Both the position numbers and the translations under genes were made by a program. Under the pieces are notes generated by a model that was given only the letters and a program-made list of their open reading frames with translations, searched no databases and had not been told where the DNA came from. From assembly GCA_005776885.1 (NCBI GenBank), contig SXOD01000052.1, forward strand, positions 1 to 64,000: a DNA stretch of 64,000 nt, read 5' to 3'. The DNA comes from Planctomycetia bacterium. Lineage in GTDB: Bacteria; Planctomycetota; Phycisphaerae; Phycisphaerales; SM1A02. Below, in pieces: positions 1 through 64,000 of this stretch (the stretch's first letter is position 1; the number at the start of each line of letters is the position of its first letter).

Positions 1-601
1 TCTTGGTGCGGCGGGAGAGGACTTGCATGCAGCGTCGGATCTCTTCGTCGCGGCCGACGACGGGGTCCAGCTTGCCGCTCGCGGCGCGCTCGGTGAGGTC
101 GATGGCGTACTTCTTGAGGGCCTCGAAGGAACTCTCGGCGTTGGGATCCTGCACGCTGGACACGCCGGACGACTTGCGAATCTCCTGGACCGCGCGCTTC
201 ACTTTCGCCGCGTCCACGCCAAGCGTGGAGAGCACTTCCTTGGCCTGCGATCGAACCTCCGCCAGCGCCATGAGCAGGTGCTCGCTGGAGACATAGGCGT
301 CCTTCATGGCCGCGGCATCGCGCTCAGCCTGGCCGAAGACCTCGATGAGTTCGCGAGACGGGTTGGGCGTCCCGGCGTTCACGGTCGGCTGGCGCTTGGC
401 CTCGGCTTGCGCCAGGGTGCGCGCGCGTGCGGCGTCCACGCCGATCTTGGCCAGCGTGGCGGCGGCGGGGGAGTTGGCCTCCGCCAGGAGCGCGCAGAGC
501 AGGTGCAGCGGCGTGATCTCGGAGTGGCGATCGCGCGCGGCAGCGGACTGCGCGTCCGTGATGGCCTGCTGGGCGACGGTCGTGAACTTGTCGAATCTCA
601 T
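1..601 (-). CDS. clpB: ATP-dependent chaperone ClpB, N-terminal part (runs off window start)
   Basis: The minus strand from the ATG at 601 reads MRFDKFTTVAQQAITDAQ and then a double Clp_N repeat with HSEITPLHLLCALL (about residues 30-43) and a second copy around SSEHLLMALAEV. This is followed by YAIDLTERAASGKLDPVVGRD and EEIRRCMQVLSRRTK, the lead-in to the first AAA+ module just before its Walker A. About 200 residues are present; the family is about 860. ClpB is a cytosolic hexameric disaggregase working with DnaK. ClpA and ClpC share the Clp_N fold, but the FDKFTTVAQQAI start and the RxxRCMQVLSRRTK stretch favour ClpB. A GGAGG lies about 12 nt before the ATG. No CIRCE-like operator was seen upstream. 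Confidence 0.9.
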   Translation of the reverse strand, partial: MRFDKFTTVAQQAITDAQSAAARDRHSEITPLHLLCALLAEANSPAAATLAKIGVDAARARTLAQAEAKRQPTVNAGTPNPSRELIEVFGQAERDAAAMKDAYVSSEHLLMALAEVRSQAKEVLSTLGVDAAKVKRAVQEIRKSSGVSSVQDPNAESSFEALKKYAIDLTERAASGKLDPVVGRDEEIRRCMQVLSRRTK

Positions 602-738
602 GGTGGGTGAATACCTCCGGGACTGAGGATGGTGGTCAGCCCGGTGTGTCGAGCCTAAGTGCAAACCGCGTGCCAGACAGCGGTTCTGGAGGGGGGGCGG
701 GGGGGCGCTTCGGAGCGCGATTCCGGGTGCGTTTCCGG

Positions 739-864
739 GCGCGTTTGATCGCGGAATGTGCTTTGGTGCTGGGAGCGCGTTCGATCGCGGGATGTGCTTT
801 GGTGCTGGGAGCGCGTTCGATCGCGGGATATGCTTTGGTGCTGGGAGCGCGTTCGATCGCAAAA
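739..864. repeat. 36-bp direct tandem repeat, three copies
   Basis: A 36-bp unit containing TGCTTTGGTGCTGGGAGCGC followed by GTTCGATCGCGG is repeated head to tail with starts near 757, 793 and 829. Copies differ by one or two bases. A partial copy (GTTTGATCGCGGAA) precedes the first. There are no spacers, so it is not a CRISPR array. The period is a multiple of three and all copies are open in more than one frame, but codon statistics and the absence of a start or RBS argue against a gene. Confidence 0.85.
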
Positions 865-868
865 TGCG

Positions 869-920
869 CTTGAAATGGGAACCCTTGATGGGTTTTCCCC
901 TCGTTTCTTCCCATTTCAAG
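869..920. terminator. Hairpin with perfect 13-bp arms, possible terminator
   Basis: CTTGAAATGGGAA (869-881) is the exact reverse complement of TTCCCATTTCAAG (908-920). A nested alternative hairpin, AACCC/GGGTT followed by TTTT, lies at 880-896. It lies in the 459-bp gene-free stretch 602-1060, downstream of the BtuF-like gene, which also reads on the minus strand, and upstream of clpB. A transcription-terminating or mRNA-stabilising role is inferred. The rest of 602-1060 is G-runs, the 36-bp repeats and a CTGGCG microsatellite near 985-1005; no gene was seen. Confidence 0.4.
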
Positions 921-1060
921 GCGATTTTCGTGATTGAACGGTTCGTGTGCTGCCCGCCGGCGGCCACGGCGATCCCGCTTCCCCTGGCGCTGGCGCTGGC
1001 GCTGTAAGGATCTCGATGGCTCTCAGGCCACAAGAACTGGTTGGCTTGGCCCGCACCCCC

Positions 1061-2041
1061 TCACCCCCGCAGCCAGCGAGCCAGCCATTCGACCAGATCC
1101 ACCAACCTCGGCCCCGGGCGGCTGAACGAGGACGTTCCATCCAGCAAGACGACGGGGTTCGATGTCCAGTGGGTCGATTCACCCTGGGCCCGCGGTGTCG
1201 GCGGTGCCCGCGGTATCGGCGGTGTCGGCGGTATCGCCGGTGTCGCCGCCGCAGCCCCGCCGCACGGCAGCCCTCGCCACCACGCCTCGCCCCTCAGCCG
1301 CGTCACTTCCGGCATCGCCCGCTCCACCATCATTCCGCAGGGGGCGAGGAGCACGGCATCAGGCTTGGCGGCGGCGATCTCTTCTGGCGTAAACGCCCGG
1401 CTGGGCTTCCCGGGCTCGCCCAAGACCGGGCGGCCGCCGCATCGCTCGATCAACTCCGGCGTCCAGTGCGCCGCGACGAACAATGGGTCGAGCCACTCCA
1501 GCACCAACACGCGCGGACCATCGACGAACGGGGTCACGGAGTCGAACGCCGTCCAGAGTCGGTCGCGCAACCGCGCCGTCGCGTCGCGCGCGGGGGCCTC
1601 TCGACCGACGGCCTCACCCACGCGAAGGCAATCGTCCAGCACATCCCAGATGGACTTGGGGTTGAGGCTGACCACGCGAGGTCGCGGGTTGCACCTCGCG
1701 GCCACGCGTTGCACGGTCTCAAGGTGCACGCTGCAGACATCGCACAGGTCCTGCGTGAGGATGACATCTGGGCGAAGCGCGATGAGCGCGTCCGCATCCA
1801 GCTCGTAGAGATCACGACCCAACTCCTTGACGCGCGCGTCGATGGAGCTGGCGTCGATGTCGCCGGAATCGGCGATGGCTGCGTGAGTCGCCCTCGCCAT
1901 CCGTGGCCTCGTGAGCGCCGGCACCATCGCCACCACTTTCGACGGCCAGTCGCAGTCGCAACTGCGGCCCACCAAGCGGTCGCTCGCCCCGATGGCCACC
2001 ATCGTTTCAGTTGCGGAGGGGAGGAGGCTGACGACTCGCAT
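1061..2041 (-). CDS. BtuF/TroA-like cobalamin-type substrate-binding domain protein
   Basis: About 326 residues, starting MRVVSLLPSATETMVAIGA, the classic N-terminus of the helical-backbone periplasmic-binding fold of BtuF-type proteins; the start skips five residues of an upstream in-frame ATG. It continues with LVGRSCDCDWP, ALRPDVILTQDLCDVC, and LLAPCGM near the end. There is no signal peptide, as in the cytosolic 'cobalamin-binding protein' subfamily. A Pro/Ala-rich insertion (about residues 265-295, built from a 9-bp DNA repeat) interrupts the C-terminal part. No transporter genes are adjacent, so the ligand (B12 or another chelate) is unproven. tRNA-Gln lies immediately upstream on the same strand. 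Confidence 0.75.
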   Translation of the reverse strand: MRVVSLLPSATETMVAIGASDRLVGRSCDCDWPSKVVAMVPALTRPRMARATHAAIADSGDIDASSIDARVKELGRDLYELDADALIALRPDVILTQDLCDVCSVHLETVQRVAARCNPRPRVVSLNPKSIWDVLDDCLRVGEAVGREAPARDATARLRDRLWTAFDSVTPFVDGPRVLVLEWLDPLFVAAHWTPELIERCGGRPVLGEPGKPSRAFTPEEIAAAKPDAVLLAPCGMMVERAMPEVTRLRGEAWWRGLPCGGAAAATPAIPPTPPIPRAPPTPRAQGESTHWTSNPVVLLDGTSSFSRPGPRLVDLVEWLARWLRG

Positions 2042-2062
2042 GAGTGTGGGCCTCAACTCGAA

Positions 2063-2133
2063 CTGGGGATCCTAGATTCGAACTAGGACAAACTGAGTCA
2101 GAGTCAGTTGTGCTACCGTTACACCAATCCCCA
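2063..2133 (-). tRNA. tRNA-Gln (anticodon CUG)
   Basis: On the minus strand the 7-bp acceptor stem TGGGGAT/ATCCCCA closes a cloverleaf with anticodon stem ACTGA/TCAGT and loop CTCTGAC, giving anticodon CUG. The T arm has GTTCGAATC. No CCA is encoded. About 71 nt. Confidence 0.93.
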
Positions 2134-2144
2134 TTGGGCTGACT

Positions 2145-2173
2145 ATTGTAGTCGGGGTCGACCGCCGTGCCAA
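2145..2173 (-). promoter_or_regulatory. Sigma70-type promoter of tRNA-Gln
   Basis: On the minus strand TTGGCA (plus positions 2168-2173) and TACAAT (2145-2150) are separated by 17 bp, and the -10 box ends 11 nt upstream of the tRNA 5' end. This is a near-consensus housekeeping promoter. It overlaps the GTG at 2167 of the divergent lipoprotein frame, which supports the ATG at 2182 as that gene's start. Confidence 0.6.
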
Positions 2174-2181
2174 GCCCTGCC

Positions 2182-3327
2182 ATGATCCTTCGCCTCCAAG
2201 ACATCGTCGCCAATGGAGCCATTGGCGCGGCTGCTGCATTCGTCCTTGTCGCTGCGGGCTGCGTCTACAAGCCGGTCCCCGTCGTGGTGATCGACCACTC
2301 CACCGGAGCGCCGATCGCGGAGGCGCGAGTGGGTTCCGATGCGGTCCACCTGTTTTCGATCTTGCCGGATGCCTGGAATCCGGCGCTGACGGATGTCGAT
2401 GGCCACACGCTCCTAGAGCTGCGGAGCAAGCGATCGCTCGTGGCCATCCTCCGCGATGGCTATGAGCCGATGACGTTTGTCGTGGTTCCCGGCGGCACGG
2501 CGCCGCGCGAGAGGCCACCACTTGCCCTGGAAGGAAGCAAGCCGATCGAGCGCAGTGAAGTGGCCGGCGCCGTGGTGGACTTCGACGCGCTCTCCGAAAG
2601 GGCGCAGTTGCTCATCCCGCTCACGCTCTGCCGCCGCGAGGCCATCAGCATGCAGGTAGTCGACGCACACGGCGACCCGGTGCCCGGCGCAGAAGTCCTC
2701 GCGAGCAGCTTCCTCTACCTGCCGGCGTTCGGGTTGGAGCCTGAGTGGGGTCGATTGCCGCTGGAAGTGTGCCACACCGATGAGTCGGGCCACGCCACCA
2801 TCCACTGGACGAGCGGGTTCGAGAATCGCGCGTGCGTTCGTGCGCCGGGACGCCAGAGCCTTTGCTTGCGCGTGGACGACCCGCGTCGGGAAGGGGCGAC
2901 GGCAGCGGAGCGAGTCACGCTTGACCAGCTCGTGAGTCGCCGCGTGCGATTTCGCGTCGTGGAGCCGCCGAAGGCCAAGGGAACGCCAGGCACGCCGATC
3001 AGCGGCGCGGTGCTCGCTGCGGGCGAGGCGCGTGACGGGCTTCCCCCCGACCCCAATGCATTCTCGATCACCACGGATGCCCAGGGCCTCACTCCCGAAG
3101 TGCTGCTGCCGGGCCCGGCCCCGCTGATGATTCGAGTCTCGAAGGAGGGGTATGGGGTCGCGCAGCTCAGCCCGACCGTGCTCACGTACACCGACGGCGA
3201 CACGATCGACGTTTGGCTCCCCAAGGGAAAGGCTGGGCTCGGCGGCATGGTTCGCGGGGTGCGGCGCGCGACGAAGGGTGGGCGCCAGTCCGTCGGCGTC
3301 ACGGTCGGCATCGGCGGGGGCGCCTGA
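2182..3327 (+). CDS. Putative lipoprotein with carboxypeptidase-regulatory-like (beta-sandwich) repeats
   Basis: About 381 residues. The N-terminus has a hydrophobic stretch GAIGAAAAFVLVAAGC with a lipobox LVAAGC, so export and lipidation are likely. The body contains several segments of the type VVDAHGDPVPGAEVLAS ... TDESGHATIHW and GTPISGAVLAAGEARDG ... TDAQGLTPEVLLPGP, resembling CarboxypepD_reg/Ig-like folds. It has no catalytic motifs. The start at 2182 is chosen over GTG 2167 because the latter overlaps the tRNA-Gln promoter. Its TGA overlaps the apaG ATG (TGATG), suggesting co-translation. Function unknown; an envelope or structural role is only inferred. Confidence 0.7.
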   Translation: MILRLQDIVANGAIGAAAAFVLVAAGCVYKPVPVVVIDHSTGAPIAEARVGSDAVHLFSILPDAWNPALTDVDGHTLLELRSKRSLVAILRDGYEPMTFVVVPGGTAPRERPPLALEGSKPIERSEVAGAVVDFDALSERAQLLIPLTLCRREAISMQVVDAHGDPVPGAEVLASSFLYLPAFGLEPEWGRLPLEVCHTDESGHATIHWTSGFENRACVRAPGRQSLCLRVDDPRREGATAAERVTLDQLVSRRVRFRVVEPPKAKGTPGTPISGAVLAAGEARDGLPPDPNAFSITTDAQGLTPEVLLPGPAPLMIRVSKEGYGVAQLSPTVLTYTDGDTIDVWLPKGKAGLGGMVRGVRRATKGGRQSVGVTVGIGGGA

Positions 3328-3734
3328 TGTCGCACGTGGGCCCCACGATGGCGCGCGGCAGCGACTGCACCACCGAAGGCATCCGCGTGGAGGCGCTGCC
3401 GCAGTTCCTGCCCACCTACTCGGACTCCGACGCGGGACGGTTCGTGTTTGGGTACCGAGTCCGGATCACGAATGGGAGCGGCACTCGCGTCCGAGTGACG
3501 AGGCGCTACTGGAGAATCGTCGACGCCGATGGCGAGCCGCACGTGGTGGACCAGCCGGGCGTGGTCGGGCAAACGCCGTTCCTCGAGCCGGGAACCTCGT
3601 TCGAGTACGCCAGCTACTGCCCGCTTCCCACGGAGTGGGGAACGATGGAGGGGCACTACGTCGTCGAGCGTGATGGAGCGGCGCCGATTGAGGCCGCCAT
3701 CGGTCGATTCTTCCTCGTGCGGACCGATCCGTAG
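3327..3734 (+). CDS. apaG: ApaG family protein
   Basis: 135 residues with the single ApaG beta-sandwich domain: TEGIRVEALPQFLPTYSD, FGYRVRITNGSGTRVRVTRRYW, GEPHVVDQPGVVGQTPFLEPG, FEYASYCPLPTEWGTMEGHY. Length and motifs match ApaG (about 125-130 aa), a protein annotated as affecting Co2+/Mg2+ efflux whose biochemical role is unsettled. The start at 3327 overlaps the TGA of the preceding lipoprotein gene; longer in-frame extensions upstream are out-of-frame shadow of that gene. Confidence 0.9.
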   Translation: MSHVGPTMARGSDCTTEGIRVEALPQFLPTYSDSDAGRFVFGYRVRITNGSGTRVRVTRRYWRIVDADGEPHVVDQPGVVGQTPFLEPGTSFEYASYCPLPTEWGTMEGHYVVERDGAAPIEAAIGRFFLVRTDP

Positions 3735-3776
3735 GGGAAGGGGAGTGCCACGTCGCGGTACGATGATCGATCCACC

Positions 3777-4859
3777 ATGGCACACCGCGCCGACACGCTC
3801 TCGAAGCCCCTGACCGTCGCGGTCGTTGGCGCCACCGGCGCGGTGGGCAAGGAAATGCTCGCTGTGCTGGCGGATCGATCGTTTCCGGTCGGCACGTTGC
3901 GGCCGATGGCGAGCGGCCGCAGCGCGGGGCAGCCCGTGGAGTGCGGTGGCCGGTCGTGGACGATTGAGGCCTTGCCCGAATCGTCGGCGATCGGCGCCGA
4001 GACCTTCGCGGGATGCGATGTCGTTCTCCTCGCGGTCAGCAAGGAGTTGGCGATGGCCGTGGCTCCCGCCGCGGTGGCCGCGGGCGCGGTGGTCGTGGAC
4101 AACTCCAGCGCGTTTCGGATGGATCCATCGACGCCGCTCGTCGTCCCGGAGGTGAATCCCGAGGCGCTGGAGCCGTGCCGGGCGGCACGTGCGTGCGGCG
4201 AAGGCTGCCTGGTCGCCAACCCCAACTGCTCCACCATCCTGGCGCTGGTCGCCGTCACGCCGATCCACCGGCTGGCGCGGGTGACGCGCATGGTGGTGGC
4301 CACCTACCAGGCCGCGAGCGGTGCCGGGATGGAGGCGATGCGAGAACTGGAGTCACAGGCGCGATCGTTCGCGCAGGGAGACGGCCACGAAGCGTGGGAC
4401 ACCAGGCACTTTGGTCGACCCTACCTCTTCAACGTCTTCAGCCACGACAGCGCGGTGGGGCGCGATGGCATGAATGAAGAGGAACGGAAGCTGGTCCTGG
4501 AGACCAGGCGGATTTGGGCGGACGAGAGCGTTGGCGTCTCGGCCACCTGCGTCCGCGTGCCGGTGTTGCGTGCGCACAGCGAGGCGATCAACCTCACGCT
4601 GGAGCGGTCGTGCACGCTGGAAGAGGTGCGTGCCGCGCTTGCGTCAGCGCCCGGCGTGCGAGTGGTGGACGATCCCGCGCGGAATCAGTTTCCCGAGCCG
4701 AGACTGGCGAGTGGTCGTGACGAGACGCTGGTGGGACGAATCCGGATGGATGCGAGCCAGCCCGAGGGTCGCGGCGTGAGTCTCTTCATCGCCGGCGACC
4801 AGCTGCGCAAGGGTGCGGCGCTCAACGCGGAGCAGATCGCGGAGTGGGTGATTCGGTAG
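3777..4859 (+). CDS. asd: Aspartate-semialdehyde dehydrogenase
   Basis: 360 residues. An N-terminal Rossmann motif VAVVGATGAVGKEML binds NADP. LLAVSKELA is followed by VVDNSSAFRMD and the catalytic cysteine in NPNCST (about residue 145). The C-terminal catalytic domain has YQAASGAGMEAM and a histidine/arginine region (VPVLRAHSEAINL). It converts aspartyl-4-phosphate to aspartate semialdehyde, the branch point to lysine/diaminopimelate, methionine and threonine, in the cytosol. Length is normal. It stands alone between apaG and the convergent trpC. Confidence 0.95.
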   Translation: MAHRADTLSKPLTVAVVGATGAVGKEMLAVLADRSFPVGTLRPMASGRSAGQPVECGGRSWTIEALPESSAIGAETFAGCDVVLLAVSKELAMAVAPAAVAAGAVVVDNSSAFRMDPSTPLVVPEVNPEALEPCRAARACGEGCLVANPNCSTILALVAVTPIHRLARVTRMVVATYQAASGAGMEAMRELESQARSFAQGDGHEAWDTRHFGRPYLFNVFSHDSAVGRDGMNEEERKLVLETRRIWADESVGVSATCVRVPVLRAHSEAINLTLERSCTLEEVRAALASAPGVRVVDDPARNQFPEPRLASGRDETLVGRIRMDASQPEGRGVSLFIAGDQLRKGAALNAEQIAEWVIR

Positions 4860-4871
4860 CGGCGGGCGCGA

Positions 4872-5702
4872 TCACGCCGGCCGCTCGCCGTTCTCCCCGT
4901 GCAGCAATGCGTGCAGCGCCTCCCCGGGGTCGGGCTGCCTGCAGAGTGACTCGCCAACGAGTGCGATGTTGATGCCGTGGGCCTGCAGCCGCTGCAGGTC
5001 GGCGTTGGTGGCGATCCCGCTTTCGGCCACGACGATCGTCGTGTCGTCCAGCGTCTCGGCCATCCGCATGCAGTGCGTGAGGTCGGACTTCATGGTCCGG
5101 AGGTTTCGATTGTTGATGCCCAGCAGCGAGTACCCCGCGTGGGGGAATCCGATGTGCGGATGGACTCGGTAGAGGTTCTCGATGTCGTGCACTTCCACCA
5201 GGACGGTCATGCCCAGCTCGACCGCCAGAATCTGGAGATCGACGATCTCGGCCTCGGTCAGGCACTCGGCGATCAGGAGGATGGCGTCGGCGCCGGCCGC
5301 GCGCGACTCCCACACCTGGTACGGGTCGATGATGAAGTCCTTGCGAAGGACCGGTAGCGGCACCGCGTCGCGGATGGCGTGGATGTACTCCAACCGCCCG
5401 CCAAATCCCTCTTCGTCGGTCAGGCACGAGATCGCGGCGGCGCCATTGGCGTGGTAGCCGCGAGCAATGGCGACCGGGTCAAAGTCGTGTCGAATGATCC
5501 CCGCGGAGGGGCTCTTGCGCTTCACCTCGGCGATGACGCGCGTGGTCTTCTTGTTGCCGTGGTCCACCACCGCCTGGAAGAAGTTGCGGGGTCGACCCAG
5601 CTCAGCGATGCGCTCGTGCAGCACGGCCATCGGCGTCAGGCGCTGCGCGGCCGCCACTTCAGTCCGCTTGCGTCGGACGATCTCTCGCAGGACATCGGCC
5701 AT
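4872..5702 (-). CDS. trpC: Indole-3-glycerol-phosphate synthase
   Basis: 276 residues, beginning MADVLREIVRRKRTEVAAAQ at the ATG at 5702. TIM-barrel motifs are intact: VIAEVKRKSPSAGIIR (phosphate and catalytic Lys), VLRKDFIIDPYQVWESRAAGAD, LLGINNRNL, VAESGI and ALVGESL. It closes the indole ring in tryptophan biosynthesis. No other trp biosynthetic gene is adjacent, but trpS lies about 1 kb away on the other strand. A longer in-frame extension to 6797 is the antisense of the CPBP gene and is not credible. Confidence 0.95.
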   Translation of the reverse strand: MADVLREIVRRKRTEVAAAQRLTPMAVLHERIAELGRPRNFFQAVVDHGNKKTTRVIAEVKRKSPSAGIIRHDFDPVAIARGYHANGAAAISCLTDEEGFGGRLEYIHAIRDAVPLPVLRKDFIIDPYQVWESRAAGADAILLIAECLTEAEIVDLQILAVELGMTVLVEVHDIENLYRVHPHIGFPHAGYSLLGINNRNLRTMKSDLTHCMRMAETLDDTTIVVAESGIATNADLQRLQAHGINIALVGESLCRQPDPGEALHALLHGENGERPA

Positions 5703-5775
5703 CGAAGGGGCGGAGGCTACCCCGTTGGGCGCGCGCGATTGGGGGGGCGGAGTTGGCCAGGTTGGGCGCGCGCGA

Positions 5776-5825
5776 TTGGATTGATCGGAATCGACCAAAA
5801 AAACGTCGAATCCGATCAGCCCAAC
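5776..5825. repeat. Palindromic element Pal-1 (A-loop orientation)
   Basis: Imperfect palindrome of about 50 bp between the divergent trpC and CPBP genes. The arms TTGATCGGAATCGACC and GTCGAATCCGATCA enclose AAAAAAAC. It is flanked by TTGG and CCAA, which also pair. The minus strand is open through the element, reading LIGFDVFLVDSDQSN. Member of a family shared with copies at 22039, 25584, 28689, 28889, 33985 and 36021. Confidence 0.9.
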
Positions 5826-5870
5826 CGCGGCGCCGGGCGTGGCGGTGCAGACACAGTTAGAGTTCGCGCC

Positions 5871-6737
5871 GTGTCTGGCCCCGAGCCATGGTTCATCACC
5901 CACGCCGCGCTGGCCGCGGTGGCCATCGCCCTGCTCGCATGGCGGAAGCCCTGCCGAGCGTCGGGTTGGCCAGGCTTCGAGTGGCCTTTCTCCGCGCCGG
6001 TCGCTGCGGCGATTGCCATGGGGCTCATGCTGGCGCCGGCGGTTGGGCTGGGCGTGGTCGATGCCGTGGCGGCGGCGACTGGGTACGCGACAGCCTTGCA
6101 CATCGATGAGATGCGCATGGCGGCTGGGGTGAGCGCGCAGCTCATCGCGATCGCGTGCGTGTGGCGCTGGCGTGCGGCGCTGCTTGGCGCCGCTGGCGCC
6201 GCGCCTCGAACGCAACGACTCCGCGCCGATCGAGCGGTGCTCATGGGCGTGGCTGGCCTCCTTCTGGCATGGCCGATTCTCCAGTTGCTCGGTGCCCTGG
6301 CCGGGTGGGTGCAGCAGTACCTCACGGAGGCCCCTCCTCCCCCGGTGGGGCACGACGAGTTGGAGCGAATGATCGCTGGCTCCAAGGACGCATGGTTCGT
6401 CCTCTCTGCGGGATTGGCGATCGTCGCGGCGCCGCTTGCCGAGGAGTGCCTCTGGCGCGGGGCGTGTCAGCAGGCGGTGAAGTCCGCCGGTGTGCCCGCG
6501 GCGGGTGCGGTGTGGGTCACTGCGCTCTTGTTTGCGTTCACGCACTGGCCCGTTCTCTCGCCCGGGGCGGAAGCGGGCGGGCTGGTTGCCCTCACGGTGC
6601 TTGGCGTGGCGCTCGGGGTGCTGGCGGAGAAGAGCGGTGGGATCGTCGCGCCATTCGTGGCGCACGCGCTCTTCAACGCAGCCAATCTCGTGATGGCACT
6701 GATGCAGTCGCAGCCATCCGGCTCTCCGACTCCCTGA
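5871..6737 (+). CDS. CPBP-family intramembrane glutamic protease (CAAX-like)
   Basis: About 288 residues and six or more hydrophobic segments. The three ABI/CPBP motifs are present near the C-terminus: EECLWRG (EExxxR-like), FAFTHW and HALFN, supplying the glutamate and histidines of this membrane metallo-independent protease family (Rce1/MmpS-like). The start is GTG 5871, the first start in frame after palindrome Pal-1; the frame is open further upstream but that is trpC antisense. It is followed by trpS after 26 bp. Substrate unknown. Confidence 0.82.
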   Translation: MSGPEPWFITHAALAAVAIALLAWRKPCRASGWPGFEWPFSAPVAAAIAMGLMLAPAVGLGVVDAVAAATGYATALHIDEMRMAAGVSAQLIAIACVWRWRAALLGAAGAAPRTQRLRADRAVLMGVAGLLLAWPILQLLGALAGWVQQYLTEAPPPPVGHDELERMIAGSKDAWFVLSAGLAIVAAPLAEECLWRGACQQAVKSAGVPAAGAVWVTALLFAFTHWPVLSPGAEAGGLVALTVLGVALGVLAEKSGGIVAPFVAHALFNAANLVMALMQSQPSGSPTP

Positions 6738-6763
6738 TCGGCGAGCGTTAGACTCCGACGCCC

Positions 6764-7861
6764 ATGAGCGCGAGCGGCACTCCCATCGCCAACCCATCCA
6801 GCAGGCCCCGCATCCTGACCGGCGACACGCCCACGGGCAGCCTCCACCTTGGACACTGGATCGGCAGCGTGCGGCGCCGCGTCGAGATTCAATCGACCCA
6901 CGAGTGCTATTTCCTGCTGGCCAACATGCATGCGTTCACCACGCGCGTGGAAGAGTCGGCATCGATCCGCCGCGACACGATCGAGATCGTTCGGGATTAC
7001 CTCGCCATGGGGATCGATCCCGAGCAGTCGGCCATCACCCTCCAGAGCGAGGTGCCGGCGATCGCTGAGCTGACGTTCCTCTTCGCGATGCTCCTGCCGT
7101 TCAATCGCGTGATGCGCAATCCGACGCTCAAGACGGAAATCGAGCTCAAGGGGCTTGGCGACAAGTTTGCCTTCGGCTTCCCCCTCTACGCCGTGGGCCA
7201 GACCGCGGACATCCTGGCGTTCCGTGCGGTGAGCGTCCCCGTGGGCGAGGACCAGGTGCCGCACCTGGAGCTCACCCGCGAGGTGGCTCGACGCTTCAAC
7301 CAGGTCTTCTGCGGCGTGCCAACCGACATCGAGGATCACGAGCACGTGCAGCACGGCGGCGTCTTCCCCGTGCCGCTTGCCGATGTGGGCAAGGTGGGCC
7401 GCCTCATGGGGATCGACGGCAAGAACAAGATGTCCAAGAGCCTGGGCAACGCCATCATGATCGCGGACTCCGCCAAGGAGGTGCAGAAGAAGGTCAACAA
7501 GATCTTCACCGGCCGGCAAAGCCCGACGGAGCCCGGCGACACCAGCAATGCGCTCTTCCAGTTTGTCGAGTGCTTCATCACCGACCAGGCGCGCGTGGCG
7601 GAGCTCAAGGACAAGTACTCGCGCGGCGACAACATCGGCGACGGGCACATCAAGGCGGAGGTCGCGGAGGCGATCAACGCGCTGCTCGCCCCCATGCGCG
7701 AGCGGCGCGCGATGTACGAGGGGGAGGGCAGCGACGCGCGCATCATCGACATCATCATGGACGGCACCCGCCGCGCGAATCGACTCTGCGAAGAGACGCT
7801 GCTGATGGCCAAGCAGGCCGCGGGGCTCAGGTTCTGGCCGCGAGAGCTGCGGTTGGGGTAG
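6764..7861 (+). CDS. trpS: Tryptophanyl-tRNA synthetase
   Basis: 365 residues, class I synthetase. HIGH-equivalent motif TGSLHLGHW at about residue 27, KMSKS at about residue 220. GDTPTGSLHLGHWIGS, NMHAFTTR, and QTADILAFRAVSVPVGEDQVPHLELTREVARRFN are typical of bacterial TrpRS. It charges tRNA-Trp in the cytosol. Length is slightly above the usual 330-340, from the first 14 residues and the C-terminal tail. Spaced 26 bp behind the CPBP gene, possibly cotranscribed. Confidence 0.95.
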   Translation: MSASGTPIANPSSRPRILTGDTPTGSLHLGHWIGSVRRRVEIQSTHECYFLLANMHAFTTRVEESASIRRDTIEIVRDYLAMGIDPEQSAITLQSEVPAIAELTFLFAMLLPFNRVMRNPTLKTEIELKGLGDKFAFGFPLYAVGQTADILAFRAVSVPVGEDQVPHLELTREVARRFNQVFCGVPTDIEDHEHVQHGGVFPVPLADVGKVGRLMGIDGKNKMSKSLGNAIMIADSAKEVQKKVNKIFTGRQSPTEPGDTSNALFQFVECFITDQARVAELKDKYSRGDNIGDGHIKAEVAEAINALLAPMRERRAMYEGEGSDARIIDIIMDGTRRANRLCEETLLMAKQAAGLRFWPRELRLG

Positions 7862-7923
7862 GGGGTGGGGGCGGCCTGGCCACTGCGCCTCCCGGACGCT
7901 GCGCCTCTCGGACCTCTCGAACC

Positions 7924-7964
7924 CAGGCCAAATCCGGCCTCTCAGAGGCGCTATTTGGCCTGAG
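7924..7964. repeat. Palindrome copy A at the 3' end of the DUF559 gene
   Basis: A 41-bp hairpin with outer arms CAGGCCAAAT/ATTTGGCCTGAG and inner arms GCCTCT/AGAGGC. Its reverse complement matches copy B (9128-9168) at about 39 of 41 positions, so the two copies form inverted repeats flanking the nuclease gene. It supplies the last codons and TAG stop (CAG GCC AAA TAG) of that gene. The neighbouring flank TCGAACC is by contrast in direct orientation with copy B. Confidence 0.8.
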
Positions 7965-9024
7965 ATGGAGTGGAGTGCGGCGGGGCACGCCCGCGTGCGG
8001 GATCCGCCGCCCCTCCGCCAGCTCGATCCCGCATCGCCGCACGGATCTCCGCCACCACGCGGGGCGCCTCGTCACGAATGTGTGCGTACGTGTAGCGGAG
8101 CAGGTGCCAGCCGTCCGCCAAGATTGCATTCTGCCGGTCGCGGTCGTTGGCAAACGCGCGACCGCTGACGTGATGCGCATAGCCGTCCAGCTCCAGGCCG
8201 ATCCTGAGCATCGAGTGGCCAAAGTCAAGTCGGACCGTTCGATCGCCAAGGCGCTTGAGCCGTACCTCGAGGTTTGGCGTCCAACCTTTGATCCGGTGTC
8301 GACTGAGCAGCTTTGCAGTGATGCGCTCCAGTTCGGACTGCGTCCCAGCCTGGAACTGCGCCAGGCACTGGCCGATCAACGTCGAACCGGCGCGCCCGCG
8401 CGTGCCACGATGGTGCACGTGATCGTGAAGGTCATCGACCTTGAACAGACGCTGCTGCATGGCAGCGTCGACCCACTCTCGAGCCAGCCCATCGTGCAGG
8501 AGTGGAAGTGTGTCAAGAAAGGCATCGAGTGGCCTGCGGATGCGTCGACCGCCCTCGAACACCAAGGGCTTGGCGGGACTTGGGGGCGGGCGGATCACCG
8601 TGACGCCTGGGATGCGGCATCGCGTGGTCACCGGGAGCAAGCACAGCACTGGGGCTGAGTCCAACTCCGGCATCGTGATTCCCATCAGCGTCAGTGCGGC
8701 GCTTCCTGACGTGATGGCCCCGCGACTCCCACCGCTCAAGTGAATCGCCCACGCGGCCAGCTCCGCCGCCGCGCGACCTTCCTTCGGCGGCGTGTCAGTG
8801 GATGGCCAGAGGCATCCCCTGATCTCCTTCCACAAGCCTAGGGCGAGTCGATGGCCCACGGCGCGGCAATCGACACCATGGCGCAACGCCTGCCGCCGCG
8901 TGACGAGTCCGCCTTGGGACTCGGCGAGCGCTGAGACGTCGAATGGCGTGTGCAGTCGCCGCAGCCCCGCCGTTTCGGACGGCTTCCTCGTCACGAGGCT
9001 CTCGGCTCGGTGATGGCCTGGCAT
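7951..9024 (-). CDS. AbiEi-type winged-helix plus DUF559 (Vsr/PD-(D/E)XK-like) nuclease protein
   Basis: About 357 residues from the ATG at 9024 (MPGHHRAESLVTRK). The N-terminal third (DVSALAESQGGLVTRRQALRHG ... GHRLALGLWKEIRGCLWP) resembles the AbiEi antitoxin-like winged helix. The C-terminal part reads RLDFGHSMLRIGLELDGYAHH, DRDRQNAILADGWHLLRYTYAHI, the DUF559 pattern in which an Asp, a Glu (LELDG) and a downstream basic helix form a Vsr-like nuclease core. Such proteins are common in actinobacteria and their role is unclear; no partner toxin gene is adjacent. The gene lies between two inverted palindromes and its stop falls inside one of them, which suggests a mobile or transposed unit. 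Confidence 0.7.
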   Translation of the reverse strand: MPGHHRAESLVTRKPSETAGLRRLHTPFDVSALAESQGGLVTRRQALRHGVDCRAVGHRLALGLWKEIRGCLWPSTDTPPKEGRAAAELAAWAIHLSGGSRGAITSGSAALTLMGITMPELDSAPVLCLLPVTTRCRIPGVTVIRPPPSPAKPLVFEGGRRIRRPLDAFLDTLPLLHDGLAREWVDAAMQQRLFKVDDLHDHVHHRGTRGRAGSTLIGQCLAQFQAGTQSELERITAKLLSRHRIKGWTPNLEVRLKRLGDRTVRLDFGHSMLRIGLELDGYAHHVSGRAFANDRDRQNAILADGWHLLRYTYAHIRDEAPRVVAEIRAAMRDRAGGGAADPARGRAPPHSTPSQAK

Positions 9025-9127
9025 GGCGGTCACCGTATGGGCAAAAAGGGGCGTTCCGCGCGAGCAAGCGGAAAGGAAGGGTGCGTGGGTGTTGGCGTCG
9101 ACTCGGTGCCCGTGCAGGAGTCGAACC

Positions 9128-9168
9128 CAGGCCAAAAAGCGCCTCTCAGAGGCCGGATTTGGCCTGGG
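9128..9168. repeat. Palindrome copy B upstream of the DUF559 gene
   Basis: 41-bp hairpin with arms CCCAGGCCAAA/TTTGGCCTGGG and inner GCCTCT/AGAGGC. It is about 100 bp before the nuclease start and in inverted orientation to copy A (7924-7964). Confidence 0.8.
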
Positions 9169-9180
9169 ATGGGGCCGGCT

Positions 9181-9230
9181 CGGGCCACCTCGAGCCGCCT
9201 CGAGCCGCCTCGAGCCGCCTCAGGCCGCCT
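9181..9230. repeat. 10-bp tandem repeat, five units
   Basis: CGAGCCGCCT occurs three times exactly (9191-9220), flanked by the variants CGGGCCACCT and CAGGCCGCCT. Together with palindrome copy B it fills the non-coding stretch 9025-9295. Confidence 0.85.
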
Positions 9231-9295
9231 CAACGATTATCGGACCATCCATTTTCTCCCCACTTCTGCCCTCGTGCCGATCAGAGGGAACCCCC

Positions 9296-9604
9296 ATGCC
9301 ATGCGCCTCCGACTGCACCTGTCCGCACATCGACAAGGGGGATCGTCGCTGCGCGGATCGATTCACCCTCGGCGGACTTGAAGGGGCCTTCGAGGTGTGC
9401 ATATCTGGGTGGAACGCCTGCCCGCACTACCACCGCATCAGCACGGAGGAGTCGTTCCAGCGACGGGTGGACGCCGGCGAGCCCGGGGCCGCGCAGTGGT
9501 ACGAACACCTTCGGCGCGCGGCGTCGCCCGGGGCCCCAACTATGCAGCCTGTGACCGTCGCGAGCCGACCTGTGCAGGACGCACGTGTTCGACAAGCTGT
9601 TTGA
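9296..9604 (+). CDS. Small cysteine-rich hypothetical protein
   Basis: 102 residues. The first 45 contain six cysteines and several histidines in the pattern CASDCTCPHIDKGDRRCADRF ... CISGWNACPHYH, which could bind zinc or form disulfides. The Cys-rich part is followed by a charged helix-like region (STEESFQRRVDAGEPGAAQWYEHLRRA). AGAGGGA precedes the ATG by about 8 nt. Its 3' end overlaps the Xer recombinase start by 20 bp, so translational coupling is plausible. I do not recognise the family. Confidence 0.55.
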   Translation: MPCASDCTCPHIDKGDRRCADRFTLGGLEGAFEVCISGWNACPHYHRISTEESFQRRVDAGEPGAAQWYEHLRRAASPGAPTMQPVTVASRPVQDARVRQAV

Positions 9605-10601
9605 CGAATTTTTTGGCTACTGCGCCGTCGAGGTTGGCCTCGCGCCATCCACGATGGAGGCGTATGGGCGCGACCTGCGGCTCTTCGCGTCGCAGATGGC
9701 TGCGCGCGCGGCGGCCGGTGGGGCGGCGACACCGGCCGAACTCCGACTGGCCGACATCGCCGAGCACGTGCAGTGGCTCTCGCGCGAGCAGCGCTACGAG
9801 CCCACCACCATCGCACAGCACCTGGCCGCGATCCGCGTCTTCTTTCGGTGGGCGCATGCGACCGCTCGACTCCCCAATGATCCCGCCCGTCTCATTCAGC
9901 GGCCCACCCGGTGGCGCCGCGTCCCAGACGCCATGACCCCGTCGCAAGTCCGAAAGTTGGTGGAGTGCCCGTCGCCGGAACACGGCCCGCTGTGGCTTCG
10001 CGATCGTGCGGTCCTGGAGCTCATGTACGCCGCCGGCCTGCGCGCGTCGGAGGTGTGCACGCTCAAGGTCAACGACTACAACCGGACGCTCGGCTGCGTC
10101 ACGGTGATCGGCAAGGGCAACAAGCAGCGGGTCGTGCCGATCGGCGTGCCATGCATGAAGTGGATCGATCAATGGCTCGGCGACCCAGCGGGCCGCGTCG
10201 CCATGACGCACGATGCCGATGGGAATGTGCGCGGCGGCACCGCCCGCACCGGCACGGCTCGCGGCGGACGCGATGGATTCCGCATGTTCCTTTCGGCCAC
10301 CGGGCTGCCCCTGGAGCGAGTGGCGCTGTGGCAGATCGTCCAACGCACGGCGGCTCGGGCGGGGATGGGTCGCGTGCACCCGCACAAGCTTCGGCACACG
10401 TTCGCCACGCACCTGATGATCGGCGGCGCCGACCTTCGAGTCGTGCAGGAGATGCTGGGCCACGCGAACATCACCACGACGCAGATCTACACGCACGTGG
10501 ATCGCACGCGGCTGCACAGCGTCATTGCGGAGTTCCACCCGCGCAGCATCAAGCGCTCGGCGGGACGTGCCGCAGGGCCTCTCCCCCGGCCGGCGGCGTG
10601 A
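9585..10601 (+). CDS. Tyrosine recombinase, XerC/XerD-like
   Basis: 338 residues. An N-terminal SAM-like core-binding domain (FDEFFGYCAVEVGLAPSTMEAY, LRLFASQMAAR) precedes the catalytic domain. The catalytic set is complete: Arg in GLRASEV (residue 153), Lys in GKGNKQR (177), H267 and R270 in HKLRH, His in GHANI (293), Tyr in QIYTHV (302). It is a candidate for chromosome dimer resolution at dif in the cell. An insertion of about 40 Gly/Thr/Arg-rich residues lies before FRMFLSATG. The GTG start at 9585 overlaps the Cys-rich ORF. A second Xer protein starts at 63155. The 3' end overlaps the convergent FMN reductase by 53 bp across a tandem duplication. Confidence 0.88.
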   Translation: MFDKLFDEFFGYCAVEVGLAPSTMEAYGRDLRLFASQMAARAAAGGAATPAELRLADIAEHVQWLSREQRYEPTTIAQHLAAIRVFFRWAHATARLPNDPARLIQRPTRWRRVPDAMTPSQVRKLVECPSPEHGPLWLRDRAVLELMYAAGLRASEVCTLKVNDYNRTLGCVTVIGKGNKQRVVPIGVPCMKWIDQWLGDPAGRVAMTHDADGNVRGGTARTGTARGGRDGFRMFLSATGLPLERVALWQIVQRTAARAGMGRVHPHKLRHTFATHLMIGGADLRVVQEMLGHANITTTQIYTHVDRTRLHSVIAEFHPRSIKRSAGRAAGPLPRPAA

Positions 10602-11214
10602 GCCCCCCGGCCGGCGGCGTGACGGTCGGCAACTCGGCCACGCCTTTCGCGACCCGGGAAGGCATCAGCGCGCGGGTAAATCGAGCCACCTCCTCGGCCA
10701 GCTCGTCGATGCGGCGCGCGACGTCGTCGTCGGTGATGCGAGTGCCGTCGAAGGCCACCTGCGACGCGTAGACCAGCCGGGGCACGATCGGGCAGCGGAA
10801 GTCGAGCATCAACGGATGCACCAGGTTCATGGCGGCCATACGGCTGCCCTCGCCGCCGGAACTTGCCGCGATGCCGACCGGCTTCGCGCTCCACGACCGT
10901 CCACCGTGTTCGAGGAGGCTCTTCGCACTGGCGCTGGCGGCGTAGTTGTAGACGCCGTACGCGAGCAGGATGCCGTCGGCGGCGTCGAGCGCTGCGCGAA
11001 GTCGCGCGGAACCCTCGTGCGCCCACGCCTCGTGGCCGTCGCAGTGCGGGAGCTCCAAGTCGCGGGCATCGAGCCACGTGGCGTGGCAGCCGTGCGGCCG
11101 CTGCGCCATCAAGTGCAGGAACCCGCGCTGTGCCATGGCCCGGCTTCGGCTGTTGGGATGGAGGCTGGAACTGAGGACGAGGATGTTCATGTCGGCCTCG
11201 GGGCGAGTCGTCAT
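10549..11214 (-). CDS. NADPH-dependent FMN reductase / NAD(P)H:quinone-type flavoprotein
   Basis: About 221 residues with a flavodoxin-like fold: MNILVLSSSLHPNSRSR (phosphate loop), DARDLELPHCDGH, ADGILLAYGVYNYAASASAKSLLEH (the 'P/YNxS' FMN contact region) and KPVGIAASSGGEGSRMA. The family reduces FMN or quinones with NAD(P)H in the cytosol. ATG 11214 overlaps the pdxA stop (ATGA); an internal ATG at 11190 (MNILVL) is equally plausible. A coupled FMN reductase beside pdxA is notable because pyridoxal-phosphate synthesis needs FMN at PdxH, but no direct link is shown. The C-terminus carries the TPPAGG repeat. Confidence 0.82.
   Translation of the reverse strand: MTTRPEADMNILVLSSSLHPNSRSRAMAQRGFLHLMAQRPHGCHATWLDARDLELPHCDGHEAWAHEGSARLRAALDAADGILLAYGVYNYAASASAKSLLEHGGRSWSAKPVGIAASSGGEGSRMAAMNLVHPLMLDFRCPIVPRLVYASQVAFDGTRITDDDVARRIDELAEEVARFTRALMPSRVAKGVAELPTVTPPAGGLTPPAGGEALRHVPPSA
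10582..10622. repeat. 20-21-bp tandem duplication at convergent gene ends
   Basis: CCCCCGGCCGGCGGCGTGA occurs twice, at 10583-10601 and 10604-10622, each copy ending in TGA. The first TGA stops the Xer gene. On the other strand the repeats encode TPPAGG twice in the tail of the FMN reductase. Confidence 0.9.
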
Positions 11215-12317
11215 CCTAAGTCTGCATCGGGTCGTGGCGGGGTCAAGCGTTCGGGCGAAATGATCGTCCTGGAAGCCGATTCGCCGGGGTTCCGGGAGAT
11301 GGAGGCCATGCGCGCGGCCAGCAGGATGCCCTCGATGAGGCTTGAGGCGCTGGCCTTGCCCGTCCCGGAAATGCCAAACGCCGTCCCATGGTCCGGGCTG
11401 GTGCGGACAAACGGCAGCCCCAGCGTCACGTTCACGGCGTGTTCCCAGTCCAGGAGCTTCACGGGGATCAGCCCTTGATCGTGGTACATCGCGACGACCA
11501 GGTCCCATCGACCCTGCACGGCTTCGACGAAGAGGGTGTCGGCACTGAAGGGGCCATGGGCGTCGATGCCCTGCGTGCGAGCCATGTTCACGGCAGGGAG
11601 GATGATCCGATGTTCCTCGTCGCCGAAGAGCCCTTGTTCGCCCGCGTGCGGATTGAGTCCGCACACCGCAATGCGAGGGCGCGGGACGCCAAGCGAGCGG
11701 CACAGTTGGTGGCCCAGGTCGATCGGCGTGAACACGGCGCCGATGGTCAGCACGTCGCGAAGCGCCAGGAGCGGAATGTGCGTGGTTGCCAACGCCACAC
11801 GGAGCTTCGGGGACACGAACGCCATCGCGTGGTGGCGTGCGTGGCTTCGAAACGCGAGCAGCTCCGTGTGCCCTGGCCATCGATACCCCGCCAGCGCCCA
11901 CGACTCCTTGCAGATCGGCGCCGTCACGATGGCATCCACTCGGCGCGGATCGCCCAGCGGGCGCATCGCATCGGTGATCGCCTCCTCGACAAATGTCTTG
12001 CTGGCCAGGCCGCCCGCCTTGGTCGGCTGGGGTCGACCCTCGGCGAGCGCGTCGGGGCAATCAAAATCCAGCAGCACCGGCTCTTGCGCGAGCGGGCCGC
12101 GCGCGCGCGCGCTGTCGGCTGCCACGCGGAACCAGAGTGGATCGATCCCGCAGATTCCCGATGCCAGCTGCAGCACGTGATTCTGCCCGTAGACCACGAG
12201 CCGGGCCGCCGCGCGCACGCGCGGGTCGACGAGCGCCTTGGCGACCACCTCAGGCCCGATCCCGAGCGGATCGCCCATCGTGAGGGCGATGTGCGGCCTG
12301 GCATCGAGGAGCGTCAT
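11211..12317 (-). CDS. pdxA: 4-hydroxythreonine-4-phosphate dehydrogenase
   Basis: 368 residues. HIALTMGDPLGIGPEV at the N-terminus, APICKESWALAGYRWPGHTELLAF with a metal-ligand His, LNPHAGEQGLFGDEE, AMYHDQGLIPVKLLDW and LPFVRTSPDHGTAFGISG are all PdxA signatures. The enzyme oxidises 4-phosphohydroxy-threonine in the DXP-dependent vitamin B6 pathway; the metal ligands (three histidines) are present. Its stop overlaps the FMN reductase start. The upstream L,D-transpeptidase ends 10 bp before it in the same direction, so all may form one operon. Confidence 0.95.
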   Translation of the reverse strand: MTLLDARPHIALTMGDPLGIGPEVVAKALVDPRVRAAARLVVYGQNHVLQLASGICGIDPLWFRVAADSARARGPLAQEPVLLDFDCPDALAEGRPQPTKAGGLASKTFVEEAITDAMRPLGDPRRVDAIVTAPICKESWALAGYRWPGHTELLAFRSHARHHAMAFVSPKLRVALATTHIPLLALRDVLTIGAVFTPIDLGHQLCRSLGVPRPRIAVCGLNPHAGEQGLFGDEEHRIILPAVNMARTQGIDAHGPFSADTLFVEAVQGRWDLVVAMYHDQGLIPVKLLDWEHAVNVTLGLPFVRTSPDHGTAFGISGTGKASASSLIEGILLAARMASISRNPGESASRTIISPERLTPPRPDADLG

Positions 12318-12326
12318 GGACTGGTC

Positions 12327-13505
12327 TCAGTTGGGCCGGATCTCGATCGTGCTGCCTTCCTCGGTCAGCAGTTCGTAGACCAACGCCACGTGGTCGGCAT
12401 TCATGCGCACGCACCCCATCGACGCGTTCTGCCCGATGCTCTCGGGTTCCACGGTTCCATGGATGCCGTAGCCAAGGAAGTTCTTGGTCGATTCCTCGGC
12501 GCCGGCAAGGCCAATCCAGTGGTCGCCGATCGGGTTCTTGGGATCACCTGACGAGAAGTGCTCCCCCGTCCGAGGGTTGCGCCACTCCGGGTTGACCAGC
12601 TTGCTGTTGGCGCGCACCTTGAACATGCCCGATGGCGTGCCGTTGCGCTCGCCGAGCCCGACCGGGAACGTGGCCACGATCACCCGCTCGCCGCCGTGCT
12701 CCTGGTAGATGTCCATGCGGAAGGCCTCGCGATGGACGACGGCATGAAAGGTGCCCAGCGGCACCTTGAGCTTCTGGCCGACGGAAATCTTGCCGGGATC
12801 CTTGATCTTGTTGAGCCGCTGGATGAGTCGCCAGTCGGCCTTCATGCCGGTGGCGCGCGCGATCTTCGCCAGGCTGTCGCCGGGCTTGATCGTGTAACTC
12901 GTCTCCAACGGGTCTCCCGCGACCACGACCGGCGCGAAGAGCAGTTGTGAGTTGGCCAGTTCGATTCCCCGAAGTGCTTCGGCGAGCGACGTCCCCGTGA
13001 GAGCGCGGGTGTCGATCGCCGCCGTGAGCTCACGTCGCGCGGCGACCGGATCGCGCCCGATCGTGTTTACCGCTGCGTTCACCTTCGCGGTGAGCTCGGC
13101 TGGCGTTGGAGGTGTCGCGGACTGGGTGGATTGGGCGGACGGTGCGGTCGATGTGCGCGCGGGCGCAGTGGTTGGGGCGGGCGCCGCCGCCGATCGTGGC
13201 GATGGACCCTGCGCCGGGGCAGTTGCCTGAGGGGTTGCCGGAGGGGATGCCGGAGGGGATGCCGGAGGGGCGACTGGAGTCGGAGTCGAAGTTGGAGCCG
13301 GAGTCGGGGTCGGGGCCGCAGCGACGGTGGCAGGCACCGTCGTGTTCGACTGCGCAGCGGCAGGCCTGTTCACCTGCTTCACGAGGCCGCCGCCAATCCA
13401 CCCGCGCCAGAAGGCGAGCGCCGCAACCGCCGCAAGCACGACCCCAACGACGATCACGATCATCCAGGGGAAGTCCCCTCGACGTCGCCCGACGACATTG
13501 CTCAT
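12327..13505 (-). CDS. Membrane-anchored LysM L,D-transpeptidase (YkuD)
   Basis: About 392 residues from MSNVVGRRRGDFPW. One transmembrane anchor (MIVIVVGVVLAAVAALAFW) is followed by a long Pro/Ala/Thr-rich linker (about 40-145) encoded by short DNA repeats. A LysM domain (YTIKPGDSLAKIARATG ... KISVGQKLKVP) then binds glycan. The C-terminal YkuD domain has HGTVEPESIGQNASMGCVRM with the catalytic Cys in SMGCVRM and the conserved HGT. It would form 3-3 peptidoglycan cross-links or attach proteins in the periplasm. Upstream in-frame starts at 13508 and 13553 are possible; no clear RBS decides. Confidence 0.87.
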   Translation of the reverse strand: MSNVVGRRRGDFPWMIVIVVGVVLAAVAALAFWRGWIGGGLVKQVNRPAAAQSNTTVPATVAAAPTPTPAPTSTPTPVAPPASPPASPPATPQATAPAQGPSPRSAAAPAPTTAPARTSTAPSAQSTQSATPPTPAELTAKVNAAVNTIGRDPVAARRELTAAIDTRALTGTSLAEALRGIELANSQLLFAPVVVAGDPLETSYTIKPGDSLAKIARATGMKADWRLIQRLNKIKDPGKISVGQKLKVPLGTFHAVVHREAFRMDIYQEHGGERVIVATFPVGLGERNGTPSGMFKVRANSKLVNPEWRNPRTGEHFSSGDPKNPIGDHWIGLAGAEESTKNFLGYGIHGTVEPESIGQNASMGCVRMNADHVALVYELLTEEGSTIEIRPN

Positions 13506-13605
13506 CATGCGGCGATTGCGTCCTGAACGGACCGTCTGGCTTGGCAGCGACATGACTGCAAATGTACGTCCATCCGCCACCATGGACGATCCGGGGCGGG
13601 GTCGA

Positions 13606-14223
13606 TCAACCCAGCGCCGTCGCGGTGATCCAGCGGGTGGGCGTGACGACGGCGCTGACGGGAAGGTCGTGGACCTCGCGGGGAAGGGTCGCCACCACCT
13701 GCAAGTCGAATGCGATCCCAAGGCGGCGGCAGCCGGGTGCGAGTTCCGCCAGGAATCGGTCGAAGTGGCCGCCCCCGCGGCCGACGCGGGTGCCGCGGGA
13801 ATCGAACGCGCGGCCAGGAATCAGCACGAGGGTGACCTCGCGGTTCGCCACGACCTCGCCGCCCGGCACGGGGACCCCCATGGCATCGCGGTGCCATCGA
13901 CCCATCCCAGCTTCAACGTCGGCCTGGGTGACCAGCCGAAGTTGGGGAAGCTCGTCCCCCGGAACCATCGCCGGAAGCGCGACGCGGGTGTGGGTGCGGC
14001 AGGCGGCGTCGATGATTCGCGATGTGTCCGGCTCGTCCCAGAGGCTCGCGAAACACGCGATGGTGGGATCCGGACCGACGCCTGGCGCAAACGCTCCGGC
14101 AGCAACCAGTCGAGCGGCGATGGACTGGCCCGCGGCCTCGCACTCCGCGCGAGTGAGGAACTGGAGCGATTCCCGCATCCTGCGGCGGATTGCTCGCTTC
14201 TCGTCCCGAACGGTGTCGTTCAT
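13606..14223 (-). CDS. 5-formyltetrahydrofolate cyclo-ligase family protein
   Basis: About 205 residues from MNDTVRDEKRAIRRRMRESL. The ATP-binding signature GRAFDSRGTRVGRGGGHFDRFL matches the 5-FCL (MTHFS) glycine-rich loop, with LPAMVPGDELPQLR and VPVPGGEVV upstream. It converts 5-formyl-THF to 5,10-methenyl-THF in one-carbon metabolism. A longer start at 14295 would run into the glmS promoter region and is less likely. It is divergent from glmS with 105 bp between them, in which a small hairpin (CCGCAC/GTGCGG, 14288-14303) lies. No 6S RNA was recognised there. Confidence 0.88.
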   Translation of the reverse strand: MNDTVRDEKRAIRRRMRESLQFLTRAECEAAGQSIAARLVAAGAFAPGVGPDPTIACFASLWDEPDTSRIIDAACRTHTRVALPAMVPGDELPQLRLVTQADVEAGMGRWHRDAMGVPVPGGEVVANREVTLVLIPGRAFDSRGTRVGRGGGHFDRFLAELAPGCRRLGIAFDLQVVATLPREVHDLPVSAVVTPTRWITATALG

Positions 14224-14328
14224 TATCGGCGCACCTCGGGCGGTTTCGCGCGAACCGGCATCGTGCGGTAGAAGTACCGACCAGAATCCGCACACTCGTG
14301 CGGTCGTGGATCAGGAGACAACCAAGAC

Positions 14329-16113
14329 ATGTGCGGCATTGTGGCCTATATCGGCAAGCGCGAGTGCGCTCCCATCCTCATTGAGGGACTGAAGCGGCTT
14401 GAGTACCGAGGCTACGACAGCGCGGGGATCGCGGCGATCGACGGGGGCCTGAAGCGTGAACGATGCGTGGGGCGGGTGGCCGCCCTGGAGCAGAAGATCG
14501 AGGAGCTGGGAGGGTGCGAGGGGACACTGGGAATCGCGCACACCCGGTGGGCCACGCACGGCGCGGTCACCGACAACAACGCCCATCCGCACCGCGACGA
14601 CGAGGCGATGGGCCACGGCATCGCGATCGTCCACAACGGGATCATCGAGAACTACTCGTCGCTGCGGACCTGGCTCACCGGGCACGGACACACCTTTCGG
14701 ACCGAGACCGACACGGAGGTCCTCGCGCACCTCATCGGCCACCTCTACAAGGGCGACCTGATGGCCGCCGTGCAGGGTGCGCTCAAGCAGGTGACCGGTG
14801 CGTACGCGATCGCCGCCATCTGCGAGAAGGAGAAGGACACGCTGGTGGTGGCCCGGAAGGGTTCGCCGCTCATCGTGGGCGTCGGCGACGACGAGTATGT
14901 GGTGGCCAGCGACGGCAGCGCCATCGTGGCGCACACCAAGCAAGCTTTCACTTTGGCCGATGGCTGCGTGGCCAAGCTCACGCGAGACGCGTTCAAGACG
15001 GCGACGCTGGACGACACGCCGTGGACGCCGGAGATTCGCGAGCTGGACATCGACCTGGCGCAGATCGAGCTGGGTGGCTTTGACCATTACATGGCCAAGG
15101 AGATCCACGAGCAGCCAGCGTCGCTTCGCACGACGCTGCGCGGGCGCGTGGACCTGGCCAGCGGCGAAATCGTGCTGGGTGGATTGACGGGGTTTGAGCG
15201 CGAACTCAACCGCGCCCGTCGCGTCATCGTGATGGGGCAGGGGACCGCGCTGCACGCTGGGATGGTGGCTCGATTCCTCCTGGAAGACCTGGCCAAGATC
15301 CACGCTGAGCACGATTTTGCCAGCGAGTTCCGTTACCGCAACCCGATCGTGGATGAGGGCACGATCGCGCTCTTCATCAGCCAGAGCGGCGAGACGGCGG
15401 ACACGCTGGCGGCGCTTGGCGAATCAAAGCGTCGCGGAGCGACAACGCTGGGCATCGTCAATGTCGTGGGCAGCACGATCGCCCGCGAGACCGATGCGGG
15501 CGTGTACCTGCGCGTCGGCCCGGAGATCGGCGTGGCCAGCACGAAGGCGTTCACGGGACAGGTCATGGTCGCCGCGATGGTCGCGCTGTGGATGGGGCGT
15601 CGTCGCTTCCTCTCGCAAGACGTGGTCAAGACCTATCTCGAGGCGATGTACGCGATTCCTGCGGCCATCGAGCACACGCTCCTGGCCAGCGACCAGGTCC
15701 GGGCCATTGCGAGCCGATACGTCGACCGCGAGAACTGGCTCTTCCTCGGCCGCGGCGTGAACTATCCGGTGGCGCTGGAAGGCCCGCTCAAGCTCAAGAA
15801 AAACTCGTACATCCACGCGGAGGGAATGCCCGTCGTCTTCATCGCCACCAAGAACAGCCAGTACGAGAAGGTGCTCTCCAACATCCAAGAGGTTCGCAGC
15901 CGCGGAGGCCACGTCATTGCGGTCGCCACCGAGGGCGACGACCATGTCGCGGGCGTGGCGCAGGAGACGATCTTCGTCCCGGATGTCCCCGAAGCGCTCC
16001 AGCCGCTGGTGACGGTCGTGCCGCTGCAGTTGCTGGCGTATCACGCGGCGGTGCTGCGCGGCAAGGACGTGGACAAGCCGCGAAACTTGGCCAAGAGCGT
16101 CACGGTGGAGTGA
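14329..16113 (+). CDS. glmS: Glutamine-fructose-6-phosphate aminotransferase (isomerizing)
   Basis: 594 residues. MCGIVAYIG places the N-terminal nucleophile Cys2 for the glutaminase domain, followed by LKRLEYRGYDSAGIA, HTRWATHG and HNGIIENY. The C-terminal half has two SIS domains (FISQSGETADTLAAL, and PVALEGPLKLKKNSYIHAEGM) and ends with KPRNLAKSVTVE, the conserved GlmS tail. It makes glucosamine-6-phosphate, the first step to UDP-GlcNAc. An AGGAGA lies about 10 nt before the ATG. No glmS-ribozyme structure was recognised upstream. A duplication of the stop region follows (16097-16146). Confidence 0.97.
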   Translation: MCGIVAYIGKRECAPILIEGLKRLEYRGYDSAGIAAIDGGLKRERCVGRVAALEQKIEELGGCEGTLGIAHTRWATHGAVTDNNAHPHRDDEAMGHGIAIVHNGIIENYSSLRTWLTGHGHTFRTETDTEVLAHLIGHLYKGDLMAAVQGALKQVTGAYAIAAICEKEKDTLVVARKGSPLIVGVGDDEYVVASDGSAIVAHTKQAFTLADGCVAKLTRDAFKTATLDDTPWTPEIRELDIDLAQIELGGFDHYMAKEIHEQPASLRTTLRGRVDLASGEIVLGGLTGFERELNRARRVIVMGQGTALHAGMVARFLLEDLAKIHAEHDFASEFRYRNPIVDEGTIALFISQSGETADTLAALGESKRRGATTLGIVNVVGSTIARETDAGVYLRVGPEIGVASTKAFTGQVMVAAMVALWMGRRRFLSQDVVKTYLEAMYAIPAAIEHTLLASDQVRAIASRYVDRENWLFLGRGVNYPVALEGPLKLKKNSYIHAEGMPVVFIATKNSQYEKVLSNIQEVRSRGGHVIAVATEGDDHVAGVAQETIFVPDVPEALQPLVTVVPLQLLAYHAAVLRGKDVDKPRNLAKSVTVE

Positions 16114-16146
16114 CGCTCCCGCGCCAGCGCGTCACGGTTGAGTGAC
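16097..16146. repeat. Direct duplication of the glmS stop region
   Basis: GCGTCACGGTGGAGTGAC (16097-16114) recurs as GCGTCACGGTTGAGTGAC (16129-16146) with a 32-bp period and one mismatch. The first copy contains the glmS stop codon. Confidence 0.88.
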
Positions 16147-17216
16147 TACGAACGCGAGCGATCCGGCGGCGGGGGCACCATCGAAGGTCGTGCGTTGGCT
16201 GGTGCACTGAAGCGGCCGGGTGCCAGCTCCACGGCGCCCGCGCGCTCCAACACCATGCGGCTCGGGGCTCCAGCCGGCACTCCGCCCAACGCTCCGCCCA
16301 GCATTCGACCCGGGGCACCGCCTGGCATGGCTGGCGATGGTGGCGGAGGGGCACGGTCGCCTCGTCGATCGCGTGGATCACGAGCGCCCGCCGCACCGCG
16401 CGCAGGTCCATCCCACTCCACTTCCATTCGCTGGACGTGATCGTCGCCGTCGACCCAGAGTCGCGCGGCCGTAGGCAGTTGATCGCCATCCACCGCGCGC
16501 ACGGCTTCCAGGCAACGAAGGCCGGGCTGCGTGGAATCGGCGACTTCCGCGATGGCGTACCGAGAATCAAATCGCTCCAGCATTGAGCCGAGCGCGCCGA
16601 CGAGCAGCGTGCCGTCGCGCTGAGCGAGCCATACCGGCGCGGGGAATCCCTTGCCCCTGGGGATCTGGAAGCTCACGAAGTCCGTGCGGTCGGAGTGCCA
16701 CACGGTGTCGCCATCGCGCGCGAATGTCACCACCTTGCCGTCGGGCATCGTGAGCGTCACGAGGAAGTGCGTGTCATCAAGCACCTCAAGCGTGCCGGAG
16801 AGCGGGGGTCGATCCTCGTGAATGGCCGGCGGGAAGAGCGTGAGTGCCCAGCGCTCGACCATGGTCGTGCCATTCGCCGAGCGTGCCGAGCCGGCCGCGC
16901 CTTCCGACCGGGCGAGTGCATCCCACTGCTCGCGTGCGCTGGTCTCGCGCTGGGGGACGAAGAGGGCAAGCGCGATGAGCGCGGCGGCGGCGAGTGCGAT
17001 CGGCGCCCATCGTTCCAGCGAGAATCGGAGGGCGCGTGTGGACTCCACCGAGTCCTGCGCGAGTGCCGCGTGAAGCGCCTTCATCCGACGATCGTGTGCG
17101 GCCGCCGATGGGTCGTGCGCGATGAGGCCGCGGATGAGGGCGTGCTCGGGGGCGTGGGCGTCGTCGGCGTCGTGGGCGACTGGCGCGTCTGGGAAGTCTT
17201 GCGGCTGGTCGTTCAT
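16146..17216 (-). CDS. Membrane protein paired with ECF sigma factor (putative anti-sigma regulator)
   Basis: About 356 residues from MNDQPQDFPDAPVAHD. One transmembrane helix (WAPIALAAAALIALALFVP, about residues 67-85) separates a short acidic/His-rich cytosolic N-terminus from a longer exported domain (LSGTLEVLDDTHFLVTLTMPDG, TVWHSDRTDFVSFQIPRGKG). ATG 17216 overlaps the sigma-factor stop (ATGA), the usual arrangement of an ECF sigma and its anti-sigma factor. No zinc anti-sigma motif (HxxxCxxC) is visible. Between about 16345 and 16435 another frame has much better codon usage (reads MDLRAVRRALVIHAIDEA), suggesting two compensating indels or sequence errors. Confidence 0.6.
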   Translation of the reverse strand: MNDQPQDFPDAPVAHDADDAHAPEHALIRGLIAHDPSAAAHDRRMKALHAALAQDSVESTRALRFSLERWAPIALAAAALIALALFVPQRETSAREQWDALARSEGAAGSARSANGTTMVERWALTLFPPAIHEDRPPLSGTLEVLDDTHFLVTLTMPDGKVVTFARDGDTVWHSDRTDFVSFQIPRGKGFPAPVWLAQRDGTLLVGALGSMLERFDSRYAIAEVADSTQPGLRCLEAVRAVDGDQLPTAARLWVDGDDHVQRMEVEWDGPARGAAGARDPRDRRGDRAPPPPSPAMPGGAPGRMLGGALGGVPAGAPSRMVLERAGAVELAPGRFSAPANARPSMVPPPPDRSRS

Positions 17217-17770
17217 GCCAATGCTCCGTGGGCGCGAAGGCACTCGGCGAGCGAAGCCCGCGCACGTTGCAATCGTTTCTTGATGGTCTCTTCGTTGGCG
17301 CCAAGGGCCGCGGCGACTTCCCGCATCGGGATGTCTTGTCGATAGGCCAGCTGGACGCACTCCTGCTGGTCCCGCGTCAGCGCATCCATGCACGCTCGAA
17401 GCTTCTGCAGCACCGACTCGAAGTCGATTCGGTCGATGGCGTCCCACTGCGTCATCTGCGACGACACGGCGTCCAGGAGCGACGGGTCGATGATCGGCTG
17501 CTGCGCGGCGCGCCGGGCGCGGGCCAGTGCCACGCGAGCCGCGATGCCCCGGACCCAGGGGCCGAAGGGACGCGAGCGGTCAAAATCGCCCAGCCGCCGG
17601 AACGCCACCAGCATCGACTCCTGAAATACATCGTCCGCCTCGGCCGCGCCTCGCGTGATGCTGCGGATGTAGATCATCGTCCGGTCCGCGTTCTCGCGCA
17701 CCAAGACCTCGAAGACCTCGCGGGCCGAGGGGTCTCGGCCGCTTCCGTGTCCGCTTTCGCGTCGGGGCAT
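17213..17770 (-). CDS. ECF-type RNA polymerase sigma factor
   Basis: 185 residues. Region 2: YIRSITRGAAEADDVFQESMLVAFRRLGDF with the -10 recognition/melting helix. Region 4: LTRDQQECVQLAYRQDIPMREVAAALGANEETIKKRLQRARASL, a helix-turn-helix for the -35. Planctomycete-type short sigma-70 (about 185 aa). It is the first gene of a two-gene unit with the membrane protein that follows. Confidence 0.93.
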   Translation of the reverse strand: MPRRESGHGSGRDPSAREVFEVLVRENADRTMIYIRSITRGAAEADDVFQESMLVAFRRLGDFDRSRPFGPWVRGIAARVALARARRAAQQPIIDPSLLDAVSSQMTQWDAIDRIDFESVLQKLRACMDALTRDQQECVQLAYRQDIPMREVAAALGANEETIKKRLQRARASLAECLRAHGALA

Positions 17771-17846
17771 GTGCCTATTGTCGCCGGGGGCTGGTGGGGG
17801 ACAGGGGGGGTCTCTCCCACGATCTCAGAAGCCCTTGCTAGCCCTG

Positions 17847-18428
17847 TCAAGCACTGTCACGGAGGCGACGAAGCAGGTCCAGGACGCCCAACTCATCGGC
17901 GTGCCGCTCCACGGGGAGCCAATCGGCCTCCGGGTCACGAGATCGAGCCAGCCCGAGGAGGTCGGCCCACTGGCGTTCACTCACCTCGTTGCCGAGCCGG
18001 AACCAAACAAGCTTGGCCAAGAGGGTGTCGTCCGGTGACGAGACTGGGATCCCGGGGTCGACGATGGCGCTTCGCCGTAGGACCTCACGATCGAAGAGGG
18101 TCGTCACCGGGAAGCAGTCCACCTTGATGAGGTGCTTGCGGTGGATGATGTTGAACGAGTCTCGGGCGCGGATGGCAGAGCCGACGGTGTCCGAGTCGAC
18201 ATGGAAGATCGGCGCGAGCGCATCGATGAACTCGACGGCCTGGTTGGCCGGGATGTCAGCAACGAAGTCAATATCTGCTGTCGCCCGAGCCATCCCATAG
18301 ATTGAACTGGCCACGCTCCCAACGATGCAGTGTTCGAGTCCGAGGGCCGTCAGTTCGCGAGAGAAGTCGGCCGCCACCTCACCGAAGTCGCCGCGAAGGA
18401 CCAAAGGAGAGGAGTTGTGGGTGCTCAC
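17847..18428 (-). CDS. Nucleotidyltransferase-superfamily protein (DUF6036-like)
   Basis: 193 residues. CIVGSVASSIYGMARATADIDFVADI holds the GS(x)nDxD metal-binding pattern of the Pol-beta nucleotidyltransferase superfamily, followed by FHVDSDTVGSAIRARDSFNIIHRKHLIKVDCFP and a helical tail ending VLDLLRRLRDSA. Members transfer nucleotides to antibiotics, proteins or RNA, or act as TA toxins or antitoxins; the substrate here is unknown. Its start overlaps the stop of the small upstream gene by an ATGA, so the two are co-translated. Confidence 0.72.
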   Translation of the reverse strand: MSTHNSSPLVLRGDFGEVAADFSRELTALGLEHCIVGSVASSIYGMARATADIDFVADIPANQAVEFIDALAPIFHVDSDTVGSAIRARDSFNIIHRKHLIKVDCFPVTTLFDREVLRRSAIVDPGIPVSSPDDTLLAKLVWFRLGNEVSERQWADLLGLARSRDPEADWLPVERHADELGVLDLLRRLRDSA

Positions 18429-18694
18429 GACGAATCGCTCTCGCGCTGCGCCTCGTACTGACTAGCAAACTCCGGTGCCACATGGATCCCGTACTGAAAG
18501 GCGACCCAGTCGATGGCCAGCTGGCCCTCCCGGACGCCGGGCCGCCGCTGACGCTCGCGCGCGAAAAAGGCCTCTCGGGAAGACCTGAGCACATCGCTGC
18601 TCCACCGGAACACCCGCGCCACACGCTCGTCGATCGGGCGCCCGGCCATGAGCCTCGCCTGCAGTCTGAGAATCTCGCGCGGCGTGTCGTCCAC
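18425..18694 (-). CDS. Small hypothetical protein coupled to the nucleotidyltransferase
   Basis: About 89 residues if GTG 18694 is used: VDDTPREILRLQARLMAGR, IDERVARVFRWSSDVLRSSREAFFARERQ, GVREGQLAIDWVAFQYGIHVAPEF. It is mostly helical and charged. The frame stays open to an ATG at 18850, but that extension is Pro/Arg-rich and overlaps the trxA upstream region; ARELAASIPYDAL just before GTG 18694 could be real protein, so the start is uncertain. Its stop overlaps the nucleotidyltransferase start. A regulatory or antitoxin role is conceivable but not shown. Confidence 0.5.
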   Translation of the reverse strand: MDDTPREILRLQARLMAGRPIDERVARVFRWSSDVLRSSREAFFARERQRRPGVREGQLAIDWVAFQYGIHVAPEFASQYEAQRESDSS

Positions 18695-18922
18695 GAGGGC
18701 ATCGTAGGGAATGGATGCAGCGAGTTCGCGGGCTCGCGGGGATGGTCTGGGACGGCTTGGGCCGTTTGGGACCGCTTGGGACCGCGATCCTGCCCCCGCT
18801 AGAATCCCCACCCCGCCCAGCGACCGCCGTCGTGGGGGGATCCAGAACACCTGTTCGCCTGCAACCGCAGTTCACCGACCGCCGCAGTTCCTGCACCACT
18901 GACCTAAGAGAATCGACCCACC

Positions 18923-19246
18923 ATGGCCGGCGCCAACACCCTCGAGTTCACCGACGACAACTTCGAATCCGATGTCCTTCAGAGCAGCGTCCCGGTCCTC
19001 GTGGACTTCTGGGCGGAATGGTGCGCGCCGTGCCGCGCAATCGGACCGACCATCGACCAAGTCGCCGACGCCACCGCCGGCAAGGCCAAGGTGGGCAAGG
19101 TGAATGTGGACCACGCGCGCAATGTGGCGGTCAAGTACGGGATCATGTCGATTCCAACGATCCTGGTCTTCAAGGGCGGCCAAGTCACCCAGAAGTTCGT
19201 CGGCGGCGGGGTCCAGAAGGACCAGCTCGTCGGCGCGCTGGCCTGA
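18923..19246 (+). CDS. trxA: Thioredoxin
   Basis: 107 residues with the full thioredoxin fold: FTDDNFESDVLQSSVPVLVDFWAEWCAPC, KVNVDHARNVAVKYGIMSIPTILVFKGG (cis-Pro in SIPT) and QLVGALA. The active site is WCAPC, a natural variant of WCGPC. It reduces cytosolic disulfides. The first gene after the divergent small ORF/nucleotidyltransferase unit; a 24-bp-period duplication of its stop region follows. Confidence 0.96.
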   Translation: MAGANTLEFTDDNFESDVLQSSVPVLVDFWAEWCAPCRAIGPTIDQVADATAGKAKVGKVNVDHARNVAVKYGIMSIPTILVFKGGQVTQKFVGGGVQKDQLVGALA

Positions 19247-19273
19247 GTGCTGACCTGAGCGCTGGCCTGAGTG
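19235..19273. repeat. Direct duplication of the trxA stop region
   Basis: GCGCTGGCCTGAGTG (19235-19249) recurs exactly at 19259-19273, period 24 bp. The first copy contains the TGA of trxA, and an intermediate variant (GACCTGAGC) lies between. Confidence 0.88.
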
Positions 19274-19290
19274 ACGAAGGCGGGGGCTTC

Positions 19291-20694
19291 CTACGGTGTG
19301 TCGGCGCTCGCGGTGGTCGCGGTGCTCGCGGCGGTCGTCGAGGGCAATCGCGCCACCAGCGGAATCATCAGGATTCCCGGCAGCCCCAGCGCGACCGAGA
19401 CGGCGAAGAAGCCTCCCCATCCCAGGCTCTCCACGACATACCCGCTTGGGCTCGCGGCGATGCTGGCGGCGCCGAACATGAGCCCCGTGAAGAGCGCGTA
19501 CTGCGTCGCGCTCACGCGGGCATCGCACAGGCTCATCAGGTACGCGACGAAGACGCTGGCCACCAGGCCGTTGCAGAAGTTCTCGATCGCGATGGCCGCG
19601 ATGAAGGCGGGAATCGAGTGACCCGACCACCACAGCAGGAGATAGCCCGCGTTGCTCGCGGCCTGCAGGATCCCGAAGAGCAACAGGCAGCGCGCGACGC
19701 CCCATCGTGCGATGAGCGAGCCGCCAAGGAGCGCTCCCGCGATCGTGACAACCGCCCCTCCGAACTGTCGAAGCAGTCCGATTTCGTCCTTGGTGAAGTG
19801 GACCTCGTTCATGAGGAACGGCATGACCATCCGGCCGGGGAAGAGGTCCGGCAATCGATACACAAGCACGAAGATGATGAGCGCAATCGTGCGCCAACGG
19901 AATCGCTCGATCAGGTTGGTGATCGGGAGCAGCACATCTTGCTTGAATGACCTTGGCTTGAGCGATCCGGGCTTGAGCGATCCGGGTGCACCGCCGCGCG
20001 TTGGCTCGGTTGCCCACAGCGTGGCGACGAGGGGGACAAGCAGGACGAGCCCCATCAGTCCGTAGGAGAGCGGCCAGCCGAGTCGATCCGGAAGGATCAG
20101 CACCGCGGAGCCCGCAAGGATGACTGCGGCGCGCCATCCGGCGACATAAAGGCTTGCGCCGCGCCCAAGCGACTGCGCGTCCACGGAGTCGGCGCGATAG
20201 GCGTCAACAACCACATCGAGCGTGGCCGAACAGAATGCAAGAGCGAGAGTCGCGATGGCCACTGACAGCAGGATGGGTCTCAGCGCTCCCTGTTCAGCCA
20301 GTGCCAGGACGGCCTCGCGTGTTGGCGGCGTTCGCCACGCGATGAGCATGGTGAGTGCCACGCAGGCGACCATCGCCAGCACCAGCCACCCGCGGCGACG
20401 CCCCAGCCTCCCTGTGATCGGCGCTCGCACGGCGTCCAGGAGCGGCGCCCACAGGAACTTGAGTCCATAGGGCAGGGTGCAGAGCGCCAGCAGTCCAATG
20501 GATGTGATGTCCACCTTCACATCAGCCAGCCACGCGGTGATCGCGTCGTTGACCAAGAGGTAGGGGATGCCCGACGCCAGCCCCATCGCAGCGATGGCGG
20601 TGAGCACCGCGCCGCGTTCGTGTCGATGGGATTGCGTGAGGTGGCGCGTGTGCTGGGGCGTGGACTGGGGCTGGGGGACTCCGGCGCTGGGCAC
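19291..20694 (-). CDS. MFS transporter, AmpG (muropeptide permease)-like
   Basis: 467 residues, about 12 predicted membrane segments. GLASGIPYLLVNDAITAWLADVKVD, LWAPLLDAVRAPITGRLGRRRGWLVL (MFS loop 2-3 motif) and LATLALAFCSATLDVVVDAYRAD match AmpG transporters that import anhydro-muropeptides for recycling. The central loop contains GSLKPGSLKPRSFK, encoded by a 15-bp tandem repeat. Without an ampD/nagZ neighbour the substrate is inferred from sequence only. Confidence 0.78.
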   Translation of the reverse strand: MPSAGVPQPQSTPQHTRHLTQSHRHERGAVLTAIAAMGLASGIPYLLVNDAITAWLADVKVDITSIGLLALCTLPYGLKFLWAPLLDAVRAPITGRLGRRRGWLVLAMVACVALTMLIAWRTPPTREAVLALAEQGALRPILLSVAIATLALAFCSATLDVVVDAYRADSVDAQSLGRGASLYVAGWRAAVILAGSAVLILPDRLGWPLSYGLMGLVLLVPLVATLWATEPTRGGAPGSLKPGSLKPRSFKQDVLLPITNLIERFRWRTIALIIFVLVYRLPDLFPGRMVMPFLMNEVHFTKDEIGLLRQFGGAVVTIAGALLGGSLIARWGVARCLLLFGILQAASNAGYLLLWWSGHSIPAFIAAIAIENFCNGLVASVFVAYLMSLCDARVSATQYALFTGLMFGAASIAASPSGYVVESLGWGGFFAVSVALGLPGILMIPLVARLPSTTAASTATTASADTP

Positions 20695-20759
20695 GATGGG
20701 GGGACGGTACAGCGCAGTTCGGCTGGGGGAAGGGACCGCTCGATGGCTGGACGGGACAT

Positions 20760-20812
20760 CCTTGAAACGGTGGCCTTTTCACGCCTATCGTCAAAAAGCC
20801 ACCGCTTCAAGG
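20760..20812. other. Large imperfect hairpin upstream of tRNA-Ala
   Basis: CCTTGAAACGGTGGCCTTTT (20760-20779) pairs with AAAAAGCCACCGCTTCAAGG (20793-20812) at 18 of 20 positions, with a 13-nt loop. It sits between the AmpG-like start and the tRNA-Ala promoter. A role as terminator for transcription entering from either side is possible; the outer bases resemble those of the hairpin at 869-920. Confidence 0.6.
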
Positions 20813-20814
20813 GG

Positions 20815-20845
20815 TTGACTGATCACCAGGCACTTTGGGTATGCT
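20815..20845 (+). promoter_or_regulatory. Probable promoter of tRNA-Ala
   Basis: TTGACT (20815-20820) and TATGCT (20840-20845) with a 19-bp spacer. The -10 box ends 77 nt before the tRNA. Both hexamers are near consensus but the spacer is long. Confidence 0.4.
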
Positions 20846-20922
20846 TTCACGTTCGGTGGCTGGTCGATCGCGCGCACGCGTGGCGCTCGCTCCCCCAGCC
20901 ACCGCGACATTCAAGTACCCCC

Positions 20923-20995
20923 GGGCCTGTAGCTCAATTGGGAGAGCGCTTCCATGGCATGGAAGAGGTCGTCGGTTCAACCCCGATCAGGTCCA
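20923..20995 (+). tRNA. tRNA-Ala (anticodon GGC)
   Basis: Acceptor stem GGGCCTG/CAGGTCC (one G-T pair), D arm AGCTCAATTGGGAGAGC, anticodon stem CTTCC/GGAAG with loop ATGGCAT giving GGC, T arm GTTCAACCC. Discriminator A; CCA not fully encoded. The remnant integrase frame ends 4 nt downstream. Confidence 0.93.
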
Positions 20996-21106
20996 CCTTC
21001 ACACCGCCGCCGGCATTGCTGGCGGCGGTCGTGTTTGCGGGTGGGTGGCAGAGTCGATTCGCCACAATGGCTCAGCGGTGCGTGTCATTCGTCGCGCGAC
21101 GGCTAC

Positions 21107-21232
21107 CAGCGAGTCAAGTGGGCTGCGCACTCGCAATACGCCGCGAGATGACGGGGCGACGACGTGTGTGTAGATCATGGTCGTCTCAACATGTGCGTGC
21201 CCGAGCAGGGTCTGATTAGTGCGGATGTTCAC
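21107..21232 (-). pseudogene. C-terminal fragment of an integron-type tyrosine recombinase
   Basis: The minus-strand frame reads [24 protein letters not shown] then RVRSPLDSL. This matches the end of IntI-family integrases (LLGH...TTMIYTHV...GVRSPLD), including the catalytic His and Tyr. The N-terminal 85-90 percent, including the two arginines, is absent. The frame stays open to 20999, next to tRNA-Ala, without further similarity. Upstream (to the right) lie two attC-like sites. Confidence 0.72.
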
Positions 21233-21308
21233 CCGCTTCCGCGCTTCGATCAGCAGAGCAATCGCTCCTCATGAGGTCGATCACATTGACTTCACAACTG
21301 GCGGGCAC

Positions 21309-21370
21309 GCCGAACAAGGTGCTGCAGGGGACGCGCCGGAAGCGGCGCGCCCCTGAGCGCGGTGTCAGCT
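21309..21370. repeat. attC-like recombination site 1
   Basis: Starts with GCCGAACAAGG, close to the integron core RYYYAAC. The left arm TGCT-G-CAGGGG-A-CGCGCC pairs with the right arm GGCGCG-CCCCTG-AGCG, leaving an unpaired G and an unpaired A on one side only, the hallmark extrahelical bases of attC. It ends with GTCAGCT, near GTTRRRY. Lies between the integrase fragment and the cassette-like ORF. Confidence 0.55.
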
Positions 21371-21379
21371 GCCAAGACC

Positions 21380-21814
21380 ATGACGCACGCGCTGGAGGGA
21401 ATGAGCCCTGGGAAGAAGGCGCACCACACCGCGAAGTGGGCGCGGACGATGACGAAGTGGCTCGTCACGTACAGCCGGCGCAACGGTGCCAAGTGGAACC
21501 TGGTGGACTTCGGAGGGCGGGCGAAATCCGAATCCCGTGGCATTGTCGACCTGATCGCGATCCGGAAGGATCACCGCCGAGACAGTCCGGGGCTCAAGCG
21601 CGGCGATCTGTTCGAGATCGTGTTGATCCAAACGAAGGGTGGTGCCGCTCCCCGTCCGACAGCAGACGACGTTGCCCGCTTGAAGAAAGTCGCGAGGCAC
21701 CACAAAGCGAGGGCCATCGTTTTGGCAGAGTGGCAACGCAGAGAACGTCTCGAGCTATTCCAACTCAACGGGTCGCGTTGGCACCCGGTATTGCCAGATG
21801 AAATCTTCGGTTGA
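21380..21814 (+). CDS. Cassette-borne hypothetical protein, possible PD-(D/E)XK-like nuclease
   Basis: About 144 residues from ATG 21380 (MTHALEGMSPGKK); GTG 21362 is also in frame but lies inside attC site 1. The central part reads ARTMTKWLVTYSRRNGAKW, IVDLIAIRKDH, DLFEIVLIQTKGGAAPRP, then a lysine-rich helix (KKVARHHKARAIVLAEWQ). The D...(E/Q)xK arrangement (VDLIAI ... IQTKGG) is suggestive of the PD-(D/E)XK core, but the catalytic acid before K is Q/T here, so activity is uncertain. The ORF is bounded by attC-like sites, as expected for a single-gene cassette. GC content looks lower than its neighbours. Confidence 0.6.
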   Translation: MTHALEGMSPGKKAHHTAKWARTMTKWLVTYSRRNGAKWNLVDFGGRAKSESRGIVDLIAIRKDHRRDSPGLKRGDLFEIVLIQTKGGAAPRPTADDVARLKKVARHHKARAIVLAEWQRRERLELFQLNGSRWHPVLPDEIFG

Positions 21815-21828
21815 ACGAGCCGAATGGC

Positions 21829-21956
21829 AGCGAACAAGGCGATGGAGCCGACCGGCTTGAACGTCACTGCTCACGCCGAGCGTGAGTGCGCCGGTGACAC
21901 GGGTGCGCTATTGGCCATCCCCGCGCTCAAGCTCAGCGATCGAGGCTTGTTCAGCG
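21829..21956. repeat. attC-like recombination site 2
   Basis: Begins AGCGAACAAGGCGATGGAG, which is nearly the canonical left end of attC sites, and ends TTGTTCAGCGG, the inverted counterpart (GAACAAG/CTTGTTC). An internal hairpin (CTCACGC/GCGTGAG) fills the middle. It begins 15 nt after the cassette ORF. Length about 128 bp, within the attC range. Region 21957-22038 has nothing recognisable. Confidence 0.5.
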
Positions 21957-22038
21957 GCGAAGCGTTTCAGTTCCTCGAGCCGGTGGCGGGTTGATGCGTT
22001 CGCCTGGCCAACGGTGAGATCTACCGCGTGCCCCCTCG

Positions 22039-22087
22039 GTGAATTGATCAGATTCGACCATTTTCTGGTCGATTTCGATCAATTCAC
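22039..22087. repeat. Palindromic element Pal-2 (symmetric variant)
   Basis: GTGAATTGATC ... GATCAATTCAC arms with three mismatches around a TTTTC loop (GACCATTTTCTGGTC). It lies 14 bp downstream of the sdhB stop. The homopolymer loop of the other copies is replaced by a symmetrical centre. Confidence 0.85.
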
Positions 22088-22101
22088 GGCGGGGCCGCCC
22101 C

Positions 22102-22884
22102 CTACTTCGGCCTGAAGATCCGCAGCAGCCGCGTGATCGGGTCGTAGAACTCGTCCACGACGCGCTCCTTCAACGGAATGATCGCGTTGTCGGTGATCGT
22201 GATCGATTCCGGGCAGACCTTGGTGCAGCACTTGCCGATGTTGCAGTAGCCGATGCCGTCGCGCTCCTTGAGGTCCGCGATGCGGTCGGCGGTGTCAAGC
22301 GGGTGCATCTCCAGCGCAGCGGTGTAGACCAGGAAGCGCGGGCCGATGAACTCGTCGTGCTTGTGGTGGTCGCGCAAGACATGGCAGACATCCTGGCAGA
22401 GGAAGCACTCGATGCACTTGCGGAACTCCTGGACGCGCTCGACATCCTCCTGGAAGACGGTCCAGGTGCCGTCCGGGCGGTCGGGCTCGCGAGGCTTGAA
22501 GGGGACGATCTTCTTCTTGACCTCGTAGTTCCAGCTCACGTCCGTGACCAAGTCGCGGATCGACGGGAACGCGCGCAGCGGCTCCACGGTCACGGGCTGG
22601 TCGGCGGGCAGCGTGTCCATGCGCGTCATGCACATGAGCGACGGCTTGCCGTTGATTTCGGCGGAACACGATCCGCACTTGCCGGCCTTGCAGTTCCATC
22701 GACACGCCAGGTCGGGAGCCTGCTCGGCCTGCACCTGGTGGATGCAGTCCAGCACGACCATGCCGCCGGTGACTTGCGCGGTGTATTGCTCAAAGGCGCC
22801 GCCCTTGGCGTCGCCACGCCAGATCTTGAACTCCACGGGGCGAGTGGCGGTCGCATCAGTGACGGGATGGGAGTGCGAGGACAT
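22102..22884 (-). CDS. sdhB: Succinate dehydrogenase / fumarate reductase iron-sulfur subunit
   Basis: 260 residues. [2Fe-2S] ligands in ACRWNCKAGKCGSC and LMC; CIECFLCQDVCHV and CNIGKCCTKVCPES supply the [4Fe-4S] and [3Fe-4S] ligands. The protein passes electrons from the flavoprotein to quinone through the membrane anchor. CIECFLCQDVCHVLRDH resembles actinobacterial Sdh1-type B subunits. It starts 2 bp after the sdhA stop and is the last gene of the operon; palindrome Pal-2 follows. Confidence 0.94.
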   Translation of the reverse strand: MSSHSHPVTDATATRPVEFKIWRGDAKGGAFEQYTAQVTGGMVVLDCIHQVQAEQAPDLACRWNCKAGKCGSCSAEINGKPSLMCMTRMDTLPADQPVTVEPLRAFPSIRDLVTDVSWNYEVKKKIVPFKPREPDRPDGTWTVFQEDVERVQEFRKCIECFLCQDVCHVLRDHHKHDEFIGPRFLVYTAALEMHPLDTADRIADLKERDGIGYCNIGKCCTKVCPESITITDNAIIPLKERVVDEFYDPITRLLRIFRPK

Positions 22885-22886
22885 GG

Positions 22887-24704
22887 CTACTTCATCCTCT
22901 CGATGATGGCCTGAAGGTCGGGACGGATGGGTGCCCGTTGGCGGCGGTCGATGTCCATCGAGCCATCATCGGCACGCCTGGCCACCAAGTTGAACCCGGT
23001 GCACTCCTCGCTCTTGGCGGGGAAGTCCTCGCGGAAGTGGCCGCCTCGGCTCTCGGGCCGCAGGAGCGCGGACTTGGTGATCATCTCGCTCACATGGAGC
23101 AGGTTCCGAAGGTCGATCGCCGTGTGCCAGCCGGGGTGGTATTCGCGGTGACCCGACACGCCGCATTTCGCGGCACGAGCTCGCAGCGAATCCAGGTGGC
23201 CAAGCGCCTCCTCCAGCTCCGACTTGGTCCGCACCATGCCGACCAGGCGTTGCATCACATCCTGCAAGTCGCTCTGGATCGCGTAGGGGTTCTCGCCGTT
23301 GGGACGATCGAAGGGCGCCAGCGCGCGAGCCGTCTCCGCTTCCACCTGCGCACTGTCCACGGGAGCCGCACCGTGTTCCTTGGCCCAGCGCGCGGCGTGC
23401 TCGCCGGCGCGCTTGCCGAAGACCACCAGGTCCGAGAGGGAGTTGCCGCCCAGTCGATTGGCACCGTGCAAGCCAGCCGCCACCTCGCCCGCGGCGAAGA
23501 GGCCGGGCACGGAAGACATCTGCGTGTCGCCATCGACGCGGACGCCGCCCATGCAGTAGTGGGTGGTCGGGCCGACCTCCATCGCTTCCTTCGTGATGTC
23601 CACGCCGGCCAGCTGCATGAACTGGTGGTACATCGATGGGAGCTTCTTCTTGATGTGCTCCTCGCCGTTGGGCACTCGCGACTTGATCCACGCGATGTCC
23701 AGGAAGACGCCTCCGTGCGGCGAGCCGCGTCCAGCCTTCACCTCGCGGTTGATGCAGCGGGCGACATGGTCGCGAGTCAGCAGTTCGGCGGGGCGCTGCG
23801 CGCTCTTGTCGCCACAGACATACCGCCACGCCTCTTCCTCGTCGAGGGCAACCTGATTCTTGTAGGCCTCGGGGATGTCGTCCCACATGAAGCGACGACC
23901 CTCGCTGTTGCGCAGGGCACCACCCTCGCCACGAACGCCTTCGGTCACCAGGAGTCCGCGCACGCTGGGCGGCCAGACCATCCCGGTGGGATGGAACTGG
24001 ATGAACTCCATGTCCATGATCTCGGCGCCGGCCTCGTAGGCCAGCGCCTGGCCGTCGCCGGTGTATTCCCAGGAGTTGCTGGTGATTCGATACGCCTTGC
24101 CGATGCCGCCGGTCGCCAAGATGACCGCACCGGCGCGCCAGACGCGAAGGCGCCCGCGCTCGCGGTCGTAGCCAAGCACGCCAGCGATGCGACCGCCCGA
24201 CGTGAGCAGCGCCACGACCGTCATCTCCATGTAGACATCAAGTCCCTGGTGGACGCCGTGGTCTTGCAGCGTGCGGATCATCTCCAGGCCGGTGCGGTCG
24301 CCCACATGGGCCAGGCGCTGGTACCGGTGGCCACCGAAGTGCCGCTGGAGGATTCGACCATCCTTGGTGCGGTCAAACACCGCGCCCCAGGCTTCCAGTT
24401 CCCGCACCCGGTCTGGGGCTTCCTTGGCGTGATGTTCCGCCATCACCCAGTTGTTGAGGTAGCCGCCGCCGCGCATCGTGTCCGAGAAGTGCACTTCCCA
24501 GTTGTCTCGGTCGTCGACATGGCCCATCGCGGCCGCCATGCCGCCTTCGGCCATGACCGTGTGGGCCTTGCCGAGGAGCGACTTGCAGATGACGGCCACC
24601 TTGGCGCCGCCCGCAGAAGCCTCGATGGCCGCGCGCAGGCCCGCGCCGCCGGCGCCGATCACAATGACATCGTGTTCGTGGACAATCGCTTCGGGCACAC
24701 TCAT
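22887..24704 (-). CDS. sdhA: Succinate dehydrogenase / fumarate reductase flavoprotein subunit
   Basis: About 605 residues from MSVPEAIVHEHDVIVIGAGGAGLRA, the FAD Rossmann motif. KAHTVMAEGGMAAAMG provides the histidine that covalently holds FAD. PTTHYCMGGVRVDGD and LFAAGEVAAGLHGANRLGGNSL are conserved in SdhA/FrdA. GGAGG sits 8-10 nt before ATG 24704, and that ATG overlaps the anchor-subunit stop (ATGA), so this start is preferred to the ATG five codons upstream. Catalyses succinate-fumarate interconversion on the cytoplasmic face. Confidence 0.96.
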   Translation of the reverse strand: MSVPEAIVHEHDVIVIGAGGAGLRAAIEASAGGAKVAVICKSLLGKAHTVMAEGGMAAAMGHVDDRDNWEVHFSDTMRGGGYLNNWVMAEHHAKEAPDRVRELEAWGAVFDRTKDGRILQRHFGGHRYQRLAHVGDRTGLEMIRTLQDHGVHQGLDVYMEMTVVALLTSGGRIAGVLGYDRERGRLRVWRAGAVILATGGIGKAYRITSNSWEYTGDGQALAYEAGAEIMDMEFIQFHPTGMVWPPSVRGLLVTEGVRGEGGALRNSEGRRFMWDDIPEAYKNQVALDEEEAWRYVCGDKSAQRPAELLTRDHVARCINREVKAGRGSPHGGVFLDIAWIKSRVPNGEEHIKKKLPSMYHQFMQLAGVDITKEAMEVGPTTHYCMGGVRVDGDTQMSSVPGLFAAGEVAAGLHGANRLGGNSLSDLVVFGKRAGEHAARWAKEHGAAPVDSAQVEAETARALAPFDRPNGENPYAIQSDLQDVMQRLVGMVRTKSELEEALGHLDSLRARAAKCGVSGHREYHPGWHTAIDLRNLLHVSEMITKSALLRPESRGGHFREDFPAKSEECTGFNLVARRADDGSMDIDRRQRAPIRPDLQAIIERMK

Positions 24705-25552
24705 CCGACAATCCTCCAATCGGTCCAGATCCCCATGGAGCAGAGGCGGACATAGACATCACTGAAACCAACCCAGAACAGGCTCATCCACGCGAACAGC
24801 ATGTGACGCTGGTTGAGCCACGAGACGCGCTTCCACGCGGCGTGCTGGTGCTTGTGGCACGAGAAGCAATCCTGCCGGCCGCCGATCAGGTGACGCCAGC
24901 AGTGGCAGCCAAAGGTGTATGAACCGAGGAGCACCACATTCATCGTCAGCACCAATGAGCCGACGCTGATGCCGAAGTGCTTGGCGCCTTCGGCATCGAT
25001 CGACCAGAGCGACACCCACGCGTCGTATCCCAGGATCCCGATGAAGAGGATGGCGATGTAGAGCGCGTAGCGATGGGCGTTCTGGAGGATCAGCGGGAGC
25101 TTCTGCTCGCCGCGATACTTCGTCCCTCGGAAGCCCGGTTCACCGACGCCGCAGTTGCTGGGATCTCCCCAGAATGCCTTGTAGTAGGCGCCTCGGTAGT
25201 AGTAGCAAGTGAATCGGAAGAGGCCCGGGAACGGGAGGATGAAGAGGGCCGGGGAGAAGAGGAGATACGACGGCCACCACGCGGGCTGCTGCCCAAACCA
25301 GGCGTGGCCCGAGTGCAGCCCCGCCGCGTCCCACAGCACCGGGGAGTAGAACGGCGAGAGCAGCTGCTGGGCCCCTGGGTGCGTCGGACCGCCGGTGAAG
25401 TAGTTGTTCCCCTGGAGGGCGGCCCAGGTGGAGTAGACGATGAAAGCGCCAAAGCCGAGGAAGACGAGCGTGGGCTGTATCCACCAGCGGTCGATGCGGC
25501 GCGTTTCAAGGAAGCCGGGTGCTTGCGGCAGGGGCAGTGGTGCGCGTGTCAC
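24701..25552 (-). CDS. Succinate dehydrogenase membrane-anchor subunit (single large type)
   Basis: 283 residues and about five membrane helices (e.g. IQPTLVFLGFGAFIVYSTWAA, LLFSPALFILPFPGLFRFTC, YALYIAILFIGILGYDAWV, SVGSLVLTMNVVLLGSYTFG). It has conserved CYYYRGAYYKAFWGDPSNC, YRGEQKLPLILQNAHRYAL, GCHCWRHLIGG and a CFSCHKH motif. There is no separate sdhC/sdhD pair. Gene order anchor-A-B and the motifs recall Mycobacterium Sdh1 (Rv0249c-Rv0247c). Haem and quinone ligands cannot be assigned from sequence alone. Confidence 0.78.
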   Translation of the reverse strand: MTRAPLPLPQAPGFLETRRIDRWWIQPTLVFLGFGAFIVYSTWAALQGNNYFTGGPTHPGAQQLLSPFYSPVLWDAAGLHSGHAWFGQQPAWWPSYLLFSPALFILPFPGLFRFTCYYYRGAYYKAFWGDPSNCGVGEPGFRGTKYRGEQKLPLILQNAHRYALYIAILFIGILGYDAWVSLWSIDAEGAKHFGISVGSLVLTMNVVLLGSYTFGCHCWRHLIGGRQDCFSCHKHQHAAWKRVSWLNQRHMLFAWMSLFWVGFSDVYVRLCSMGIWTDWRIVG

Positions 25553-25583
25553 GGGGCGGGCAGGTTACAGCAATGGGTTCCCC

Positions 25584-25635
25584 GGTTGGAATGATGAGAA
25601 TCGACAGGAAAACGGTAGTTTCCCATCCGCCCAAC
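25584..25635. repeat. Decayed palindromic element Pal-3
   Basis: The left half GGTTGGAATGATGAGAATCGAC matches the family consensus at about 19 of 22 positions and the right end is CCGCCCAAC. The centre and right arm (AGGAAAACGGTAGTTTCCC) have diverged. It lies in the 97-bp gap between the sdh operon start and the upstream dockerin-like gene. Confidence 0.55.
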
Positions 25636-25649
25636 GGCCGCGGCTACGG

Positions 25650-26858
25650 CTACGGCCCGACGCCGTCGCAACTGCCCCACGAGGTGAGCAAGAGCGTGAG
25701 GTCCTGGCCGTTCACCTCGCCGTCGCCGTTGAGGTCGGCGGCGCAGGTGTCGCCGCTCGGGACGACCGTTGCCACGTAGGACATCGACCCGGAGCCACCG
25801 GATGGCACGAAGATGCCCATGACCGTCGTGCCGATGACCGTGTTGGCCGACGTGAGTTCGGCTCCGGGGTACGCGATGTCAGCCCACGCGGCCTCGCCAA
25901 GCGTCCCGTTTGGCAGGCGCGGCAGGTGGACCAGCGATGCCCCCAAGCCACCGTCCACGCTCACCCAGTCCGCGGCGAAGTTGTAGCCGCCGGACTCGTT
26001 GCCATTGATTCCCTCAAAGTGCGTGACGACGCTGGCGGCCGGCTGGTTGTGCGCGCTGAAGCTGCGAAAGTCGCTGGCGGTGTGCGTCACTCGATTCCAC
26101 CGGCAGATGAAGGCCTGGCTCAGCTCGGTCGGCTTGAAGGTGTGGTAGCCGCCGGCGATGGTGTAGTGCTCGGCATCGTCCTGCCAGATGCCGTAGATGG
26201 TGGTCCCGTCGGCGCCGGGATAGGAGAGGTCCCACGACTGGTGCGTCTCGATGTCGTAGACGAACGCGAAGCCGGTGGCAAGCCCCTTGATGTCGTAGTT
26301 GCCGATCGCCAGCTGCCCCATCGTGCTGTGCATGAAGCAATTGTTGTAGTTGGGGTGCGGCGGGGTGATCGTGGTCCACACGCCCCCGACGCCTGTGTCG
26401 GGCCCGCTGTAAAGGCACCCGATGTTGCGGCTGCCGGTGGACGATGCTTGGTAGATGCCGACCAGGCGAACGAGGTCGCCGGGGCCATCGGCGGGGCCAT
26501 AGATGGAGGTCGCCGTGACATCGGTCACACCCGCGCCAGCAAACACAAGTTCCGTCCACACGCCGTCGGCGCCGCCACCCGAGAGCGGGCCCTTGTAGAG
26601 GAAGGCGCTCGATGGAGCCGCAGCGTCACCGAGCGCACCACAGATGTACACGCTGGAGGAGCCCGCGATCCCGCGCACCCCTTGGATCGTCGCCGCCTCG
26701 CCGCACGGGCAGGCGAAGGTGCTGTAGGTGGTGTCGGCGGAGGCGGTTCGCGTGGGGGCGAAGACCGCGAGCGCACAGGCGACCGCGGGCACGGCGATCA
26801 GCAACGCTCGGCACGCCGGAATCCTGCGGCGGTGCGGTAGGTGGGAGTGTTTCAGCAT
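25650..26858 (-). CDS. Secreted protein with C-terminal dockerin-like domain
   Basis: About 402 residues from MLKHSHLPHRRR. A signal peptide (ALLIAVPAVACALAVFAPTRTASA) is followed by repeated segments of a beta-propeller-like layout (GVWTELVFAGAGVTD, GGVWTTITPPHPN, YGIWQDDAEHYTIAGGYH). The end CAADLNGDGEVNGQDLTLLLTSWG is one dockerin-like Ca-binding repeat typical of Phycisphaerae surface proteins. No catalytic motif. The long in-frame extension to 27470 is antisense to the chemoreceptor gene. Confidence 0.82.
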   Translation of the reverse strand: MLKHSHLPHRRRIPACRALLIAVPAVACALAVFAPTRTASADTTYSTFACPCGEAATIQGVRGIAGSSSVYICGALGDAAAPSSAFLYKGPLSGGGADGVWTELVFAGAGVTDVTATSIYGPADGPGDLVRLVGIYQASSTGSRNIGCLYSGPDTGVGGVWTTITPPHPNYNNCFMHSTMGQLAIGNYDIKGLATGFAFVYDIETHQSWDLSYPGADGTTIYGIWQDDAEHYTIAGGYHTFKPTELSQAFICRWNRVTHTASDFRSFSAHNQPAASVVTHFEGINGNESGGYNFAADWVSVDGGLGASLVHLPRLPNGTLGEAAWADIAYPGAELTSANTVIGTTVMGIFVPSGGSGSMSYVATVVPSGDTCAADLNGDGEVNGQDLTLLLTSWGSCDGVGP

Positions 26859-26969
26859 GATGGTCCAAGAAACTGTGCCATGAAATCCGCTCGATGCCAG
26901 TAATCCGGCCGAGAGTCGGCACGCAACGGCTGGTCGCAGCGCCCCGACCGCCCCTACGATGCCGCCCCC

Positions 26970-28625
26970 ATGACCTTTCGCCAGAAATTTGCTGCGCTTG
27001 GAATCCTCCTGATCGCCGGATTTGCGCTTGTCACATGGAAAACCCGTTCGATCATGGACGATGTAATGGTCAATGGGCCGCTCTATCACCAGGTGGTGCA
27101 GGGGCAGGACATCGTTGCGGACATTCTTCCGCCACCCAAGTTCATCGTGGAGGCGCACCTGCTGGCGTACCGGATCATCGATCGTCCACCGGGACCAGAC
27201 CGCGACCAACTCCTGGAGCGCTTCGAGGAGTGTCGGTCCGAGTTTGAAGATCGGCAGGTGCACTGGGCGAGGGAACTGGAGGGTGGACGCAATGGCACCG
27301 AGCGCGCCGAACCGAAATTGGTGGAGCAGCTGCTCCACACGTCCTACGAGCCGGCGGAGGAGTACTTCCAACTGGCTCAGGCGCGTTTCATTCCTGCGGT
27401 GGCCGCGGAAAATCCAAATGTCGCGCGCTCCGTGTTGGTGAAGGAAATGGAGCCGCTGTTCATCGCCCACCGCGAGGCGATCCAGCAGACTGTCGCTGCC
27501 GCGCGGTCGCTCATCGCTGAGAAGGAAGCCATGGCTGGCGCCGAAGTCGAGTCGGGCAGGGTGTGGTCGCTGGGCCTCGGGCTGGGAGTGCTGGGCGTGC
27601 TTGCCCTGGTCGCGTACCTGGCATTCAGGTCAGTGCTTCGTGCGATGGAACAGGTGACGCTGCGGATGAAGTCGATGGCCGAGGGCGAGGCTGACTTGAC
27701 CGCTCGGTTGGGGCTCAAGAGCAACGACGAAGTCGGTCGGCTCGCCCATCAGGTCGACGCGTTCGTCGCCAAGATCGGCGGCCTCGTGAAGAACGCGGCC
27801 GGGAGCACGGCGGCGCTGCGGGAGACCTGCCAGACGGTGGCGGAGACCAGCCGTTCACAGGAGTCCACGGTGCAGCAGTTTGGCGCATCCACGGCGCAGG
27901 TGGCCGCGGCCGTGCGCGAGATCAGCGCAACGCAGACGGAGCTGGTGTCGGCGATGGGCGATGTCCAGCGCGCGGCGCACGAGTCCGCGCAGACCGCCGT
28001 CGCCGGGCGGGATGGGCTGGGAGAGATGCGAGGCGCCATGCAGTCGCTGGCGGGGAGCAGTGCCTCGATCTCGGAGCGCCTCACCACGATCAACGATCGC
28101 ACGCAGGACATCTCCAGCATCGTCGTCGCCATCACGAAGGTGGCTGACCAAACCAACCTCTTGAGCGTGAACGCCGCGATCGAGGCCGAGAAGGCCGGCG
28201 ATGCGGGTCGAGGCTTCCTGGTGGTCGCACGCGAGATCCGTCGACTCGCAGACCAGACCGCGCAGGCCACGCTGGACATCGAACGCATGGTGGCGGCCAT
28301 GCAGGGAGCCGTGACGGCGGGCGTCATGGAGATGGACAAGTTCACTGCCGAAGTGCACCGACGCGTGGAGCAGATGGAGTCGATCAGCGCTGGGCTTGGC
28401 GGCGTGATCGACGGCGTCGCGGAAATGAAGGAGCGATTCACCACCGTCGGCGAGGGGATGAACAGCCAGGCCGTGGGCGCGCAGCAGATCAGCGACGCGA
28501 TGGCCAGCCTGAGCGGCAATGTCCGCACGACGGTCACCAGCTTGAGCGAGTTCACCGGCGCCGCGGAGCGGATGCGCGGGGCGGTGGCGACGCTGGACGC
28601 CGAGCTGGCGAAGTTCAGGGTGTAG
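26970..28625 (+). CDS. Methyl-accepting chemotaxis protein (WspA-like signalling tip)
   Basis: 551 residues. TM1 (about 8-24), a periplasmic helical sensor region of about 170 residues, TM2 (WSLGLGLGVLGVLALVAYLAF, about 200-220), HAMP (RSVLRAMEQVTLRMKSMAEGEADLTARL), then the signalling hairpin with tip ITKVADQTNLLSVNAAIEAEKAG and GRGFLVVAREIRRLADQT. The E-E-K tip variant is like WspA receptors. It would regulate CheA in chemotaxis or surface sensing; no che genes are in the window. The 3' end runs into a G-rich tandem repeat. Confidence 0.92.
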   Translation: MTFRQKFAALGILLIAGFALVTWKTRSIMDDVMVNGPLYHQVVQGQDIVADILPPPKFIVEAHLLAYRIIDRPPGPDRDQLLERFEECRSEFEDRQVHWARELEGGRNGTERAEPKLVEQLLHTSYEPAEEYFQLAQARFIPAVAAENPNVARSVLVKEMEPLFIAHREAIQQTVAAARSLIAEKEAMAGAEVESGRVWSLGLGLGVLGVLALVAYLAFRSVLRAMEQVTLRMKSMAEGEADLTARLGLKSNDEVGRLAHQVDAFVAKIGGLVKNAAGSTAALRETCQTVAETSRSQESTVQQFGASTAQVAAAVREISATQTELVSAMGDVQRAAHESAQTAVAGRDGLGEMRGAMQSLAGSSASISERLTTINDRTQDISSIVVAITKVADQTNLLSVNAAIEAEKAGDAGRGFLVVAREIRRLADQTAQATLDIERMVAAMQGAVTAGVMEMDKFTAEVHRRVEQMESISAGLGGVIDGVAEMKERFTTVGEGMNSQAVGAQQISDAMASLSGNVRTTVTSLSEFTGAAERMRGAVATLDAELAKFRV

Positions 28626-28669
28626 GGTGTGGGGCGTGGGGCGTAGGGCGTGGGGTGTAGGGCGTGGTC
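28610..28669. repeat. G-rich 7-14-bp tandem repeats over the chemoreceptor 3' end
   Basis: Units GGTGTAGGGTGTGGGGCG, GGCGTGGGGCGTAGG, GGCGTGGGGTGTAGG follow one another from the last codons of the receptor gene (stop TAG at 28623-28625) to 28669. They resemble degenerate duplicates of the stop region. Confidence 0.8.
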
Positions 28670-28688
28670 GCCCCGTCCGTCCCCCCCG

Positions 28689-28739
28689 GTTGGGCTGATC
28701 AGAATCGACGTTTTTTTGGTCGAATCTGATCAATTCAAC
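28689..28739. repeat. Palindromic element Pal-4 (T-loop orientation)
   Basis: GTTGGGCTGATCAGAATCGAC and GTCGAATCTGATCAATTCAAC enclose GTTTTTTTG. Intergenic, about 40 bp before the start of the dehydrogenase gene. Its plus strand reads GLIRIDVFLVESDQFN. Separated by 150 bp from Pal-5 in the same orientation. Confidence 0.92.
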
Positions 28740-28779
28740 GGGCTCCGGGATCAGGGTGAGAGTCCTACGCTTGTCAGCC

Positions 28780-31524
28780 ATGCCAACGGACGCTGCTCGT
28801 CGAGAACCCCTTCAATCGCTGGCGATCGGGGCTGTGGCGTTGTCAGTGCTCCTGGTGCCGTCCGCTGTGTGGCTGGTGGGTCATCGCCGTGAATTGATCG
28901 GAACGGACGGTTTTTTGGTCGATTCCGATCAATCCAACGGGATGGACCGCACTTCCCGTCCCCGCCCGCTCACGATTCCCCTCACCGGCGGCGACGCCTC
29001 GCGCGGGATCGCCGCGCCCGAGGGCTTCGTCGTGGAGCAGGTCTACGGTGTTCCGGCGGGGGACGACTCCCTCGTGTGCCTGGCATTCGATCCCCAGGGA
29101 CGCATCCTCACCGGCGCGCAATACGCGGGGATCGTGCGGATCGATCTGGGCCGCGGCGCGCCTGGGGCCGCGCCTGGGTCCCCGCCTCCAACCGAATCCC
29201 TTCCGCTGACTGACGGGACACCGTGCCCACTCCGAAGCGTGCAGGGCCTGGCCTTCACTGGCAACGACCTCTTCGCCGTGACCGGAGCAATGGCTGACCA
29301 ACCCGCGGGCCTCTGGAAACTGCGCGATCCTGAGGGCGACGGCGTGTTCTCCATGCCGGAGATCTGGTGCGAGTTCACCGGACAGATGGGCGAACACGGA
29401 CCGCACCAGATCGTGGTCGGTCCCGATGGCTGGATCTGGCTCGCGGCTGGGAACCACACGGACATGCCGGGACCGGCGGGTTCGCGCGTGCCGCTTGTCT
29501 TTGCCGAAGATCGACTTGGCAAGCGACTGTGGGATCCCAACGGCCACGCCGTCGGCCTCACCGCACCGGGTGGATGGATCATGCGTTTCGATCCCACGCG
29601 CGACGCACGCGAGTTGGTCGCGGTCGGCTTTCGCAACCCGGTCGATCTCGCGTTCGGCCCGCACGGCGAAGCATTCACCTACGACGCCGACATGGAGTGG
29701 GACATGGGCATGCCCTGGTATCGACCCACGCGAGTGAACCATGTCGTGAGCGGGGTCGATTTCGGCTGGCGCAGCGGCTCCTGGAAGTGGGGCGATTGGT
29801 ACCCCGATTCGCTTGGCAGCGTGGTGGACATCGGGCCCGGCTCACCGTGCGGCGTGCTGTGGAGCGATGACCTTCAGTTTCCCGAACCCTGGCGAAGCAG
29901 CCTCTTCCTCCTGGACTGGACCTTCGGCACGATGTATGCGTGCGCACTCACGCCCGACGGCGCAACATGGAACGCGGAGCCAACCGTCTTCCTCACGGGT
30001 TCGCCACTTCCATTGGTGGACGCGGTCGCGGGGCCGGATGGCGCGATGTATGTCGTGACGGGTGGGCGTCGATTGCCCAGTGCGATCGAGCGCTTGAGGT
30101 GGACGGGCGGTGAGGTGGGCGTCGCCGCCGCGCCCGCCGCCGAAACGGCTGAGGCGTCCCAGCGCAAACAGCTCGAATCGCTCCACAAGCCCGCAGAGGA
30201 CATGCCGGCATTGCTCGCCCAGCTTGAGCCAGCGCTCGCTTCCGAGGATCCAGCCATCCGCGGCGCCGCTCGCATCGCGCTGGAGCACCAAGCGGCGTCG
30301 CGTTGGGGTGCGTGGGCGTTGTCGCCTGATCGAGCCACCCCGCGCGCCACGATCCGGGCCTGCCTCGCACTCGCGCGGTGCGGAGAGTCGCAGGAGGTGG
30401 AGGCTGCGCGGGCGCGATTGCTATCGATGCCGCTCGCTGAGCTCCCGCGAGACGACCGCGCTGATGCCTTGCGTGCGATCGCGGTGACCTGTGCGCGAGT
30501 CACGCCAACGACGGAGTCCGCGCTCGTGATGCGGCGGGTGCTGGAGCCCTTGTTCCCCGCGCGCGACCCCGCGATCGACGGCGAACTGGTGGAACTCCTC
30601 GTCGCGGCGGAGAGTCGTGAGGTGGTGACTCGAGCACTGGACCTTGTGGGCACCCGCACGCCGGCCGTCGCATCGAATGACGCCGCGCAGGCCGCGCTCG
30701 TCGCGCGAAATGCGCAGTATGGCCGCGATGTGGAGAGAACCACTCGCACGCGCCCGCCCACGGAGGACATTCGCCTCATGGCCGCGATTCGACTGTCCCG
30801 CGTGGGATGGAACGGGCCGCTTCGCGATCGATACGCCGCGTGGTTCGCAGTGCACGCTGGCGCGCAGGGTGGCAACTCCTACGCTGGTTTCATCGAGCGC
30901 ATCAGGAAGGAGGCGGGCGAGTCGATTCCCATGACGGCCGCCGAGCGCGCGCAGTTTGAGCGGCTGTCGTCGCCCGCAGCGATCGAGGCATCTGGTTCCG
31001 TGCACCCGCCACAAGGTCCGGGACAGCAATGGACCACCGCGTCGCTCGCCGCGGCGATGCGTTCGAGCAGCGGCGCCGAGCCCAGCGCTGCGCAACTCAC
31101 CCGTGGCCGCGAACTCTTCGTCGCCGCGCTGTGCGCATCGTGCCATCGTGCAGGCGACGTCGGCGGTGCCTCCGGCGTGGGCGGGCCGGACCTCACCACG
31201 CTGGCCGGCCGATTCTCCATCGACGATCTCGCGCGCGCGATCTGCGAGCCCGCCGCGACGGTGAGTGACCAGTACCAATTTACGGAGGTCACGATGCGCG
31301 ACGGGTCGGTGATCGTCGGTCGCATCGTCGAGGAGTCTCCCGCGCGCGTGATCGTGATGGAGAGCTTGCTGGCACCGGACGCGGCCCGCGAAATCGATGC
31401 CTCGGACATCCAGTCGCGTCGCGTGTGGCCGGGGAGCCCCATGATGCCGGGCCTCCTGGACCGTTGCTCGCCCGACGAGGTGCGCGCCCTGGCTGCGTTT
31501 CTTGGATTGCGACCAGGCACCTGA
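28780..31524 (+). CDS. Secreted multidomain dehydrogenase: PQQ/GSDH-type propeller, HEAT-like region and cytochrome c
   Basis: About 914 residues from ATG 28780 (MPTDAARREPLQSLAIG). A signal/anchor helix (LAIGAVALSVLLVPSAVWLVG, about 13-33) is followed by an in-frame palindromic element (residues about 37-53, ELIGTDGFLVDSDQSN). The propeller-like part (EGFVVEQVYGVPAGDD, PHQIVVGPDGWIWLAAGNHTD, VAVGFRNPVDLAFGPHGEAFTYDADMEWDMG) resembles membrane-bound dehydrogenases of planctomycetes. A helical (HEAT-like) middle precedes a cytochrome c with CASCH (785-789) and a C-terminal MPGLLDRCSPDEVRALAAFL helix. Substrate unknown. GTG 28756 is a possible longer start. Confidence 0.78.
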   Translation: MPTDAARREPLQSLAIGAVALSVLLVPSAVWLVGHRRELIGTDGFLVDSDQSNGMDRTSRPRPLTIPLTGGDASRGIAAPEGFVVEQVYGVPAGDDSLVCLAFDPQGRILTGAQYAGIVRIDLGRGAPGAAPGSPPPTESLPLTDGTPCPLRSVQGLAFTGNDLFAVTGAMADQPAGLWKLRDPEGDGVFSMPEIWCEFTGQMGEHGPHQIVVGPDGWIWLAAGNHTDMPGPAGSRVPLVFAEDRLGKRLWDPNGHAVGLTAPGGWIMRFDPTRDARELVAVGFRNPVDLAFGPHGEAFTYDADMEWDMGMPWYRPTRVNHVVSGVDFGWRSGSWKWGDWYPDSLGSVVDIGPGSPCGVLWSDDLQFPEPWRSSLFLLDWTFGTMYACALTPDGATWNAEPTVFLTGSPLPLVDAVAGPDGAMYVVTGGRRLPSAIERLRWTGGEVGVAAAPAAETAEASQRKQLESLHKPAEDMPALLAQLEPALASEDPAIRGAARIALEHQAASRWGAWALSPDRATPRATIRACLALARCGESQEVEAARARLLSMPLAELPRDDRADALRAIAVTCARVTPTTESALVMRRVLEPLFPARDPAIDGELVELLVAAESREVVTRALDLVGTRTPAVASNDAAQAALVARNAQYGRDVERTTRTRPPTEDIRLMAAIRLSRVGWNGPLRDRYAAWFAVHAGAQGGNSYAGFIERIRKEAGESIPMTAAERAQFERLSSPAAIEASGSVHPPQGPGQQWTTASLAAAMRSSSGAEPSAAQLTRGRELFVAALCASCHRAGDVGGASGVGGPDLTTLAGRFSIDDLARAICEPAATVSDQYQFTEVTMRDGSVIVGRIVEESPARVIVMESLLAPDAAREIDASDIQSRRVWPGSPMMPGLLDRCSPDEVRALAAFLGLRPGT
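28889..28938. repeat. Palindromic element Pal-5, inside the dehydrogenase coding sequence
   Basis: GTGAATTGATCGGAACGGACG and GTCGATTCCGATCAATCCAAC enclose a GTTTTTTG loop. In frame with the host gene it encodes ELIGTDGFLVDSDQSN, just after the N-terminal membrane helix. About 50 bp long. Confidence 0.92.
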
Positions 31525-31637
31525 GGCGGTGGGATATTCGAGTTGTTCTCGAACAACCAACCGCACCAAGGCGCGATTGCCTCGAGAATCACGCCACTCG
31601 CATGGCGCGGCCCGAAAGGTGGGCTACGCTGTGGAGC

Positions 31638-33068
31638 ATGCCCAACACCGATCAACGCTCGGAGTGCGCCCGGGCTCGTGCCCGCTCCGGCTCCGATGCG
31701 TCCGCCTGCTCACGGGCCATGCTCTGCATCACTGCGTCAGGATCGCTTGGCGCCGCCACGCTCACCGTCCACGCCACGCCTCCGCGCTACCTGCTCCAGC
31801 CAGTTGTTGGCTCCGTCCATCCGTGCAGCTCGGGGCAGGCGCCTTGGCATGTGCACTTCCTCCTGGCCGACGGCCGCGTCGCGGGCGAGTCGTACTGTGG
31901 GCAGGTGGCGTATGGGTCTGAACCGTTCGTCTGGTACCCCGACGGCGCCGTCGTGGAGTACCTGCGCGGCGACTTTGACTTCACGCAGCCACTCGCACTG
32001 TTGCCTGATGGACGGATGATCATCGCGGGCGACTGGTGCCCGCCGGTGACGGGAACGTGCACTTCCGCCACGGCGATCGCATCACCAAACGCTGCACCCA
32101 TCGTCCTGAGTGCGGCATCGACCGCCATCCTCGCCTACGACCGCAGCGACTCCGGCTGGGCGGTTGGCTTCGGCGCCGCCGATGGCAGCAACGCGTGGCG
32201 CTCGACCCCCGCGGGCGTGGTGGAGTTCCTTGGCATCACCGAGGGGTGGGGCGAATCGGTCGAAGCGGTGAACGAGTCCGGTCAGGCCGTCGGCAACTCG
32301 TATGTCAACAACCAGTACCGCGGGCTCCGCTGGGAGGCCGACGGGTCGTACACGCTTCTCGCGCCCGCCGAGCTGGGCACGACCACGGCAGGCCTTGACG
32401 TGGCGATCGACGGCACGGTGGTGGGCGGTTCCAACGGCCGTGCCGCATGGTGGCCGAACAGTGCGCTGACGACCGCCGCGGTGCCGCTGCTCCCTATCGG
32501 CACCAACAGCTGGGCCACTCACATCGCCGGAAATCCGTCCAGTGCCGGCCCGCTTGGCTGGGAGATCTTCGGCACGCTGCAAAGCGGCACCAGGTTGTTC
32601 CACGCGACCTCCGGCCAGGCCACGCAGGAAATCCCGCTCCCCGCCGGTTCGTTCATCGGCGTCGAAGTGATCGACGCCCCGCGCGCCGACTTCATGCTCG
32701 CGCAGGCGCACACCGACATCTACACGCCGGTGCCGATGGTCTGGTCGCCCGACGACGGATTGCTTCGGTTTGAATCCCTCGTCGTGAACCCGGCCACCCT
32801 GCCGCCATTCAGCGGCTATCGGGCCATCGATGCCAATGCCGCGGGAAGCATTCTGCTCACCATCGGGTTCGATGGTCAGCCCTATGTTGCCAAGGTCTTG
32901 GCTCCGGGCGACGTCAACGGCGACGACTCCGTGAATGGGGTCGATCTTGGCGCGGTGCTGTCTCGGTGGGGGCAGTCAAGTGGCGGCATCCGCGCCGCGG
33001 AAGACTTCGACGGCGACAGCCTCATCGGTGCCAGCGATCTGGCGATCGTGCTCGCGAACTGGGGTTGA
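31638..33068 (+). CDS. Secreted protein with two C-terminal dockerin-like repeats
   Basis: About 476 residues from ATG 31638. An N-terminal hydrophobic stretch (AMLCITASGSLGAATLTVHA, about 27-46) may serve for export after a long basic leader. The body is rich in repeats resembling HAF/beta-propeller units (VNESGQAVGNSYVNN, YRGLRWEADGSYTLL, IDGTVVGGSNGRAAWW). The end has DVNGDDSVNGVDLGAVLSRWG and DFDGDSLIGASDLAIVLANWG, a two-repeat dockerin-like module. Function unknown; probably cell-surface or secreted. The preceding 113 bp has no obvious signals. Confidence 0.8.
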   Translation: MPNTDQRSECARARARSGSDASACSRAMLCITASGSLGAATLTVHATPPRYLLQPVVGSVHPCSSGQAPWHVHFLLADGRVAGESYCGQVAYGSEPFVWYPDGAVVEYLRGDFDFTQPLALLPDGRMIIAGDWCPPVTGTCTSATAIASPNAAPIVLSAASTAILAYDRSDSGWAVGFGAADGSNAWRSTPAGVVEFLGITEGWGESVEAVNESGQAVGNSYVNNQYRGLRWEADGSYTLLAPAELGTTTAGLDVAIDGTVVGGSNGRAAWWPNSALTTAAVPLLPIGTNSWATHIAGNPSSAGPLGWEIFGTLQSGTRLFHATSGQATQEIPLPAGSFIGVEVIDAPRADFMLAQAHTDIYTPVPMVWSPDDGLLRFESLVVNPATLPPFSGYRAIDANAAGSILLTIGFDGQPYVAKVLAPGDVNGDDSVNGVDLGAVLSRWGQSSGGIRAAEDFDGDSLIGASDLAIVLANWG

Positions 33069-33126
33069 GTTCGCTCGCGCCCAGTGGAGCCAAGCCGCCG
33101 CCCCCGTCGCCCCCGTGGCGGCCGTG

Positions 33127-33834
33127 TCAGCGCCGTCGACGGGAAGGCACGAGCCCACACAGCCCGAGCAACGCCATCCCAGCCGGCGCGGGGATCACCT
33201 GCACGAAAATGTCGCTCGTCACCACCCGGCCAGCGAACTCGCCGCTCGTCCACTGGATGCCGAGGGAAATCGTGTAGTTGCCAAGCGCGTTCGGGTCAAA
33301 GAGCTGCCCGAACTGGCTGTTCCAGTAGTCGAACCCCATGTTCTCAGAGCCAAGGTAGGGACCCGAAAGAGGCGCGCCGGGCACATAGTTGAACGGGATC
33401 TGGGCCGTCGTGCCAACGCTGGTGCCGTCGGCGGGATCGAAGTCCACCTGCATCACGATGAACGCGTTGCCAAGCCCGATGCCGCCGCCATACACGGCAA
33501 AGTCGAAGTTCCACCACGCGTACGGGCTCATCGTGGAGCTGCCCTGGCTGATGGCGCTGTAGCCGGGCTGCACGAAGTATGTGTTGCCGTCGAAGGAGAC
33601 ATTGTCCTGCCAGCGCTGGCGAGCCCTCAGTCCGATCGACACGCCGCTGAGAGCGTCGGTGGCGAGGAAGAAGTCGGTGTTGGAGATGCCCGACCCGACG
33701 CCAAACGGCATCCCCAGGGTGGCGCCGGCCTCGTAGGTGACGAACTCGTCGGCATGTGCTGTCGGCGAGGTGGTGAACGCGGCGCACATCGCGAGCGAAG
33801 CGCCGGTTGTGATGATGCGTGAGCAGGTGTTCAT
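33127..33834 (-). CDS. Secreted protein with PEP-CTERM-like sorting tail
   Basis: About 235 residues from ATG 33834. A signal peptide (MNTCSRIITTGASLAMCAAF...AHA) is followed by a beta-rich domain (MSPYAWWNFDFAVYGGG, IVMQVDFDPADGT, SGEFAGRVVTSDIFVQ). The C-terminus is VIPAPAGMALLGLCGLVPSRRRR: an (I/V)PAPA motif, a hydrophobic segment and basic residues, the PEP-CTERM pattern processed by exosortase. No exosortase gene is in the window. GAGG lies 9 nt before the ATG; ATG 33849 is an alternative start. Confidence 0.78.
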   Translation of the reverse strand: MNTCSRIITTGASLAMCAAFTTSPTAHADEFVTYEAGATLGMPFGVGSGISNTDFFLATDALSGVSIGLRARQRWQDNVSFDGNTYFVQPGYSAISQGSSTMSPYAWWNFDFAVYGGGIGLGNAFIVMQVDFDPADGTSVGTTAQIPFNYVPGAPLSGPYLGSENMGFDYWNSQFGQLFDPNALGNYTISLGIQWTSGEFAGRVVTSDIFVQVIPAPAGMALLGLCGLVPSRRRR

Positions 33835-33984
33835 GGAGAGATTCCTCATCCCCGCTCCCACCCTCTCTACAGAAAGTACTCCAAGCGGCGCGAAGAGCAA
33901 CGAGAGAGACACGAAGTTCATGCGATACTGCGTGGCCTCAGGTGCTCTCACTGCTTGGCATGTTTCCAGCAAGGGATCGAACGC

Positions 33985-34034
33985 GTTGGATTGATCAGAT
34001 TCGACCAAAAAAACGTCAAATCCGATCAATTCAC
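33985..34034. repeat. Palindromic element Pal-6 (A-loop orientation)
   Basis: GTTGGATTGATCAGATTCGACC and GTCAAATCCGATCAATTCAC enclose AAAAAAAC. Intergenic, between two minus-strand secreted-protein genes. The minus strand reads ELIGFDVFLVESDQSN. Confidence 0.92.
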
Positions 34035-34061
34035 GGGGCGAGGGCCCAGCCGCCCAGCCGC

Positions 34062-35888
34062 TCAGCCCCACGCCGCCAGCATCGCCGCGAGATCGCCGCC
34101 GCCGACGCTGCCGTCGCCGTCGATGTCGGCCGCCGAGCCCGAGAGGCCCCACTGGCTCAGCATCGAAGCCAAGTCCTGGCCGTCCACGATGCCGTCGCCG
34201 TTGAGATCAGCGGGATTGCCAGCGCCACCTTCCGGTCCGAGCACGGCCACGGAGACATTCGGCTCCGCACCTGGCTTGAACAGGCCAAGCGTGCCGGACG
34301 CCGTCGCGGGCGCCGCATTGGCATCAAACCAGAAGGTGTAGATGGTCGAGAAGCGCAGCGCGTTGCCGTTGGCGCTGGTGGCGTAGTTCCCGCCGGTCCA
34401 GGTCACGGCGCCGCCGCTGGTGGAGATCGTCCAGTCGGTGCCGGAGTACGGGTCGCCCGAGTGGTAGTTGATGTCGTGGAAGCCAGCGTTCGTCACGCTC
34501 ACGCCCGCCGGCACCGGCACGGAGAACGAGTTGCCGCTCCGGTCGCTGTTCAGATTCTGGATCGCGTAGTTGTAGCGCCAGGTTCCGTTGCCGTTGTCCG
34601 TGGCGTTGTAACCGACCAAGAACCGGCCGTCGCCAGCCACATCGACCGGCGTGATCGTCACGGACGGGACCGCTGCCTTCCACGCTTCGATGGCCGCCTC
34701 CTGCCGGTGCGTCGAGCCCGTCAGCGAGATCGAGTACGCGCCGCTGGTGAGCGTTCCCACCGAGCACGATCGCCACGACGCGTTGTTGTCGTCGTTGCCC
34801 GCCGCGGCATCGCCGGAGTGGATGTACTGCGCCTCGATCAGGTAAGTCGCGCCGGCGTTCATTGCGGGGTTCAGGTCATTCGCATTCACCTGCACGCGAC
34901 GCCCGATTGTGGCCGGAGCCGACGGCATTCCCTGGTTGTAGGTGCCTGGGAAAATGCCCGTCGCGGCATTGACCTCGGATCGAGTTCCCAAGCCGCTCTG
35001 ACTGCCGTTGAGGCCTGAGGAATAGGGGTCCGAACATCCGATTCCCAGCCAGGTGCCGCTGCTGGACGCCTGGCACGAGCCGCAGACCGTGCCCTGGAGC
35101 GCGGTGAATCCGTGCTTGCCCCAGCTCTGGCCGATGTGCTCGATGCGACCGTCCTTGATGCGGTGGATGTTCTGCGGGATGAATGGGTGGAGGTTGCTCG
35201 GCGAGGCGAACCAATCCAACAAGGCATCTCCGATGTTGCAGCTGGTCGTGCCGATCGCGTACGCCATGATGGTCTGGCCGCCGCTCGTGACGCTGCCGTA
35301 CTTGCTGATGTTGGGGAGGTCGCCCACGATGACATCGGGACCGTTGCCACCGCCGCCGCCACCGCCGCCGCTGCCCGCTTCGAGGGTCATCGTGCCGGAG
35401 CCGGAGGCAGCCTGCCAGCCTCCGATCCGGATGTAGTACTGGGTCCCGGCCGTGACGGGGAGCGAGGGGATGACGGACTCGTAGTTGCCCCCGCACGAAT
35501 CGTCGTCGCAGGCAATCAACGTCGAGCAGTTGCCCTCATAGACAACGAGGGAAGTGTCGTAGCTGCTGCCGCACAAGTTGATCGAGAGGTCCATGTCCTC
35601 GGACGCCGTCCACGTGAACCACACATCCTTGCTGTTGCCCCAGTCGAGGTACACGCAACTCCCATTCGAGGGCGGGCTGGCACTTGGCGTCATGGCGGTG
35701 GTGCTGAACGCGTTGGCGCCCATCACCGCGGTCAAAGCCGTGGCGCACTCGTCGCCAGCAGGCCCACCGGCGGTGCCGCCATCATCGGGCCGAGCGAATG
35801 CGGTCGGAGCGATTGAACTGGAGAGCTGTCCGACGAAGAGGGCGGTGGCGCCGATGGTGAGAACGCTGATGGCAGTGGTGGTCTTCAT
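34062..35888 (-). CDS. Secreted protein with pre-peptidase-like, unknown central and dockerin-like domains
   Basis: About 608 residues from MKTTTAISVLTIGATALFVG, a signal peptide. The N-terminal part (VWFTWTASEDMDLSINLCGSS, DTSLVVYEGNCSTL, VTAGTQYYIRIGGW) resembles pre-peptidase or Ig-like domains. A poly-Gly linker (eight Gly, about residues 171-180) leads to a conserved-looking domain (NIGDALLDWFASPSNLHPFIPQN, IEHIGQSWGKHGFTALQGTVCG, GLGTRSEVNAATGIFPG). A further domain precedes two dockerin-like repeats (DLNGDGIVDGQDLASMLSQWG, DIDGDGSVGGGDLAAMLAAWG). Function unknown; the domain architecture indicates an extracellular protein. Confidence 0.8.
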   Translation of the reverse strand: MKTTTAISVLTIGATALFVGQLSSSIAPTAFARPDDGGTAGGPAGDECATALTAVMGANAFSTTAMTPSASPPSNGSCVYLDWGNSKDVWFTWTASEDMDLSINLCGSSYDTSLVVYEGNCSTLIACDDDSCGGNYESVIPSLPVTAGTQYYIRIGGWQAASGSGTMTLEAGSGGGGGGGGNGPDVIVGDLPNISKYGSVTSGGQTIMAYAIGTTSCNIGDALLDWFASPSNLHPFIPQNIHRIKDGRIEHIGQSWGKHGFTALQGTVCGSCQASSSGTWLGIGCSDPYSSGLNGSQSGLGTRSEVNAATGIFPGTYNQGMPSAPATIGRRVQVNANDLNPAMNAGATYLIEAQYIHSGDAAAGNDDNNASWRSCSVGTLTSGAYSISLTGSTHRQEAAIEAWKAAVPSVTITPVDVAGDGRFLVGYNATDNGNGTWRYNYAIQNLNSDRSGNSFSVPVPAGVSVTNAGFHDINYHSGDPYSGTDWTISTSGGAVTWTGGNYATSANGNALRFSTIYTFWFDANAAPATASGTLGLFKPGAEPNVSVAVLGPEGGAGNPADLNGDGIVDGQDLASMLSQWGLSGSAADIDGDGSVGGGDLAAMLAAWG

Positions 35889-36020
35889 GGCTGATAACAA
35901 TGAGGGGACTCAGTGGCCCGCCTGGGCTTGATGGCTCCAACTTATCCCGCATTCCGCCGTGATGCCACCGCCGCCGTGAATTTTCCTCAAGTTGACACTG
36001 ATCGCGGGGACTCTCCCCCA

Positions 36021-36069
36021 GTGGGCTGATCAGAATCGACCAAAAAAACGTCGATTCCGATCAGTTCAC
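36021..36069. repeat. Palindromic element Pal-7, overlapping the end of the dehydratase gene
   Basis: GTGGGCTGATCAGAATCGACC and GTCGATTCCGATCAGTTCAC enclose AAAAAAAC. The right arm supplies the final codons (GTG AAC) and TGA stop of the gene at 36061-37968 on the minus strand. The minus strand reads ELIGIDVFLVDSDQ through the element. Confidence 0.92.
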
Positions 36070-37968
36070 GGGGGTGACCGCACCCTCGCGTCGGTACTCC
36101 GTCACCGTTTCCCGGATCACGCGACGCACTTCCAGGCGGTCCTGCCGCTCCACGGCTGCTTCGAGCCGGTCCAGGGATCGACGAAGCGCGTCCCACCCCA
36201 ACGAAGCCTCCTGCACCCGGAAGATGCCATCGTGAGTGGTTCGAACCACGTCGTTGCCGATGGCGATCTCCTCGAAGAGCTTTTCACCAGGCCGGAGCCC
36301 CGTGAACTGGATTTCGATGTCGCCGTCGGGTCGATCCGCGGAGCGGACGGCGCGCCCGCTGAGCTCGATCATCCGGCGCGCCAAGTCCACGATCTTCACG
36401 GGTTCTCCCATGTCCAGCACGTAGACCTCGCCACCCTGGCCCAGTGCGCCAGCCTGCATCACGAGCTCGGCGGCCTCAGGGATCGTCATGAAGTATCGAG
36501 TCATCTCCTCGTGGGTCACCGTCACCGGCCCGCCCGCCGCGATCTGCTTCTCGAAGAGCGGAATCACGCTGCCGCTCGAGCCGAGCACGTTTCCAAACCG
36601 GACCATCACGAACCGGGTGTGCTGCGCGGCGCCGCGAACGCCGCCGGCCACGGCCTGCTCGTGCATGGCCTGCAGGACAAGTTCGGCCATCCGCTTCGTG
36701 GCGCCCATGATGCTCGTGGGGCGAACGGCCTTGTCCGTGCTGACGAAGATGAGTCGCTCGACGCCCGTGGCCTGGGCCGCCTCGGCGACGCGCATGGTCC
36801 CCAGGACGTTGGTGGCCGCGCCCTCGCACTCGTTGTCCTCGACGATCGGGACGTGCTTGTACGCCGCGGCGTGGAAGACCGTGGAGACGTTGTTCGCCTC
36901 CATCAACTGGCGGACCTTGACGCCGTCCAGCACGGAGCCGAGCGACGGAACGATCTCGAACCCCTGACCGCCGGTCGATGTCTTGCGAGCGCGAAGCTGC
37001 TCCAGTTCCAAGGTCACCTGGTAGAGGTTGAATTCACTCTGTTCCAGCACGATGAGCCGGTGTGGGTTCCACCGGAGGATCTGCCGGCAGAGCTCGCTCC
37101 CGATGCTGCCCCCCGCGCCCGTCACGAGCACGTTCTTGCCAGCGATGGCGATCTCCAGCAGCTCTCGGTCAGGCGCCACGGGGGCGCGGCCGAGGAGTTC
37201 GCCGATGCCGACCGCGCGAATGGCGTAGAGACCGGTCTGGCTGGACTGGATCTCGTCCAGCATCGGCACCGTGAGCACGCGCACGCTCAGGTGACCGAGG
37301 CGACGCAAGACCGTCCGGCGCTGCGTGACGTTGGCGGATGGCAGGGCGATCAAGACCGTGGCCACCTGCAGTCGGCGCACGATTTCCGGCAGCTCGTGCG
37401 GGGGATGCACGGCGGCTCCGTCGATGCGCCGTCCCCACTTGGTGGCGTCATCATCTATGAAGGCCACGACGCGGAATCGAGGGTCCGCGGCCAGCATCTC
37501 TCCGGCCACGCCGGCCCCATAGATCAGGGTGCATTCACGGGCGGGTGCCATGAATCGTCGAATGAGAGAACGTGCGGCAAATCTGGTCGACGCAGCCGCC
37601 ATCGACAAGTTGATCCCGAACCCGACGATGGCCATCCTGCTCACGCCGCCATCGACGGCGCCGCGATCGAAGGTGATCCACGCTGCCGCCGCCATCGTCG
37701 CAAGCGCGCTCCCGGCGAGCGAGCGCCACCAGATCTCGATGCCGGATCGACGCAGCATCAGGCTGTAGAGGCCCACGACCCAGAAACTCACGGGAACGAT
37801 CAGGAGCGAGGCCCAGAGGAGCCCTCGATAGTCCTCGATGATCGGCGTCACGCTGCCCAAGCGCAGGAAGCCAGCGACGAGCAGCGCCAGTGCGGCGCAC
37901 GTCATGTCGATGGCGATCGCCAGCAGGATGCGAAGCGGGGATCGAAGGAGTGTGTGGAAGGCCCCCAT
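36061..37968 (-). CDS. Nucleotide-sugar 4,6-dehydratase, FlaA1/PglF/WbpM-type membrane protein
   Basis: 635 residues. Four N-terminal membrane helices (about 10-120) precede a first Rossmann-like domain (LIYGAGVAGEMLA, ADPRFRVVAFIDDD) and a second, catalytic SDR domain with VLVTGAGGSIGSELCRQI. Catalytic STDKAVRPTSIMGATKR follows. LRPGEKLFEE is conserved near the end. The family converts UDP-GlcNAc to a 4-keto-6-deoxy sugar for polysaccharide or glycoprotein biosynthesis. The last codons and stop lie inside palindrome Pal-7. Confidence 0.92.
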   Translation of the reverse strand: MGAFHTLLRSPLRILLAIAIDMTCAALALLVAGFLRLGSVTPIIEDYRGLLWASLLIVPVSFWVVGLYSLMLRRSGIEIWWRSLAGSALATMAAAAWITFDRGAVDGGVSRMAIVGFGINLSMAAASTRFAARSLIRRFMAPARECTLIYGAGVAGEMLAADPRFRVVAFIDDDATKWGRRIDGAAVHPPHELPEIVRRLQVATVLIALPSANVTQRRTVLRRLGHLSVRVLTVPMLDEIQSSQTGLYAIRAVGIGELLGRAPVAPDRELLEIAIAGKNVLVTGAGGSIGSELCRQILRWNPHRLIVLEQSEFNLYQVTLELEQLRARKTSTGGQGFEIVPSLGSVLDGVKVRQLMEANNVSTVFHAAAYKHVPIVEDNECEGAATNVLGTMRVAEAAQATGVERLIFVSTDKAVRPTSIMGATKRMAELVLQAMHEQAVAGGVRGAAQHTRFVMVRFGNVLGSSGSVIPLFEKQIAAGGPVTVTHEEMTRYFMTIPEAAELVMQAGALGQGGEVYVLDMGEPVKIVDLARRMIELSGRAVRSADRPDGDIEIQFTGLRPGEKLFEEIAIGNDVVRTTHDGIFRVQEASLGWDALRRSLDRLEAAVERQDRLEVRRVIRETVTEYRREGAVTPVN

Positions 37969-38062
37969 GTCTGCGTCAGCATCCTACCGCGACGTCAGCG
38001 TGAGACGATGGCAACAGGCAACATCAACATGACCGCACAAACCTACTGATAATCTCCCTCAC

Positions 38063-38662
38063 ATGAGACAATTCAATCGCCGCATCGCAATCTGCGTCGT
38101 GTGCGCGGCCCCGCTTGCCGTCCTTGCGGCATCGGCACGGCAAGTTGTGTCGATGGCGCTTCACTCATCGGCCTGGAAGGATGGCGATCGGATTCCGGAC
38201 CAGTTCACGGTGGAAGGGTCGGACGTTTCGCCGCCGCTGGAGTGGTCCGATGTTCCCCAGGGAGCCAAGTCACTGGCCATCGTGTGTGCCGACCCGGATG
38301 TCAAGCGGAAGGGAGGTTGGGTGCATTGGGTGATCTGGAACATTCCGGTGGAGGCCACGGGGCTTCCCGAGGGACTCAAGCGAGATCGCGAGCTTGCTGC
38401 CCCCGCGGGCGCGCGGCAAGGCCAGACATCGTGGGGCAAGAAGCGATGTGGCTACTTCGGCCCCGCGACGCCCGAGGGGGTCGGAAACCACAACTACGTG
38501 TTCACGCTCCACGCGCTGGATTCCGTCCTGGATCTCAAGGAGGGGGCGAGTGCCGCTGAACTGGAGAAGGCGATGGATGGACACGTGCTCGCCACAGCCA
38601 AGCTCGTTGGCACTTTCTCGCGAGGTGCCACGCCTCCAGCCCCCACGAGTCCCGCTCCCTAG
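38063..38662 (+). CDS. PEBP / YbhB-YbcL (Raf-kinase-inhibitor-like) family protein
   Basis: 199 residues with a likely signal peptide (IAICVVCAAPLAVLAASA). The PEBP core is intact: FTVEGSDVSPPLEWSDVP, SLAIVCADPDV, HWVIWNIPVEATGLPEG, YFGPATPEGVGNHNYVFTLHALD. The family binds phosphate or phospholipid groups in bacteria with no established reaction. A Pro-rich C-terminal tail (GATPPAPTSPAP) follows. Upstream 94 bp between the divergent dehydratase and this gene is likely a shared promoter region. Confidence 0.9.
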   Translation: MRQFNRRIAICVVCAAPLAVLAASARQVVSMALHSSAWKDGDRIPDQFTVEGSDVSPPLEWSDVPQGAKSLAIVCADPDVKRKGGWVHWVIWNIPVEATGLPEGLKRDRELAAPAGARQGQTSWGKKRCGYFGPATPEGVGNHNYVFTLHALDSVLDLKEGASAAELEKAMDGHVLATAKLVGTFSRGATPPAPTSPAP

Positions 38663-38671
38663 GATCACGGC

Positions 38672-40582
38672 ATGCCAACCATCGATCGATTCCACTCTTT
38701 CGCATCGATCGGCCTCGCCGTGGTGCTCTCGATTCCCGCCGCTGGGGCGTGGGCGATGGGAGAGACCGCGGCGGATGCCATGTCTCGGATTCCGCCGGAC
38801 GTCGAGATGGCCCTCATCGTCCCGGATCTTGCCGCTGCGAACCGCCGGCTGGAGGAGTGCCTCGCCCGGATGAATCGACCCGAGACCGCGATGATCGGCC
38901 GGCCGATGGACCAGCTGCAGGCCTACCTCGAGCTGCCGGCTGGTTTCGACGAATCGGGGTCGATCGTCGCGTGGGTGCCAGCGCCGGCCGCAGCACCCGC
39001 ACCTGCGTCCGCACCGGCCGCGGCCGCCGACGCCGTTGCGCCCGATGCTTCGGCGGGGACTCCCCCAACCATCATGGCGCTGGTGCCGCTCCAGGATGGC
39101 GTCGACCCCATCGGCCCGCTCCTTGACATCGGCGGCGCCAAGCCCGTCGCTGGCCACGACGGCCTGGTGGTGGTGACACGCGGGGAGCGGGAGTTCTTCA
39201 TTCGCCGCGAGCCCGTCGACGCCCGCGGCGGGAAACACCTGGTGTGGGGCACTGACGCGGCGCTCGTGGAGTCGTACGTGATTCCGCCTGTGCCGCTCGC
39301 GCTGCCCAGCGCCGGTCCCGCTGGCGCTCGACGTGCCAAGCACGTGCAGGACAGCGAAGTGATCTTCGTCACGGCCACGCCGGCGTCGGCACCATCCGCC
39401 GTTGAGTCGCGATTGCCCGGCGACCTGGACGCATCGGCACGGCAGGCGGCGCTGGCGCTGGCCTCGTTGGGTGATGGAATCCAAGGCGCCGTGACCTGCG
39501 TCGACATCGACCCGATGGGGGTGGTGCTACGGTGGTCGATGATGGCGACGCCGGGCAGCCCGCTTGCCGCGCTGCTGCAGGGGGGCGAGCGCACGGCGAG
39601 CGCACTGGACCGACTCCCGCAAGCGGCTCCCTACATCGCGCTGAGCATTGACGTGACCGGGCTCGGCGGCGCGCCGGCGCTCAAGCGAGTGCTCGGGCTG
39701 GTCGACCCAGGCGCGCAGTTCACTCCGCCGTGGCTCATGCAGGAAGCGGAGCGAGTGAAGTGGGTGCAGGCGGCGGCGTATCCGAGCAAGCTTGGGGTCC
39801 TTGCCGGCGGTGTCCTCAACGACAGTTCGCTGGTGGTGGGGTGCACGGAACCCCTCCAGATGCTGGAAGCCATGCGCGCCAACGTGGCTTCGATGGCCGG
39901 AATCCGCGGGGCGATGAGGGTCGAATCAACGTGGGAAGCGGAGAGCGAGGTGAAGGATGTCGGCACCGCCGCGGCCTTCACGGTCAAGGAAGTGCCGCTG
40001 GGACCAAGCGAACTCCAGGATGCCGCCGATGCCGATGACTCCTCCTCGACCGAGCAGGTGGCGGCCGACGCGATGATGCAAATGGGCAAGCGAGTCATCT
40101 TTGGGAGCAAGGGGATGACGGGCTTCGCGGCTGCCACGCCCGACGCGCTCGTGGTCACCTTCAGCCGACGCCCCGACGTGTTCCGCCGAGCGACGGACGC
40201 CGCCCGCGGAAACGGCGAGTCGCTGGCGGACGAGAGCGTCATCCGGGCGCTGGCCAGGATGGCGGCGCTTGACGCCGACCTGACGGGCGTGATCGGCATC
40301 GGACAGCTGTCGCGCGTGGTCCGGCAGGTGGCCGGGGCGTTTGGCGGCGCCGGCAACGGCGGGCCGCTTGATCGCATCTCCACTCGCACGGAACCCGTCT
40401 ATGTCGCGGCCGAGGTGGGAGGCGGCGGCGTCGAAGCCGTCGCGGTCGTGCCGGCCAGCGTGTTGGCGCTCAGCCTTGACGCGATCACCACGGCACCGGG
40501 CGCAGCGCTTCCCCCCGAGGGCCTCGGCGTGGACGCGCCTGCGCCGGGAGTGGGCGGCGGCCAGGGCACGACCAAGGAGTGA
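38672..40582 (+). CDS. Hypothetical secreted protein (DUF3352-like)
   Basis: 636 residues. A signal peptide (SIGLAVVLSIPAAGAWA) and a mature start MSRIPPDVEMALIVPDLAAANRRLEEC that resembles planctomycete proteins of the DUF3352-like class with an Ala-rich body (PAPAAAPAPASAPAAAADAVA). Repeated patterns such as QAAPYIALSIDVTGLGGAPALKRVLGLV suggest an alpha/beta fold. No catalytic motif was recognised. The 9-bp space after the PEBP gene and the AAGGAG before folP within its 3' end suggest it is in the same transcription unit. Confidence 0.65.
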   Translation: MPTIDRFHSFASIGLAVVLSIPAAGAWAMGETAADAMSRIPPDVEMALIVPDLAAANRRLEECLARMNRPETAMIGRPMDQLQAYLELPAGFDESGSIVAWVPAPAAAPAPASAPAAAADAVAPDASAGTPPTIMALVPLQDGVDPIGPLLDIGGAKPVAGHDGLVVVTRGEREFFIRREPVDARGGKHLVWGTDAALVESYVIPPVPLALPSAGPAGARRAKHVQDSEVIFVTATPASAPSAVESRLPGDLDASARQAALALASLGDGIQGAVTCVDIDPMGVVLRWSMMATPGSPLAALLQGGERTASALDRLPQAAPYIALSIDVTGLGGAPALKRVLGLVDPGAQFTPPWLMQEAERVKWVQAAAYPSKLGVLAGGVLNDSSLVVGCTEPLQMLEAMRANVASMAGIRGAMRVESTWEAESEVKDVGTAAAFTVKEVPLGPSELQDAADADDSSSTEQVAADAMMQMGKRVIFGSKGMTGFAAATPDALVVTFSRRPDVFRRATDAARGNGESLADESVIRALARMAALDADLTGVIGIGQLSRVVRQVAGAFGGAGNGGPLDRISTRTEPVYVAAEVGGGGVEAVAVVPASVLALSLDAITTAPGAALPPEGLGVDAPAPGVGGGQGTTKE

Positions 40583-40587
40583 GCACC

Positions 40588-41418
40588 ATGGGGCCAGGCG
40601 CGCGGTTCCTCGGGGTGATGGGAATCGTCAACGTGACGCCGGATTCATTCTCGGACGGTGGGCGATGGATGGATTCGCAGCAAGCCATCGGCCATGCGGT
40701 CCGGTTGGCGTCGGACGGGGCGTCGTGCGTGGATGTCGGCGGCGAGAGCACACGTCCCGGTGCGGCCCGGGTGGGCGACGCCGAGCAGATCGATCGAGTG
40801 GCGCCCGTGATCGAGGGGATCGTGCGTCGCTGTGGCGTGCCGGTGAGCGTGGACACGACCAGGACCGTCGTCGCCGCCGCCGCGATCCAGGCCGGTGCTT
40901 CGATCATCAATGACGTGGCCGCAGGCGACGAGGGCGAAACGATGGAACTGGCCGCGCGTCACCATTGCGGGCTGGTCCTCATGCATCGACTCGCCCCGCC
41001 GGGCGCCGATTCCCGGAGTGATCGCTACGTGCATCCGCCCGGATACAAGGATGGCGACGTTGTTGGTGACGTCGCCGAGTGGCTGGAGGAACGCGCGCGG
41101 CGGGCGCTGGGGCTGGGCGTCCAGCGCGAGCGGCTGTGGCTCGATCCTGGCTTCGGCTTTGGGAAGACCGTGGAGCAGAACTTCGCGCTCCTGGACGGCA
41201 TCGCCCGCATCGTGGCGCTCGGATTCCCCGTGCTGCTCTCGGTCAGCCGCAAGAGTTCGGTCGGTGCGCGATACGACATCCCAGACCCGCAGGCGCGCGA
41301 CGAACCGAGCATCGCGCTCGCTGTCTCCGCCGTCGCGCAGGGCGTTGCCGTGATTCGCGCACACGACGTGGCCGGCCACGTCCGAGCGTTGGCCGGGGGC
41401 GCCGTCGCCCGGCCGTAA
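40588..41418 (+). CDS. folP: Dihydropteroate synthase
   Basis: About 276 residues. FLGVMGIVNVTPDSFSDGG at the N-terminus, DVGGESTRPGA, and SVDTTR are the DHPS signatures; LWLDPGFGFGKTVEQN and LLSVSRKSS hold the pterin-binding aspartate and the SRK loop. It condenses 6-hydroxymethyl-dihydropterin pyrophosphate with p-aminobenzoate. AAGGAG lies about 8 nt before ATG 40588, better than GTG 40579, which overlaps the upstream stop. Confidence 0.95.
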   Translation: MGPGARFLGVMGIVNVTPDSFSDGGRWMDSQQAIGHAVRLASDGASCVDVGGESTRPGAARVGDAEQIDRVAPVIEGIVRRCGVPVSVDTTRTVVAAAAIQAGASIINDVAAGDEGETMELAARHHCGLVLMHRLAPPGADSRSDRYVHPPGYKDGDVVGDVAEWLEERARRALGLGVQRERLWLDPGFGFGKTVEQNFALLDGIARIVALGFPVLLSVSRKSSVGARYDIPDPQARDEPSIALAVSAVAQGVAVIRAHDVAGHVRALAGGAVARP

Positions 41419-41430
41419 GATCCAGCCACC

Positions 41431-41967
41431 ATGCCACGACTTGCCGCCGTCGAACCCGCCAGCCATCCCGCCTTCGCCGGGGGCGTCCCGCCGATCAACA
41501 TTTTCCGTGGACTGGCGGCCAATGAGGAGATCTTCAAGGGATTCCTCGGCTTCATGGGGTCAATCAAGCAGTCGAAGGCACTCACCGAGGCCGAGCTGGA
41601 GACGGTCGCGCTTGCGACGGCACAGTTCATGGGTTGCGACTACTGCCTCGCCGCCCACACCAAGATCGCCGCCGGGGCCGGCTTGGATGGTGGCCATGCG
41701 ATCTCCATCCGCCAGGGGCGAGGCGCCACGCCACGCGAGCAGGCGCTCATCGACTTCACTCGGCACATCCTCCACTCCAAGGGATTCGTGACTGACGCGG
41801 AGTTGGCGGCGTTCCGTGGGGCTGGGTTCGATGATCGCGCGGCGATCGCCGTGATCGCGGAAGCGACGGCCATGACCTTCACCGGCCTCTACAACCACGT
41901 CCACCAGACCGAGGTCGACTTCCCCGCAGCCCCGGCCCTCGAGGCCGCCGGCGCCCGCGCTCGCTGA
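41431..41967 (+). CDS. Carboxymuconolactone decarboxylase / AhpD-like family protein
   Basis: 178 residues. ETVALATAQFMGCDYCLAAHTKIAAGAG contains the CxxC...H (CDYCLAAH) redox motif of AhpD-like peroxidases. The rest is helical (GRGATPREQALIDFTRHILHSKG) and matches the CMD fold. It starts 12 bp after folP. The substrate is not indicated; likely a peroxidase-related enzyme acting in the cytosol. Confidence 0.87.
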   Translation: MPRLAAVEPASHPAFAGGVPPINIFRGLAANEEIFKGFLGFMGSIKQSKALTEAELETVALATAQFMGCDYCLAAHTKIAAGAGLDGGHAISIRQGRGATPREQALIDFTRHILHSKGFVTDAELAAFRGAGFDDRAAIAVIAEATAMTFTGLYNHVHQTEVDFPAAPALEAAGARAR

Positions 41968-42027
41968 CCCAAGACGGGAACTCCGGCTGGCCGCGATCAC
42001 CGCAGTCATTCACGGCACGCACGCCAC

Positions 42028-43200
42028 TCACGGCACCAGTGGCTGTCCCGCATCCGCCCGACCAGATCGTGGGTGAACGCGCGCGGTCGCACCATTTGGG
42101 AATCCAACCGAGTAGCCCCCGGCGCCCTCCTGGCGACTCCCGCGCAGCACCGCCAGTGCATCCGACGAGACGACGTTGGCGCCACTGGCCAGCGCGGCGT
42201 CCCGACGCGATGTCGTCCCGGCGCGCACTTCTTCCAGGTTGGCATCGGCGCGCGTGCGCACGAGGACATGGCGGTCGCTGGCGCGGCGAATCGCGTCGCG
42301 CTGCCCCTGGGGGTCATTGAGCACCAGGACGGCGCATTCGGGAGCATCCAGGTCCACTTCGACAAAGCACGGAGAGCCGCGCAGGCCGGGTCGCCGAGCC
42401 AGCTGGCGCTGAATCACGTCAGCATCATTGGTGATCACGAAGAGCACCTTGCCCCGGACCGACTCAACCGAAGGCCAGCCACTCGTGCGCAGCGCCTCGG
42501 CGACCGATGCGGCCTCGCCGCGGACGAGGTCCGGCGTGATGAGTCGATCCTGGCCCAGCACGCTGTCGAGCGTGGCCTCCAGCTGCTCCAGGTGCGCATC
42601 GCCCCAGGGCGACGGCGCGGTGAAATGCAGCACGCCCCGGGTTCCCACATCATGCGCCACGCATTCCAGCATCACGAGGATCGGGAGGTGCGTTGGGTGC
42701 GCGGCGCTCCAGGCCGCAATGTCCCCGAGGCAGTCGGTGAGGCTGGCACAGGTGGAACCCTGATCCAGGTCGGGAACGTGGAAGACCTTGAGTCCGGGCT
42801 TCGCCATCGCCGGCCGCGTGGCATCCGGGATGGGGCCGATCGGCGTGGCGAACCGGGCGTCGTCATCCACGTAGACGTCCAGTTCCAGCCCACGCACGCC
42901 GGCGTCCAATTGCTCGGGAATGGGTGGATTGGTGTAGTCCCAGGCCACCGCGCGCTCGTCGATCCGCGCATACAGGCCGACCGGCGGCGCCACGTGGTAC
43001 GAGTTGTGCGTCCCCAGCCACTGCACGCCGTCAAGCCGGAGCGGCGGCGGCGGGGGCGCAGATTCGGTGTTGGAGGCCGTGCACGCTGCGAGCTGCAGGG
43101 CCACCATCGCGGCAGCGAGGCCTGCGGCGAGGTGTCTGCTGCGACCTCTGCTGCGACCTCCGCTGCGGTGCGCATGGCGAGGCGGGCTACGGCTCGCCAT
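42028..43200 (-). CDS. Lipoprotein of the Ca2+-dependent phosphoinositide phospholipase C family
   Basis: About 390 residues. A basic leader (MASRSPPRHAHRSGG) and hydrophobic stretch end in the lipobox LQLAAC. The catalytic domain starts WLGTHNSYHVAPPVG, the first catalytic His region, followed by DAGVRGLELDVYVDD and LKVFHVPDLDQGSTC with a second His. This pattern fits the family including Ca2+-dependent PI-PLC (PF16670). The likely role is extracytoplasmic lipid hydrolysis; the substrate is unproven. It overlaps the DUF4145 gene upstream by 14 bp. Confidence 0.78.
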   Translation of the reverse strand: MASRSPPRHAHRSGGRSRGRSRHLAAGLAAAMVALQLAACTASNTESAPPPPPLRLDGVQWLGTHNSYHVAPPVGLYARIDERAVAWDYTNPPIPEQLDAGVRGLELDVYVDDDARFATPIGPIPDATRPAMAKPGLKVFHVPDLDQGSTCASLTDCLGDIAAWSAAHPTHLPILVMLECVAHDVGTRGVLHFTAPSPWGDAHLEQLEATLDSVLGQDRLITPDLVRGEAASVAEALRTSGWPSVESVRGKVLFVITNDADVIQRQLARRPGLRGSPCFVEVDLDAPECAVLVLNDPQGQRDAIRRASDRHVLVRTRADANLEEVRAGTTSRRDAALASGANVVSSDALAVLRGSRQEGAGGYSVGFPNGATARVHPRSGRADAGQPLVP

Positions 43201-44005
43201 GGTGAAGCGACCGCGCGATGCGCTCACGCTGCTGCGCGTAGTCCGACTCTCGCGCGTCAAGCGATCGGCGGACGTGCGACAGCGCCGCCGTGGCCTCGCG
43301 CTGCTTGCCCCGGGCACTGGTGCCAAGGACCGGGTGTTCCAGCAACTGCTCCAACTCCAGCATCATCATGATCTCGACGGTCTCGGCGTCGATGGAGGTC
43401 TCCCCGGCAGTCGCGGCCACCTCGGAAAGTGCCTCCAGCTCCGCGCGCAGCCTCGGCACCCACAGGTCGAGTTCCGACTGGTCCCGAAACACCAGGAGCG
43501 CGTCTCGCGTGCGCTGGCGCTGAATCTCGATTCGGTCCTCCAGCGCATCGGCCTCGCGCTGCGACGCCGCCGCCTCGGGGCTTGGCGCATCAGGCATCAC
43601 GAAGGGCTGCCTGGCGACGCGGGCCCCACGCTTGACCATCGAGGCAAACCACTGGGAAATCCCGTGGGCGTCGCGGAGCCGCCGCATGGCGGTGGTGGTC
43701 GGGGCCGCGATCCCGTGGACGGCCGCGTTGCCGTCCCGACGGATCGCATGCATGCTGTCGGCCTGCCGTCGATCCAGCAGCTGTGCCCGCTCCAGCGCCG
43801 AGAGCATCGCCCCGAGGTCGTTGCTGTTCAGTTGCGGAAGGCTGCTCCGCACCATCATCTGGGCCATCGTCTCCACCAGGAGGCGCAACTTGAAGAGGCA
43901 GCTCTCCGGGTCGGTGTGGACGTAGCCCTCGGCTTGTCGAGCCAGCTTGGCCAATCGCCCGTCGTAGCCATCGAGGAACGCGAAGTTGTCGGGCACGTCG
44001 CTCAT
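43187..44005 (-). CDS. DUF4145-containing protein
   Basis: 272 residues. The N-terminus NFAFLDGYDGRLAKLARQAEGY, DPESCLFKLRLLVETMAQ is the DUF4145 pattern seen at the N-terminus of type I restriction HsdR proteins and free-standing relatives. AIRRDGNAAVHG continues it. The C-terminal half is a long charged coiled-coil-like region (READALEDRIEIQRQRTRDALLVFRDQSE). No helicase or nuclease domain. ATG 44005 overlaps the TerB-like gene stop (ATGA), so it is co-translated with it. Confidence 0.75.
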   Translation of the reverse strand: MSDVPDNFAFLDGYDGRLAKLARQAEGYVHTDPESCLFKLRLLVETMAQMMVRSSLPQLNSNDLGAMLSALERAQLLDRRQADSMHAIRRDGNAAVHGIAAPTTTAMRRLRDAHGISQWFASMVKRGARVARQPFVMPDAPSPEAAASQREADALEDRIEIQRQRTRDALLVFRDQSELDLWVPRLRAELEALSEVAATAGETSIDAETVEIMMMLELEQLLEHPVLGTSARGKQREATAALSHVRRSLDARESDYAQQRERIARSLHHGEP

Positions 44006-44505
44006 GATGAACCTGGCCCCTTGGCCGGTCCAGGGCCACCAAGCGCCTGGCCGCGGAATCGGTCACGGAGCCCGGGGGGCGCCAGCACGTCCGCCAGCAC
44101 TCGCGCGGAAAGGCAACATTCCTCCACCTCTTTCGGCGTCAGGTCCAGCGCGCTGGCCACGATGCTCACCAGCCTGGCCTCCATGGGAGACATCCGGCGA
44201 TCCATGAAGGAGAGCATGATGAGTCCCGTGAGCAACTTCTCGCCGCTCTCCAACGGCATGGTCTCCAGCATCGACACCGCGTCCACGAGCGTGAGCGGCG
44301 CGCAATGCCCCGGGTCCTTCGCAGCGATGCATTCGTCTTCCGTCAGTCCCAACACGGCCTGCGCGTAAAGGCCGCCTGCCGATTGCTTGTGGATCGCCTC
44401 CTCGCCGCCCGCAGCCACCATCGCCCGCGCGACCAGGAACCACACCGTGCCGAGTGCCACATGCGCTTCGTCCAACGTGCCAGGAGGTGTTCCCGTCTCG
44501 GCCAT
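44002..44505 (-). CDS. TerB-like helical domain protein
   Basis: About 167 residues from ATG 44505 (MAETGTPPG). The second half GLIMLSFMDRRMSPMEARLVSIVASALDLTPKEVEECC resembles the TerB fold (helical tellurite-resistance/DnaJ-associated). The first half is Ala/Gly-rich helices. It opens a three-gene minus-strand operon followed by DUF4145 and PI-PLC lipoprotein genes. Function unknown. Confidence 0.6.
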   Translation of the reverse strand: MAETGTPPGTLDEAHVALGTVWFLVARAMVAAGGEEAIHKQSAGGLYAQAVLGLTEDECIAAKDPGHCAPLTLVDAVSMLETMPLESGEKLLTGLIMLSFMDRRMSPMEARLVSIVASALDLTPKEVEECCLSARVLADVLAPPGLRDRFRGQALGGPGPAKGPGSS

Positions 44506-44566
44506 GTCGCTGCAGGGTACCGGGCGCGCGCCAGTCACCACCGGCTCCGCCCGCTAGGCTCGACGT

Positions 44567-44650
44567 GGGTCCGTGGCGGAATCGGCAGACGCAGGGGACT
44601 TACAATCCCCAGCCCTCACGGGCATCCGGGTTCGAGCCCCGGCGGACCCA
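44567..44650 (+). tRNA. Class II tRNA, leucine-type, with anticodon UAC
   Basis: Acceptor GGGTCCG/CGGACCC, D arm GCG...CGC with a GG pair in the loop, anticodon stem GGGGA/TCCCC and loop CTTACAA (anticodon TAC at 44601-44603), variable arm GCCC-TCAC-GGGC, T arm CCGGG/CCCGG, discriminator A. All identity features except the anticodon fit tRNA-Leu; UAA would be expected. UAC would read valine GUA codons. Outside the stem, ACGT pairs with ACGT, extending the helix by four bases. A single-base sequencing or mutation change (A to C at 44603) would restore UAA. Confidence 0.8.
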
Positions 44651-44701
44651 CGTCCACACCCACGACCCACGTCCACACCCACGACCCACGTCCACACCCA
44701 C
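44645..44701. repeat. 19-bp tandem repeat starting in the tRNA 3' acceptor
   Basis: GACCCACGTCCACACCCAC occurs three times head to tail (44645-44663, 44664-44682, 44683-44701). The first copy includes the 3' acceptor strand and discriminator of the class II tRNA. Confidence 0.9.
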
Positions 44702-44761
44702 GGCCAGCGCACGATCCGACTCCTCCATTGGAACGATGCTCGCGCCATGGCCGCGTAACCT

Positions 44762-46348
44762 GTGGGCGTGAGCGTCTCCGAAGCATGTGAGGCCCTGTCG
44801 CAGTCACTGCAAGGGCATTGGGGGCTGCTGGCCGTGGCCTTCGCGGGGTGCGTCGTGCTGACGGGGACCGTGGCCGCGCTCGCCCGCGCCCTTGGCGCGG
44901 TGGCACCGGTGCGAGCCGATCGCTGGCACGACAGGCCGGTCGCCCTCCACGGCGGTGTCGCGATGATGATCGTGGCGATCGCCGTCGCCGTCGCGTCGCC
45001 CCTCGGGTGGCTCCCCGCTCGGCCCGGCGAAGGCCTCCCCATCGAAGCCACTCCAGTGGCTTGGGTGTTGCTCGCCTCGCTCGGCGCGGGCTTCGCGGGA
45101 CTGGCAGACGACCTGCTTCGGTTCCGACCGGCGACCAAGCTGGCGCTCCTCTTCGCGGCGGCGACCATCGCCATCGTGGGACTCGGGTTTGGTCGCGTGA
45201 CAGGGATCACCTGGGTCGATGTTCCTCTCACCTACGCCTGGTTCCTGCTCGTGGCCAATGCGGTCAACATGCTGGACAACATGGACGGCATCGCGGCGGG
45301 CGCCACCACGGCTGCCGCAGTCGGGACGGCGGCCGTCGCGGCGGTGCTGGGCGACGGTGACGTCGCGCTCATGGCCTTGGCCACCGCGGCACTGGCCGCC
45401 GGGTTCTTGGTCTGGAATCGACCCCGCGCCCGCATTTTCATGGGCGACTCGGGCTCGCTCTTCTTGGGGACGATGCTGGCGGGACTCACCGCACTCGCCG
45501 CGGGATGGATGGGCCCGGCTGCGGGGCCGACGTGCGATTGCCTCGTGCAGTCGATGTCACCGCTCGCATTGTCCGTCCTCCTGCTGGCCTTCCCTCTCGC
45601 CGACACCGCCTTCGTCTCGGTCACTCGAAGCGCCCGCGGGCAGAGTCCGATGGTGGGGGGGCGAGACCACACCACGCATCGCGTGGCCACGCTGGCAGCG
45701 ATGGTGCGCTGGTCGCGGACGAGGACGTGGCTCCTGGCGATCGCCGCGATGGCGGCGGGGCCGCTGTCCGCGATGGCGGTGCTGCCGTGGCGCGATGAAT
45801 CGGTGCCGGTCGTGGCGGCGGCCGTGCTGGCGGTGCTCGCCGTGCTCGCGGGGCAGTCGCTCGACCGGGCCGTCCCCATTCGAAGCGACTCGGATGCCCT
45901 GGTTCCCGGCACGGCCAGCGACGTGGCGCGAACCATCATGGCCCGTGCGAGCGACGGGATCTCGTCGCTGCGTCGCGAGCTCCTGGACGCCGTGCTGGTC
46001 GGGCTCTGCGCCTTCGCCGGCTACGCGATTCGCTTTGGGCTTCCGCTGCCGCCCGACTCGGCGATGGTGCTCCGACGACTGCTCCCCGTGACGATCGCCG
46101 CGTGCCTTCTGGCCAATGCCGCCATCGGGGTCTACGAACCGGCCGGCCACGCACCGTCGCGATGGAGGGCGATCCTCTCGCGGACGGGATCGGCGGCCGC
46201 ACTCGGATTCCTCGCGGCGATCGGCCTCCTGGTGCTCCTGGACTGGCTTCCCGTCGGTTTCAGCCGAGCGGCATGGGGCTCGGGACTCTTGGCATGGATC
46301 GTGGTCCTCGGGATCCGGTCAGCGCGAGCCGCGGCGCGAGAGCCGTAG
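44762..46348 (+). CDS. Undecaprenyl-phosphate sugar-1-phosphate transferase (WecA-like) fused to a CapD-like membrane domain
   Basis: 528 residues. The first 350 form a WecA/MraY/TagO-type polytopic enzyme: LAGFAGLADDLLRF-like AGLADDLLRF, VANAVNMLDNMDGIAAG (metal-binding Asp), IFMGDSGSLFLG and GRDHTTHR. The C-terminal 150 residues add four helices (LLDAVLVGLCAFAGYAIRFG, LLPVTIAACLLANAAIGVYEP, AALGFLAAIGLLVLLDWLP, WGSGLLAWIVVLGIRSA) resembling the N-terminal membrane part of FlaA1/CapD proteins, with no catalytic Rossmann domain. It would start lipid-linked glycan synthesis. The start is uncertain between GTG 44762 and 44768. Confidence 0.83.
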   Translation: MGVSVSEACEALSQSLQGHWGLLAVAFAGCVVLTGTVAALARALGAVAPVRADRWHDRPVALHGGVAMMIVAIAVAVASPLGWLPARPGEGLPIEATPVAWVLLASLGAGFAGLADDLLRFRPATKLALLFAAATIAIVGLGFGRVTGITWVDVPLTYAWFLLVANAVNMLDNMDGIAAGATTAAAVGTAAVAAVLGDGDVALMALATAALAAGFLVWNRPRARIFMGDSGSLFLGTMLAGLTALAAGWMGPAAGPTCDCLVQSMSPLALSVLLLAFPLADTAFVSVTRSARGQSPMVGGRDHTTHRVATLAAMVRWSRTRTWLLAIAAMAAGPLSAMAVLPWRDESVPVVAAAVLAVLAVLAGQSLDRAVPIRSDSDALVPGTASDVARTIMARASDGISSLRRELLDAVLVGLCAFAGYAIRFGLPLPPDSAMVLRRLLPVTIAACLLANAAIGVYEPAGHAPSRWRAILSRTGSAAALGFLAAIGLLVLLDWLPVGFSRAAWGSGLLAWIVVLGIRSARAAAREP

Positions 46349-46365
46349 ACCCATAGACTCACGCA

Positions 46366-47358
46366 ATGCGTGTCCTCGTGACTGGCGGAGCAGGCTTCAT
46401 CGGGAGCCACGTGGCGGAGGCACTTCACCGTGACGGCCACGAGATCACGATCCTGGACGACCTCTCGACGGGCCGGAGGGAGAACATCGCGGCCATCGAT
46501 GGCTGCCGCAACGTCACGTTCATCCACGGGTCGATCCTGGATGAGGCCCTGGTGGGCCGACTGGTGGAGCAGTCCACCGCGGTGCTCCACTACGCGGCCG
46601 CCGTCGGCGTGCGAAAGATCATGGAGGAGCCGGTCGCGACCATCCTCACGAACATCGACGGCAGCGCCATCGTGCTCCGCCACGCAGCGCGGCGAAGGGT
46701 GCGAACGATCCTGGCTTCCACAAGCGAGGTCTACGGCAAGCTGATGTCGGTGGAGACCAAGCCGCTGCGAGAGGACTCCGACTGGCGACTGGGCCCCACC
46801 AGCGTCCGGCGCTGGGCCTACGCCGCCACCAAGGCCGTGGACGAGTTCTTGGCCTTGGCCCTCCACGCGCAGGAGGGACTCCCGGTCACCGTCATTCGAC
46901 ACTTCAATACCGTGGGCCCTCGGCAGCGAGGCCGCTACGGGATGGTGCTCCCGCGCCTGGCGCGGCAGGCACTCCGAGGCCAGCCCATCGAAGTGCATGG
47001 CACCGGGCTCCAGACGCGGTGCTTTGGCCACGTGGACGACGCGGTGCGAGCCATCATCGGCCTGCTGGCCTGCGACGCCAGCATCGGCGAGGTCGTGAAC
47101 GTCGGGACCGACCACGAGACTCCCATCCTCGCGCTCGCGGAGACGGTCCGCGCGGAGTCCGGCAGCGACAGCGCCATCACGTTGGTGCCCTACGAGAGCG
47201 CCTATGCCGATGGTTTCGAGGACATGCAGCGCCGGACGCCGGATCTTGCCAAGTTGCGCCGACTGCTCGGCTGGGTCCCGGAAACCCCGCTCGCCTCGAT
47301 CGTGTGCGACGTGATGGCCGACCAGCGTGCGCGAATCGCGCGCGGCGACGAGGACTGA
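46366..47358 (+). CDS. NAD-dependent nucleotide-sugar epimerase/dehydratase
   Basis: 330 residues, extended SDR fold. MRVLVTGGAGFIGSHVAEAL binds NAD; LDDLSTGRRENI; the catalytic triad region has ASTSEVYGK and YAATKAVDEFLA (YxxxK). It ends with a substrate domain including FGHVDDAVRAIIGLL and DLAKLRRLLGWVPETPL, similar to UDP-glucuronate/glucose epimerases or dTDP-glucose-type dehydratases. Spaced 17 bp after the WecA-like gene, so part of a polysaccharide operon. The exact substrate is unknown. Confidence 0.88.
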   Translation: MRVLVTGGAGFIGSHVAEALHRDGHEITILDDLSTGRRENIAAIDGCRNVTFIHGSILDEALVGRLVEQSTAVLHYAAAVGVRKIMEEPVATILTNIDGSAIVLRHAARRRVRTILASTSEVYGKLMSVETKPLREDSDWRLGPTSVRRWAYAATKAVDEFLALALHAQEGLPVTVIRHFNTVGPRQRGRYGMVLPRLARQALRGQPIEVHGTGLQTRCFGHVDDAVRAIIGLLACDASIGEVVNVGTDHETPILALAETVRAESGSDSAITLVPYESAYADGFEDMQRRTPDLAKLRRLLGWVPETPLASIVCDVMADQRARIARGDED

Positions 47359-47374
47359 GCGCGGTTCGACGCCT

Positions 47375-48490
47375 TCACGCCGTCCCCAGGATGGTGTCGG
47401 CGTGCGATCGTGCGACGACCGCAGCATCAAACGTGGACTCGGCCAGGCGCCGAGCCGCCTGCCCCATCGCCGCACAACGCGCCGGGTCGGCGAGGAGGAT
47501 CATGATCGCGTCGGCCAGCGTCCGTGCATCGCGCGGGGGGACCAGCAACCCCGTCTCGCCGGCCACCACCGCGTCGCGACACCCTGGCACGTCGGTCGTC
47601 ACCACCGCCCGCCCGGTGGCCGCGGCCTCGAGCAACACGTGCGAGAGCCCCTCGCGCCACGAGGGAAGCACCACGATGCTTGAGCGAGCCAACGCGTCGC
47701 CGAGGTGCGGAACGCGACCAAGCAACTCCACGTCGCCACGCTGGGACGCGGCGCGAATGACCAACGGGTCGATTTCACCCGGCCCGCCATCGCCAAACCC
47801 GGCGAGGACGAATCGAACGGTCGAGTGACTGCGGCGCACGATCGAGGCGGCCGCCAAGAACTCAGCGACACCCTTTTCGCGCAGGAATCGAGCGGCCATC
47901 AGCACGACGGGTGCCGGGGGCAATGGCCGATGCGGGTATTCGCCCAGGTCGACGCCGCTGCCGGCGCTCACCTGCGTGAGACCGCTCCAGAGTCCAGCGC
48001 TCCCGAAGAAGGCCGCGTCGTCCACGTTGTGGAAGATCGCCGCGTCGCACGATCGAAGGGCCCGTCGATAGGCGGCGCGGGCGATCATGGATCGCACAGA
48101 CCCGCGAATCCCCGTACCCAGGAACAAGTACCCCAGCCCCGTCACCATCGCGGTGACACGCGGCACGCCGGCGCCCCGGGCCGCCGGTGCGCCAATCACG
48201 ATCGGCTTGGCCGAGTAGAGCAGCGCGGCATCGGGACGGAGCGATCGCAGTCGGGCCCGCATGTGCCGGCCCAGCCGCCAATCAGCGAGCGGTGCGGCTC
48301 GGTTGCGCGTGAACTCGATGCATTCCCATCGAGCCCCGGCCTGCGCCAGCCTGGCGGCATGATCGCTGGCCGGATCGTCTGGGCTCCACGCGATGACCTC
48401 GTGGCCTCGCGCCACCAACTCGCGCACCAGTGGCAGCCTGAACTTCTGCAGGGTCGGCGCAAACGACCCGACCAACACGACACGACTCAC
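47375..48490 (-). CDS. Glycosyltransferase, GT4 family
   Basis: About 371 residues from GTG 48490 (VSRVVLVGSFAPTLQKFR). N-terminal Rossmann domain (VLVGSFAPTLQKFRLPLVREL, TAMVTGLGYLFLGTGIRG) and C-terminal Rossmann domain with ARFLREKGVAEFLAAA, RVPHLGDALARSS, and the E-x7-E-like motif PSWREGLSHVLLEAAATG. It transfers a sugar from a nucleotide donor to a lipid-linked glycan. Its GTG overlaps the TGA of the ChrA-M48 gene (GTGA). It converges on the epimerase gene (17 bp apart). Confidence 0.88.
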   Translation of the reverse strand: MSRVVLVGSFAPTLQKFRLPLVRELVARGHEVIAWSPDDPASDHAARLAQAGARWECIEFTRNRAAPLADWRLGRHMRARLRSLRPDAALLYSAKPIVIGAPAARGAGVPRVTAMVTGLGYLFLGTGIRGSVRSMIARAAYRRALRSCDAAIFHNVDDAAFFGSAGLWSGLTQVSAGSGVDLGEYPHRPLPPAPVVLMAARFLREKGVAEFLAAASIVRRSHSTVRFVLAGFGDGGPGEIDPLVIRAASQRGDVELLGRVPHLGDALARSSIVVLPSWREGLSHVLLEAAATGRAVVTTDVPGCRDAVVAGETGLLVPPRDARTLADAIMILLADPARCAAMGQAARRLAESTFDAAVVARSHADTILGTA

Positions 48491-50460
48491 GGCGCCGCTC
48501 CGGTGGGCGGGGAGAGGGCCGCCTGGCGGGCGAGCGCCTGCTCCCGGATCCGGAGTGCCCGTGGCAGCAATCGCTGGAGTCGTTCGATCCGTGTGCGTTC
48601 GCTGGGGTGGGTGCTCAGGAACTCCGGCGGGCGCCCACCTCGATCCCGCCCTGACATCGCTTCCCAGAACGAGATCGCTGCGCGTGGGTCGTAGCCGGCA
48701 TCTGCGGCGATCAGCAGCCCGAGTTCGTCCGCCTCCGATTCCTGCGACCGTGAAAACGACAAGCCTCCCATGCCAAGCGCCGCGTCCAGGAGTTGCTGCT
48801 GCCCTTCGGAGAGCCCCGCCGATTCCGAGACCGCATCGACGATGACGCTGCCAGCCACCGACTGGGAAATCCGCTCGCCTCCATGCCGCGCGATCGCGTG
48901 GGCGGCCTCGTGGCCCAGCACGGCTGCCAACGCATCGTCGGTTGATGCGACCTTCAGCATGCCGGTGTAGACGGCGCACTTGCCGCCGGGGAGGGCCCAG
49001 GCGTTGACGGTGGCGTCGTCCTGCACGAGCACGATGTGCCAGGCGAATCGCCGAGCGATCTCCGGATGGCGGCGCCTGGCACTCTCGAAGATTCTGGCCG
49101 CCACTCGCTGGACGCGCTCGGCGTCGGCACCCTGGTGAATGATCGTCGCCTTCGCCGTCGCTTCCGCATAGGCCTCGTCGCCAAGTTCGCACTCGGTCGC
49201 TACGTTCAGGATGTTGAACTGCGTTCGATCGGTCCCCGAAACCTGCTGGCATCCCACGAGCATGCCCACGGCCGCGGCCGTGGCCGCCACGAGCGGCAGC
49301 GGCGCTCGATGCCACAGGAGCCCAAGCGCGCCGAGTGCCACGAGCGCGAGCGAAACGCTCGTGCCGATGGCCTCCGGGATGACCAGGAACACCAAGGCCC
49401 AGAGGAGCACGCCCGTCACCGCGGCATTCGCGCCATCAAGCGCACGCCTCGCCCGGCAACTGTGTCGCAGGTGACTCCACATCGGGAGGGCCGCGCCCAT
49501 CAGGCAGAGGCCAGGAAGGAAGAGCGCGATCGTGCAGGCCACGGCTCCCAGCACGCCGGCCTGGGACGCACCGATGAACGCGCCGATGTTGAAGAGTGGT
49601 CCCGGCAGCGCCTGCGCCAGCGAGTAGCCGCTCAGGAAGTCGCTGCGGCCGACGAGCCCTTCCTCCACCACGCTGGCCTCGATCATGGGAAGCACCACAT
49701 GCCCGCCGCCGAAGACCATCGACCCACTCTGCGCCAAGGCCAGCGGGGTCCGCACGGCATCAGGAAGCGAGGACACAGTCGGCAGGAACGGGAGGAGGAT
49801 GACGGCGGCCACGAGCAGGAGGGCGAGCACAGTCGCCAGACGATGCACGGGGCGAGGGGTCCCGGCAACGTCCGCTGCCTCGACGTGGCGGCGAGGGCAG
49901 AGGAGCGCGCCCACGACAAGGCCGATCGCGACGCACGCGGGTCCGGCCAGCGGTTCGTCCCACGCGGCACAGAGGAGGAAACTCCCCGCCGCAATGCCAC
50001 CCTTGACGTTGCCGTGGGTCAGCCGCCGCACCATGCCGTAAACGGCGATGGCCACGACCGCTGTCGCGAAGGCCATCAGGCCGCGCGCCCACGCCGATTC
50101 GGCGATCAGAGGCTCGCGCACCACCAAGAGCCCCGCGGCACAGAGCACGACGGCGCCGGGCAGGGCGAAACACGCTGAGGCGACGATCCCGCCCGCGACA
50201 CCGCGCTGCCACAGCCCAATGCCGAAGGCGGTCTGGCTGCTGGTTGGTCCCGGCAGGAGCTGTGCGAGTGAGACGAGATCGGCGAAGGCGTGCTCAGAGA
50301 TCCAGCGCCGCCTGACGACACACTGGTCTCGGAGCAACCCAAGGTGGGCCACCGGCCCCCCAAATGCCGTCGCCCCCAGCGCGAGGAACCGCAGCCCCAA
50401 CGTCCGCAAGGGAATGCGCTGGGCGGCCGTGGCGCAAGGTGGGGGCTGTTGGTGCTCCAT
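48487..50460 (-). CDS. Fusion of ChrA chromate transporter and M48 metallopeptidase
   Basis: 657 residues without an internal stop. The N-terminal 390 residues carry both CHR domains (FGGPVAHLGLLRDQCV, LAQLLPGPTSSQTAFGIG, and VFGGGHVVLPMIE, LAQALPGPLFNIG), a chromate/anion transporter. After the last helix, APLPLVAATAAAVGMLVGC gives a lipobox-like sequence, followed by an M48 domain: AVLGHEAAHAIARHGGERIS (HExxH zinc site) and ESEADELGLLIAADAGYDP (third zinc ligand Glu). Stand-alone M48 proteases of the BepA/LoiP type begin exactly at such a lipobox. A read-through fusion or a lost start/stop between two genes is possible. Confidence 0.82.
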   Translation of the reverse strand: MEHQQPPPCATAAQRIPLRTLGLRFLALGATAFGGPVAHLGLLRDQCVVRRRWISEHAFADLVSLAQLLPGPTSSQTAFGIGLWQRGVAGGIVASACFALPGAVVLCAAGLLVVREPLIAESAWARGLMAFATAVVAIAVYGMVRRLTHGNVKGGIAAGSFLLCAAWDEPLAGPACVAIGLVVGALLCPRRHVEAADVAGTPRPVHRLATVLALLLVAAVILLPFLPTVSSLPDAVRTPLALAQSGSMVFGGGHVVLPMIEASVVEEGLVGRSDFLSGYSLAQALPGPLFNIGAFIGASQAGVLGAVACTIALFLPGLCLMGAALPMWSHLRHSCRARRALDGANAAVTGVLLWALVFLVIPEAIGTSVSLALVALGALGLLWHRAPLPLVAATAAAVGMLVGCQQVSGTDRTQFNILNVATECELGDEAYAEATAKATIIHQGADAERVQRVAARIFESARRRHPEIARRFAWHIVLVQDDATVNAWALPGGKCAVYTGMLKVASTDDALAAVLGHEAAHAIARHGGERISQSVAGSVIVDAVSESAGLSEGQQQLLDAALGMGGLSFSRSQESEADELGLLIAADAGYDPRAAISFWEAMSGRDRGGRPPEFLSTHPSERTRIERLQRLLPRALRIREQALARQAALSPPTGAAP

Positions 50461-50528
50461 GAAACGAGGAGAGCGCAGCCTAGGGGAAGCCGATCGACCT
50501 CTTGCAGTCGGTGTGGGATACTGGCTCC

Positions 50529-52043
50529 ATGAGCAAAGAAGCGTGGCGGCTTGAGTCGGCCGATGGCACAGGTGCGAGCCTGGTCCTCGTTGGCCGAGAC
50601 ACGTTCAGCGTGGGCCGCCGCGAAGGGCAGGACGTCCGCCTGGACAACGTGGCCGTCTCGCGAGAACACGCGACGCTCCGTCGAACGGGCCGCGGCTGGG
50701 CGGTAACGGACCTCGGATCGACATCCGGCACCACGATCGACGGTCGGGCCATCACGCCGGGCACGATCATTCCGTTGTCGCACGGGAGCACGCTTGCGTT
50801 CGGTCCCTGCCGATTCATTCTCCGAGGCCCAGAGTCCGCGATCGGTTCGCTCCGCACCATGGTGGAAACAGACGCGGCGCCGGCCCAGTTGGATGAGCTG
50901 GCGTTGGCGAAGGAGGGCATGAGCGGAGGGCAGCTGGACGCTCTGATGGAGGCGTCCGGACATATCGCCGCCGCGAGAAGCCGTGACGACGTGGCTCGAC
51001 TGGCCATCCAGGAGTTGTCGGGCGTGACGGGCCTGGCCAACGTCGCGTTTCTGGTCGGGAACATCGAGCGCGATGCGTGGCACCCGCTGGCCAACGTGGG
51101 ATCCATGGTGGAAGGCGGCGAGGTCCGAATCAGCCGATCGCTCATGCGGAAGGTGTCCTCCGAAGGCAAGCCCTTCAAGTGGCGGCGCGGCAGCAGCAAC
51201 ACCATGCTGGGCCAGAGCGTCATGGATCTCCAGCTGGAGGAGATCTGCGCGGCCCCGGCGATGGTTGGTGGCCGCATCTACGGCTACATCGTGGCCGACA
51301 ACCGTGGGCAGGGGAGCCGCGCGCGCGTGTCGCTGGATGAGATCGGTCGATTCCTGTTCAGCATCGCCCACATCGCCGGGCTTGCCATGCACGGGCTGGA
51401 GCGCGAGGAGGAGGCGCGGGAACAGGCACTCGCCAACCAGCAACTCTTCGAGGGTGCGGTGGCCGCCTTCGTTCGGGCGGTCGACATGAAGGACCCCTAT
51501 ACGCGAGGCCATTCGGAACGGGTGGCTCGCATCGCTCGTGTCCTCGGAGGCCAAGCCGGACTGTCCCCTGAAATGTGCGAGCAAATCTTCCTTGCGGGGC
51601 TCTTGCACGACGTCGGCAAGATCGGCGTCCCCGACGCCGTGTTGCGGAAGGACGGGAAGCTCACCCCGGAAGAGTTCGACGAAATCAAGAAGCACCCAGC
51701 GAATGCGTGGGCGATGATGAAGGTGGTTCCCCGATGGGAGCCCATGCTGCTTGGCATCCGAAACCATCACGAAAAGTGGGCCGGCGGCGGCTATCCCGAC
51801 AACCTGGCGGGGGAAGCGATCCCCCTCCTGGCTCGGATCATCGGCATCGCCGACGTCTTCGATGCACTGACCAGCAGTCGCTCCTATCGCCCTGCGATGT
51901 CGTTGGAACAGGCACTCCAAATCATGCGCGAAGGGCTTGGCACGCACTTCGAACCTCGCCTTGGCGAAATCTTCCTCAGCATCCCGAACGAGGAACTTGT
52001 CCGGCTGATCGCCCCCGACCAGGGCACCGTACCGCTGGACTGA
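50529..52043 (+). CDS. FHA-GAF-HD-GYP cyclic-di-GMP phosphodiesterase
   Basis: About 504 residues from ATG 50529 (MSKEAWRLES). FHA domain (FSVGRREGQDVRLDNVAVSREHATL, LGSTSGTTIDGR; about 22-95), a GAF-like domain (about 150-310, AIQELSGVTGLANVAF, RIYGYIVADNRGQG), and a full HD-GYP domain: LLHDVGKIGVPD, IKKHPANAWAMM, IRNHHEKWAGGGYPDNLAGEAIP, RIIGIADVFDAL. All metal-binding residues and the GYP motif are present. It should degrade c-di-GMP in response to phosphothreonine binding and GAF ligands. It is divergent from the ChrA-M48 gene with 68 bp between starts. Confidence 0.93.
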   Translation: MSKEAWRLESADGTGASLVLVGRDTFSVGRREGQDVRLDNVAVSREHATLRRTGRGWAVTDLGSTSGTTIDGRAITPGTIIPLSHGSTLAFGPCRFILRGPESAIGSLRTMVETDAAPAQLDELALAKEGMSGGQLDALMEASGHIAAARSRDDVARLAIQELSGVTGLANVAFLVGNIERDAWHPLANVGSMVEGGEVRISRSLMRKVSSEGKPFKWRRGSSNTMLGQSVMDLQLEEICAAPAMVGGRIYGYIVADNRGQGSRARVSLDEIGRFLFSIAHIAGLAMHGLEREEEAREQALANQQLFEGAVAAFVRAVDMKDPYTRGHSERVARIARVLGGQAGLSPEMCEQIFLAGLLHDVGKIGVPDAVLRKDGKLTPEEFDEIKKHPANAWAMMKVVPRWEPMLLGIRNHHEKWAGGGYPDNLAGEAIPLLARIIGIADVFDALTSSRSYRPAMSLEQALQIMREGLGTHFEPRLGEIFLSIPNEELVRLIAPDQGTVPLD

Positions 52044-52063
52044 GCACGTCGGAGGGCCCGCCC

Positions 52064-52840
52064 TCACTTTCGACCGAAGTCAGCCGGGATGTCGCCCCAC
52101 TGGCTGGTCGGCCACAGTTCGGGCGTGATGCGGGACCGGCGCGCGCCGCCGCCGGTGACCCAGCGAACGGCTTCTCGCAGCGCGCTGGCGAACGAAGCGT
52201 CAAACGCCGTCTCGGGATCAAACTTCGACTTTGGTTCCCCCTTTCGCACCCAGGCCAGCGCGGTCCGCGAGTCGGAATAGAGCGCGGTCGCATCGATGGC
52301 ACGCTCGTCCACCCGACGCAGTGCCTCCACGATCGCCAGGAACTCGCCGACATTGTTGTGGCCCCGCTCGAAGAGCGGACTCCGGAAGCATTCCACCCAG
52401 GCGCCGTCCCGCCGGATGACGCCACGCCATTCCGTCGGCCCGATCAGCGAGTGACCCGTCTTGGAGCAGTCCACCACAAGTGTTCCCTCGGGTGCCTTCG
52501 GCCCCGTCCCCCGAGCGGCGCGGCTTGATGCCGCAAGAGTGACCCGCGATGCCGCGGCCCCGCCCGGTGCGTTGGTCGCCACGCCGAGGACCTTGGCAAT
52601 CCTGGAGGCCAGCAGCCCCTGGGGTACCGATGAGAGGTTGCCTTTCGCGCTGCAGTGGATCTGGACCTTTCCGGGCTGGCGCGCGGCATCGGGGTGGGAC
52701 ACGTCGAGGTCGATCCGCCCCCAGTTCCCGTTGTTGACCTCGTGGCTGGACACGTCGAATCCCTCCCGCTCCAGCGATTCGCGGACCGCCGCGGCGCGTT
52801 GCCTCAGCGACTGGATGTTGGGATGGTTCGCGTCGCTCAT
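52064..52840 (-). CDS. Ribonuclease H family protein
   Basis: 258 residues. The catalytic part is C-terminal: GTLVVDCSKTGH (first Asp), NNVGEFLAIVEALRR (Glu), ATALYSDSRTALAWVRKG (Asp) and QWGDIPADFGR (Asp). These fit the RNase HI fold of YpdQ-like enzymes. The N-terminal 130 residues (SHEVNNGNWGRIDLDVSHPD, VQIHCSAKGNLSS) are an extra domain of unknown role. ATG 52840 overlaps the stop of the AI-2E transporter gene (ATGA), so the two are coupled. Confidence 0.8.
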   Translation of the reverse strand: MSDANHPNIQSLRQRAAAVRESLEREGFDVSSHEVNNGNWGRIDLDVSHPDAARQPGKVQIHCSAKGNLSSVPQGLLASRIAKVLGVATNAPGGAAASRVTLAASSRAARGTGPKAPEGTLVVDCSKTGHSLIGPTEWRGVIRRDGAWVECFRSPLFERGHNNVGEFLAIVEALRRVDERAIDATALYSDSRTALAWVRKGEPKSKFDPETAFDASFASALREAVRWVTGGGARRSRITPELWPTSQWGDIPADFGRK

Positions 52841-53928
52841 GTGGGGCGTTCGGCATCCTCGGCCGTCGACAGCGGCTCGGCGCGCACCGCGGCCGAGGAA
52901 CCGAGCAGGATGCCGATCCAGCGCAAGTCATCCACCTCGTCCACCAGGATCTTGACAAACATCGTCAGCGGCACCGAGAGGAACATTCCCACGGGGCCCA
53001 GGATCCAGCCCCACACCACCAGGCTCAAGAACACGACGAGCGGCGAGAGCCCCAGTGACTTGCCAAAGAGGCGCGGCTCGACAAAGTTGCCGATGCCCAC
53101 GTTGATCGCCGCGTAGCCGATGCCAAGGCCAAGCGCCTCGCCCGGCGCGCCATCCACCAAGACGAGGAGCAGCGGTGGAACCGCGGCGATGATGGATCCG
53201 ACGATCGGCACGAAGTTGAGCCCAAACGCGAGGAGCGAGAGGGCAAGGGCGTACGGCACGCCGAAGGCGAGGAGCAGGAAGAAGACCAAGATGGCCGTCA
53301 GCGCGCTGGTCTGGGTCTTGAGGAAGATGTAGCGCTGCATGGCGTGGACCACGCCGCGGAGTCGGCCTTCGCGCCCGGCGTCGGAACCGAATGCAGCTCG
53401 CACCTTGGCTGGGAGCGTCGCGACTTCGGCCAAGATGAACAATGTGGCCACGAGCACGAAAAAGAGGTCCTTGGCCAGCGAGGCGATCCCCGCAGCCATG
53501 TTCCCCGCCGCCTGAAAGATCAGGCTGGTGTTCAGCAGTTCGGGAAGCCGATCGGCCAGCTCGCTCATCCCGTGCGCCCGCATGCTGTTGGACAGTTGCG
53601 TGACTTGGTCGGCGATGGCCTGCTGGTACCGCGACATGTCGGCGGTGAAGTCTCTGGCCGTCCCGGCCAGCGCCCAGGTCCCTCCCACGAGCACCGCCAG
53701 CATCACCAGCAGCACGATGGCCGCGGCAGCCCAGGTCGGGACGCCTCGGGACGAGAGCATCGCGATTGGCGGTACCGTGATCGTGGCCAGGAAGATCGCC
53801 GCCAGGACGGGGACGACCACCGGCGCCGCGGCGTGGACGCCCGCCACCACGACCACGAATGCGGCCAGCCCGAGCATGATGCGCAGGCCCGCTCCACTCC
53901 GTCGGGCGCTTGTGTGACCGAAGGTCAT
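52837..53928 (-). CDS. AI-2E family transporter
   Basis: 363 residues with 7-8 membrane helices: LRIMLGLAAFVVVVAGVHAA, VVPVLAAIFLATITVPPIA, LFFVLVATLFILAEVA, LTAILVFFLLLAFGVPYALALSLLAF. The family motif GLNFVPIVGSIIAAVPPLLLVLVDG is intact, as are GYAAINVGIGNFVEPRLFGKSLGLSPLVVF. Members export autoinducer-2 or act as Na+/H+ exchangers; the substrate here is unknown. Confidence 0.9.
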   Translation of the reverse strand: MTFGHTSARRSGAGLRIMLGLAAFVVVVAGVHAAAPVVVPVLAAIFLATITVPPIAMLSSRGVPTWAAAAIVLLVMLAVLVGGTWALAGTARDFTADMSRYQQAIADQVTQLSNSMRAHGMSELADRLPELLNTSLIFQAAGNMAAGIASLAKDLFFVLVATLFILAEVATLPAKVRAAFGSDAGREGRLRGVVHAMQRYIFLKTQTSALTAILVFFLLLAFGVPYALALSLLAFGLNFVPIVGSIIAAVPPLLLVLVDGAPGEALGLGIGYAAINVGIGNFVEPRLFGKSLGLSPLVVFLSLVVWGWILGPVGMFLSVPLTMFVKILVDEVDDLRWIGILLGSSAAVRAEPLSTAEDAERPT

Positions 53929-53946
53929 TCCGTCATGCCCTCCCCA

Positions 53947-54639
53947 TCATCTCGTCACCTTGATGCACATGTTGCGGAACTGGACCGGGTCGCCGTGGCC
54001 GCAGAGGTGGATGTGCCCGGCCTTGCGCATCAGGCCAGGATGTCCGTGCCCGTCGATGGTGCCGCTCGCGCTGGCCAGCCGAATGTCGGCATCCACGACG
54101 GTCAGGCCATTGACCGTGACCACGACATGGTCTCCGCGTGCCTCGATCACCTCGTGATTCCATTGCCCTGGTGCGGCGAGGCACCGATCGCGAGCGGGGA
54201 CGACGCCGTAAATCGAGCCGTGACGCTGGAATGGCTTGAGCCCAGGGCGCGGGAGCGTGTCATCCAGCACCTGGATCTCCATGCCGTCGTAGGCGGCATT
54301 GGCGCTCAACGGCGCCCGGATGCCGATCCCGTTGTTGGACCCAGGCTGCAACCGGAACTCAAAGGAGAGCGTGAAGTCGCCGTATTGCTCGGCGGTGACC
54401 AGATCACCCGAGCAGCTTGGCAGGCAGCTCAGCACACCATCCTTGGCCTCGTACCCCGCCACGTCACCGCCCCAACCGTTCAGGTCGACGCCGTTGAACA
54501 GTGGTTGCGCGCCATCGGGACACGGCGCAGCGCGTGCCGTGCGGGACGGCTCCCGTCGCGCGTCACACCCCAGGGTGCCCAGCGCGCAACCGGTGGCCGC
54601 CACGACACCGGACAGCAGCGTGATCAGGTCATTCCGCAT
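53947..54639 (-). CDS. DUF1080 (3-keto-disaccharide hydrolase-like) lipoprotein
   Basis: 230 residues. A signal sequence ends in the lipobox LGTLGC (about residue 25). The DUF1080 domain begins LFNGVDLNGWGGDVAGY and includes FTLSFEFRLQPGSNNGIGIRAP, YDGMEIQVLDDT, HGSIYGVVPARD and GLMRKAGHIHLCGHGDPVQFRNM, the typical beta-jelly-roll pattern. The family hydrolyses 3-keto-glycosides. It is divergent from a PQQ-type sugar dehydrogenase gene, with 61 bp between them; oxidation plus hydrolysis of sugars in the periplasm is a plausible joint role. Confidence 0.88.
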   Translation of the reverse strand: MRNDLITLLSGVVAATGCALGTLGCDARREPSRTARAAPCPDGAQPLFNGVDLNGWGGDVAGYEAKDGVLSCLPSCSGDLVTAEQYGDFTLSFEFRLQPGSNNGIGIRAPLSANAAYDGMEIQVLDDTLPRPGLKPFQRHGSIYGVVPARDRCLAAPGQWNHEVIEARGDHVVVTVNGLTVVDADIRLASASGTIDGHGHPGLMRKAGHIHLCGHGDPVQFRNMCIKVTR

Positions 54640-54700
54640 GGGGGCAAGCGTACTCCGTCACCGTCATGCGATCGCTTGTGCGCGGCCTATGCTTGCGCGA

Positions 54701-55957
54701 ATGCCATTCGCCACGACGATCGTATTGCTCTCCGCCCTCGCGGGCCCCGAGGCCCCACGTCAAGACACGGCGACGTCTGCCAATCCCATCCCGCAGCTCC
54801 AGTTGAAGCGCGTGTTCCGCGAGGTCGAGATGAAGCGCCCGGTGCAGCTGGTCGGTCGACCTGACCGCAATGACCGCGCCTACGTGGTGGAGCAGGCGGG
54901 GCGCGTCCTGGAGATCGACACGACGGACATGGAGAAGGGGAACGGTCGTGTCTGGATGGACATCCGCGACATCGTCAACGACGAAAACAACGAAGAGGGG
55001 CTTCTCTCCATCGTCTTCCATCCCAAGGTCAAGGAAAATGGCGAGCTGTACGCGCTCTACACCGCCAGCCAGCCACGGCGGGAGGTGGTGGCCCGGTTCC
55101 GGCTCAACGAAGACCGCACCGAGCTGGCGAGCACGACGCCAGAAGTGATCCTGGAGCAGGCCGATCCCGCGTGGAACCACAACGGCGGAACACTCCTCTT
55201 TGGTCCCGACGGCATGCTCTACGGCACGATTGGCGATGGAGGCGCTGGCAACGACCCGTGGGGGAATGGCCAGAACCTGGGGACGCTCCTGGCCAAGTGC
55301 TTCCGGATCGATGTCAGCAAGGGCGCGGGCGGTCGGCCGTACGCCATACCGTCCGACAACCCGTTCGTGGGCCGCGAGGGTGCTCGTGGCGAGATCTGGG
55401 CCTACGGCCTTCGCAACATCTGGCGCATGAGTTTCGACCGGGCGACTGGGGCGCTCTGGGGCGGCGACGTCGGGCAAAACAAGTACGAGGAAATCGACCT
55501 CATCGTGAAGGGCGGAAACTATGGATGGCGGCCCCGCGAGGGGTTCCATGGAACGCCTGGCGTCCCCGACTCCTCCGAGTCAGCCGATGGGTTCATCGAA
55601 CCAGTCGTCGAGTACCCCCGCAACCACGGCATCAGCGTGACCGGTGGGTACGTCTATCGAGGGACCGAGTTCCCGGACCTTGCAGGGGTCTACCTCTACG
55701 CGGACTACGCCTATGGCACGATCTGGGGATTCCGCTACGAGAACGGAGCCCTGACGGGTGACCCGACCATCGTGGCCACCAAACAGGGATTCGTGTCCAG
55801 TTTCGGGGAGCTCAATGACGGGTCGCTCTATGTTTGCAGCACCCGGGGAGGGCCCGATGGCCCGGGCAGGGTGTTCCGAATCGGGACGAGGGGCACCAAC
55901 GCAACGCCAGAATCGACTGGAAACCCCGTCCCGGAAGTCGCCGCGCCGGCGAACTAG
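54701..55957 (+). CDS. PQQ-dependent sugar dehydrogenase (soluble GDH-like)
   Basis: About 418 residues from MPFATTIVLLSALAGPE, a probable signal sequence. The propeller contains RPVQLVGRPDRNDRAYVVEQAGRVLEI, EEGLLSIVFHPKVKENGELYALYTAS, NHNGGTLLFGPDGMLYGTIGDGG, EIWAYGLRNIWRMSFDRATGALWGGDVGQNKYEEIDLI and NYGWRPREGFHGTPG, the GSDH family landmarks. It oxidises aldose sugars or other hydroxyls in the periplasm with PQQ; no pqq genes are in the window. ATG 54689 is an alternative start. Confidence 0.9.
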   Translation: MPFATTIVLLSALAGPEAPRQDTATSANPIPQLQLKRVFREVEMKRPVQLVGRPDRNDRAYVVEQAGRVLEIDTTDMEKGNGRVWMDIRDIVNDENNEEGLLSIVFHPKVKENGELYALYTASQPRREVVARFRLNEDRTELASTTPEVILEQADPAWNHNGGTLLFGPDGMLYGTIGDGGAGNDPWGNGQNLGTLLAKCFRIDVSKGAGGRPYAIPSDNPFVGREGARGEIWAYGLRNIWRMSFDRATGALWGGDVGQNKYEEIDLIVKGGNYGWRPREGFHGTPGVPDSSESADGFIEPVVEYPRNHGISVTGGYVYRGTEFPDLAGVYLYADYAYGTIWGFRYENGALTGDPTIVATKQGFVSSFGELNDGSLYVCSTRGGPDGPGRVFRIGTRGTNATPESTGNPVPEVAAPAN

Positions 55958-55993
55958 CCGTTCCCACCCGCTTTTTGAAGAACTAGAGACACC

Positions 55994-57706
55994 ATGCATC
56001 GCACACTCTCCGCCATCGTGGCCGCTTGCGCCATCTCCCTTCCCGCCACGACGCTCCTTGCGCAGCAGGACGGTCCCCAGGACGGCCGCCAACGAGGCCA
56101 GGGCCAGGGCCAGGGCCAGGGCCACGGTCAGGGCCGGGGCCAGGGCCAGGGCCGCGGCGGTCAAGGCGGTGGCATGCGAGGCGCCCGGGGGATGGGAGCC
56201 TTTGCCCAGTACCGGCAGCAGTATGAGCCCGAGTTCATGGCTCGTGACATCCGGCTCTTCCGGGACCAGCTGGGCCTTGATGACTCGCAGGCCATGATCG
56301 TCGAGACAATCGTGTCCGACTACGAAGAGGCTTTCACGCCCGCGGCCGAGGAAGCTCGCGAGGTGAGCCAAGAGGCGATGCGCGAACTGTTCCGCTCCTT
56401 CATGGGTGGCATGGACCAGCAGGTGATCGGCGAGACCTTCCAGCAGATTCAGGACGAAGTCCGGCAGCTTGAGCAAGAGGCCGGCGGGGAGATCGACCCA
56501 GAGGTGCGACTCCGCCTGATGCAGGAACGGTTCGAGAAGCTTGGCCAGGAGATGCAGGCGCAGCGCACGGCGAATGGCGGGGTCGCCGAGGCTCGCGAGA
56601 TCCTCGGGGAACTCTTCGAGACGTCCAGGACCTTTGGTGCCAAGCGCGCGGAGCTCCGCGCCAGGGTGATCGATTCCAGCAAGGCCATCCTCAACGACCA
56701 GCAGGCGGCCCGCTGGGACGCGTTCGAGCGCTTCATGCGCCGCGAGCGCGCCATGGACAACGGCGCGCTGAGCGGCGAGGCCACCAACCTGCTCTTCGTC
56801 GTGGATGACGCCGGCCTCTCGCAGGCCAGCATCGACGGCCTGGAGCAGGGGCTGGATGCCTACGAGCTCGACCTGGACCTCAAGCTGCGGGAGCGCGATG
56901 CCTACCTCGCCGAGTCCGAGGGCAAGTTGATGAAGGCGCTGGTCGACGGCAACAACGCCGCGGCCGAGCAGGTCATCAAGCGGCAGCTGGAACTCCGCCG
57001 CGCCGTCCGTGACTGCAACGAGAACTACCGGTCGCAGCTCGCGGCGACCCTCCAGCCGGCCGAGGCGAAGCTCCTCAATGATGCGGTCAATGAGGCCGGC
57101 TACCGCCGCGTCTACTCGACCACCAGCACGGAGCGCGCCTTCGAGGCGGCACTCGAGATGAACCTCGACGAGAACATCCACGCCCAGGTCTCGTCCCTCC
57201 ACGAGGCGTACCTCGGCGAGCTCGGGACGGTGAATGATCGGATCGCCACGCAGACCCGCAAGGTCGAGCCCGACGAGCAGCTGAAGCAGGCCACCGACTT
57301 CTTCAAGGCGATCGATGGCAGCGGCAGCCCGACCGAGATGTTCTCGCGCGGTCGCGGCCGTGGCGGCTTCGGAGGCAGCTCCGACGAGACGCTCACCAAG
57401 CTGTACGAAGCACGTACCGAGAAGAACGAGTCGTACCGCCAGCGGCTGGAGGCACTCCTCACGCCCGAGCAGGTCGGAGAACTCCCGGCGGCGGGCCGAG
57501 GCGGCCGCAATGGCGGGGGTCCAGGCGGCGGCGGCAACTTCAGCGGCAAGATCGATGAACTGCCCGAGCGCATGCAGGATCGCGCGCGCGAGTTCGACGC
57601 GAACAAGGATGGCACGCTCGACGAGGGCGAGCGGCAGAAGATGTTTGAGTCGTTCCGTGGCCAGGGTGGCCGTGGGCAGGGTGGCGGCCAGACCCCGGAC
57701 GCCTGA
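55994..57706 (+). CDS. Secreted helical protein with Gly/Gln repeats and a C-terminal EF-hand
   Basis: 570 residues. A signal peptide (MHRTLSAIVAACAISLPATTLLA) is followed by Gly-Gln-Arg repeats (GQGQGQGQGHGQGRGQGQGR, about 35-60) from CAGGGC DNA repeats. The body is helical and charged: three Spy/CpxP-like LTxxQ-type segments may exist (LGLDDSQAMIVETIVSDYEEAF, LNDQQAARWDAFERFMRRER, LLTPEQVGELPAAG). FDANKDGTLDEGE near the end is an EF-hand-like calcium loop. Function unknown; periplasmic chaperone-like activity is only a guess. Confidence 0.7.
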   Translation: MHRTLSAIVAACAISLPATTLLAQQDGPQDGRQRGQGQGQGQGHGQGRGQGQGRGGQGGGMRGARGMGAFAQYRQQYEPEFMARDIRLFRDQLGLDDSQAMIVETIVSDYEEAFTPAAEEAREVSQEAMRELFRSFMGGMDQQVIGETFQQIQDEVRQLEQEAGGEIDPEVRLRLMQERFEKLGQEMQAQRTANGGVAEAREILGELFETSRTFGAKRAELRARVIDSSKAILNDQQAARWDAFERFMRRERAMDNGALSGEATNLLFVVDDAGLSQASIDGLEQGLDAYELDLDLKLRERDAYLAESEGKLMKALVDGNNAAAEQVIKRQLELRRAVRDCNENYRSQLAATLQPAEAKLLNDAVNEAGYRRVYSTTSTERAFEAALEMNLDENIHAQVSSLHEAYLGELGTVNDRIATQTRKVEPDEQLKQATDFFKAIDGSGSPTEMFSRGRGRGGFGGSSDETLTKLYEARTEKNESYRQRLEALLTPEQVGELPAAGRGGRNGGGPGGGGNFSGKIDELPERMQDRAREFDANKDGTLDEGERQKMFESFRGQGGRGQGGGQTPDA

Positions 57707-57797
57707 CGCGCGACCGGGGCCACGCCACCGTTCACCGAAGCGAGGTCGTGAAGCGCTGCGCCATCGACGCCAACGCGATGGCTACGATTCCGCCTGC

Positions 57798-58577
57798 ATG
57801 ACCGGCCCAAAGGCGCTTCCCAGCCCGCGCGACGTGGAGTCGCTCTTGGCCGCGCTCCGTGCGGCGCTCTTTCCACAACACCACGGCGACGGGAAGTCCG
57901 CGGCGGCGTGTGTGAGCGCGATGGGACGCGCGTTCAACGCTGCCTGCCGGCCGGTGTTGCCCACGGCGGCGCTGCGCCGGAACTGGACCGCCGTCCGGGC
58001 GGAGTTGCCGGCCATTCGCGCCATGCTCGAGGAAGACGTTGACGCTTCGGTGGATGGCGACCCGGCGGCGACGGGACGTGACGAAGTCATCCTCTGCTAC
58101 CCAGGGGTGCGCGCCCTGTGCGCGCATCGAGTCGCGCATGCCATGCACCGCAGCGGCATCCCGCTGGTGCCCAGGATGCTGGCGGAGGCCGTGCACTCCA
58201 GGACGGGGATCGACATCCATCCGGGCGCAACCATCGCCCCTCGCTGCTTCATCGATCACGGGACCGGTGTCGTGGTCGGGGAGAGTGCCGTGATTGGTCC
58301 TCGGTGCACGCTGTACCAAGGGGTCACGCTCGGAGCCCTCCGGTTCGAGCATGATGCTGCGGGGCGAGTCCTTCGCGATGCTCGGCGCCACCCAACGCTT
58401 GGCGAGGGAGTGACGGTCTACGCGAACGCCACGATCCTGGGCGGGAAGACAGTGGTGGGAGAAGGGAGCGTCATTGGCGCCGACGTGTTTCTCACGTCCA
58501 GCGTCCCCGCACGGAGCCGGGTGTTCGGGGAGCACCCATCACCCCATTCCACGCGCACTACTCGTCGCGGGCGCTGA
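57798..58577 (+). CDS. cysE: Serine O-acetyltransferase
   Basis: About 259 residues from ATG 57798. The N-terminal helical domain includes VILCYPGVRALCAHRVAHAMHRSG, followed by the left-handed beta-helix: HSRTGIDIHPGATIAPRCFIDHGTGVVVGES, the catalytic His and Asp region, then LYQGVTLGALRFEHD and VYANATILGGKTVVGEGSVIGADVFLTSSVP. It makes O-acetylserine for cysteine synthesis. The N-terminal part is longer than in minimal CysE. Its 3' end overlaps the convergent SWIM gene by 20 bp. Confidence 0.93.
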   Translation: MTGPKALPSPRDVESLLAALRAALFPQHHGDGKSAAACVSAMGRAFNAACRPVLPTAALRRNWTAVRAELPAIRAMLEEDVDASVDGDPAATGRDEVILCYPGVRALCAHRVAHAMHRSGIPLVPRMLAEAVHSRTGIDIHPGATIAPRCFIDHGTGVVVGESAVIGPRCTLYQGVTLGALRFEHDAAGRVLRDARRHPTLGEGVTVYANATILGGKTVVGEGSVIGADVFLTSSVPARSRVFGEHPSPHSTRTTRRGR

Positions 58578-59475
58578 GCGCGGCCGCGCGGACCGCGTCG
58601 TAGGCCGACGAGAGCAACCCCACCACCGGGAACTTGCCCTGCATCGGGCTCTGTCCGAGTCGTCGCAGGAGGGCGTGCGGCAAGTGTGATGCCTCTCGTA
58701 CGGCGCGCGCGGCGGCGAGGGCGCTGCCGGGGCGCCAAAAATCAGCGAGGCATTCCTCGGCTGGGAGAAGTTGGGGAGGCGCGTGGGCAATCGGCGGAAC
58801 CGGGTGCGCGACGCTGGTCCCCTGCGAGAGCAGGGTGCGTCGCTCGCGGAGCCGCTCCAGCAACTGGTCGGCGGGGAGGCCGCGCAAGGAGAAAAGGATC
58901 AGCGGGTCGTCCTGCACCCGTTCCGCCAGGTGGCAGGTCACCGCCCACCCATGCTTGCACCACGCTGAGCCGCAGGAGCAAGTCAGCTCCACGTCGGTCG
59001 CCCCATCGGCCGGCCACAGGTGCAGCCCAAGCCGCGTCATCAGGTCGGGAGCCGATGCCGGAAGTTCACCATTTACCAATCGGGCCGCGTAGGCCGCCTC
59101 GCGGGCCATGGAGTCGATGACGATGGTCCATTGCTCGTTGCTCCACGACTGGGGCCGCAGGAACAACTCGTAGGGTCGCGGCGCGCGTCCCTGCACGAGG
59201 GCTCGCACACGGCCAGGTTCGATGCGCATCAGCGAGGTCTGCCCACTGATGGCGTACTCCAGCCCCTCGATGCGGGCCTCGGCGGAGAAGGCGGGTTCCA
59301 AGGCCGCGGCGACGCGCGAGGCATGCCACGCCAGTTCAGCCGGGCCGGATCGATGCTTGAGCCGGAGGCCGTGGCTGACGCGTCGAGGCGCGTCAAGTCG
59401 ACGGGAAATGCCGTCAAATCCGTGGCCTGCCGGCTCCGGGACATTGGGCGACGGCGGTGTGGACTGGTCGTTCAT
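58558..59475 (-). CDS. SWIM zinc-finger protein
   Basis: 305 residues. The SWIM motif CSCGSAWCKHGWAVTCHLAE (CxC...CxH, about residues 166-185) follows ATDVELTCSC. The rest is helical. SWIM proteins are partners of bacterial SNF2 helicases; here ATG 59475 overlaps the helicase stop (ATGA), so they are co-expressed and probably interact. Function in DNA or RNA metabolism is not established. Confidence 0.85.
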   Translation of the reverse strand: MNDQSTPPSPNVPEPAGHGFDGISRRLDAPRRVSHGLRLKHRSGPAELAWHASRVAAALEPAFSAEARIEGLEYAISGQTSLMRIEPGRVRALVQGRAPRPYELFLRPQSWSNEQWTIVIDSMAREAAYAARLVNGELPASAPDLMTRLGLHLWPADGATDVELTCSCGSAWCKHGWAVTCHLAERVQDDPLILFSLRGLPADQLLERLRERRTLLSQGTSVAHPVPPIAHAPPQLLPAEECLADFWRPGSALAAARAVREASHLPHALLRRLGQSPMQGKFPVVGLLSSAYDAVRAAALSARDE

Positions 59476-62400
59476 TCGTCGTCTCCGATCGCAGCGGCGC
59501 CGCCTGGCCCGTCATCAGTCCGGAGCAGGAGCAGGTCGCGCAGCTGGCTGCTGTCCAGCTCCGTGAGCCACGAGTCGCCGGCGCCGATGATCGCGCTGGC
59601 CATCGCGCTCTTCTGCTCGATCATCTCGTCGATGCGTTCCTCGAGCGTGCCGCGCACCACGAACTTGTGCACCTGCACCGCCTTCGTCTGGCCGATGCGG
59701 AAGGCCCGGTCGGTGGCCTGGTTCTCCACGGCCGGGTTCCACCACCGGTCAAAGTGGAACACGTGGTTGGCGGCGGTGAGGTTCAGCCCGGTGCCGCCGG
59801 CCTTGAGGCTGAGGATGAAGACGGGGCACCGAGGGTCCTCGCTCTGGAAGCGTTCCACGAGCTGGTCTCGCTTGAGCTGCGGCGTGCCTCCGTGCAGGAA
59901 GAGCGGGTCGATGTCCAGGTGCCTTGCCAACACGGGCACGAGCAGCTGGCCGAGCTGCCGATACTGCGTGAACACCAGGGCGCGGTGGCCATTGGCGATG
60001 ACTTCCTCGAGCAGCTCCACGAGCCGTCGCATCTTGTCGCTGCGGCCGATCGCGTCCCGCAGTTCCAGCGGCGCCACCGGGTCGTCTCCCTCCACGGCGC
60101 CCTCCTCGGCCGCATCCACGATGCTGGCGGAAGCGAGGTAGTGGGCGGGGTGGTTGCAGATCTGCTTGAGCTTGACCAGGCTGGCCAGGATGAGTCCACG
60201 GCGCTGGATGCCTTCGGTGGCATCGACCCGCGCGAGCATCTCCTTCACCACGCCTTGGTAGAGCGAGGCTTGCTCGTGGCTCAGCCCCACGTATTCCTTG
60301 GTCTCCATCAGCTCCGGCAAGTCGTCGATGACCTTGGGGTCGGTCTTCAGGCGACGGAGGATGAAGGGGCGGACGACGGCGCGGAGCCGTTCGCTCTTGG
60401 CCGCATCGCGGTGGCGCTCGATGGGAATCGCAAACGATCGCTGGAACTGCTGCCGCGCGCCCAGGTACCCCGGACAGCAGAACTCCAGGATGCTCCAGAG
60501 CTCAGCGAGCCGATTCTCCACCGGCGTGCCGGTGAGCGCGACGCGATGGCGTGCGTTGAGGGACCGGATGGCCGCGGTCTGCTTGGTGGGTGGATTCTTG
60601 ATGTGCTGGGCCTCGTCCAGCACCACTCGCTCCCAGCTGAGCGCCGCCAACGCGTCACGGTCCCGGACCGCGATCGCGTAGGTCGTGAGCACGACGTCGC
60701 TGGACTCCACGACCTGGCGGAATCGATCCCCGACGGGACGATCCAGCCCGTGCTGCGTGTGCACGCGGAGTTCCGGCGCGAATCGCTCCAGTTCGCGGCG
60801 CCAGTTGCCCAGCACGGAGAGGGGTGCGACGAGGAGCGTGGTCCCGGGGGCGGGACGTGAGGAACCGACACCCGTCCGCTTGGCCCTCTCGTGCTGCAGC
60901 AAGGCGATGAGCTGGATCGTCTTGCCCAGGCCCATGTCATCGGCCAAGATGGAGCCGATGTCGTGTTCGTCGAGGAATGCCAGCCACGACAGCCCCACCC
61001 GCTGGTAGGGGCGCAGCTCGCCCCTGAAGTTGACGGGCTGCTCGATCATCTGCAGCCGTTCAGCCGTGGCGTTGGCGCCGAAGAGGTCGTTGATCCAGCC
61101 GGAGGCGTCGAATCCGGTCACCGGGATGCCCAGGCCAGAAGCCTCGACCCCCGTGGACAGCCGGAGCGCCTCAAGCAGCGTCATCGAGCCGCCAGGATGC
61201 TGGCGCAGGAAGGAGATGGCCCCCGTGAGGTCGGCGGCGCGGATCTCGACCCATCGCCCGCCCAGTCGCACGAGCGGGATTCGCTTGCGGACCAGCTCTT
61301 CGAAGGCCTCGACATCCAGCGTGGTGTCACCCACGCTGAGTTGCCACTGGTACGACACCAGCGACTGCAGCCCCAGCGGGGACGCGCCGGCCACCACGCC
61401 CTCGGAGAGCGGCGAGAGCATCAGCCGGGCGCCGACGCGACTGGCGTCCGCGCCCCACCACTCCGGCACCTCGACGGCGAACCCAGCCTCGGCCAGCAGC
61501 GGGTACGTGTCCGTGAGGAACGCATGCGCGCCCCTGGTGTCCAGCTCCACGCACTCCGGGTGCGCCTCCTCGAGCGCTTCCTCGAGGGCCGGCCACAAGT
61601 GCGAGGCCCGCGCCAACTCGGCGAGCAGCGACTCGCCCATCTCCTCGTGCCGCGTGCTTCGCTTCGATTTCCGGCCATCGGATCCCCAGATGGTGGAGGC
61701 GTCGGCCACGTGATGGCCGCCACGATCAACCAGCTTGAATCGGACGTACCACGGCGCTCGATCGTCCTCCGGCGCCTCGACCACCAACTGGAGCCGCACG
61801 CCAGAGACATCCGTGGGTTCGTCCAGCCTCGAGAGCCACCCGCGGGCCTGCCGGAGCAGGCTGGTCTCGATCCCTCGCGGTTGCTTCACTTCAACGACGC
61901 CATCCAGGAGTCCGCCGAGCCACGCCACGTGCGCGTCGGTCTGCGGGTCCCGATCGGAGAGCGACTCCATGAACTGCTCGCGGGCGAGCGTCTCGCGGAC
62001 GAACCCGTCCGTCATGGACTCGAGCGCGGCGTCGGCGATGGTCCAGGCCTCGGATGGGTCTCTCGGCGCGTCTTCCGCTGCGCGCGCGGACGCGGGCATG
62101 GCGGCGACCAGGAGCGCAAGCCGTTCGGCGACATCAGGGTCGGCCATCCACGGGCGCCACTTGGCCTCGAAGGTCGAGGCGTCGCGCTGTACCAGGGTTG
62201 GCACGAATCGCTGCTGCACGAGCAACTCGATGGCCAACTCGCCAAGTTCGATCCACCACGCGATGTCATGCCCCAAGGCAAGCTCGTGTGCGGTTGTGAG
62301 CGGCGCCTCGGGAGTCGATTGGTCGGTGAGTCCATCCAGTTCCCGCTGCCGCCAGGAGTTGGCCACCTGGAGGAATCGAGTGGCCGCGGAGCCATCCAGC

Positions 62401-62747
62401 CGGATCGTCGGCACCGAGGTCAGGCAAGGGACCAACTCTTCGTCGACTGCTTCGGCCACCTCCATCTCGACGGCCATGCGTGCACTTGGAAGCGGGACCG
62501 CATCGTGCGCAAGCGACGAACGCCCGGGGAGCACCAATCGCGCTGATCCTGCACTGACTCCCAAGCGCGCATCGAAACCGTTCGCCAGCAGCGTGGCCAA
62601 GAGCAGTTCCGCTGATGCGGCATGCGAGTGTTCCGACTTCGTCGGCGCACCCTCGGAAGGCGCGTGCGGCCAAGGCGCGTGGCGGTCGCCACGTTCAGCC
62701 CACACGTGGAGGGCGTGATCGGTCCAAAGTGCGTGTACAACCAACAT
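59472..62747 (-). CDS. SNF2-family DNA-dependent ATPase / helicase
   Basis: 1091 residues. N-terminal SNF2-associated region (about 1-560) and a complete SNF2 ATPase: motif I ADDMGLGKTIQLIALLQ, motif Ia TLLVAPLSVLGNWRREL, motif II VLDEAQHIKN, motif III ALTGTPVENRLAELWSILEF, then the helicase C domain with ALVFTQYRQLGQLL, FILSLKAGGTGLNLT and FDRWWNPAVENQATDRAFRIGQT. The protein remodels nucleoprotein or supercoils DNA using ATP. It is coupled to a downstream SWIM-domain gene and is typical of the bacterial HepA-like SNF2 group. Confidence 0.95.
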   Translation of the reverse strand: MLVVHALWTDHALHVWAERGDRHAPWPHAPSEGAPTKSEHSHAASAELLLATLLANGFDARLGVSAGSARLVLPGRSSLAHDAVPLPSARMAVEMEVAEAVDEELVPCLTSVPTIRLDGSAATRFLQVANSWRQRELDGLTDQSTPEAPLTTAHELALGHDIAWWIELGELAIELLVQQRFVPTLVQRDASTFEAKWRPWMADPDVAERLALLVAAMPASARAAEDAPRDPSEAWTIADAALESMTDGFVRETLAREQFMESLSDRDPQTDAHVAWLGGLLDGVVEVKQPRGIETSLLRQARGWLSRLDEPTDVSGVRLQLVVEAPEDDRAPWYVRFKLVDRGGHHVADASTIWGSDGRKSKRSTRHEEMGESLLAELARASHLWPALEEALEEAHPECVELDTRGAHAFLTDTYPLLAEAGFAVEVPEWWGADASRVGARLMLSPLSEGVVAGASPLGLQSLVSYQWQLSVGDTTLDVEAFEELVRKRIPLVRLGGRWVEIRAADLTGAISFLRQHPGGSMTLLEALRLSTGVEASGLGIPVTGFDASGWINDLFGANATAERLQMIEQPVNFRGELRPYQRVGLSWLAFLDEHDIGSILADDMGLGKTIQLIALLQHERAKRTGVGSSRPAPGTTLLVAPLSVLGNWRRELERFAPELRVHTQHGLDRPVGDRFRQVVESSDVVLTTYAIAVRDRDALAALSWERVVLDEAQHIKNPPTKQTAAIRSLNARHRVALTGTPVENRLAELWSILEFCCPGYLGARQQFQRSFAIPIERHRDAAKSERLRAVVRPFILRRLKTDPKVIDDLPELMETKEYVGLSHEQASLYQGVVKEMLARVDATEGIQRRGLILASLVKLKQICNHPAHYLASASIVDAAEEGAVEGDDPVAPLELRDAIGRSDKMRRLVELLEEVIANGHRALVFTQYRQLGQLLVPVLARHLDIDPLFLHGGTPQLKRDQLVERFQSEDPRCPVFILSLKAGGTGLNLTAANHVFHFDRWWNPAVENQATDRAFRIGQTKAVQVHKFVVRGTLEERIDEMIEQKSAMASAIIGAGDSWLTELDSSQLRDLLLLRTDDGPGGAAAIGDDE

Positions 62748-62821
62748 CGTGCGCGAGCGTCCTGCTTGGGTGATTCGGACGAATCCGGCGTCTGGTGAAT
62801 GACTGGCGGAGGGAAGTCGAG

Positions 62822-62894
62822 TGATCGCGCTGGGGCTCGAACCCAGGACCTAGCGGTTAAAAGCCGCTTGCTCTACCAGCTGAGCTACGCGATC
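62822..62894 (-). tRNA. tRNA-Lys (anticodon UUU)
   Basis: On the minus strand GATCGCG pairs with CGCGATC, D arm GCTCAGCTGGTAGAGC, anticodon stem AGCGG/CCGCT with loop CTTTTAA (TTT), T arm CTGGG/CCCAG with TTCGAGC, discriminator A. 73 nt. The 260 bp between it and the Xer gene (62895-63154) has no recognisable gene; a TATTAT-like segment lies near 63020-63030 on the minus strand. Confidence 0.95.
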
Positions 62895-63154
62895 CAGCAA
62901 TAGTGGCGAGTGGAGTGGGTGGGTCGATGCGTGCCGCGGTGGCCTCTGAGAGCAGCAAACGCTGAATCGTCCGAGTTTACCGATCCTCGAGGGAGGATCA
63001 CACCCCCCGGCAAAGATAGTCCGATAATACAACTTCGACAACGGCTCCAGTCCATCCTGTCGCTCCAAACGTCATCTTTCGAATCTGGAGGGGAGATAAC
63101 AAGTTTTTTCTTGGACCTGCCGATCTGATTGGGGATGCTTACAGGACCTCAGAC

Positions 63155-64000
63155 ATGGCTTCACACCATCCACTAGTCACCAAGTTTCTCGGCTACCTCG
63201 CCGACGAGCGCAACTTCTCCGAGTACACGGAGCGGTGCTACGGGCTGGACCTGTCGCAGTACTTCGCGTTCCTCCGAGAATCCAACGGGGTGAAGGCCGA
63301 TGCGGCGGCCGAAGCGGCGGCCGTCCAGTCGCCAAACCCGGCTTCCACCGACACCGTGACCAACCTCGTGCTCGGTGCCGACCAAGAGCGGATCCGGTCC
63401 TACCTGGCCCAAATGGCCAAGCAGAACTACTCGCCCGCCACGATGGCTCGGAAGATCGCCACCCTGCGATCATTCCACAAGTGGATGGAACGCGCCGGGC
63501 TGGTCACCAAGAATCCGATGACGGTGATCCGGACCCCGAGGCAACCGCGCCGCCTGCCCAAGGCGATCACCGTTGACCAGGTGGAGGCATTGCTCCACGC
63601 CCCGGAAGGTTCCGACACGCTGGGCGCACGGGATCGAGCCATCCTGGAGACGATGTATTCCACCGGCGTCCGGGTGAGCGAGGTCGTGGCGCTCAACGTC
63701 GGCGACCTGAGCCTTGGTGAGCGACAGTTGCGCATCCGTGGCAAGGGCAAGCGCGAGCGCATCGTGCCGCTGGGCCAACAGGCGATGGACGCCCTGCAGG
63801 TCTACCTCCAGAAGCTGGAGGCCGACCGAGGTCCAGTGCCACCCGAGACCCCGCTCTTCGTCAACAAGCACGCCACGCGCCTGAGCAGCCGCTCGGTGCG
63901 AAGGAAGGTCTCCAAGTACCTCAAGGTGGCGGGCCTCGATCCAGACATCTCCCCGCACACGATTCGCCACTCATTTGCCACGCACCTCCTGGACAACGGC
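63155..64000 (+). CDS. Tyrosine recombinase, XerC/XerD-like (truncated by window end)
   Basis: 282 residues are in the window. Core-binding domain (LVTKFLGYLADERNFSEYTERCYGLDLSQYFAFLRES), with a nonconserved insertion at about 47-75, then the catalytic domain: YSTGVRVSEVVALNVGDL (Arg at residue 173), GKGKRERIVPLG, and SPHTIRHSFATHLLDNG (His 268, Arg 271). The last His and Tyr are beyond the window. It is a second Xer protein distinct from the one at 9585, so the two could be the XerC/XerD pair. ATG 63155 is preceded by a weak AGGACC. Confidence 0.9.
   Translation, partial: MASHHPLVTKFLGYLADERNFSEYTERCYGLDLSQYFAFLRESNGVKADAAAEAAAVQSPNPASTDTVTNLVLGADQERIRSYLAQMAKQNYSPATMARKIATLRSFHKWMERAGLVTKNPMTVIRTPRQPRRLPKAITVDQVEALLHAPEGSDTLGARDRAILETMYSTGVRVSEVVALNVGDLSLGERQLRIRGKGKRERIVPLGQQAMDALQVYLQKLEADRGPVPPETPLFVNKHATRLSSRSVRRKVSKYLKVAGLDPDISPHTIRHSFATHLLDNG

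Follow-up and report, generated by a model that had tools for sequence, protein, structure and literature searches.

Genes for AbiEi-DUF559 proteins lie between two matched, mostly palindromic repeats, with a different repeat for each paralogue, and several of these repeats are also found as lone copies in the same genome, both the units and the lone copies being present or absent between congeners. The association is real and general, and its layout is RAYT/REP-like, built around an unrelated enzyme. Few repeats are commoner in bacterial genomes than palindromic ones, and DUF559 is a very common bacterial family whose role is not known. A Vsr-fold nuclease with a private palindrome would supply a candidate enzyme, open to testing, for other such repeats, and would also give a role to a large family of unknown function. 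The nuclease-palindrome units resemble a class of very small mobile elements whose driving enzyme has no known part in moving DNA, and cultured hosts are available for DUF559 units in Mycolicibacter, Tsukamurella, Sinorhizobium, Deinococcus and Sphingomonas.

The window, the whole 64,000-nt stretch of DNA analysed here, belongs to a 2.49-Mb assembly (G000), which was compared with two congeners (G001 and G002) and with a genome of the same family (G210). Its features are collected in Table 1. A preliminary description had placed one nuclease gene between two 41-bp hairpins, the reverse complement of one matching the other at about 39 positions, with the stop codon of the gene in the first hairpin and the second hairpin about 100 bp upstream of the start. 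This arrangement is borne out: the 41-nt cores (7922-7962 and 9128-9168) agree at 39 of 41 positions (95% identity), the minus-strand reading frame ends in hairpin A, and some 100 nt separate the ATG at 9024 from hairpin B. The longest start, TTG 9135, falls inside hairpin B, and the model gives the first 51 residues of this longer product a pLDDT below 50; the likelier start is the ATG at 9024. In a repeat search of the window the hairpins were recovered both as an inverted pair (7922-7969 and 9121-9168, 90% over 48 nt) and as a direct pair (52 nt, 85%), the outer motif TCGAAC...GATGG having the same orientation in A and B and the inner loop being inverted in B. Pairing can extend past 41 nt in several copies of this hairpin, which defines palindrome family F1. 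The pair is not a product of chance, as is evident from the occurrence of the same palindrome at seven sites of the assembly and from the covariation score given below. The neighbours of the gene are trpS and a tyrosine recombinase gene, with an intervening 101-aa ORF that has no Pfam match. The recombinase gene (9585-10601, Phage_integrase E 1.5e-42), which we take to be XerD-like, lies beyond hairpin B and is probably outside the unit, since this stretch is syntenic in the congeners.

Table 1. Features of the window unit, lone palindromes of the window and, in the last row, a hairpin of another locus
Feature	Position	Strand	Basis or remark
Stretch without counterpart in G001	7865..9310	.	synteny comparison; same two genes about 120 nt apart in G001
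Hairpin A	7917..7969	+	F1 copy; model R1 bit score 77.8; holds the stop codon of the nuclease gene
AbiEi-DUF559 gene	7951..9135	-	394 aa from TTG 9135; PF04480 E 5e-5
Predicted Vsr/EDxHD-type nuclease part, residues 265-373	8017..8343	-	3hrl Z 13.2; 3r3p I-Bth0305I Z 13.0; 1cw0 Vsr Z 10.5
Codons of D304, E315, D317, H322, D331, R334	8134..8226	-	residues invariant in 26 aligned homologues
Predicted AbiEi-like part, residues 59-262	8350..8961	-	PADLOC AbiEi E 1.3e-11; 6y8q Z 8.9, rmsd 6.9, 183 aligned
Hairpin B	9121..9173	+	second F1 copy; model R1 bit score 72.7
Lone F4 palindrome	5776..5826	+	palindrome scan
Lone F4 palindrome	22040..22081	+	palindrome scan
Lone F4 palindrome	28684..28739	+	weaker copy at 28890-28937
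Lone F4 palindrome	33986..34033	+	left of ORF 34062-35900
Lone F4 palindrome	36022..36063	+	right of ORF 34062-35900
Hairpin of locus L139 (Mycolicibacter)	3415-3464		

The window protein scores above the curated cut-off of the DUF559 profile PF04480 (23.6 bits against 20.6), and its AlphaFold2 model, with a mean pLDDT of 81.8, is predicted to combine an AbiEi-like fold with a nuclease fold of the Vsr/EDxHD type. Foldseek returned no PDB match reaching E 0.001 for this model, and the fold assignment comes from a second structural comparison made after Foldseek, which is not an independent search. In that comparison the predicted model superposes on E. coli Vsr (1cw0) with an rmsd of 2.3 over 100 aligned residues, and the match to I-Bth0305I is to the catalytic domain of that enzyme. 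The modelled Vsr fold would suit a repair nuclease tied to a cytosine methyltransferase, the palindromes then serving as terminators or regulatory hairpins, and an excerpt of PMC12907096 likewise holds a DUF559 protein of Caulobacter, VsrA, responsible for the SOS response that arises when cells lack a solitary cytosine methyltransferase. Such a role is very improbable here: at E 0.01 the window protein matches no NCBIfam family, the vsr model TIGR00632 included, and repair would leave unexplained both the dispersal of the palindromes and the matched private repeats on the two sides of each gene.

With the window protein as query, nine AbiEi-DUF559 places were found in G000, and comparison of their 600-nt flanks gave a matched repeat pair at all nine. 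The upstream flank matches the downstream flank in eight; the ninth, on C65, has strong palindromes in both flanks that are mutually related but diverged. A single palindrome family common to all paralogues was rejected, as the repeats are nine different ones: F1 at the window gene, F2 at C3:13043, F4 at C21:18699 and six others. F2 and F4 are the clearest families besides F1, and both are widely dispersed as lone copies; additional copies of the repeats of the C52 and C11 genes lie on C24 and C21. At 83% identity, G001 has the C11 unit and its two palindromes in syntenic position. Half-arms of the C11 palindrome (CTTGAAACGGTGGGAAT) form 41-nt tandem arrays beside the C11 gene (L029, L023), and the copy number of these arrays differs between congeners.

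An alignment of ten proteins was used to scan one genome per species, which yielded 42 loci, and the flanks (from 500 nt beyond the gene to 60 nt within it) were searched for a matched pair at E<1e-5. Such a pair brackets 21 of 29 testable full-length homologues, a set that includes the nine G000 genes; the tie of matched repeats to AbiEi-DUF559 genes is present well beyond the window. For control ORFs from these loci, each 200 aa or longer, the count was 1/162 (Fisher 1.8e-20 against the homologues), and random intervals gave 4, 8, 16 and 12 of 400 each, or 1 to 4%. Near-duplicates are present (L127, L128 and L129; L135 is the G001 ortholog of C11), and 18 of 26 full-length homologues are positive when L128, L129 and L135 are dropped. 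The eight full-length failures at this threshold are L075, L125, L137, L142, L145, L148, L151 and L155; L137 passes at 1e-3, and L075 is the C65 gene, whose pair is diverged yet clearly palindromic. Four loci (L141, L147, L149 and L150) were untestable because a flank was short. C-terminal-only matches were positive in 4/18 cases, one of which, L159, has a GC-rich repeat that is not a clear hairpin. When folding was compared with dinucleotide shuffles, the repeats of 20 of 25 units reached z < -2, those that did not being both C23 units, L128, L136 and the C52 array.

Enrichment relative to control ORFs is seen in loci of several phyla, the member genomes including MAGs labelled Phycisphaerales, Singulisphaera, Nanopelagicales and Actinomycetota, together with cultured Mycolicibacter. 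Some of the MAG labels may be wrong. The contig of L145 carries the label Acidobacteria; over kilobases it shows 75-84% identity to L139 and L140 of Mycolicibacter and, on this similarity, is probably mis-binned. Correlation between protein similarity and palindrome similarity is ambiguous by the Mantel test (Pearson 0.268, matched by 0/2000 permutations; Spearman 0.103, by 204/2000).

The sole positive control ORF, window 34062-35900, lies between two lone F4 palindromes, and chance bracketing therefore does happen. It is accordingly conceivable that some other enzyme moves the palindromes and that each DUF559 gene is a passenger caught between two copies, as would also fit the F3 palindromes of G001, for which no cognate gene was seen (see below). 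We consider this unlikely in view of the nine paralogues out of nine that are bracketed, each by a different family, and of the enrichment over control ORFs in several phyla; moreover, G000 gave no match to the Y1 transposase profile PF01797, and a RAYT was rejected as the mover there on that ground.

Matched repeats are not confined to genes with the AbiEi-like part. In plasmid records, matched palindromic repeats flank 11 of 22 short DUF559 genes at E<1e-5. These come from 24 loci hand-picked from the plasmid collection for taxonomic spread, L212 (which is of the full-length type, E 3e-13) and L220 being left out; L201, whose ORF runs off the locus, was scored as a miss, and L203 and L214 are related. 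Positive hosts include Sinorhizobium, Sphingobium, Sphingomonas, Deinococcus, Azospirillum, Picosynechococcus, Qipengyuania and Neisseria, and two Sphingomonas units are inserted in operons (pnt and suf). Two short genes of the family of the window, L103 and L104, have matched repeats as well. The Sinorhizobium palindrome occurs at 507 places in 160 records of the plasmid collection, and the left flank of its gene was not found in the other S. meliloti records of that collection. The Neisseria gonorrhoeae gene L215 lies between matched 119-nt repeats; it may be ngo0050, whose structure is 3hrl, the top structural match of the window protein. The Aliivibrio plasmid gene L220 is bracketed by attC-like repeats in a different arrangement.

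The dispersal of the palindromes was followed with two models, R1, built from the seven F1 copies, and R2, a wider model of 14 palindrome copies. In G000, R1 finds F1 at seven sites, hairpins A and B included, along with related palindromes; lone copies of the hairpin, sought on the suggestion of the earlier description, are thus present elsewhere in the assembly, and the hairpin is not exclusive to the window unit. R2 finds 54 distinct sites (7 F1 and 47 F2) in G000, about 20 palindromes of F2/F3 type in G001, the last few of them weak, two weak ones in G002 and two sites in G210; in a sample of the order at E 1e-4 with stricter filters, 198 of 201 genomes had no match to it. The covariation score of the 14-copy alignment, in which the rows are related and the structure was derived from the same rows, is 0.462 as against 0.216 +/- 0.021 for shuffles, none of 500 being as high. 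F2 is a near-perfect palindrome with outer boxes GTCC...GGAC (46 copies listed), and by a crude criterion 6/46 of these copies lie inside an ORF of at least 150 aa. The five lone F4 palindromes of the window have their cognate AbiEi-DUF559 gene elsewhere in G000, at C21:18699-19601. The palindrome scan of G000 covered 568,304 nt in stretches chosen for holding palindromes or DUF559 genes. A palindrome at window 20760-20812 resembles that of the C11 paralogue (CCTTGAAACGGTGG...), with a tRNA nearby at 20923; a search of the window against Rfam gave four tRNAs only.

Comparison with the congeners reveals empty sites for both units and lone copies. In G001 a diverged spacer separates trpS from the next gene and holds neither the hairpins nor the nuclease gene; G002 too is without the window unit, which is thus absent from the syntenic site in both close relatives. 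Synteny of the gene does not hold in every relative, and the hairpin, dispersed as it is, keeps its association with DUF559, so that neither a fixed resident gene nor a general intergenic repeat describes what is found. Six F2 copies on C3:20001-40000 were compared with the syntenic regions of G001 and G002. In G001, the palindrome is absent from three of five resolvable sites, one absence being a 3-nt gap as against 84, and at the other two an F3 palindrome stands in its place with both arms changed; in G002 it is absent from all three testable sites. At -35/+35, 32 of 45 F2 copies have the same base on both sides and 6 have complementary bases, the strongest association of all position pairs scanned; a 1-bp duplication at CAASTTG could account for this, as could a conserved mismatch. 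The proposal of a minimal mobile unit with a RAYT/REP-like layout is supported in part: lone copies, matched repeats and empty sites bear it out, and as regards target duplications there is a weak hint of 1 bp in the F2 sequences.

Variation within single loci bears on a further possibility. Six Nanopelagicales-type loci have common flanking genes, the unit being in one orientation in L130, L132 and L137 and in the other in L131, L134 and L147, and the hairpins are species-specific and match each other wherever the locus has both (L147 is cut). The unit gene at this locus diverges much more than its neighbours. Three species against three in opposite orientation, a rapidly diverging gene and a match to the AbiEi models of the PADLOC defence library would all be in keeping with a swappable defence or conflict gene, the hairpins being recombination platforms for allele exchange or flipping. 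We give this explanation little credence: it predicts neither lone palindromes far from any such gene nor empty sites for lone copies, and no AbiEii nucleotidyltransferase was seen among the neighbours of the window gene that were tested (trpS, the tyrosine recombinase and the 101-aa ORF).

Other lineages also have scattered copies. In Mycolicibacter, a 400-kb sample of the 4.43-Mb genome holds two further palindromes, one of which has its inner stem changed on both sides, and the Tsukamurella hairpin occurs at three places in the gene-bearing record and once each in two more records of that species. The genes themselves would appear to move rarely, given that the C11 unit is syntenic in G001 and that the Nanopelagicales unit stays at one locus. 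In G001, a 96%-complete assembly, the search with the window protein found AbiEi-DUF559 at C59, which has another palindrome, and as a truncated gene on C27, and no gene detectably cognate to the F2/F3-type palindromes. Either the gene was lost after the palindromes had spread, or the link is looser than proposed, and the F3 palindromes of G001 are the weakest point of the REPtron-like reading.

On balance, we favour the reading in which the gene, together with the hairpins on either side, is a REPtron-like element, a Vsr-fold nuclease taking the place of the HUH transposase, and we think it somewhat probable that this is correct. One plausible course of events is that the AbiEi-like N-terminal part would bind the arms of the cognate palindrome, that the Vsr/EDxHD nuclease part would nick the extruded hairpin or its base, and that strand transfer or repair would then copy the hairpin, or the whole hairpin-gene-hairpin, to new sites. 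Lone palindromes would be the non-autonomous copies of such an element. It is proposed that palindrome and protein change together, so that each lineage comes to have its own version. From the arrangement of genes and repeats we infer that the nuclease cleaves and mobilises its palindrome. A broader idea, that DUF559 at large is a second enzyme class that maintains and spreads palindromic repeats, RAYT-like but with a Vsr-fold nuclease, and that it accounts for many palindrome families without a transposase, is put forward tentatively, as something rather less than an even prospect. No description of an association between DUF559 and palindromes was found among the titles and abstract openings returned by searches of the open-licence PMC literature, and PMC12306157 makes no mention of endonuclease, RAYT, Vsr, transposase or DUF.

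Several known systems share individual parts of this arrangement. The nuclease fold is like that of the EDxHD homing endonuclease I-Bth0305I and of E. coli Vsr; to our knowledge, neither is bracketed by palindromes or has an AbiEi-like part, and the window protein differs from the vsr family in that its predicted Vsr fold comes with no TIGR00632 match. Its N-terminal half is like the AbiEi antitoxin, whereas the fusion to a nuclease and the lack of an AbiEii neighbour among the genes inspected set it apart from the AbiE system. Integron attC sites were dropped as an identity for the palindromes, conserved core boxes being absent by eye. In Legionella, according to an excerpt of PMC12308824, DUF559 is found with a transposase in repeated recombination hotspots. 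The CGTC-tagged REPs, as portrayed in part of PMC3733652, apparently have no dedicated transposase, and A-T pairs almost invariably come first in the stem after the CGTC tag. Like them, the palindromes described here are dispersed in bacterial genomes without a RAYT; unlike them, F1, F2 (both judged by eye) and the plasmid palindromes have no CGTC tag with an A-T stem start, and a scan of the 24 plasmid loci for CGTC-tagged hairpins gave one chance-like match. The closest parallel is with the REPtrons, which excerpts of PMC8266576 and PMC3733652 present as single enzyme genes between palindromes, with many lone palindromes and several families per genome, each family having its own enzyme and apparently co-evolving with it. 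No GTAG tag is seen on F1 or F2, unlike in REPtrons. As in a REPtron, the window gene is flanked by a palindrome that is dispersed as lone copies in the same genome, and the enzyme between the hairpins is a DUF559 nuclease of predicted Vsr fold where the RAYT is an HUH/Y1 transposase.

Follow-up and report, generated by a model that had tools for sequence, protein, structure and literature searches.

REPs (repetitive extragenic palindromes, of the GTAG- and CGTC-tagged kinds) also occur inside genes, and in several bacteria in frame; often they supply stop codons, and they prefer positions near 3′ ends between convergent or unidirectional genes (PMC3733652). They are present in Planctomycetes, and many intragenic REPs are found in Opitutus terrae, a verrucomicrobial relative within the PVC group; the main text of that study names, as far as we found, no planctomycete that has a copy within a gene (PMC3733652). 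Rickettsia palindromic elements (RPEs) are about 150 bp long, and nearly half of them lie in ORFs (PMC10969869).

How does the locus examined here compare with these systems? It lies in a window of 64 kb from the 2.49-Mb assembly of an uncultured planctomycete (G000), where a 57-bp imperfect palindrome, Pal-5, falls in the reading frame of a dehydrogenase gene. Like REPs, the family to which Pal-5 belongs consists of short palindromes in tens of copies, placed at gene 3′ ends, supplying stop codons and, in a minority of cases, lying in frame within ORFs. It differs from REPs of the GTAG/CGTC kind in lacking a consistent foot tag (the number of copies with such a tag within 8 nt of a foot varies with tag and strand, from 1 to only 5 of 30), in its longer stem of about 21 pairs and in its 9-nt A/T-rich loop. 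A RAYT-mobilised REP was rejected, since the Y1 transposase (PF01797) has no match in this assembly or in those of two congeners, G005 and G048. With RPEs the family shares a palindrome read in frame in unrelated genes (on bioinformatic evidence only) and one stop-free frame common to the copies (30 of 30); judged by the RPE descriptions, it is set apart by its length of 57 against about 150 bp and by the presence of two of 23 copies in genes against nearly half.

MITEs, too, are small inverted-repeat elements that encode no protein and whose copies are specific to a lineage, but here we detected no excess of target-site duplications at any offset and, in a search that covered Y1, identified no parent transposon. 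The empty sites, in intergenic DNA at a Ks of about 1, are too diverged for exact insertion boundaries. Integron attC sites are also imperfect palindromes with GTTRRRY and RYYYAAC-like boxes, are found at gene 3′ ends and occur in pairs flanking accessory genes. The present family, however, is conserved in sequence throughout and its copies are scattered, with no arrays; an attC identity was rejected because, in copies having such boxes, their order (GTTRRRY...RYYYAAC) is the reverse of that in attC (RYYYAAC 5′, GTTRRRY 3′). Paired DNA uptake sequences were rejected too, since every exact half-site in the G000 assembly falls within palindromic copies.

On comparative sequence evidence, the in-frame element appears to be a well-supported new example of an already known kind of event. 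The original prediction had likened it to the Rickettsia elements and knew of no such report in planctomycetes. The likeness holds for a palindrome in frame within genes, whereas the intergenic position of 21 of 23 copies, mostly at gene 3′ ends, is REP behaviour. The novelty was overstated: intragenic REPs, REPs that supply stop codons and REPs in Planctomycetes and the PVC group are all described in PMC3733652. The present case would be one in which protein sequence in Planctomycetota was domesticated from a REP-like palindrome; it is comparatively well tested, in that it draws on coding selection between species and not just on annotation.

The repeat family and its copy in the dehydrogenase gene

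BLAST and a covariance model located 23 distinct copies in the G000 assembly and seven in the congeneric sister species G005 (Caspian MAG casp40-mb.123); none was found in G048. The three assemblies are 85% (G000), 96% (G005) and 88% (G048) complete, the first two being metagenome assemblies. Among 121 genomes of the bacterial family and 392 of the phylum there was no convincing copy beyond the two congeneric genomes, only three single marginal matches (E = 4e-4 to 8e-4). An exact match was not found in viral contigs, and a degenerate exact pattern, which was too strict, found nothing in the congeners. This is a genus-restricted repeat family, newly described here. Its copies are clustered: the window, 2.6% of the assembly, holds seven of the 23.

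The consensus, CCCGTTGGrYTGATCrGAWTCGACgTTTTTTTgGTCGAWTCyGATCArYyCAACGGG, includes a short internal mismatch in its stem, and in a second subtype GATG pairs with CATC instead of GATC with GATC. Stem covariation across all copies is weak against column shuffles, and our argument is therefore not rested upon it. The frame read in the dehydrogenase is free of stops in all 30 copies of the two species, as had been suggested from the intergenic copies, but frame 1 of the opposite strand is also open in 27 of the 30, while the two alternative frames of the same strand usually meet a stop (TGA). An open frame is thus what conservation of the palindrome entails, and it gives no evidence of selection on the peptide.

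Is Pal-5 truly a member of this family? A nucleotide HMM trained on the 21 intergenic G000 copies, from which Pal-5 was thus held out, found it at E = 1.4e-15; the best match of the same HMM in ten shuffles of the test sequences had E = 0.84, so that the match is far above chance. Pal-5 encodes RRELIGTDGFLVDSDQSNG, and if it is translated, peptides such as ELIGTDGFLVDSDQSNGMDR are expected. The position first proposed for it, 28889–28938 (residues about 37–53), was right, the full repeat being slightly longer (table 1); so too were the unbroken frame, the location after the N-terminal hydrophobic helix and ahead of the propeller, and the sister copy upstream in identical orientation, Pal-4, which lies 143 bp away. 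At the site corresponding to Pal-4 in the sister species we detected no element.

The dehydrogenase starts at ATG 28780. TIGR02604 matches part of its propeller region, and TIGR02603 and cytochrome c (PF00034) match its C-terminus, the two NCBIfam matches scoring under the curated cut-offs. In an AlphaFold2 model, pLDDT is below 50 over residues 1–64, and the first propeller strands appear at about residue 70; since the input alignment was shallow over the N-terminal region, the low values are to be read as 'no conserved fold', not as proven disorder.

We consider it likely that a genus-specific REP-like copy settled ancestrally in the linker between signal anchor and propeller, where it has been kept in frame, translated and tolerated. 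The sequences show that, of a family of 57-bp imperfect palindromes normally settling at gene 3′ ends, one copy came to occupy the linker that joins signal anchor and propeller in an exported dehydrogenase of the common ancestor of the two species. The frame has been kept in both lineages, and coding selection acts on the flanking parts of the gene. Translation and tolerance are suggested by the insertion of 19 whole codons, by the stop-free frame in that orientation and by the site, a flexible tether instead of a folded domain. Most likely the in-gene copy has no specific role and is a tolerated extension of the tether.

Table 1. Features of the window discussed in the text, with positions, strand and remarks.
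Feature	Position	Strand	Remarks
Intergenic copy	5772..5828	-	5′ of a trpC-like gene (divergent spacer)
Intergenic copy	22035..22091	+	11 nt away from the 3′ end of a gene
Diverged intergenic copy, GATG..CATC type	25582..25638	-	12 nt away from the 3′ end of a gene
Pal-4, intergenic copy	28686..28742	+	61 nt beyond the stop codon of the MCP gene upstream
914-aa membrane-anchored PVC-type dehydrogenase carrying Pal-5	28780..31524	+	beta-propeller, HEAT-like region, C-terminal CxxCH heme-binding domain
N-terminal hydrophobic helix/signal anchor 5′ of Pal-5	28780..28884	+	purifying selection, Ka 0.27, Ks 1.48
Pal-5, in-frame palindromic element	28885..28941	+	57 bp = 19 codons, residues 36–54; E 4.8e-17
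Alternative ATG directly 3′ of Pal-5	28942..28944	+	unlikely as the main start
Intergenic copy	33982..34038	-	24 nt away from the 3′ end of a gene; right edge of a 2.5-kb segment that the sister species lacks
Copy holding the stop codon of gene 36061–37968	36017..36073	-	the sister species has an element at the orthologous site

Placement of the copies and their possible roles

Gene calls around the copies came from our own simple codon-bias gene caller. By these calls, two of the 23 G000 copies and one of the seven G005 copies lie in genes; most of a bacterial genome being coding, in-gene copies are strongly depleted. The copy at 5772..5828 was rejected as intragenic, since the coding part of the overlapping ORF starts after it. 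The second in-gene copy, diverged, in opposite orientation and in frame, follows the catalytic (methyltransferase) domain of a CheR-type methyltransferase gene, where the sister CheR linker has unrelated sequence of similar length and so does not offer a clean presence/absence case. For 17 of the 21 intergenic copies the nearest boundary is a gene 3′ end; among random intergenic positions at these loci the share is 42% (p = 3e-4). Convergent genes enclose several of the copies, and the TGA within seven of the G000 copies is the stop codon of neighbouring genes, eight in total. Five of the seven G005 copies occupy sites orthologous to G000 copies, convergent junctions included, despite a Ks of about 1, which suggests that some selection keeps them there.

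What might the intergenic copies do? Once transcribed, the hairpin could serve as a 3′-end element in one or both directions, by termination or by protection of the mRNA end. This function, which position suggests, is less certain, and the canonical tail of a terminator, a T tract 3′ of the hairpin stem, is absent. In a consensus scan of 17 kb of the window (21500–38500) we found one intrinsic-terminator-like site, against 7.6 in shuffled sequence, hinting that the genome uses other means of termination. The family marks gene 3′ ends within a stretch where canonical terminators are scarce.

Might Pal-5 itself have been retained for a role as nucleic acid, for example as an internal hairpin modulating transcription or translation, the peptide being a by-product? 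Pal-5 and the copy in the sister ortholog both fold better than shuffled sequences (z = -3.0 and -3.1), and two stem pairs are altered on both sides. Yet at seven of the 21 pairs of the stem, one species or the other has bases that do not pair, and such a role would not require the preservation of frame seen in both. We think it unlikely.

In three cases a pair of elements flanks genes absent from G005: a 5.4-kb efflux operon (L104 1471–6909, G000:C60; the G005 junction has one element), a 2.3-kb segment (L108 2837–5224, G000:C3; the G005 junction has a decayed element) and a 1.1-kb gene (L112 3000–4233, G000:C21). In the window, a 2.5-kb segment of two genes (31493–34059) is absent from G005, and an element lies at its right edge (table 1). 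Short tandem duplications adjoin several copies (window 5698–5781; L107 3026–3050; L112 2930–3000; L106, right of 3066), and their repeat units include the element's own GTTGG/CCAAC arm, as if by slippage or hairpin repair.

The palindromes might be sites of recombination or insertion bounding exchangeable gene segments, with the in-gene copy a stray product. We give this reading only a small chance; were it true, the homogenisation of copies within the genome would reflect the same recombination. The family may mark the edges of accessory segments.

Age of the insertion

How old is the insertion? The nearest ortholog of the dehydrogenase, in G005, is 77–80% identical and holds a diverged element at the same place, in the same orientation and frame, encoding GTTGGGCAGATGGCAAACGACGGTTTGTCGGTCGATTCTCATCTTTCCAACG. 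This element matches other G000 copies independently (E = 9.6e-11) and is found by the held-out HMM at E = 3.7e-10. Synonymous divergence between the two species is near saturation (Ks about 1). The presence of the element at the same site and in frame in the ortholog indicates, on a comparison of two sequences with one element-bearing ortholog, that the insertion in the dehydrogenase predates the split of G000 and G005. It is thus not a fresh insertion, and it has persisted across a deep split of species.

Beyond the genus, nothing comparable to this N-terminus is present in the orthologs, which align only from about residue 59–82. One of them, in L006, has the layout of helix and linker seen here, with a linker about 12 residues shorter and without the element.

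The identity of Pal-5 to the copy in the ortholog is 68%, below its mean of 75% to the other G000 copies; orthologous copies are not more alike than paralogous copies within G000, which makes it probable that copies have been homogenised or replaced. The in-gene copy may have been converted or replaced repeatedly. Could the two species then have acquired an element at this site separately, or could the copy of one lineage have been overwritten by gene conversion? The identities point that way, as do three orthologous pairs that share the same two-sided difference between the species, GATC/GATC in one and GATG/CATC in the other. Separate insertion is improbable, since position (within a few codons), orientation and frame all agree although no more than two of the 23 copies in the genome lie in genes. 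Conversion of an ancestral copy may have occurred, but we hold the alternative as a whole to be unlikely.

Probable translation through the element

Where does the ribosome start? We compared codons 1–36 of the dehydrogenase, upstream of the element, with those of the sister ortholog (pS 0.65, pN 0.23, Fisher p = 2e-4; Ka and Ks in table 1). The differences number 9, 7 and 21 at codon positions 1, 2 and 3, and the gaps around Pal-5 in the codon alignment are all multiples of three. The stretch encoded by the element changes faster than the codons upstream (pN 0.32 against 0.23), as is expected of a linker. Coding selection acts on the gene both 5′ and 3′ of Pal-5. Were the start at 28942, codons 1–36 would be untranslated; the purifying selection upon them argues, from the pattern of substitution, that the ribosome starts upstream and reads through Pal-5 in frame.

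A true start 3′ of the element, which would make the palindrome an untranslated 5′ regulatory hairpin, had been put forward as a check. Both species do have a start codon directly 3′ of the element (ATG 28942 here, GTG at the matching position in the sister species), and PMC3733652 cautions that, of the intragenic REPs at N-termini, many in fact lie outside genes. We nevertheless regard it as very unlikely: codons 1–36 change mainly at third positions, the indels come in multiples of three, and the segment encodes a conserved hydrophobic helix that is required for the export of a CxxCH heme-binding protein. Two outcomes had been named as telling against the original prediction, translation that begins after the element and an unrelated sequence of the same length in all orthologs. 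We found neither, the upstream codons being under selection and the sister ortholog holding the element itself.

That the element is a Rickettsia palindromic element, or was acquired from those elements, is scarcely credible: it too lies in frame within unrelated genes, but its family is restricted to one genus, is 57 bp long and sits mostly in intergenic DNA at gene 3′ ends, against the length and ORF content reported for RPEs (PMC10969869).

The window also contains a second, unrelated palindromic family (CCCAGGCCAAA...TTTGGCCTGGG), whose two copies, at 7917–7968 and 9121–9172, are 85–90% alike.
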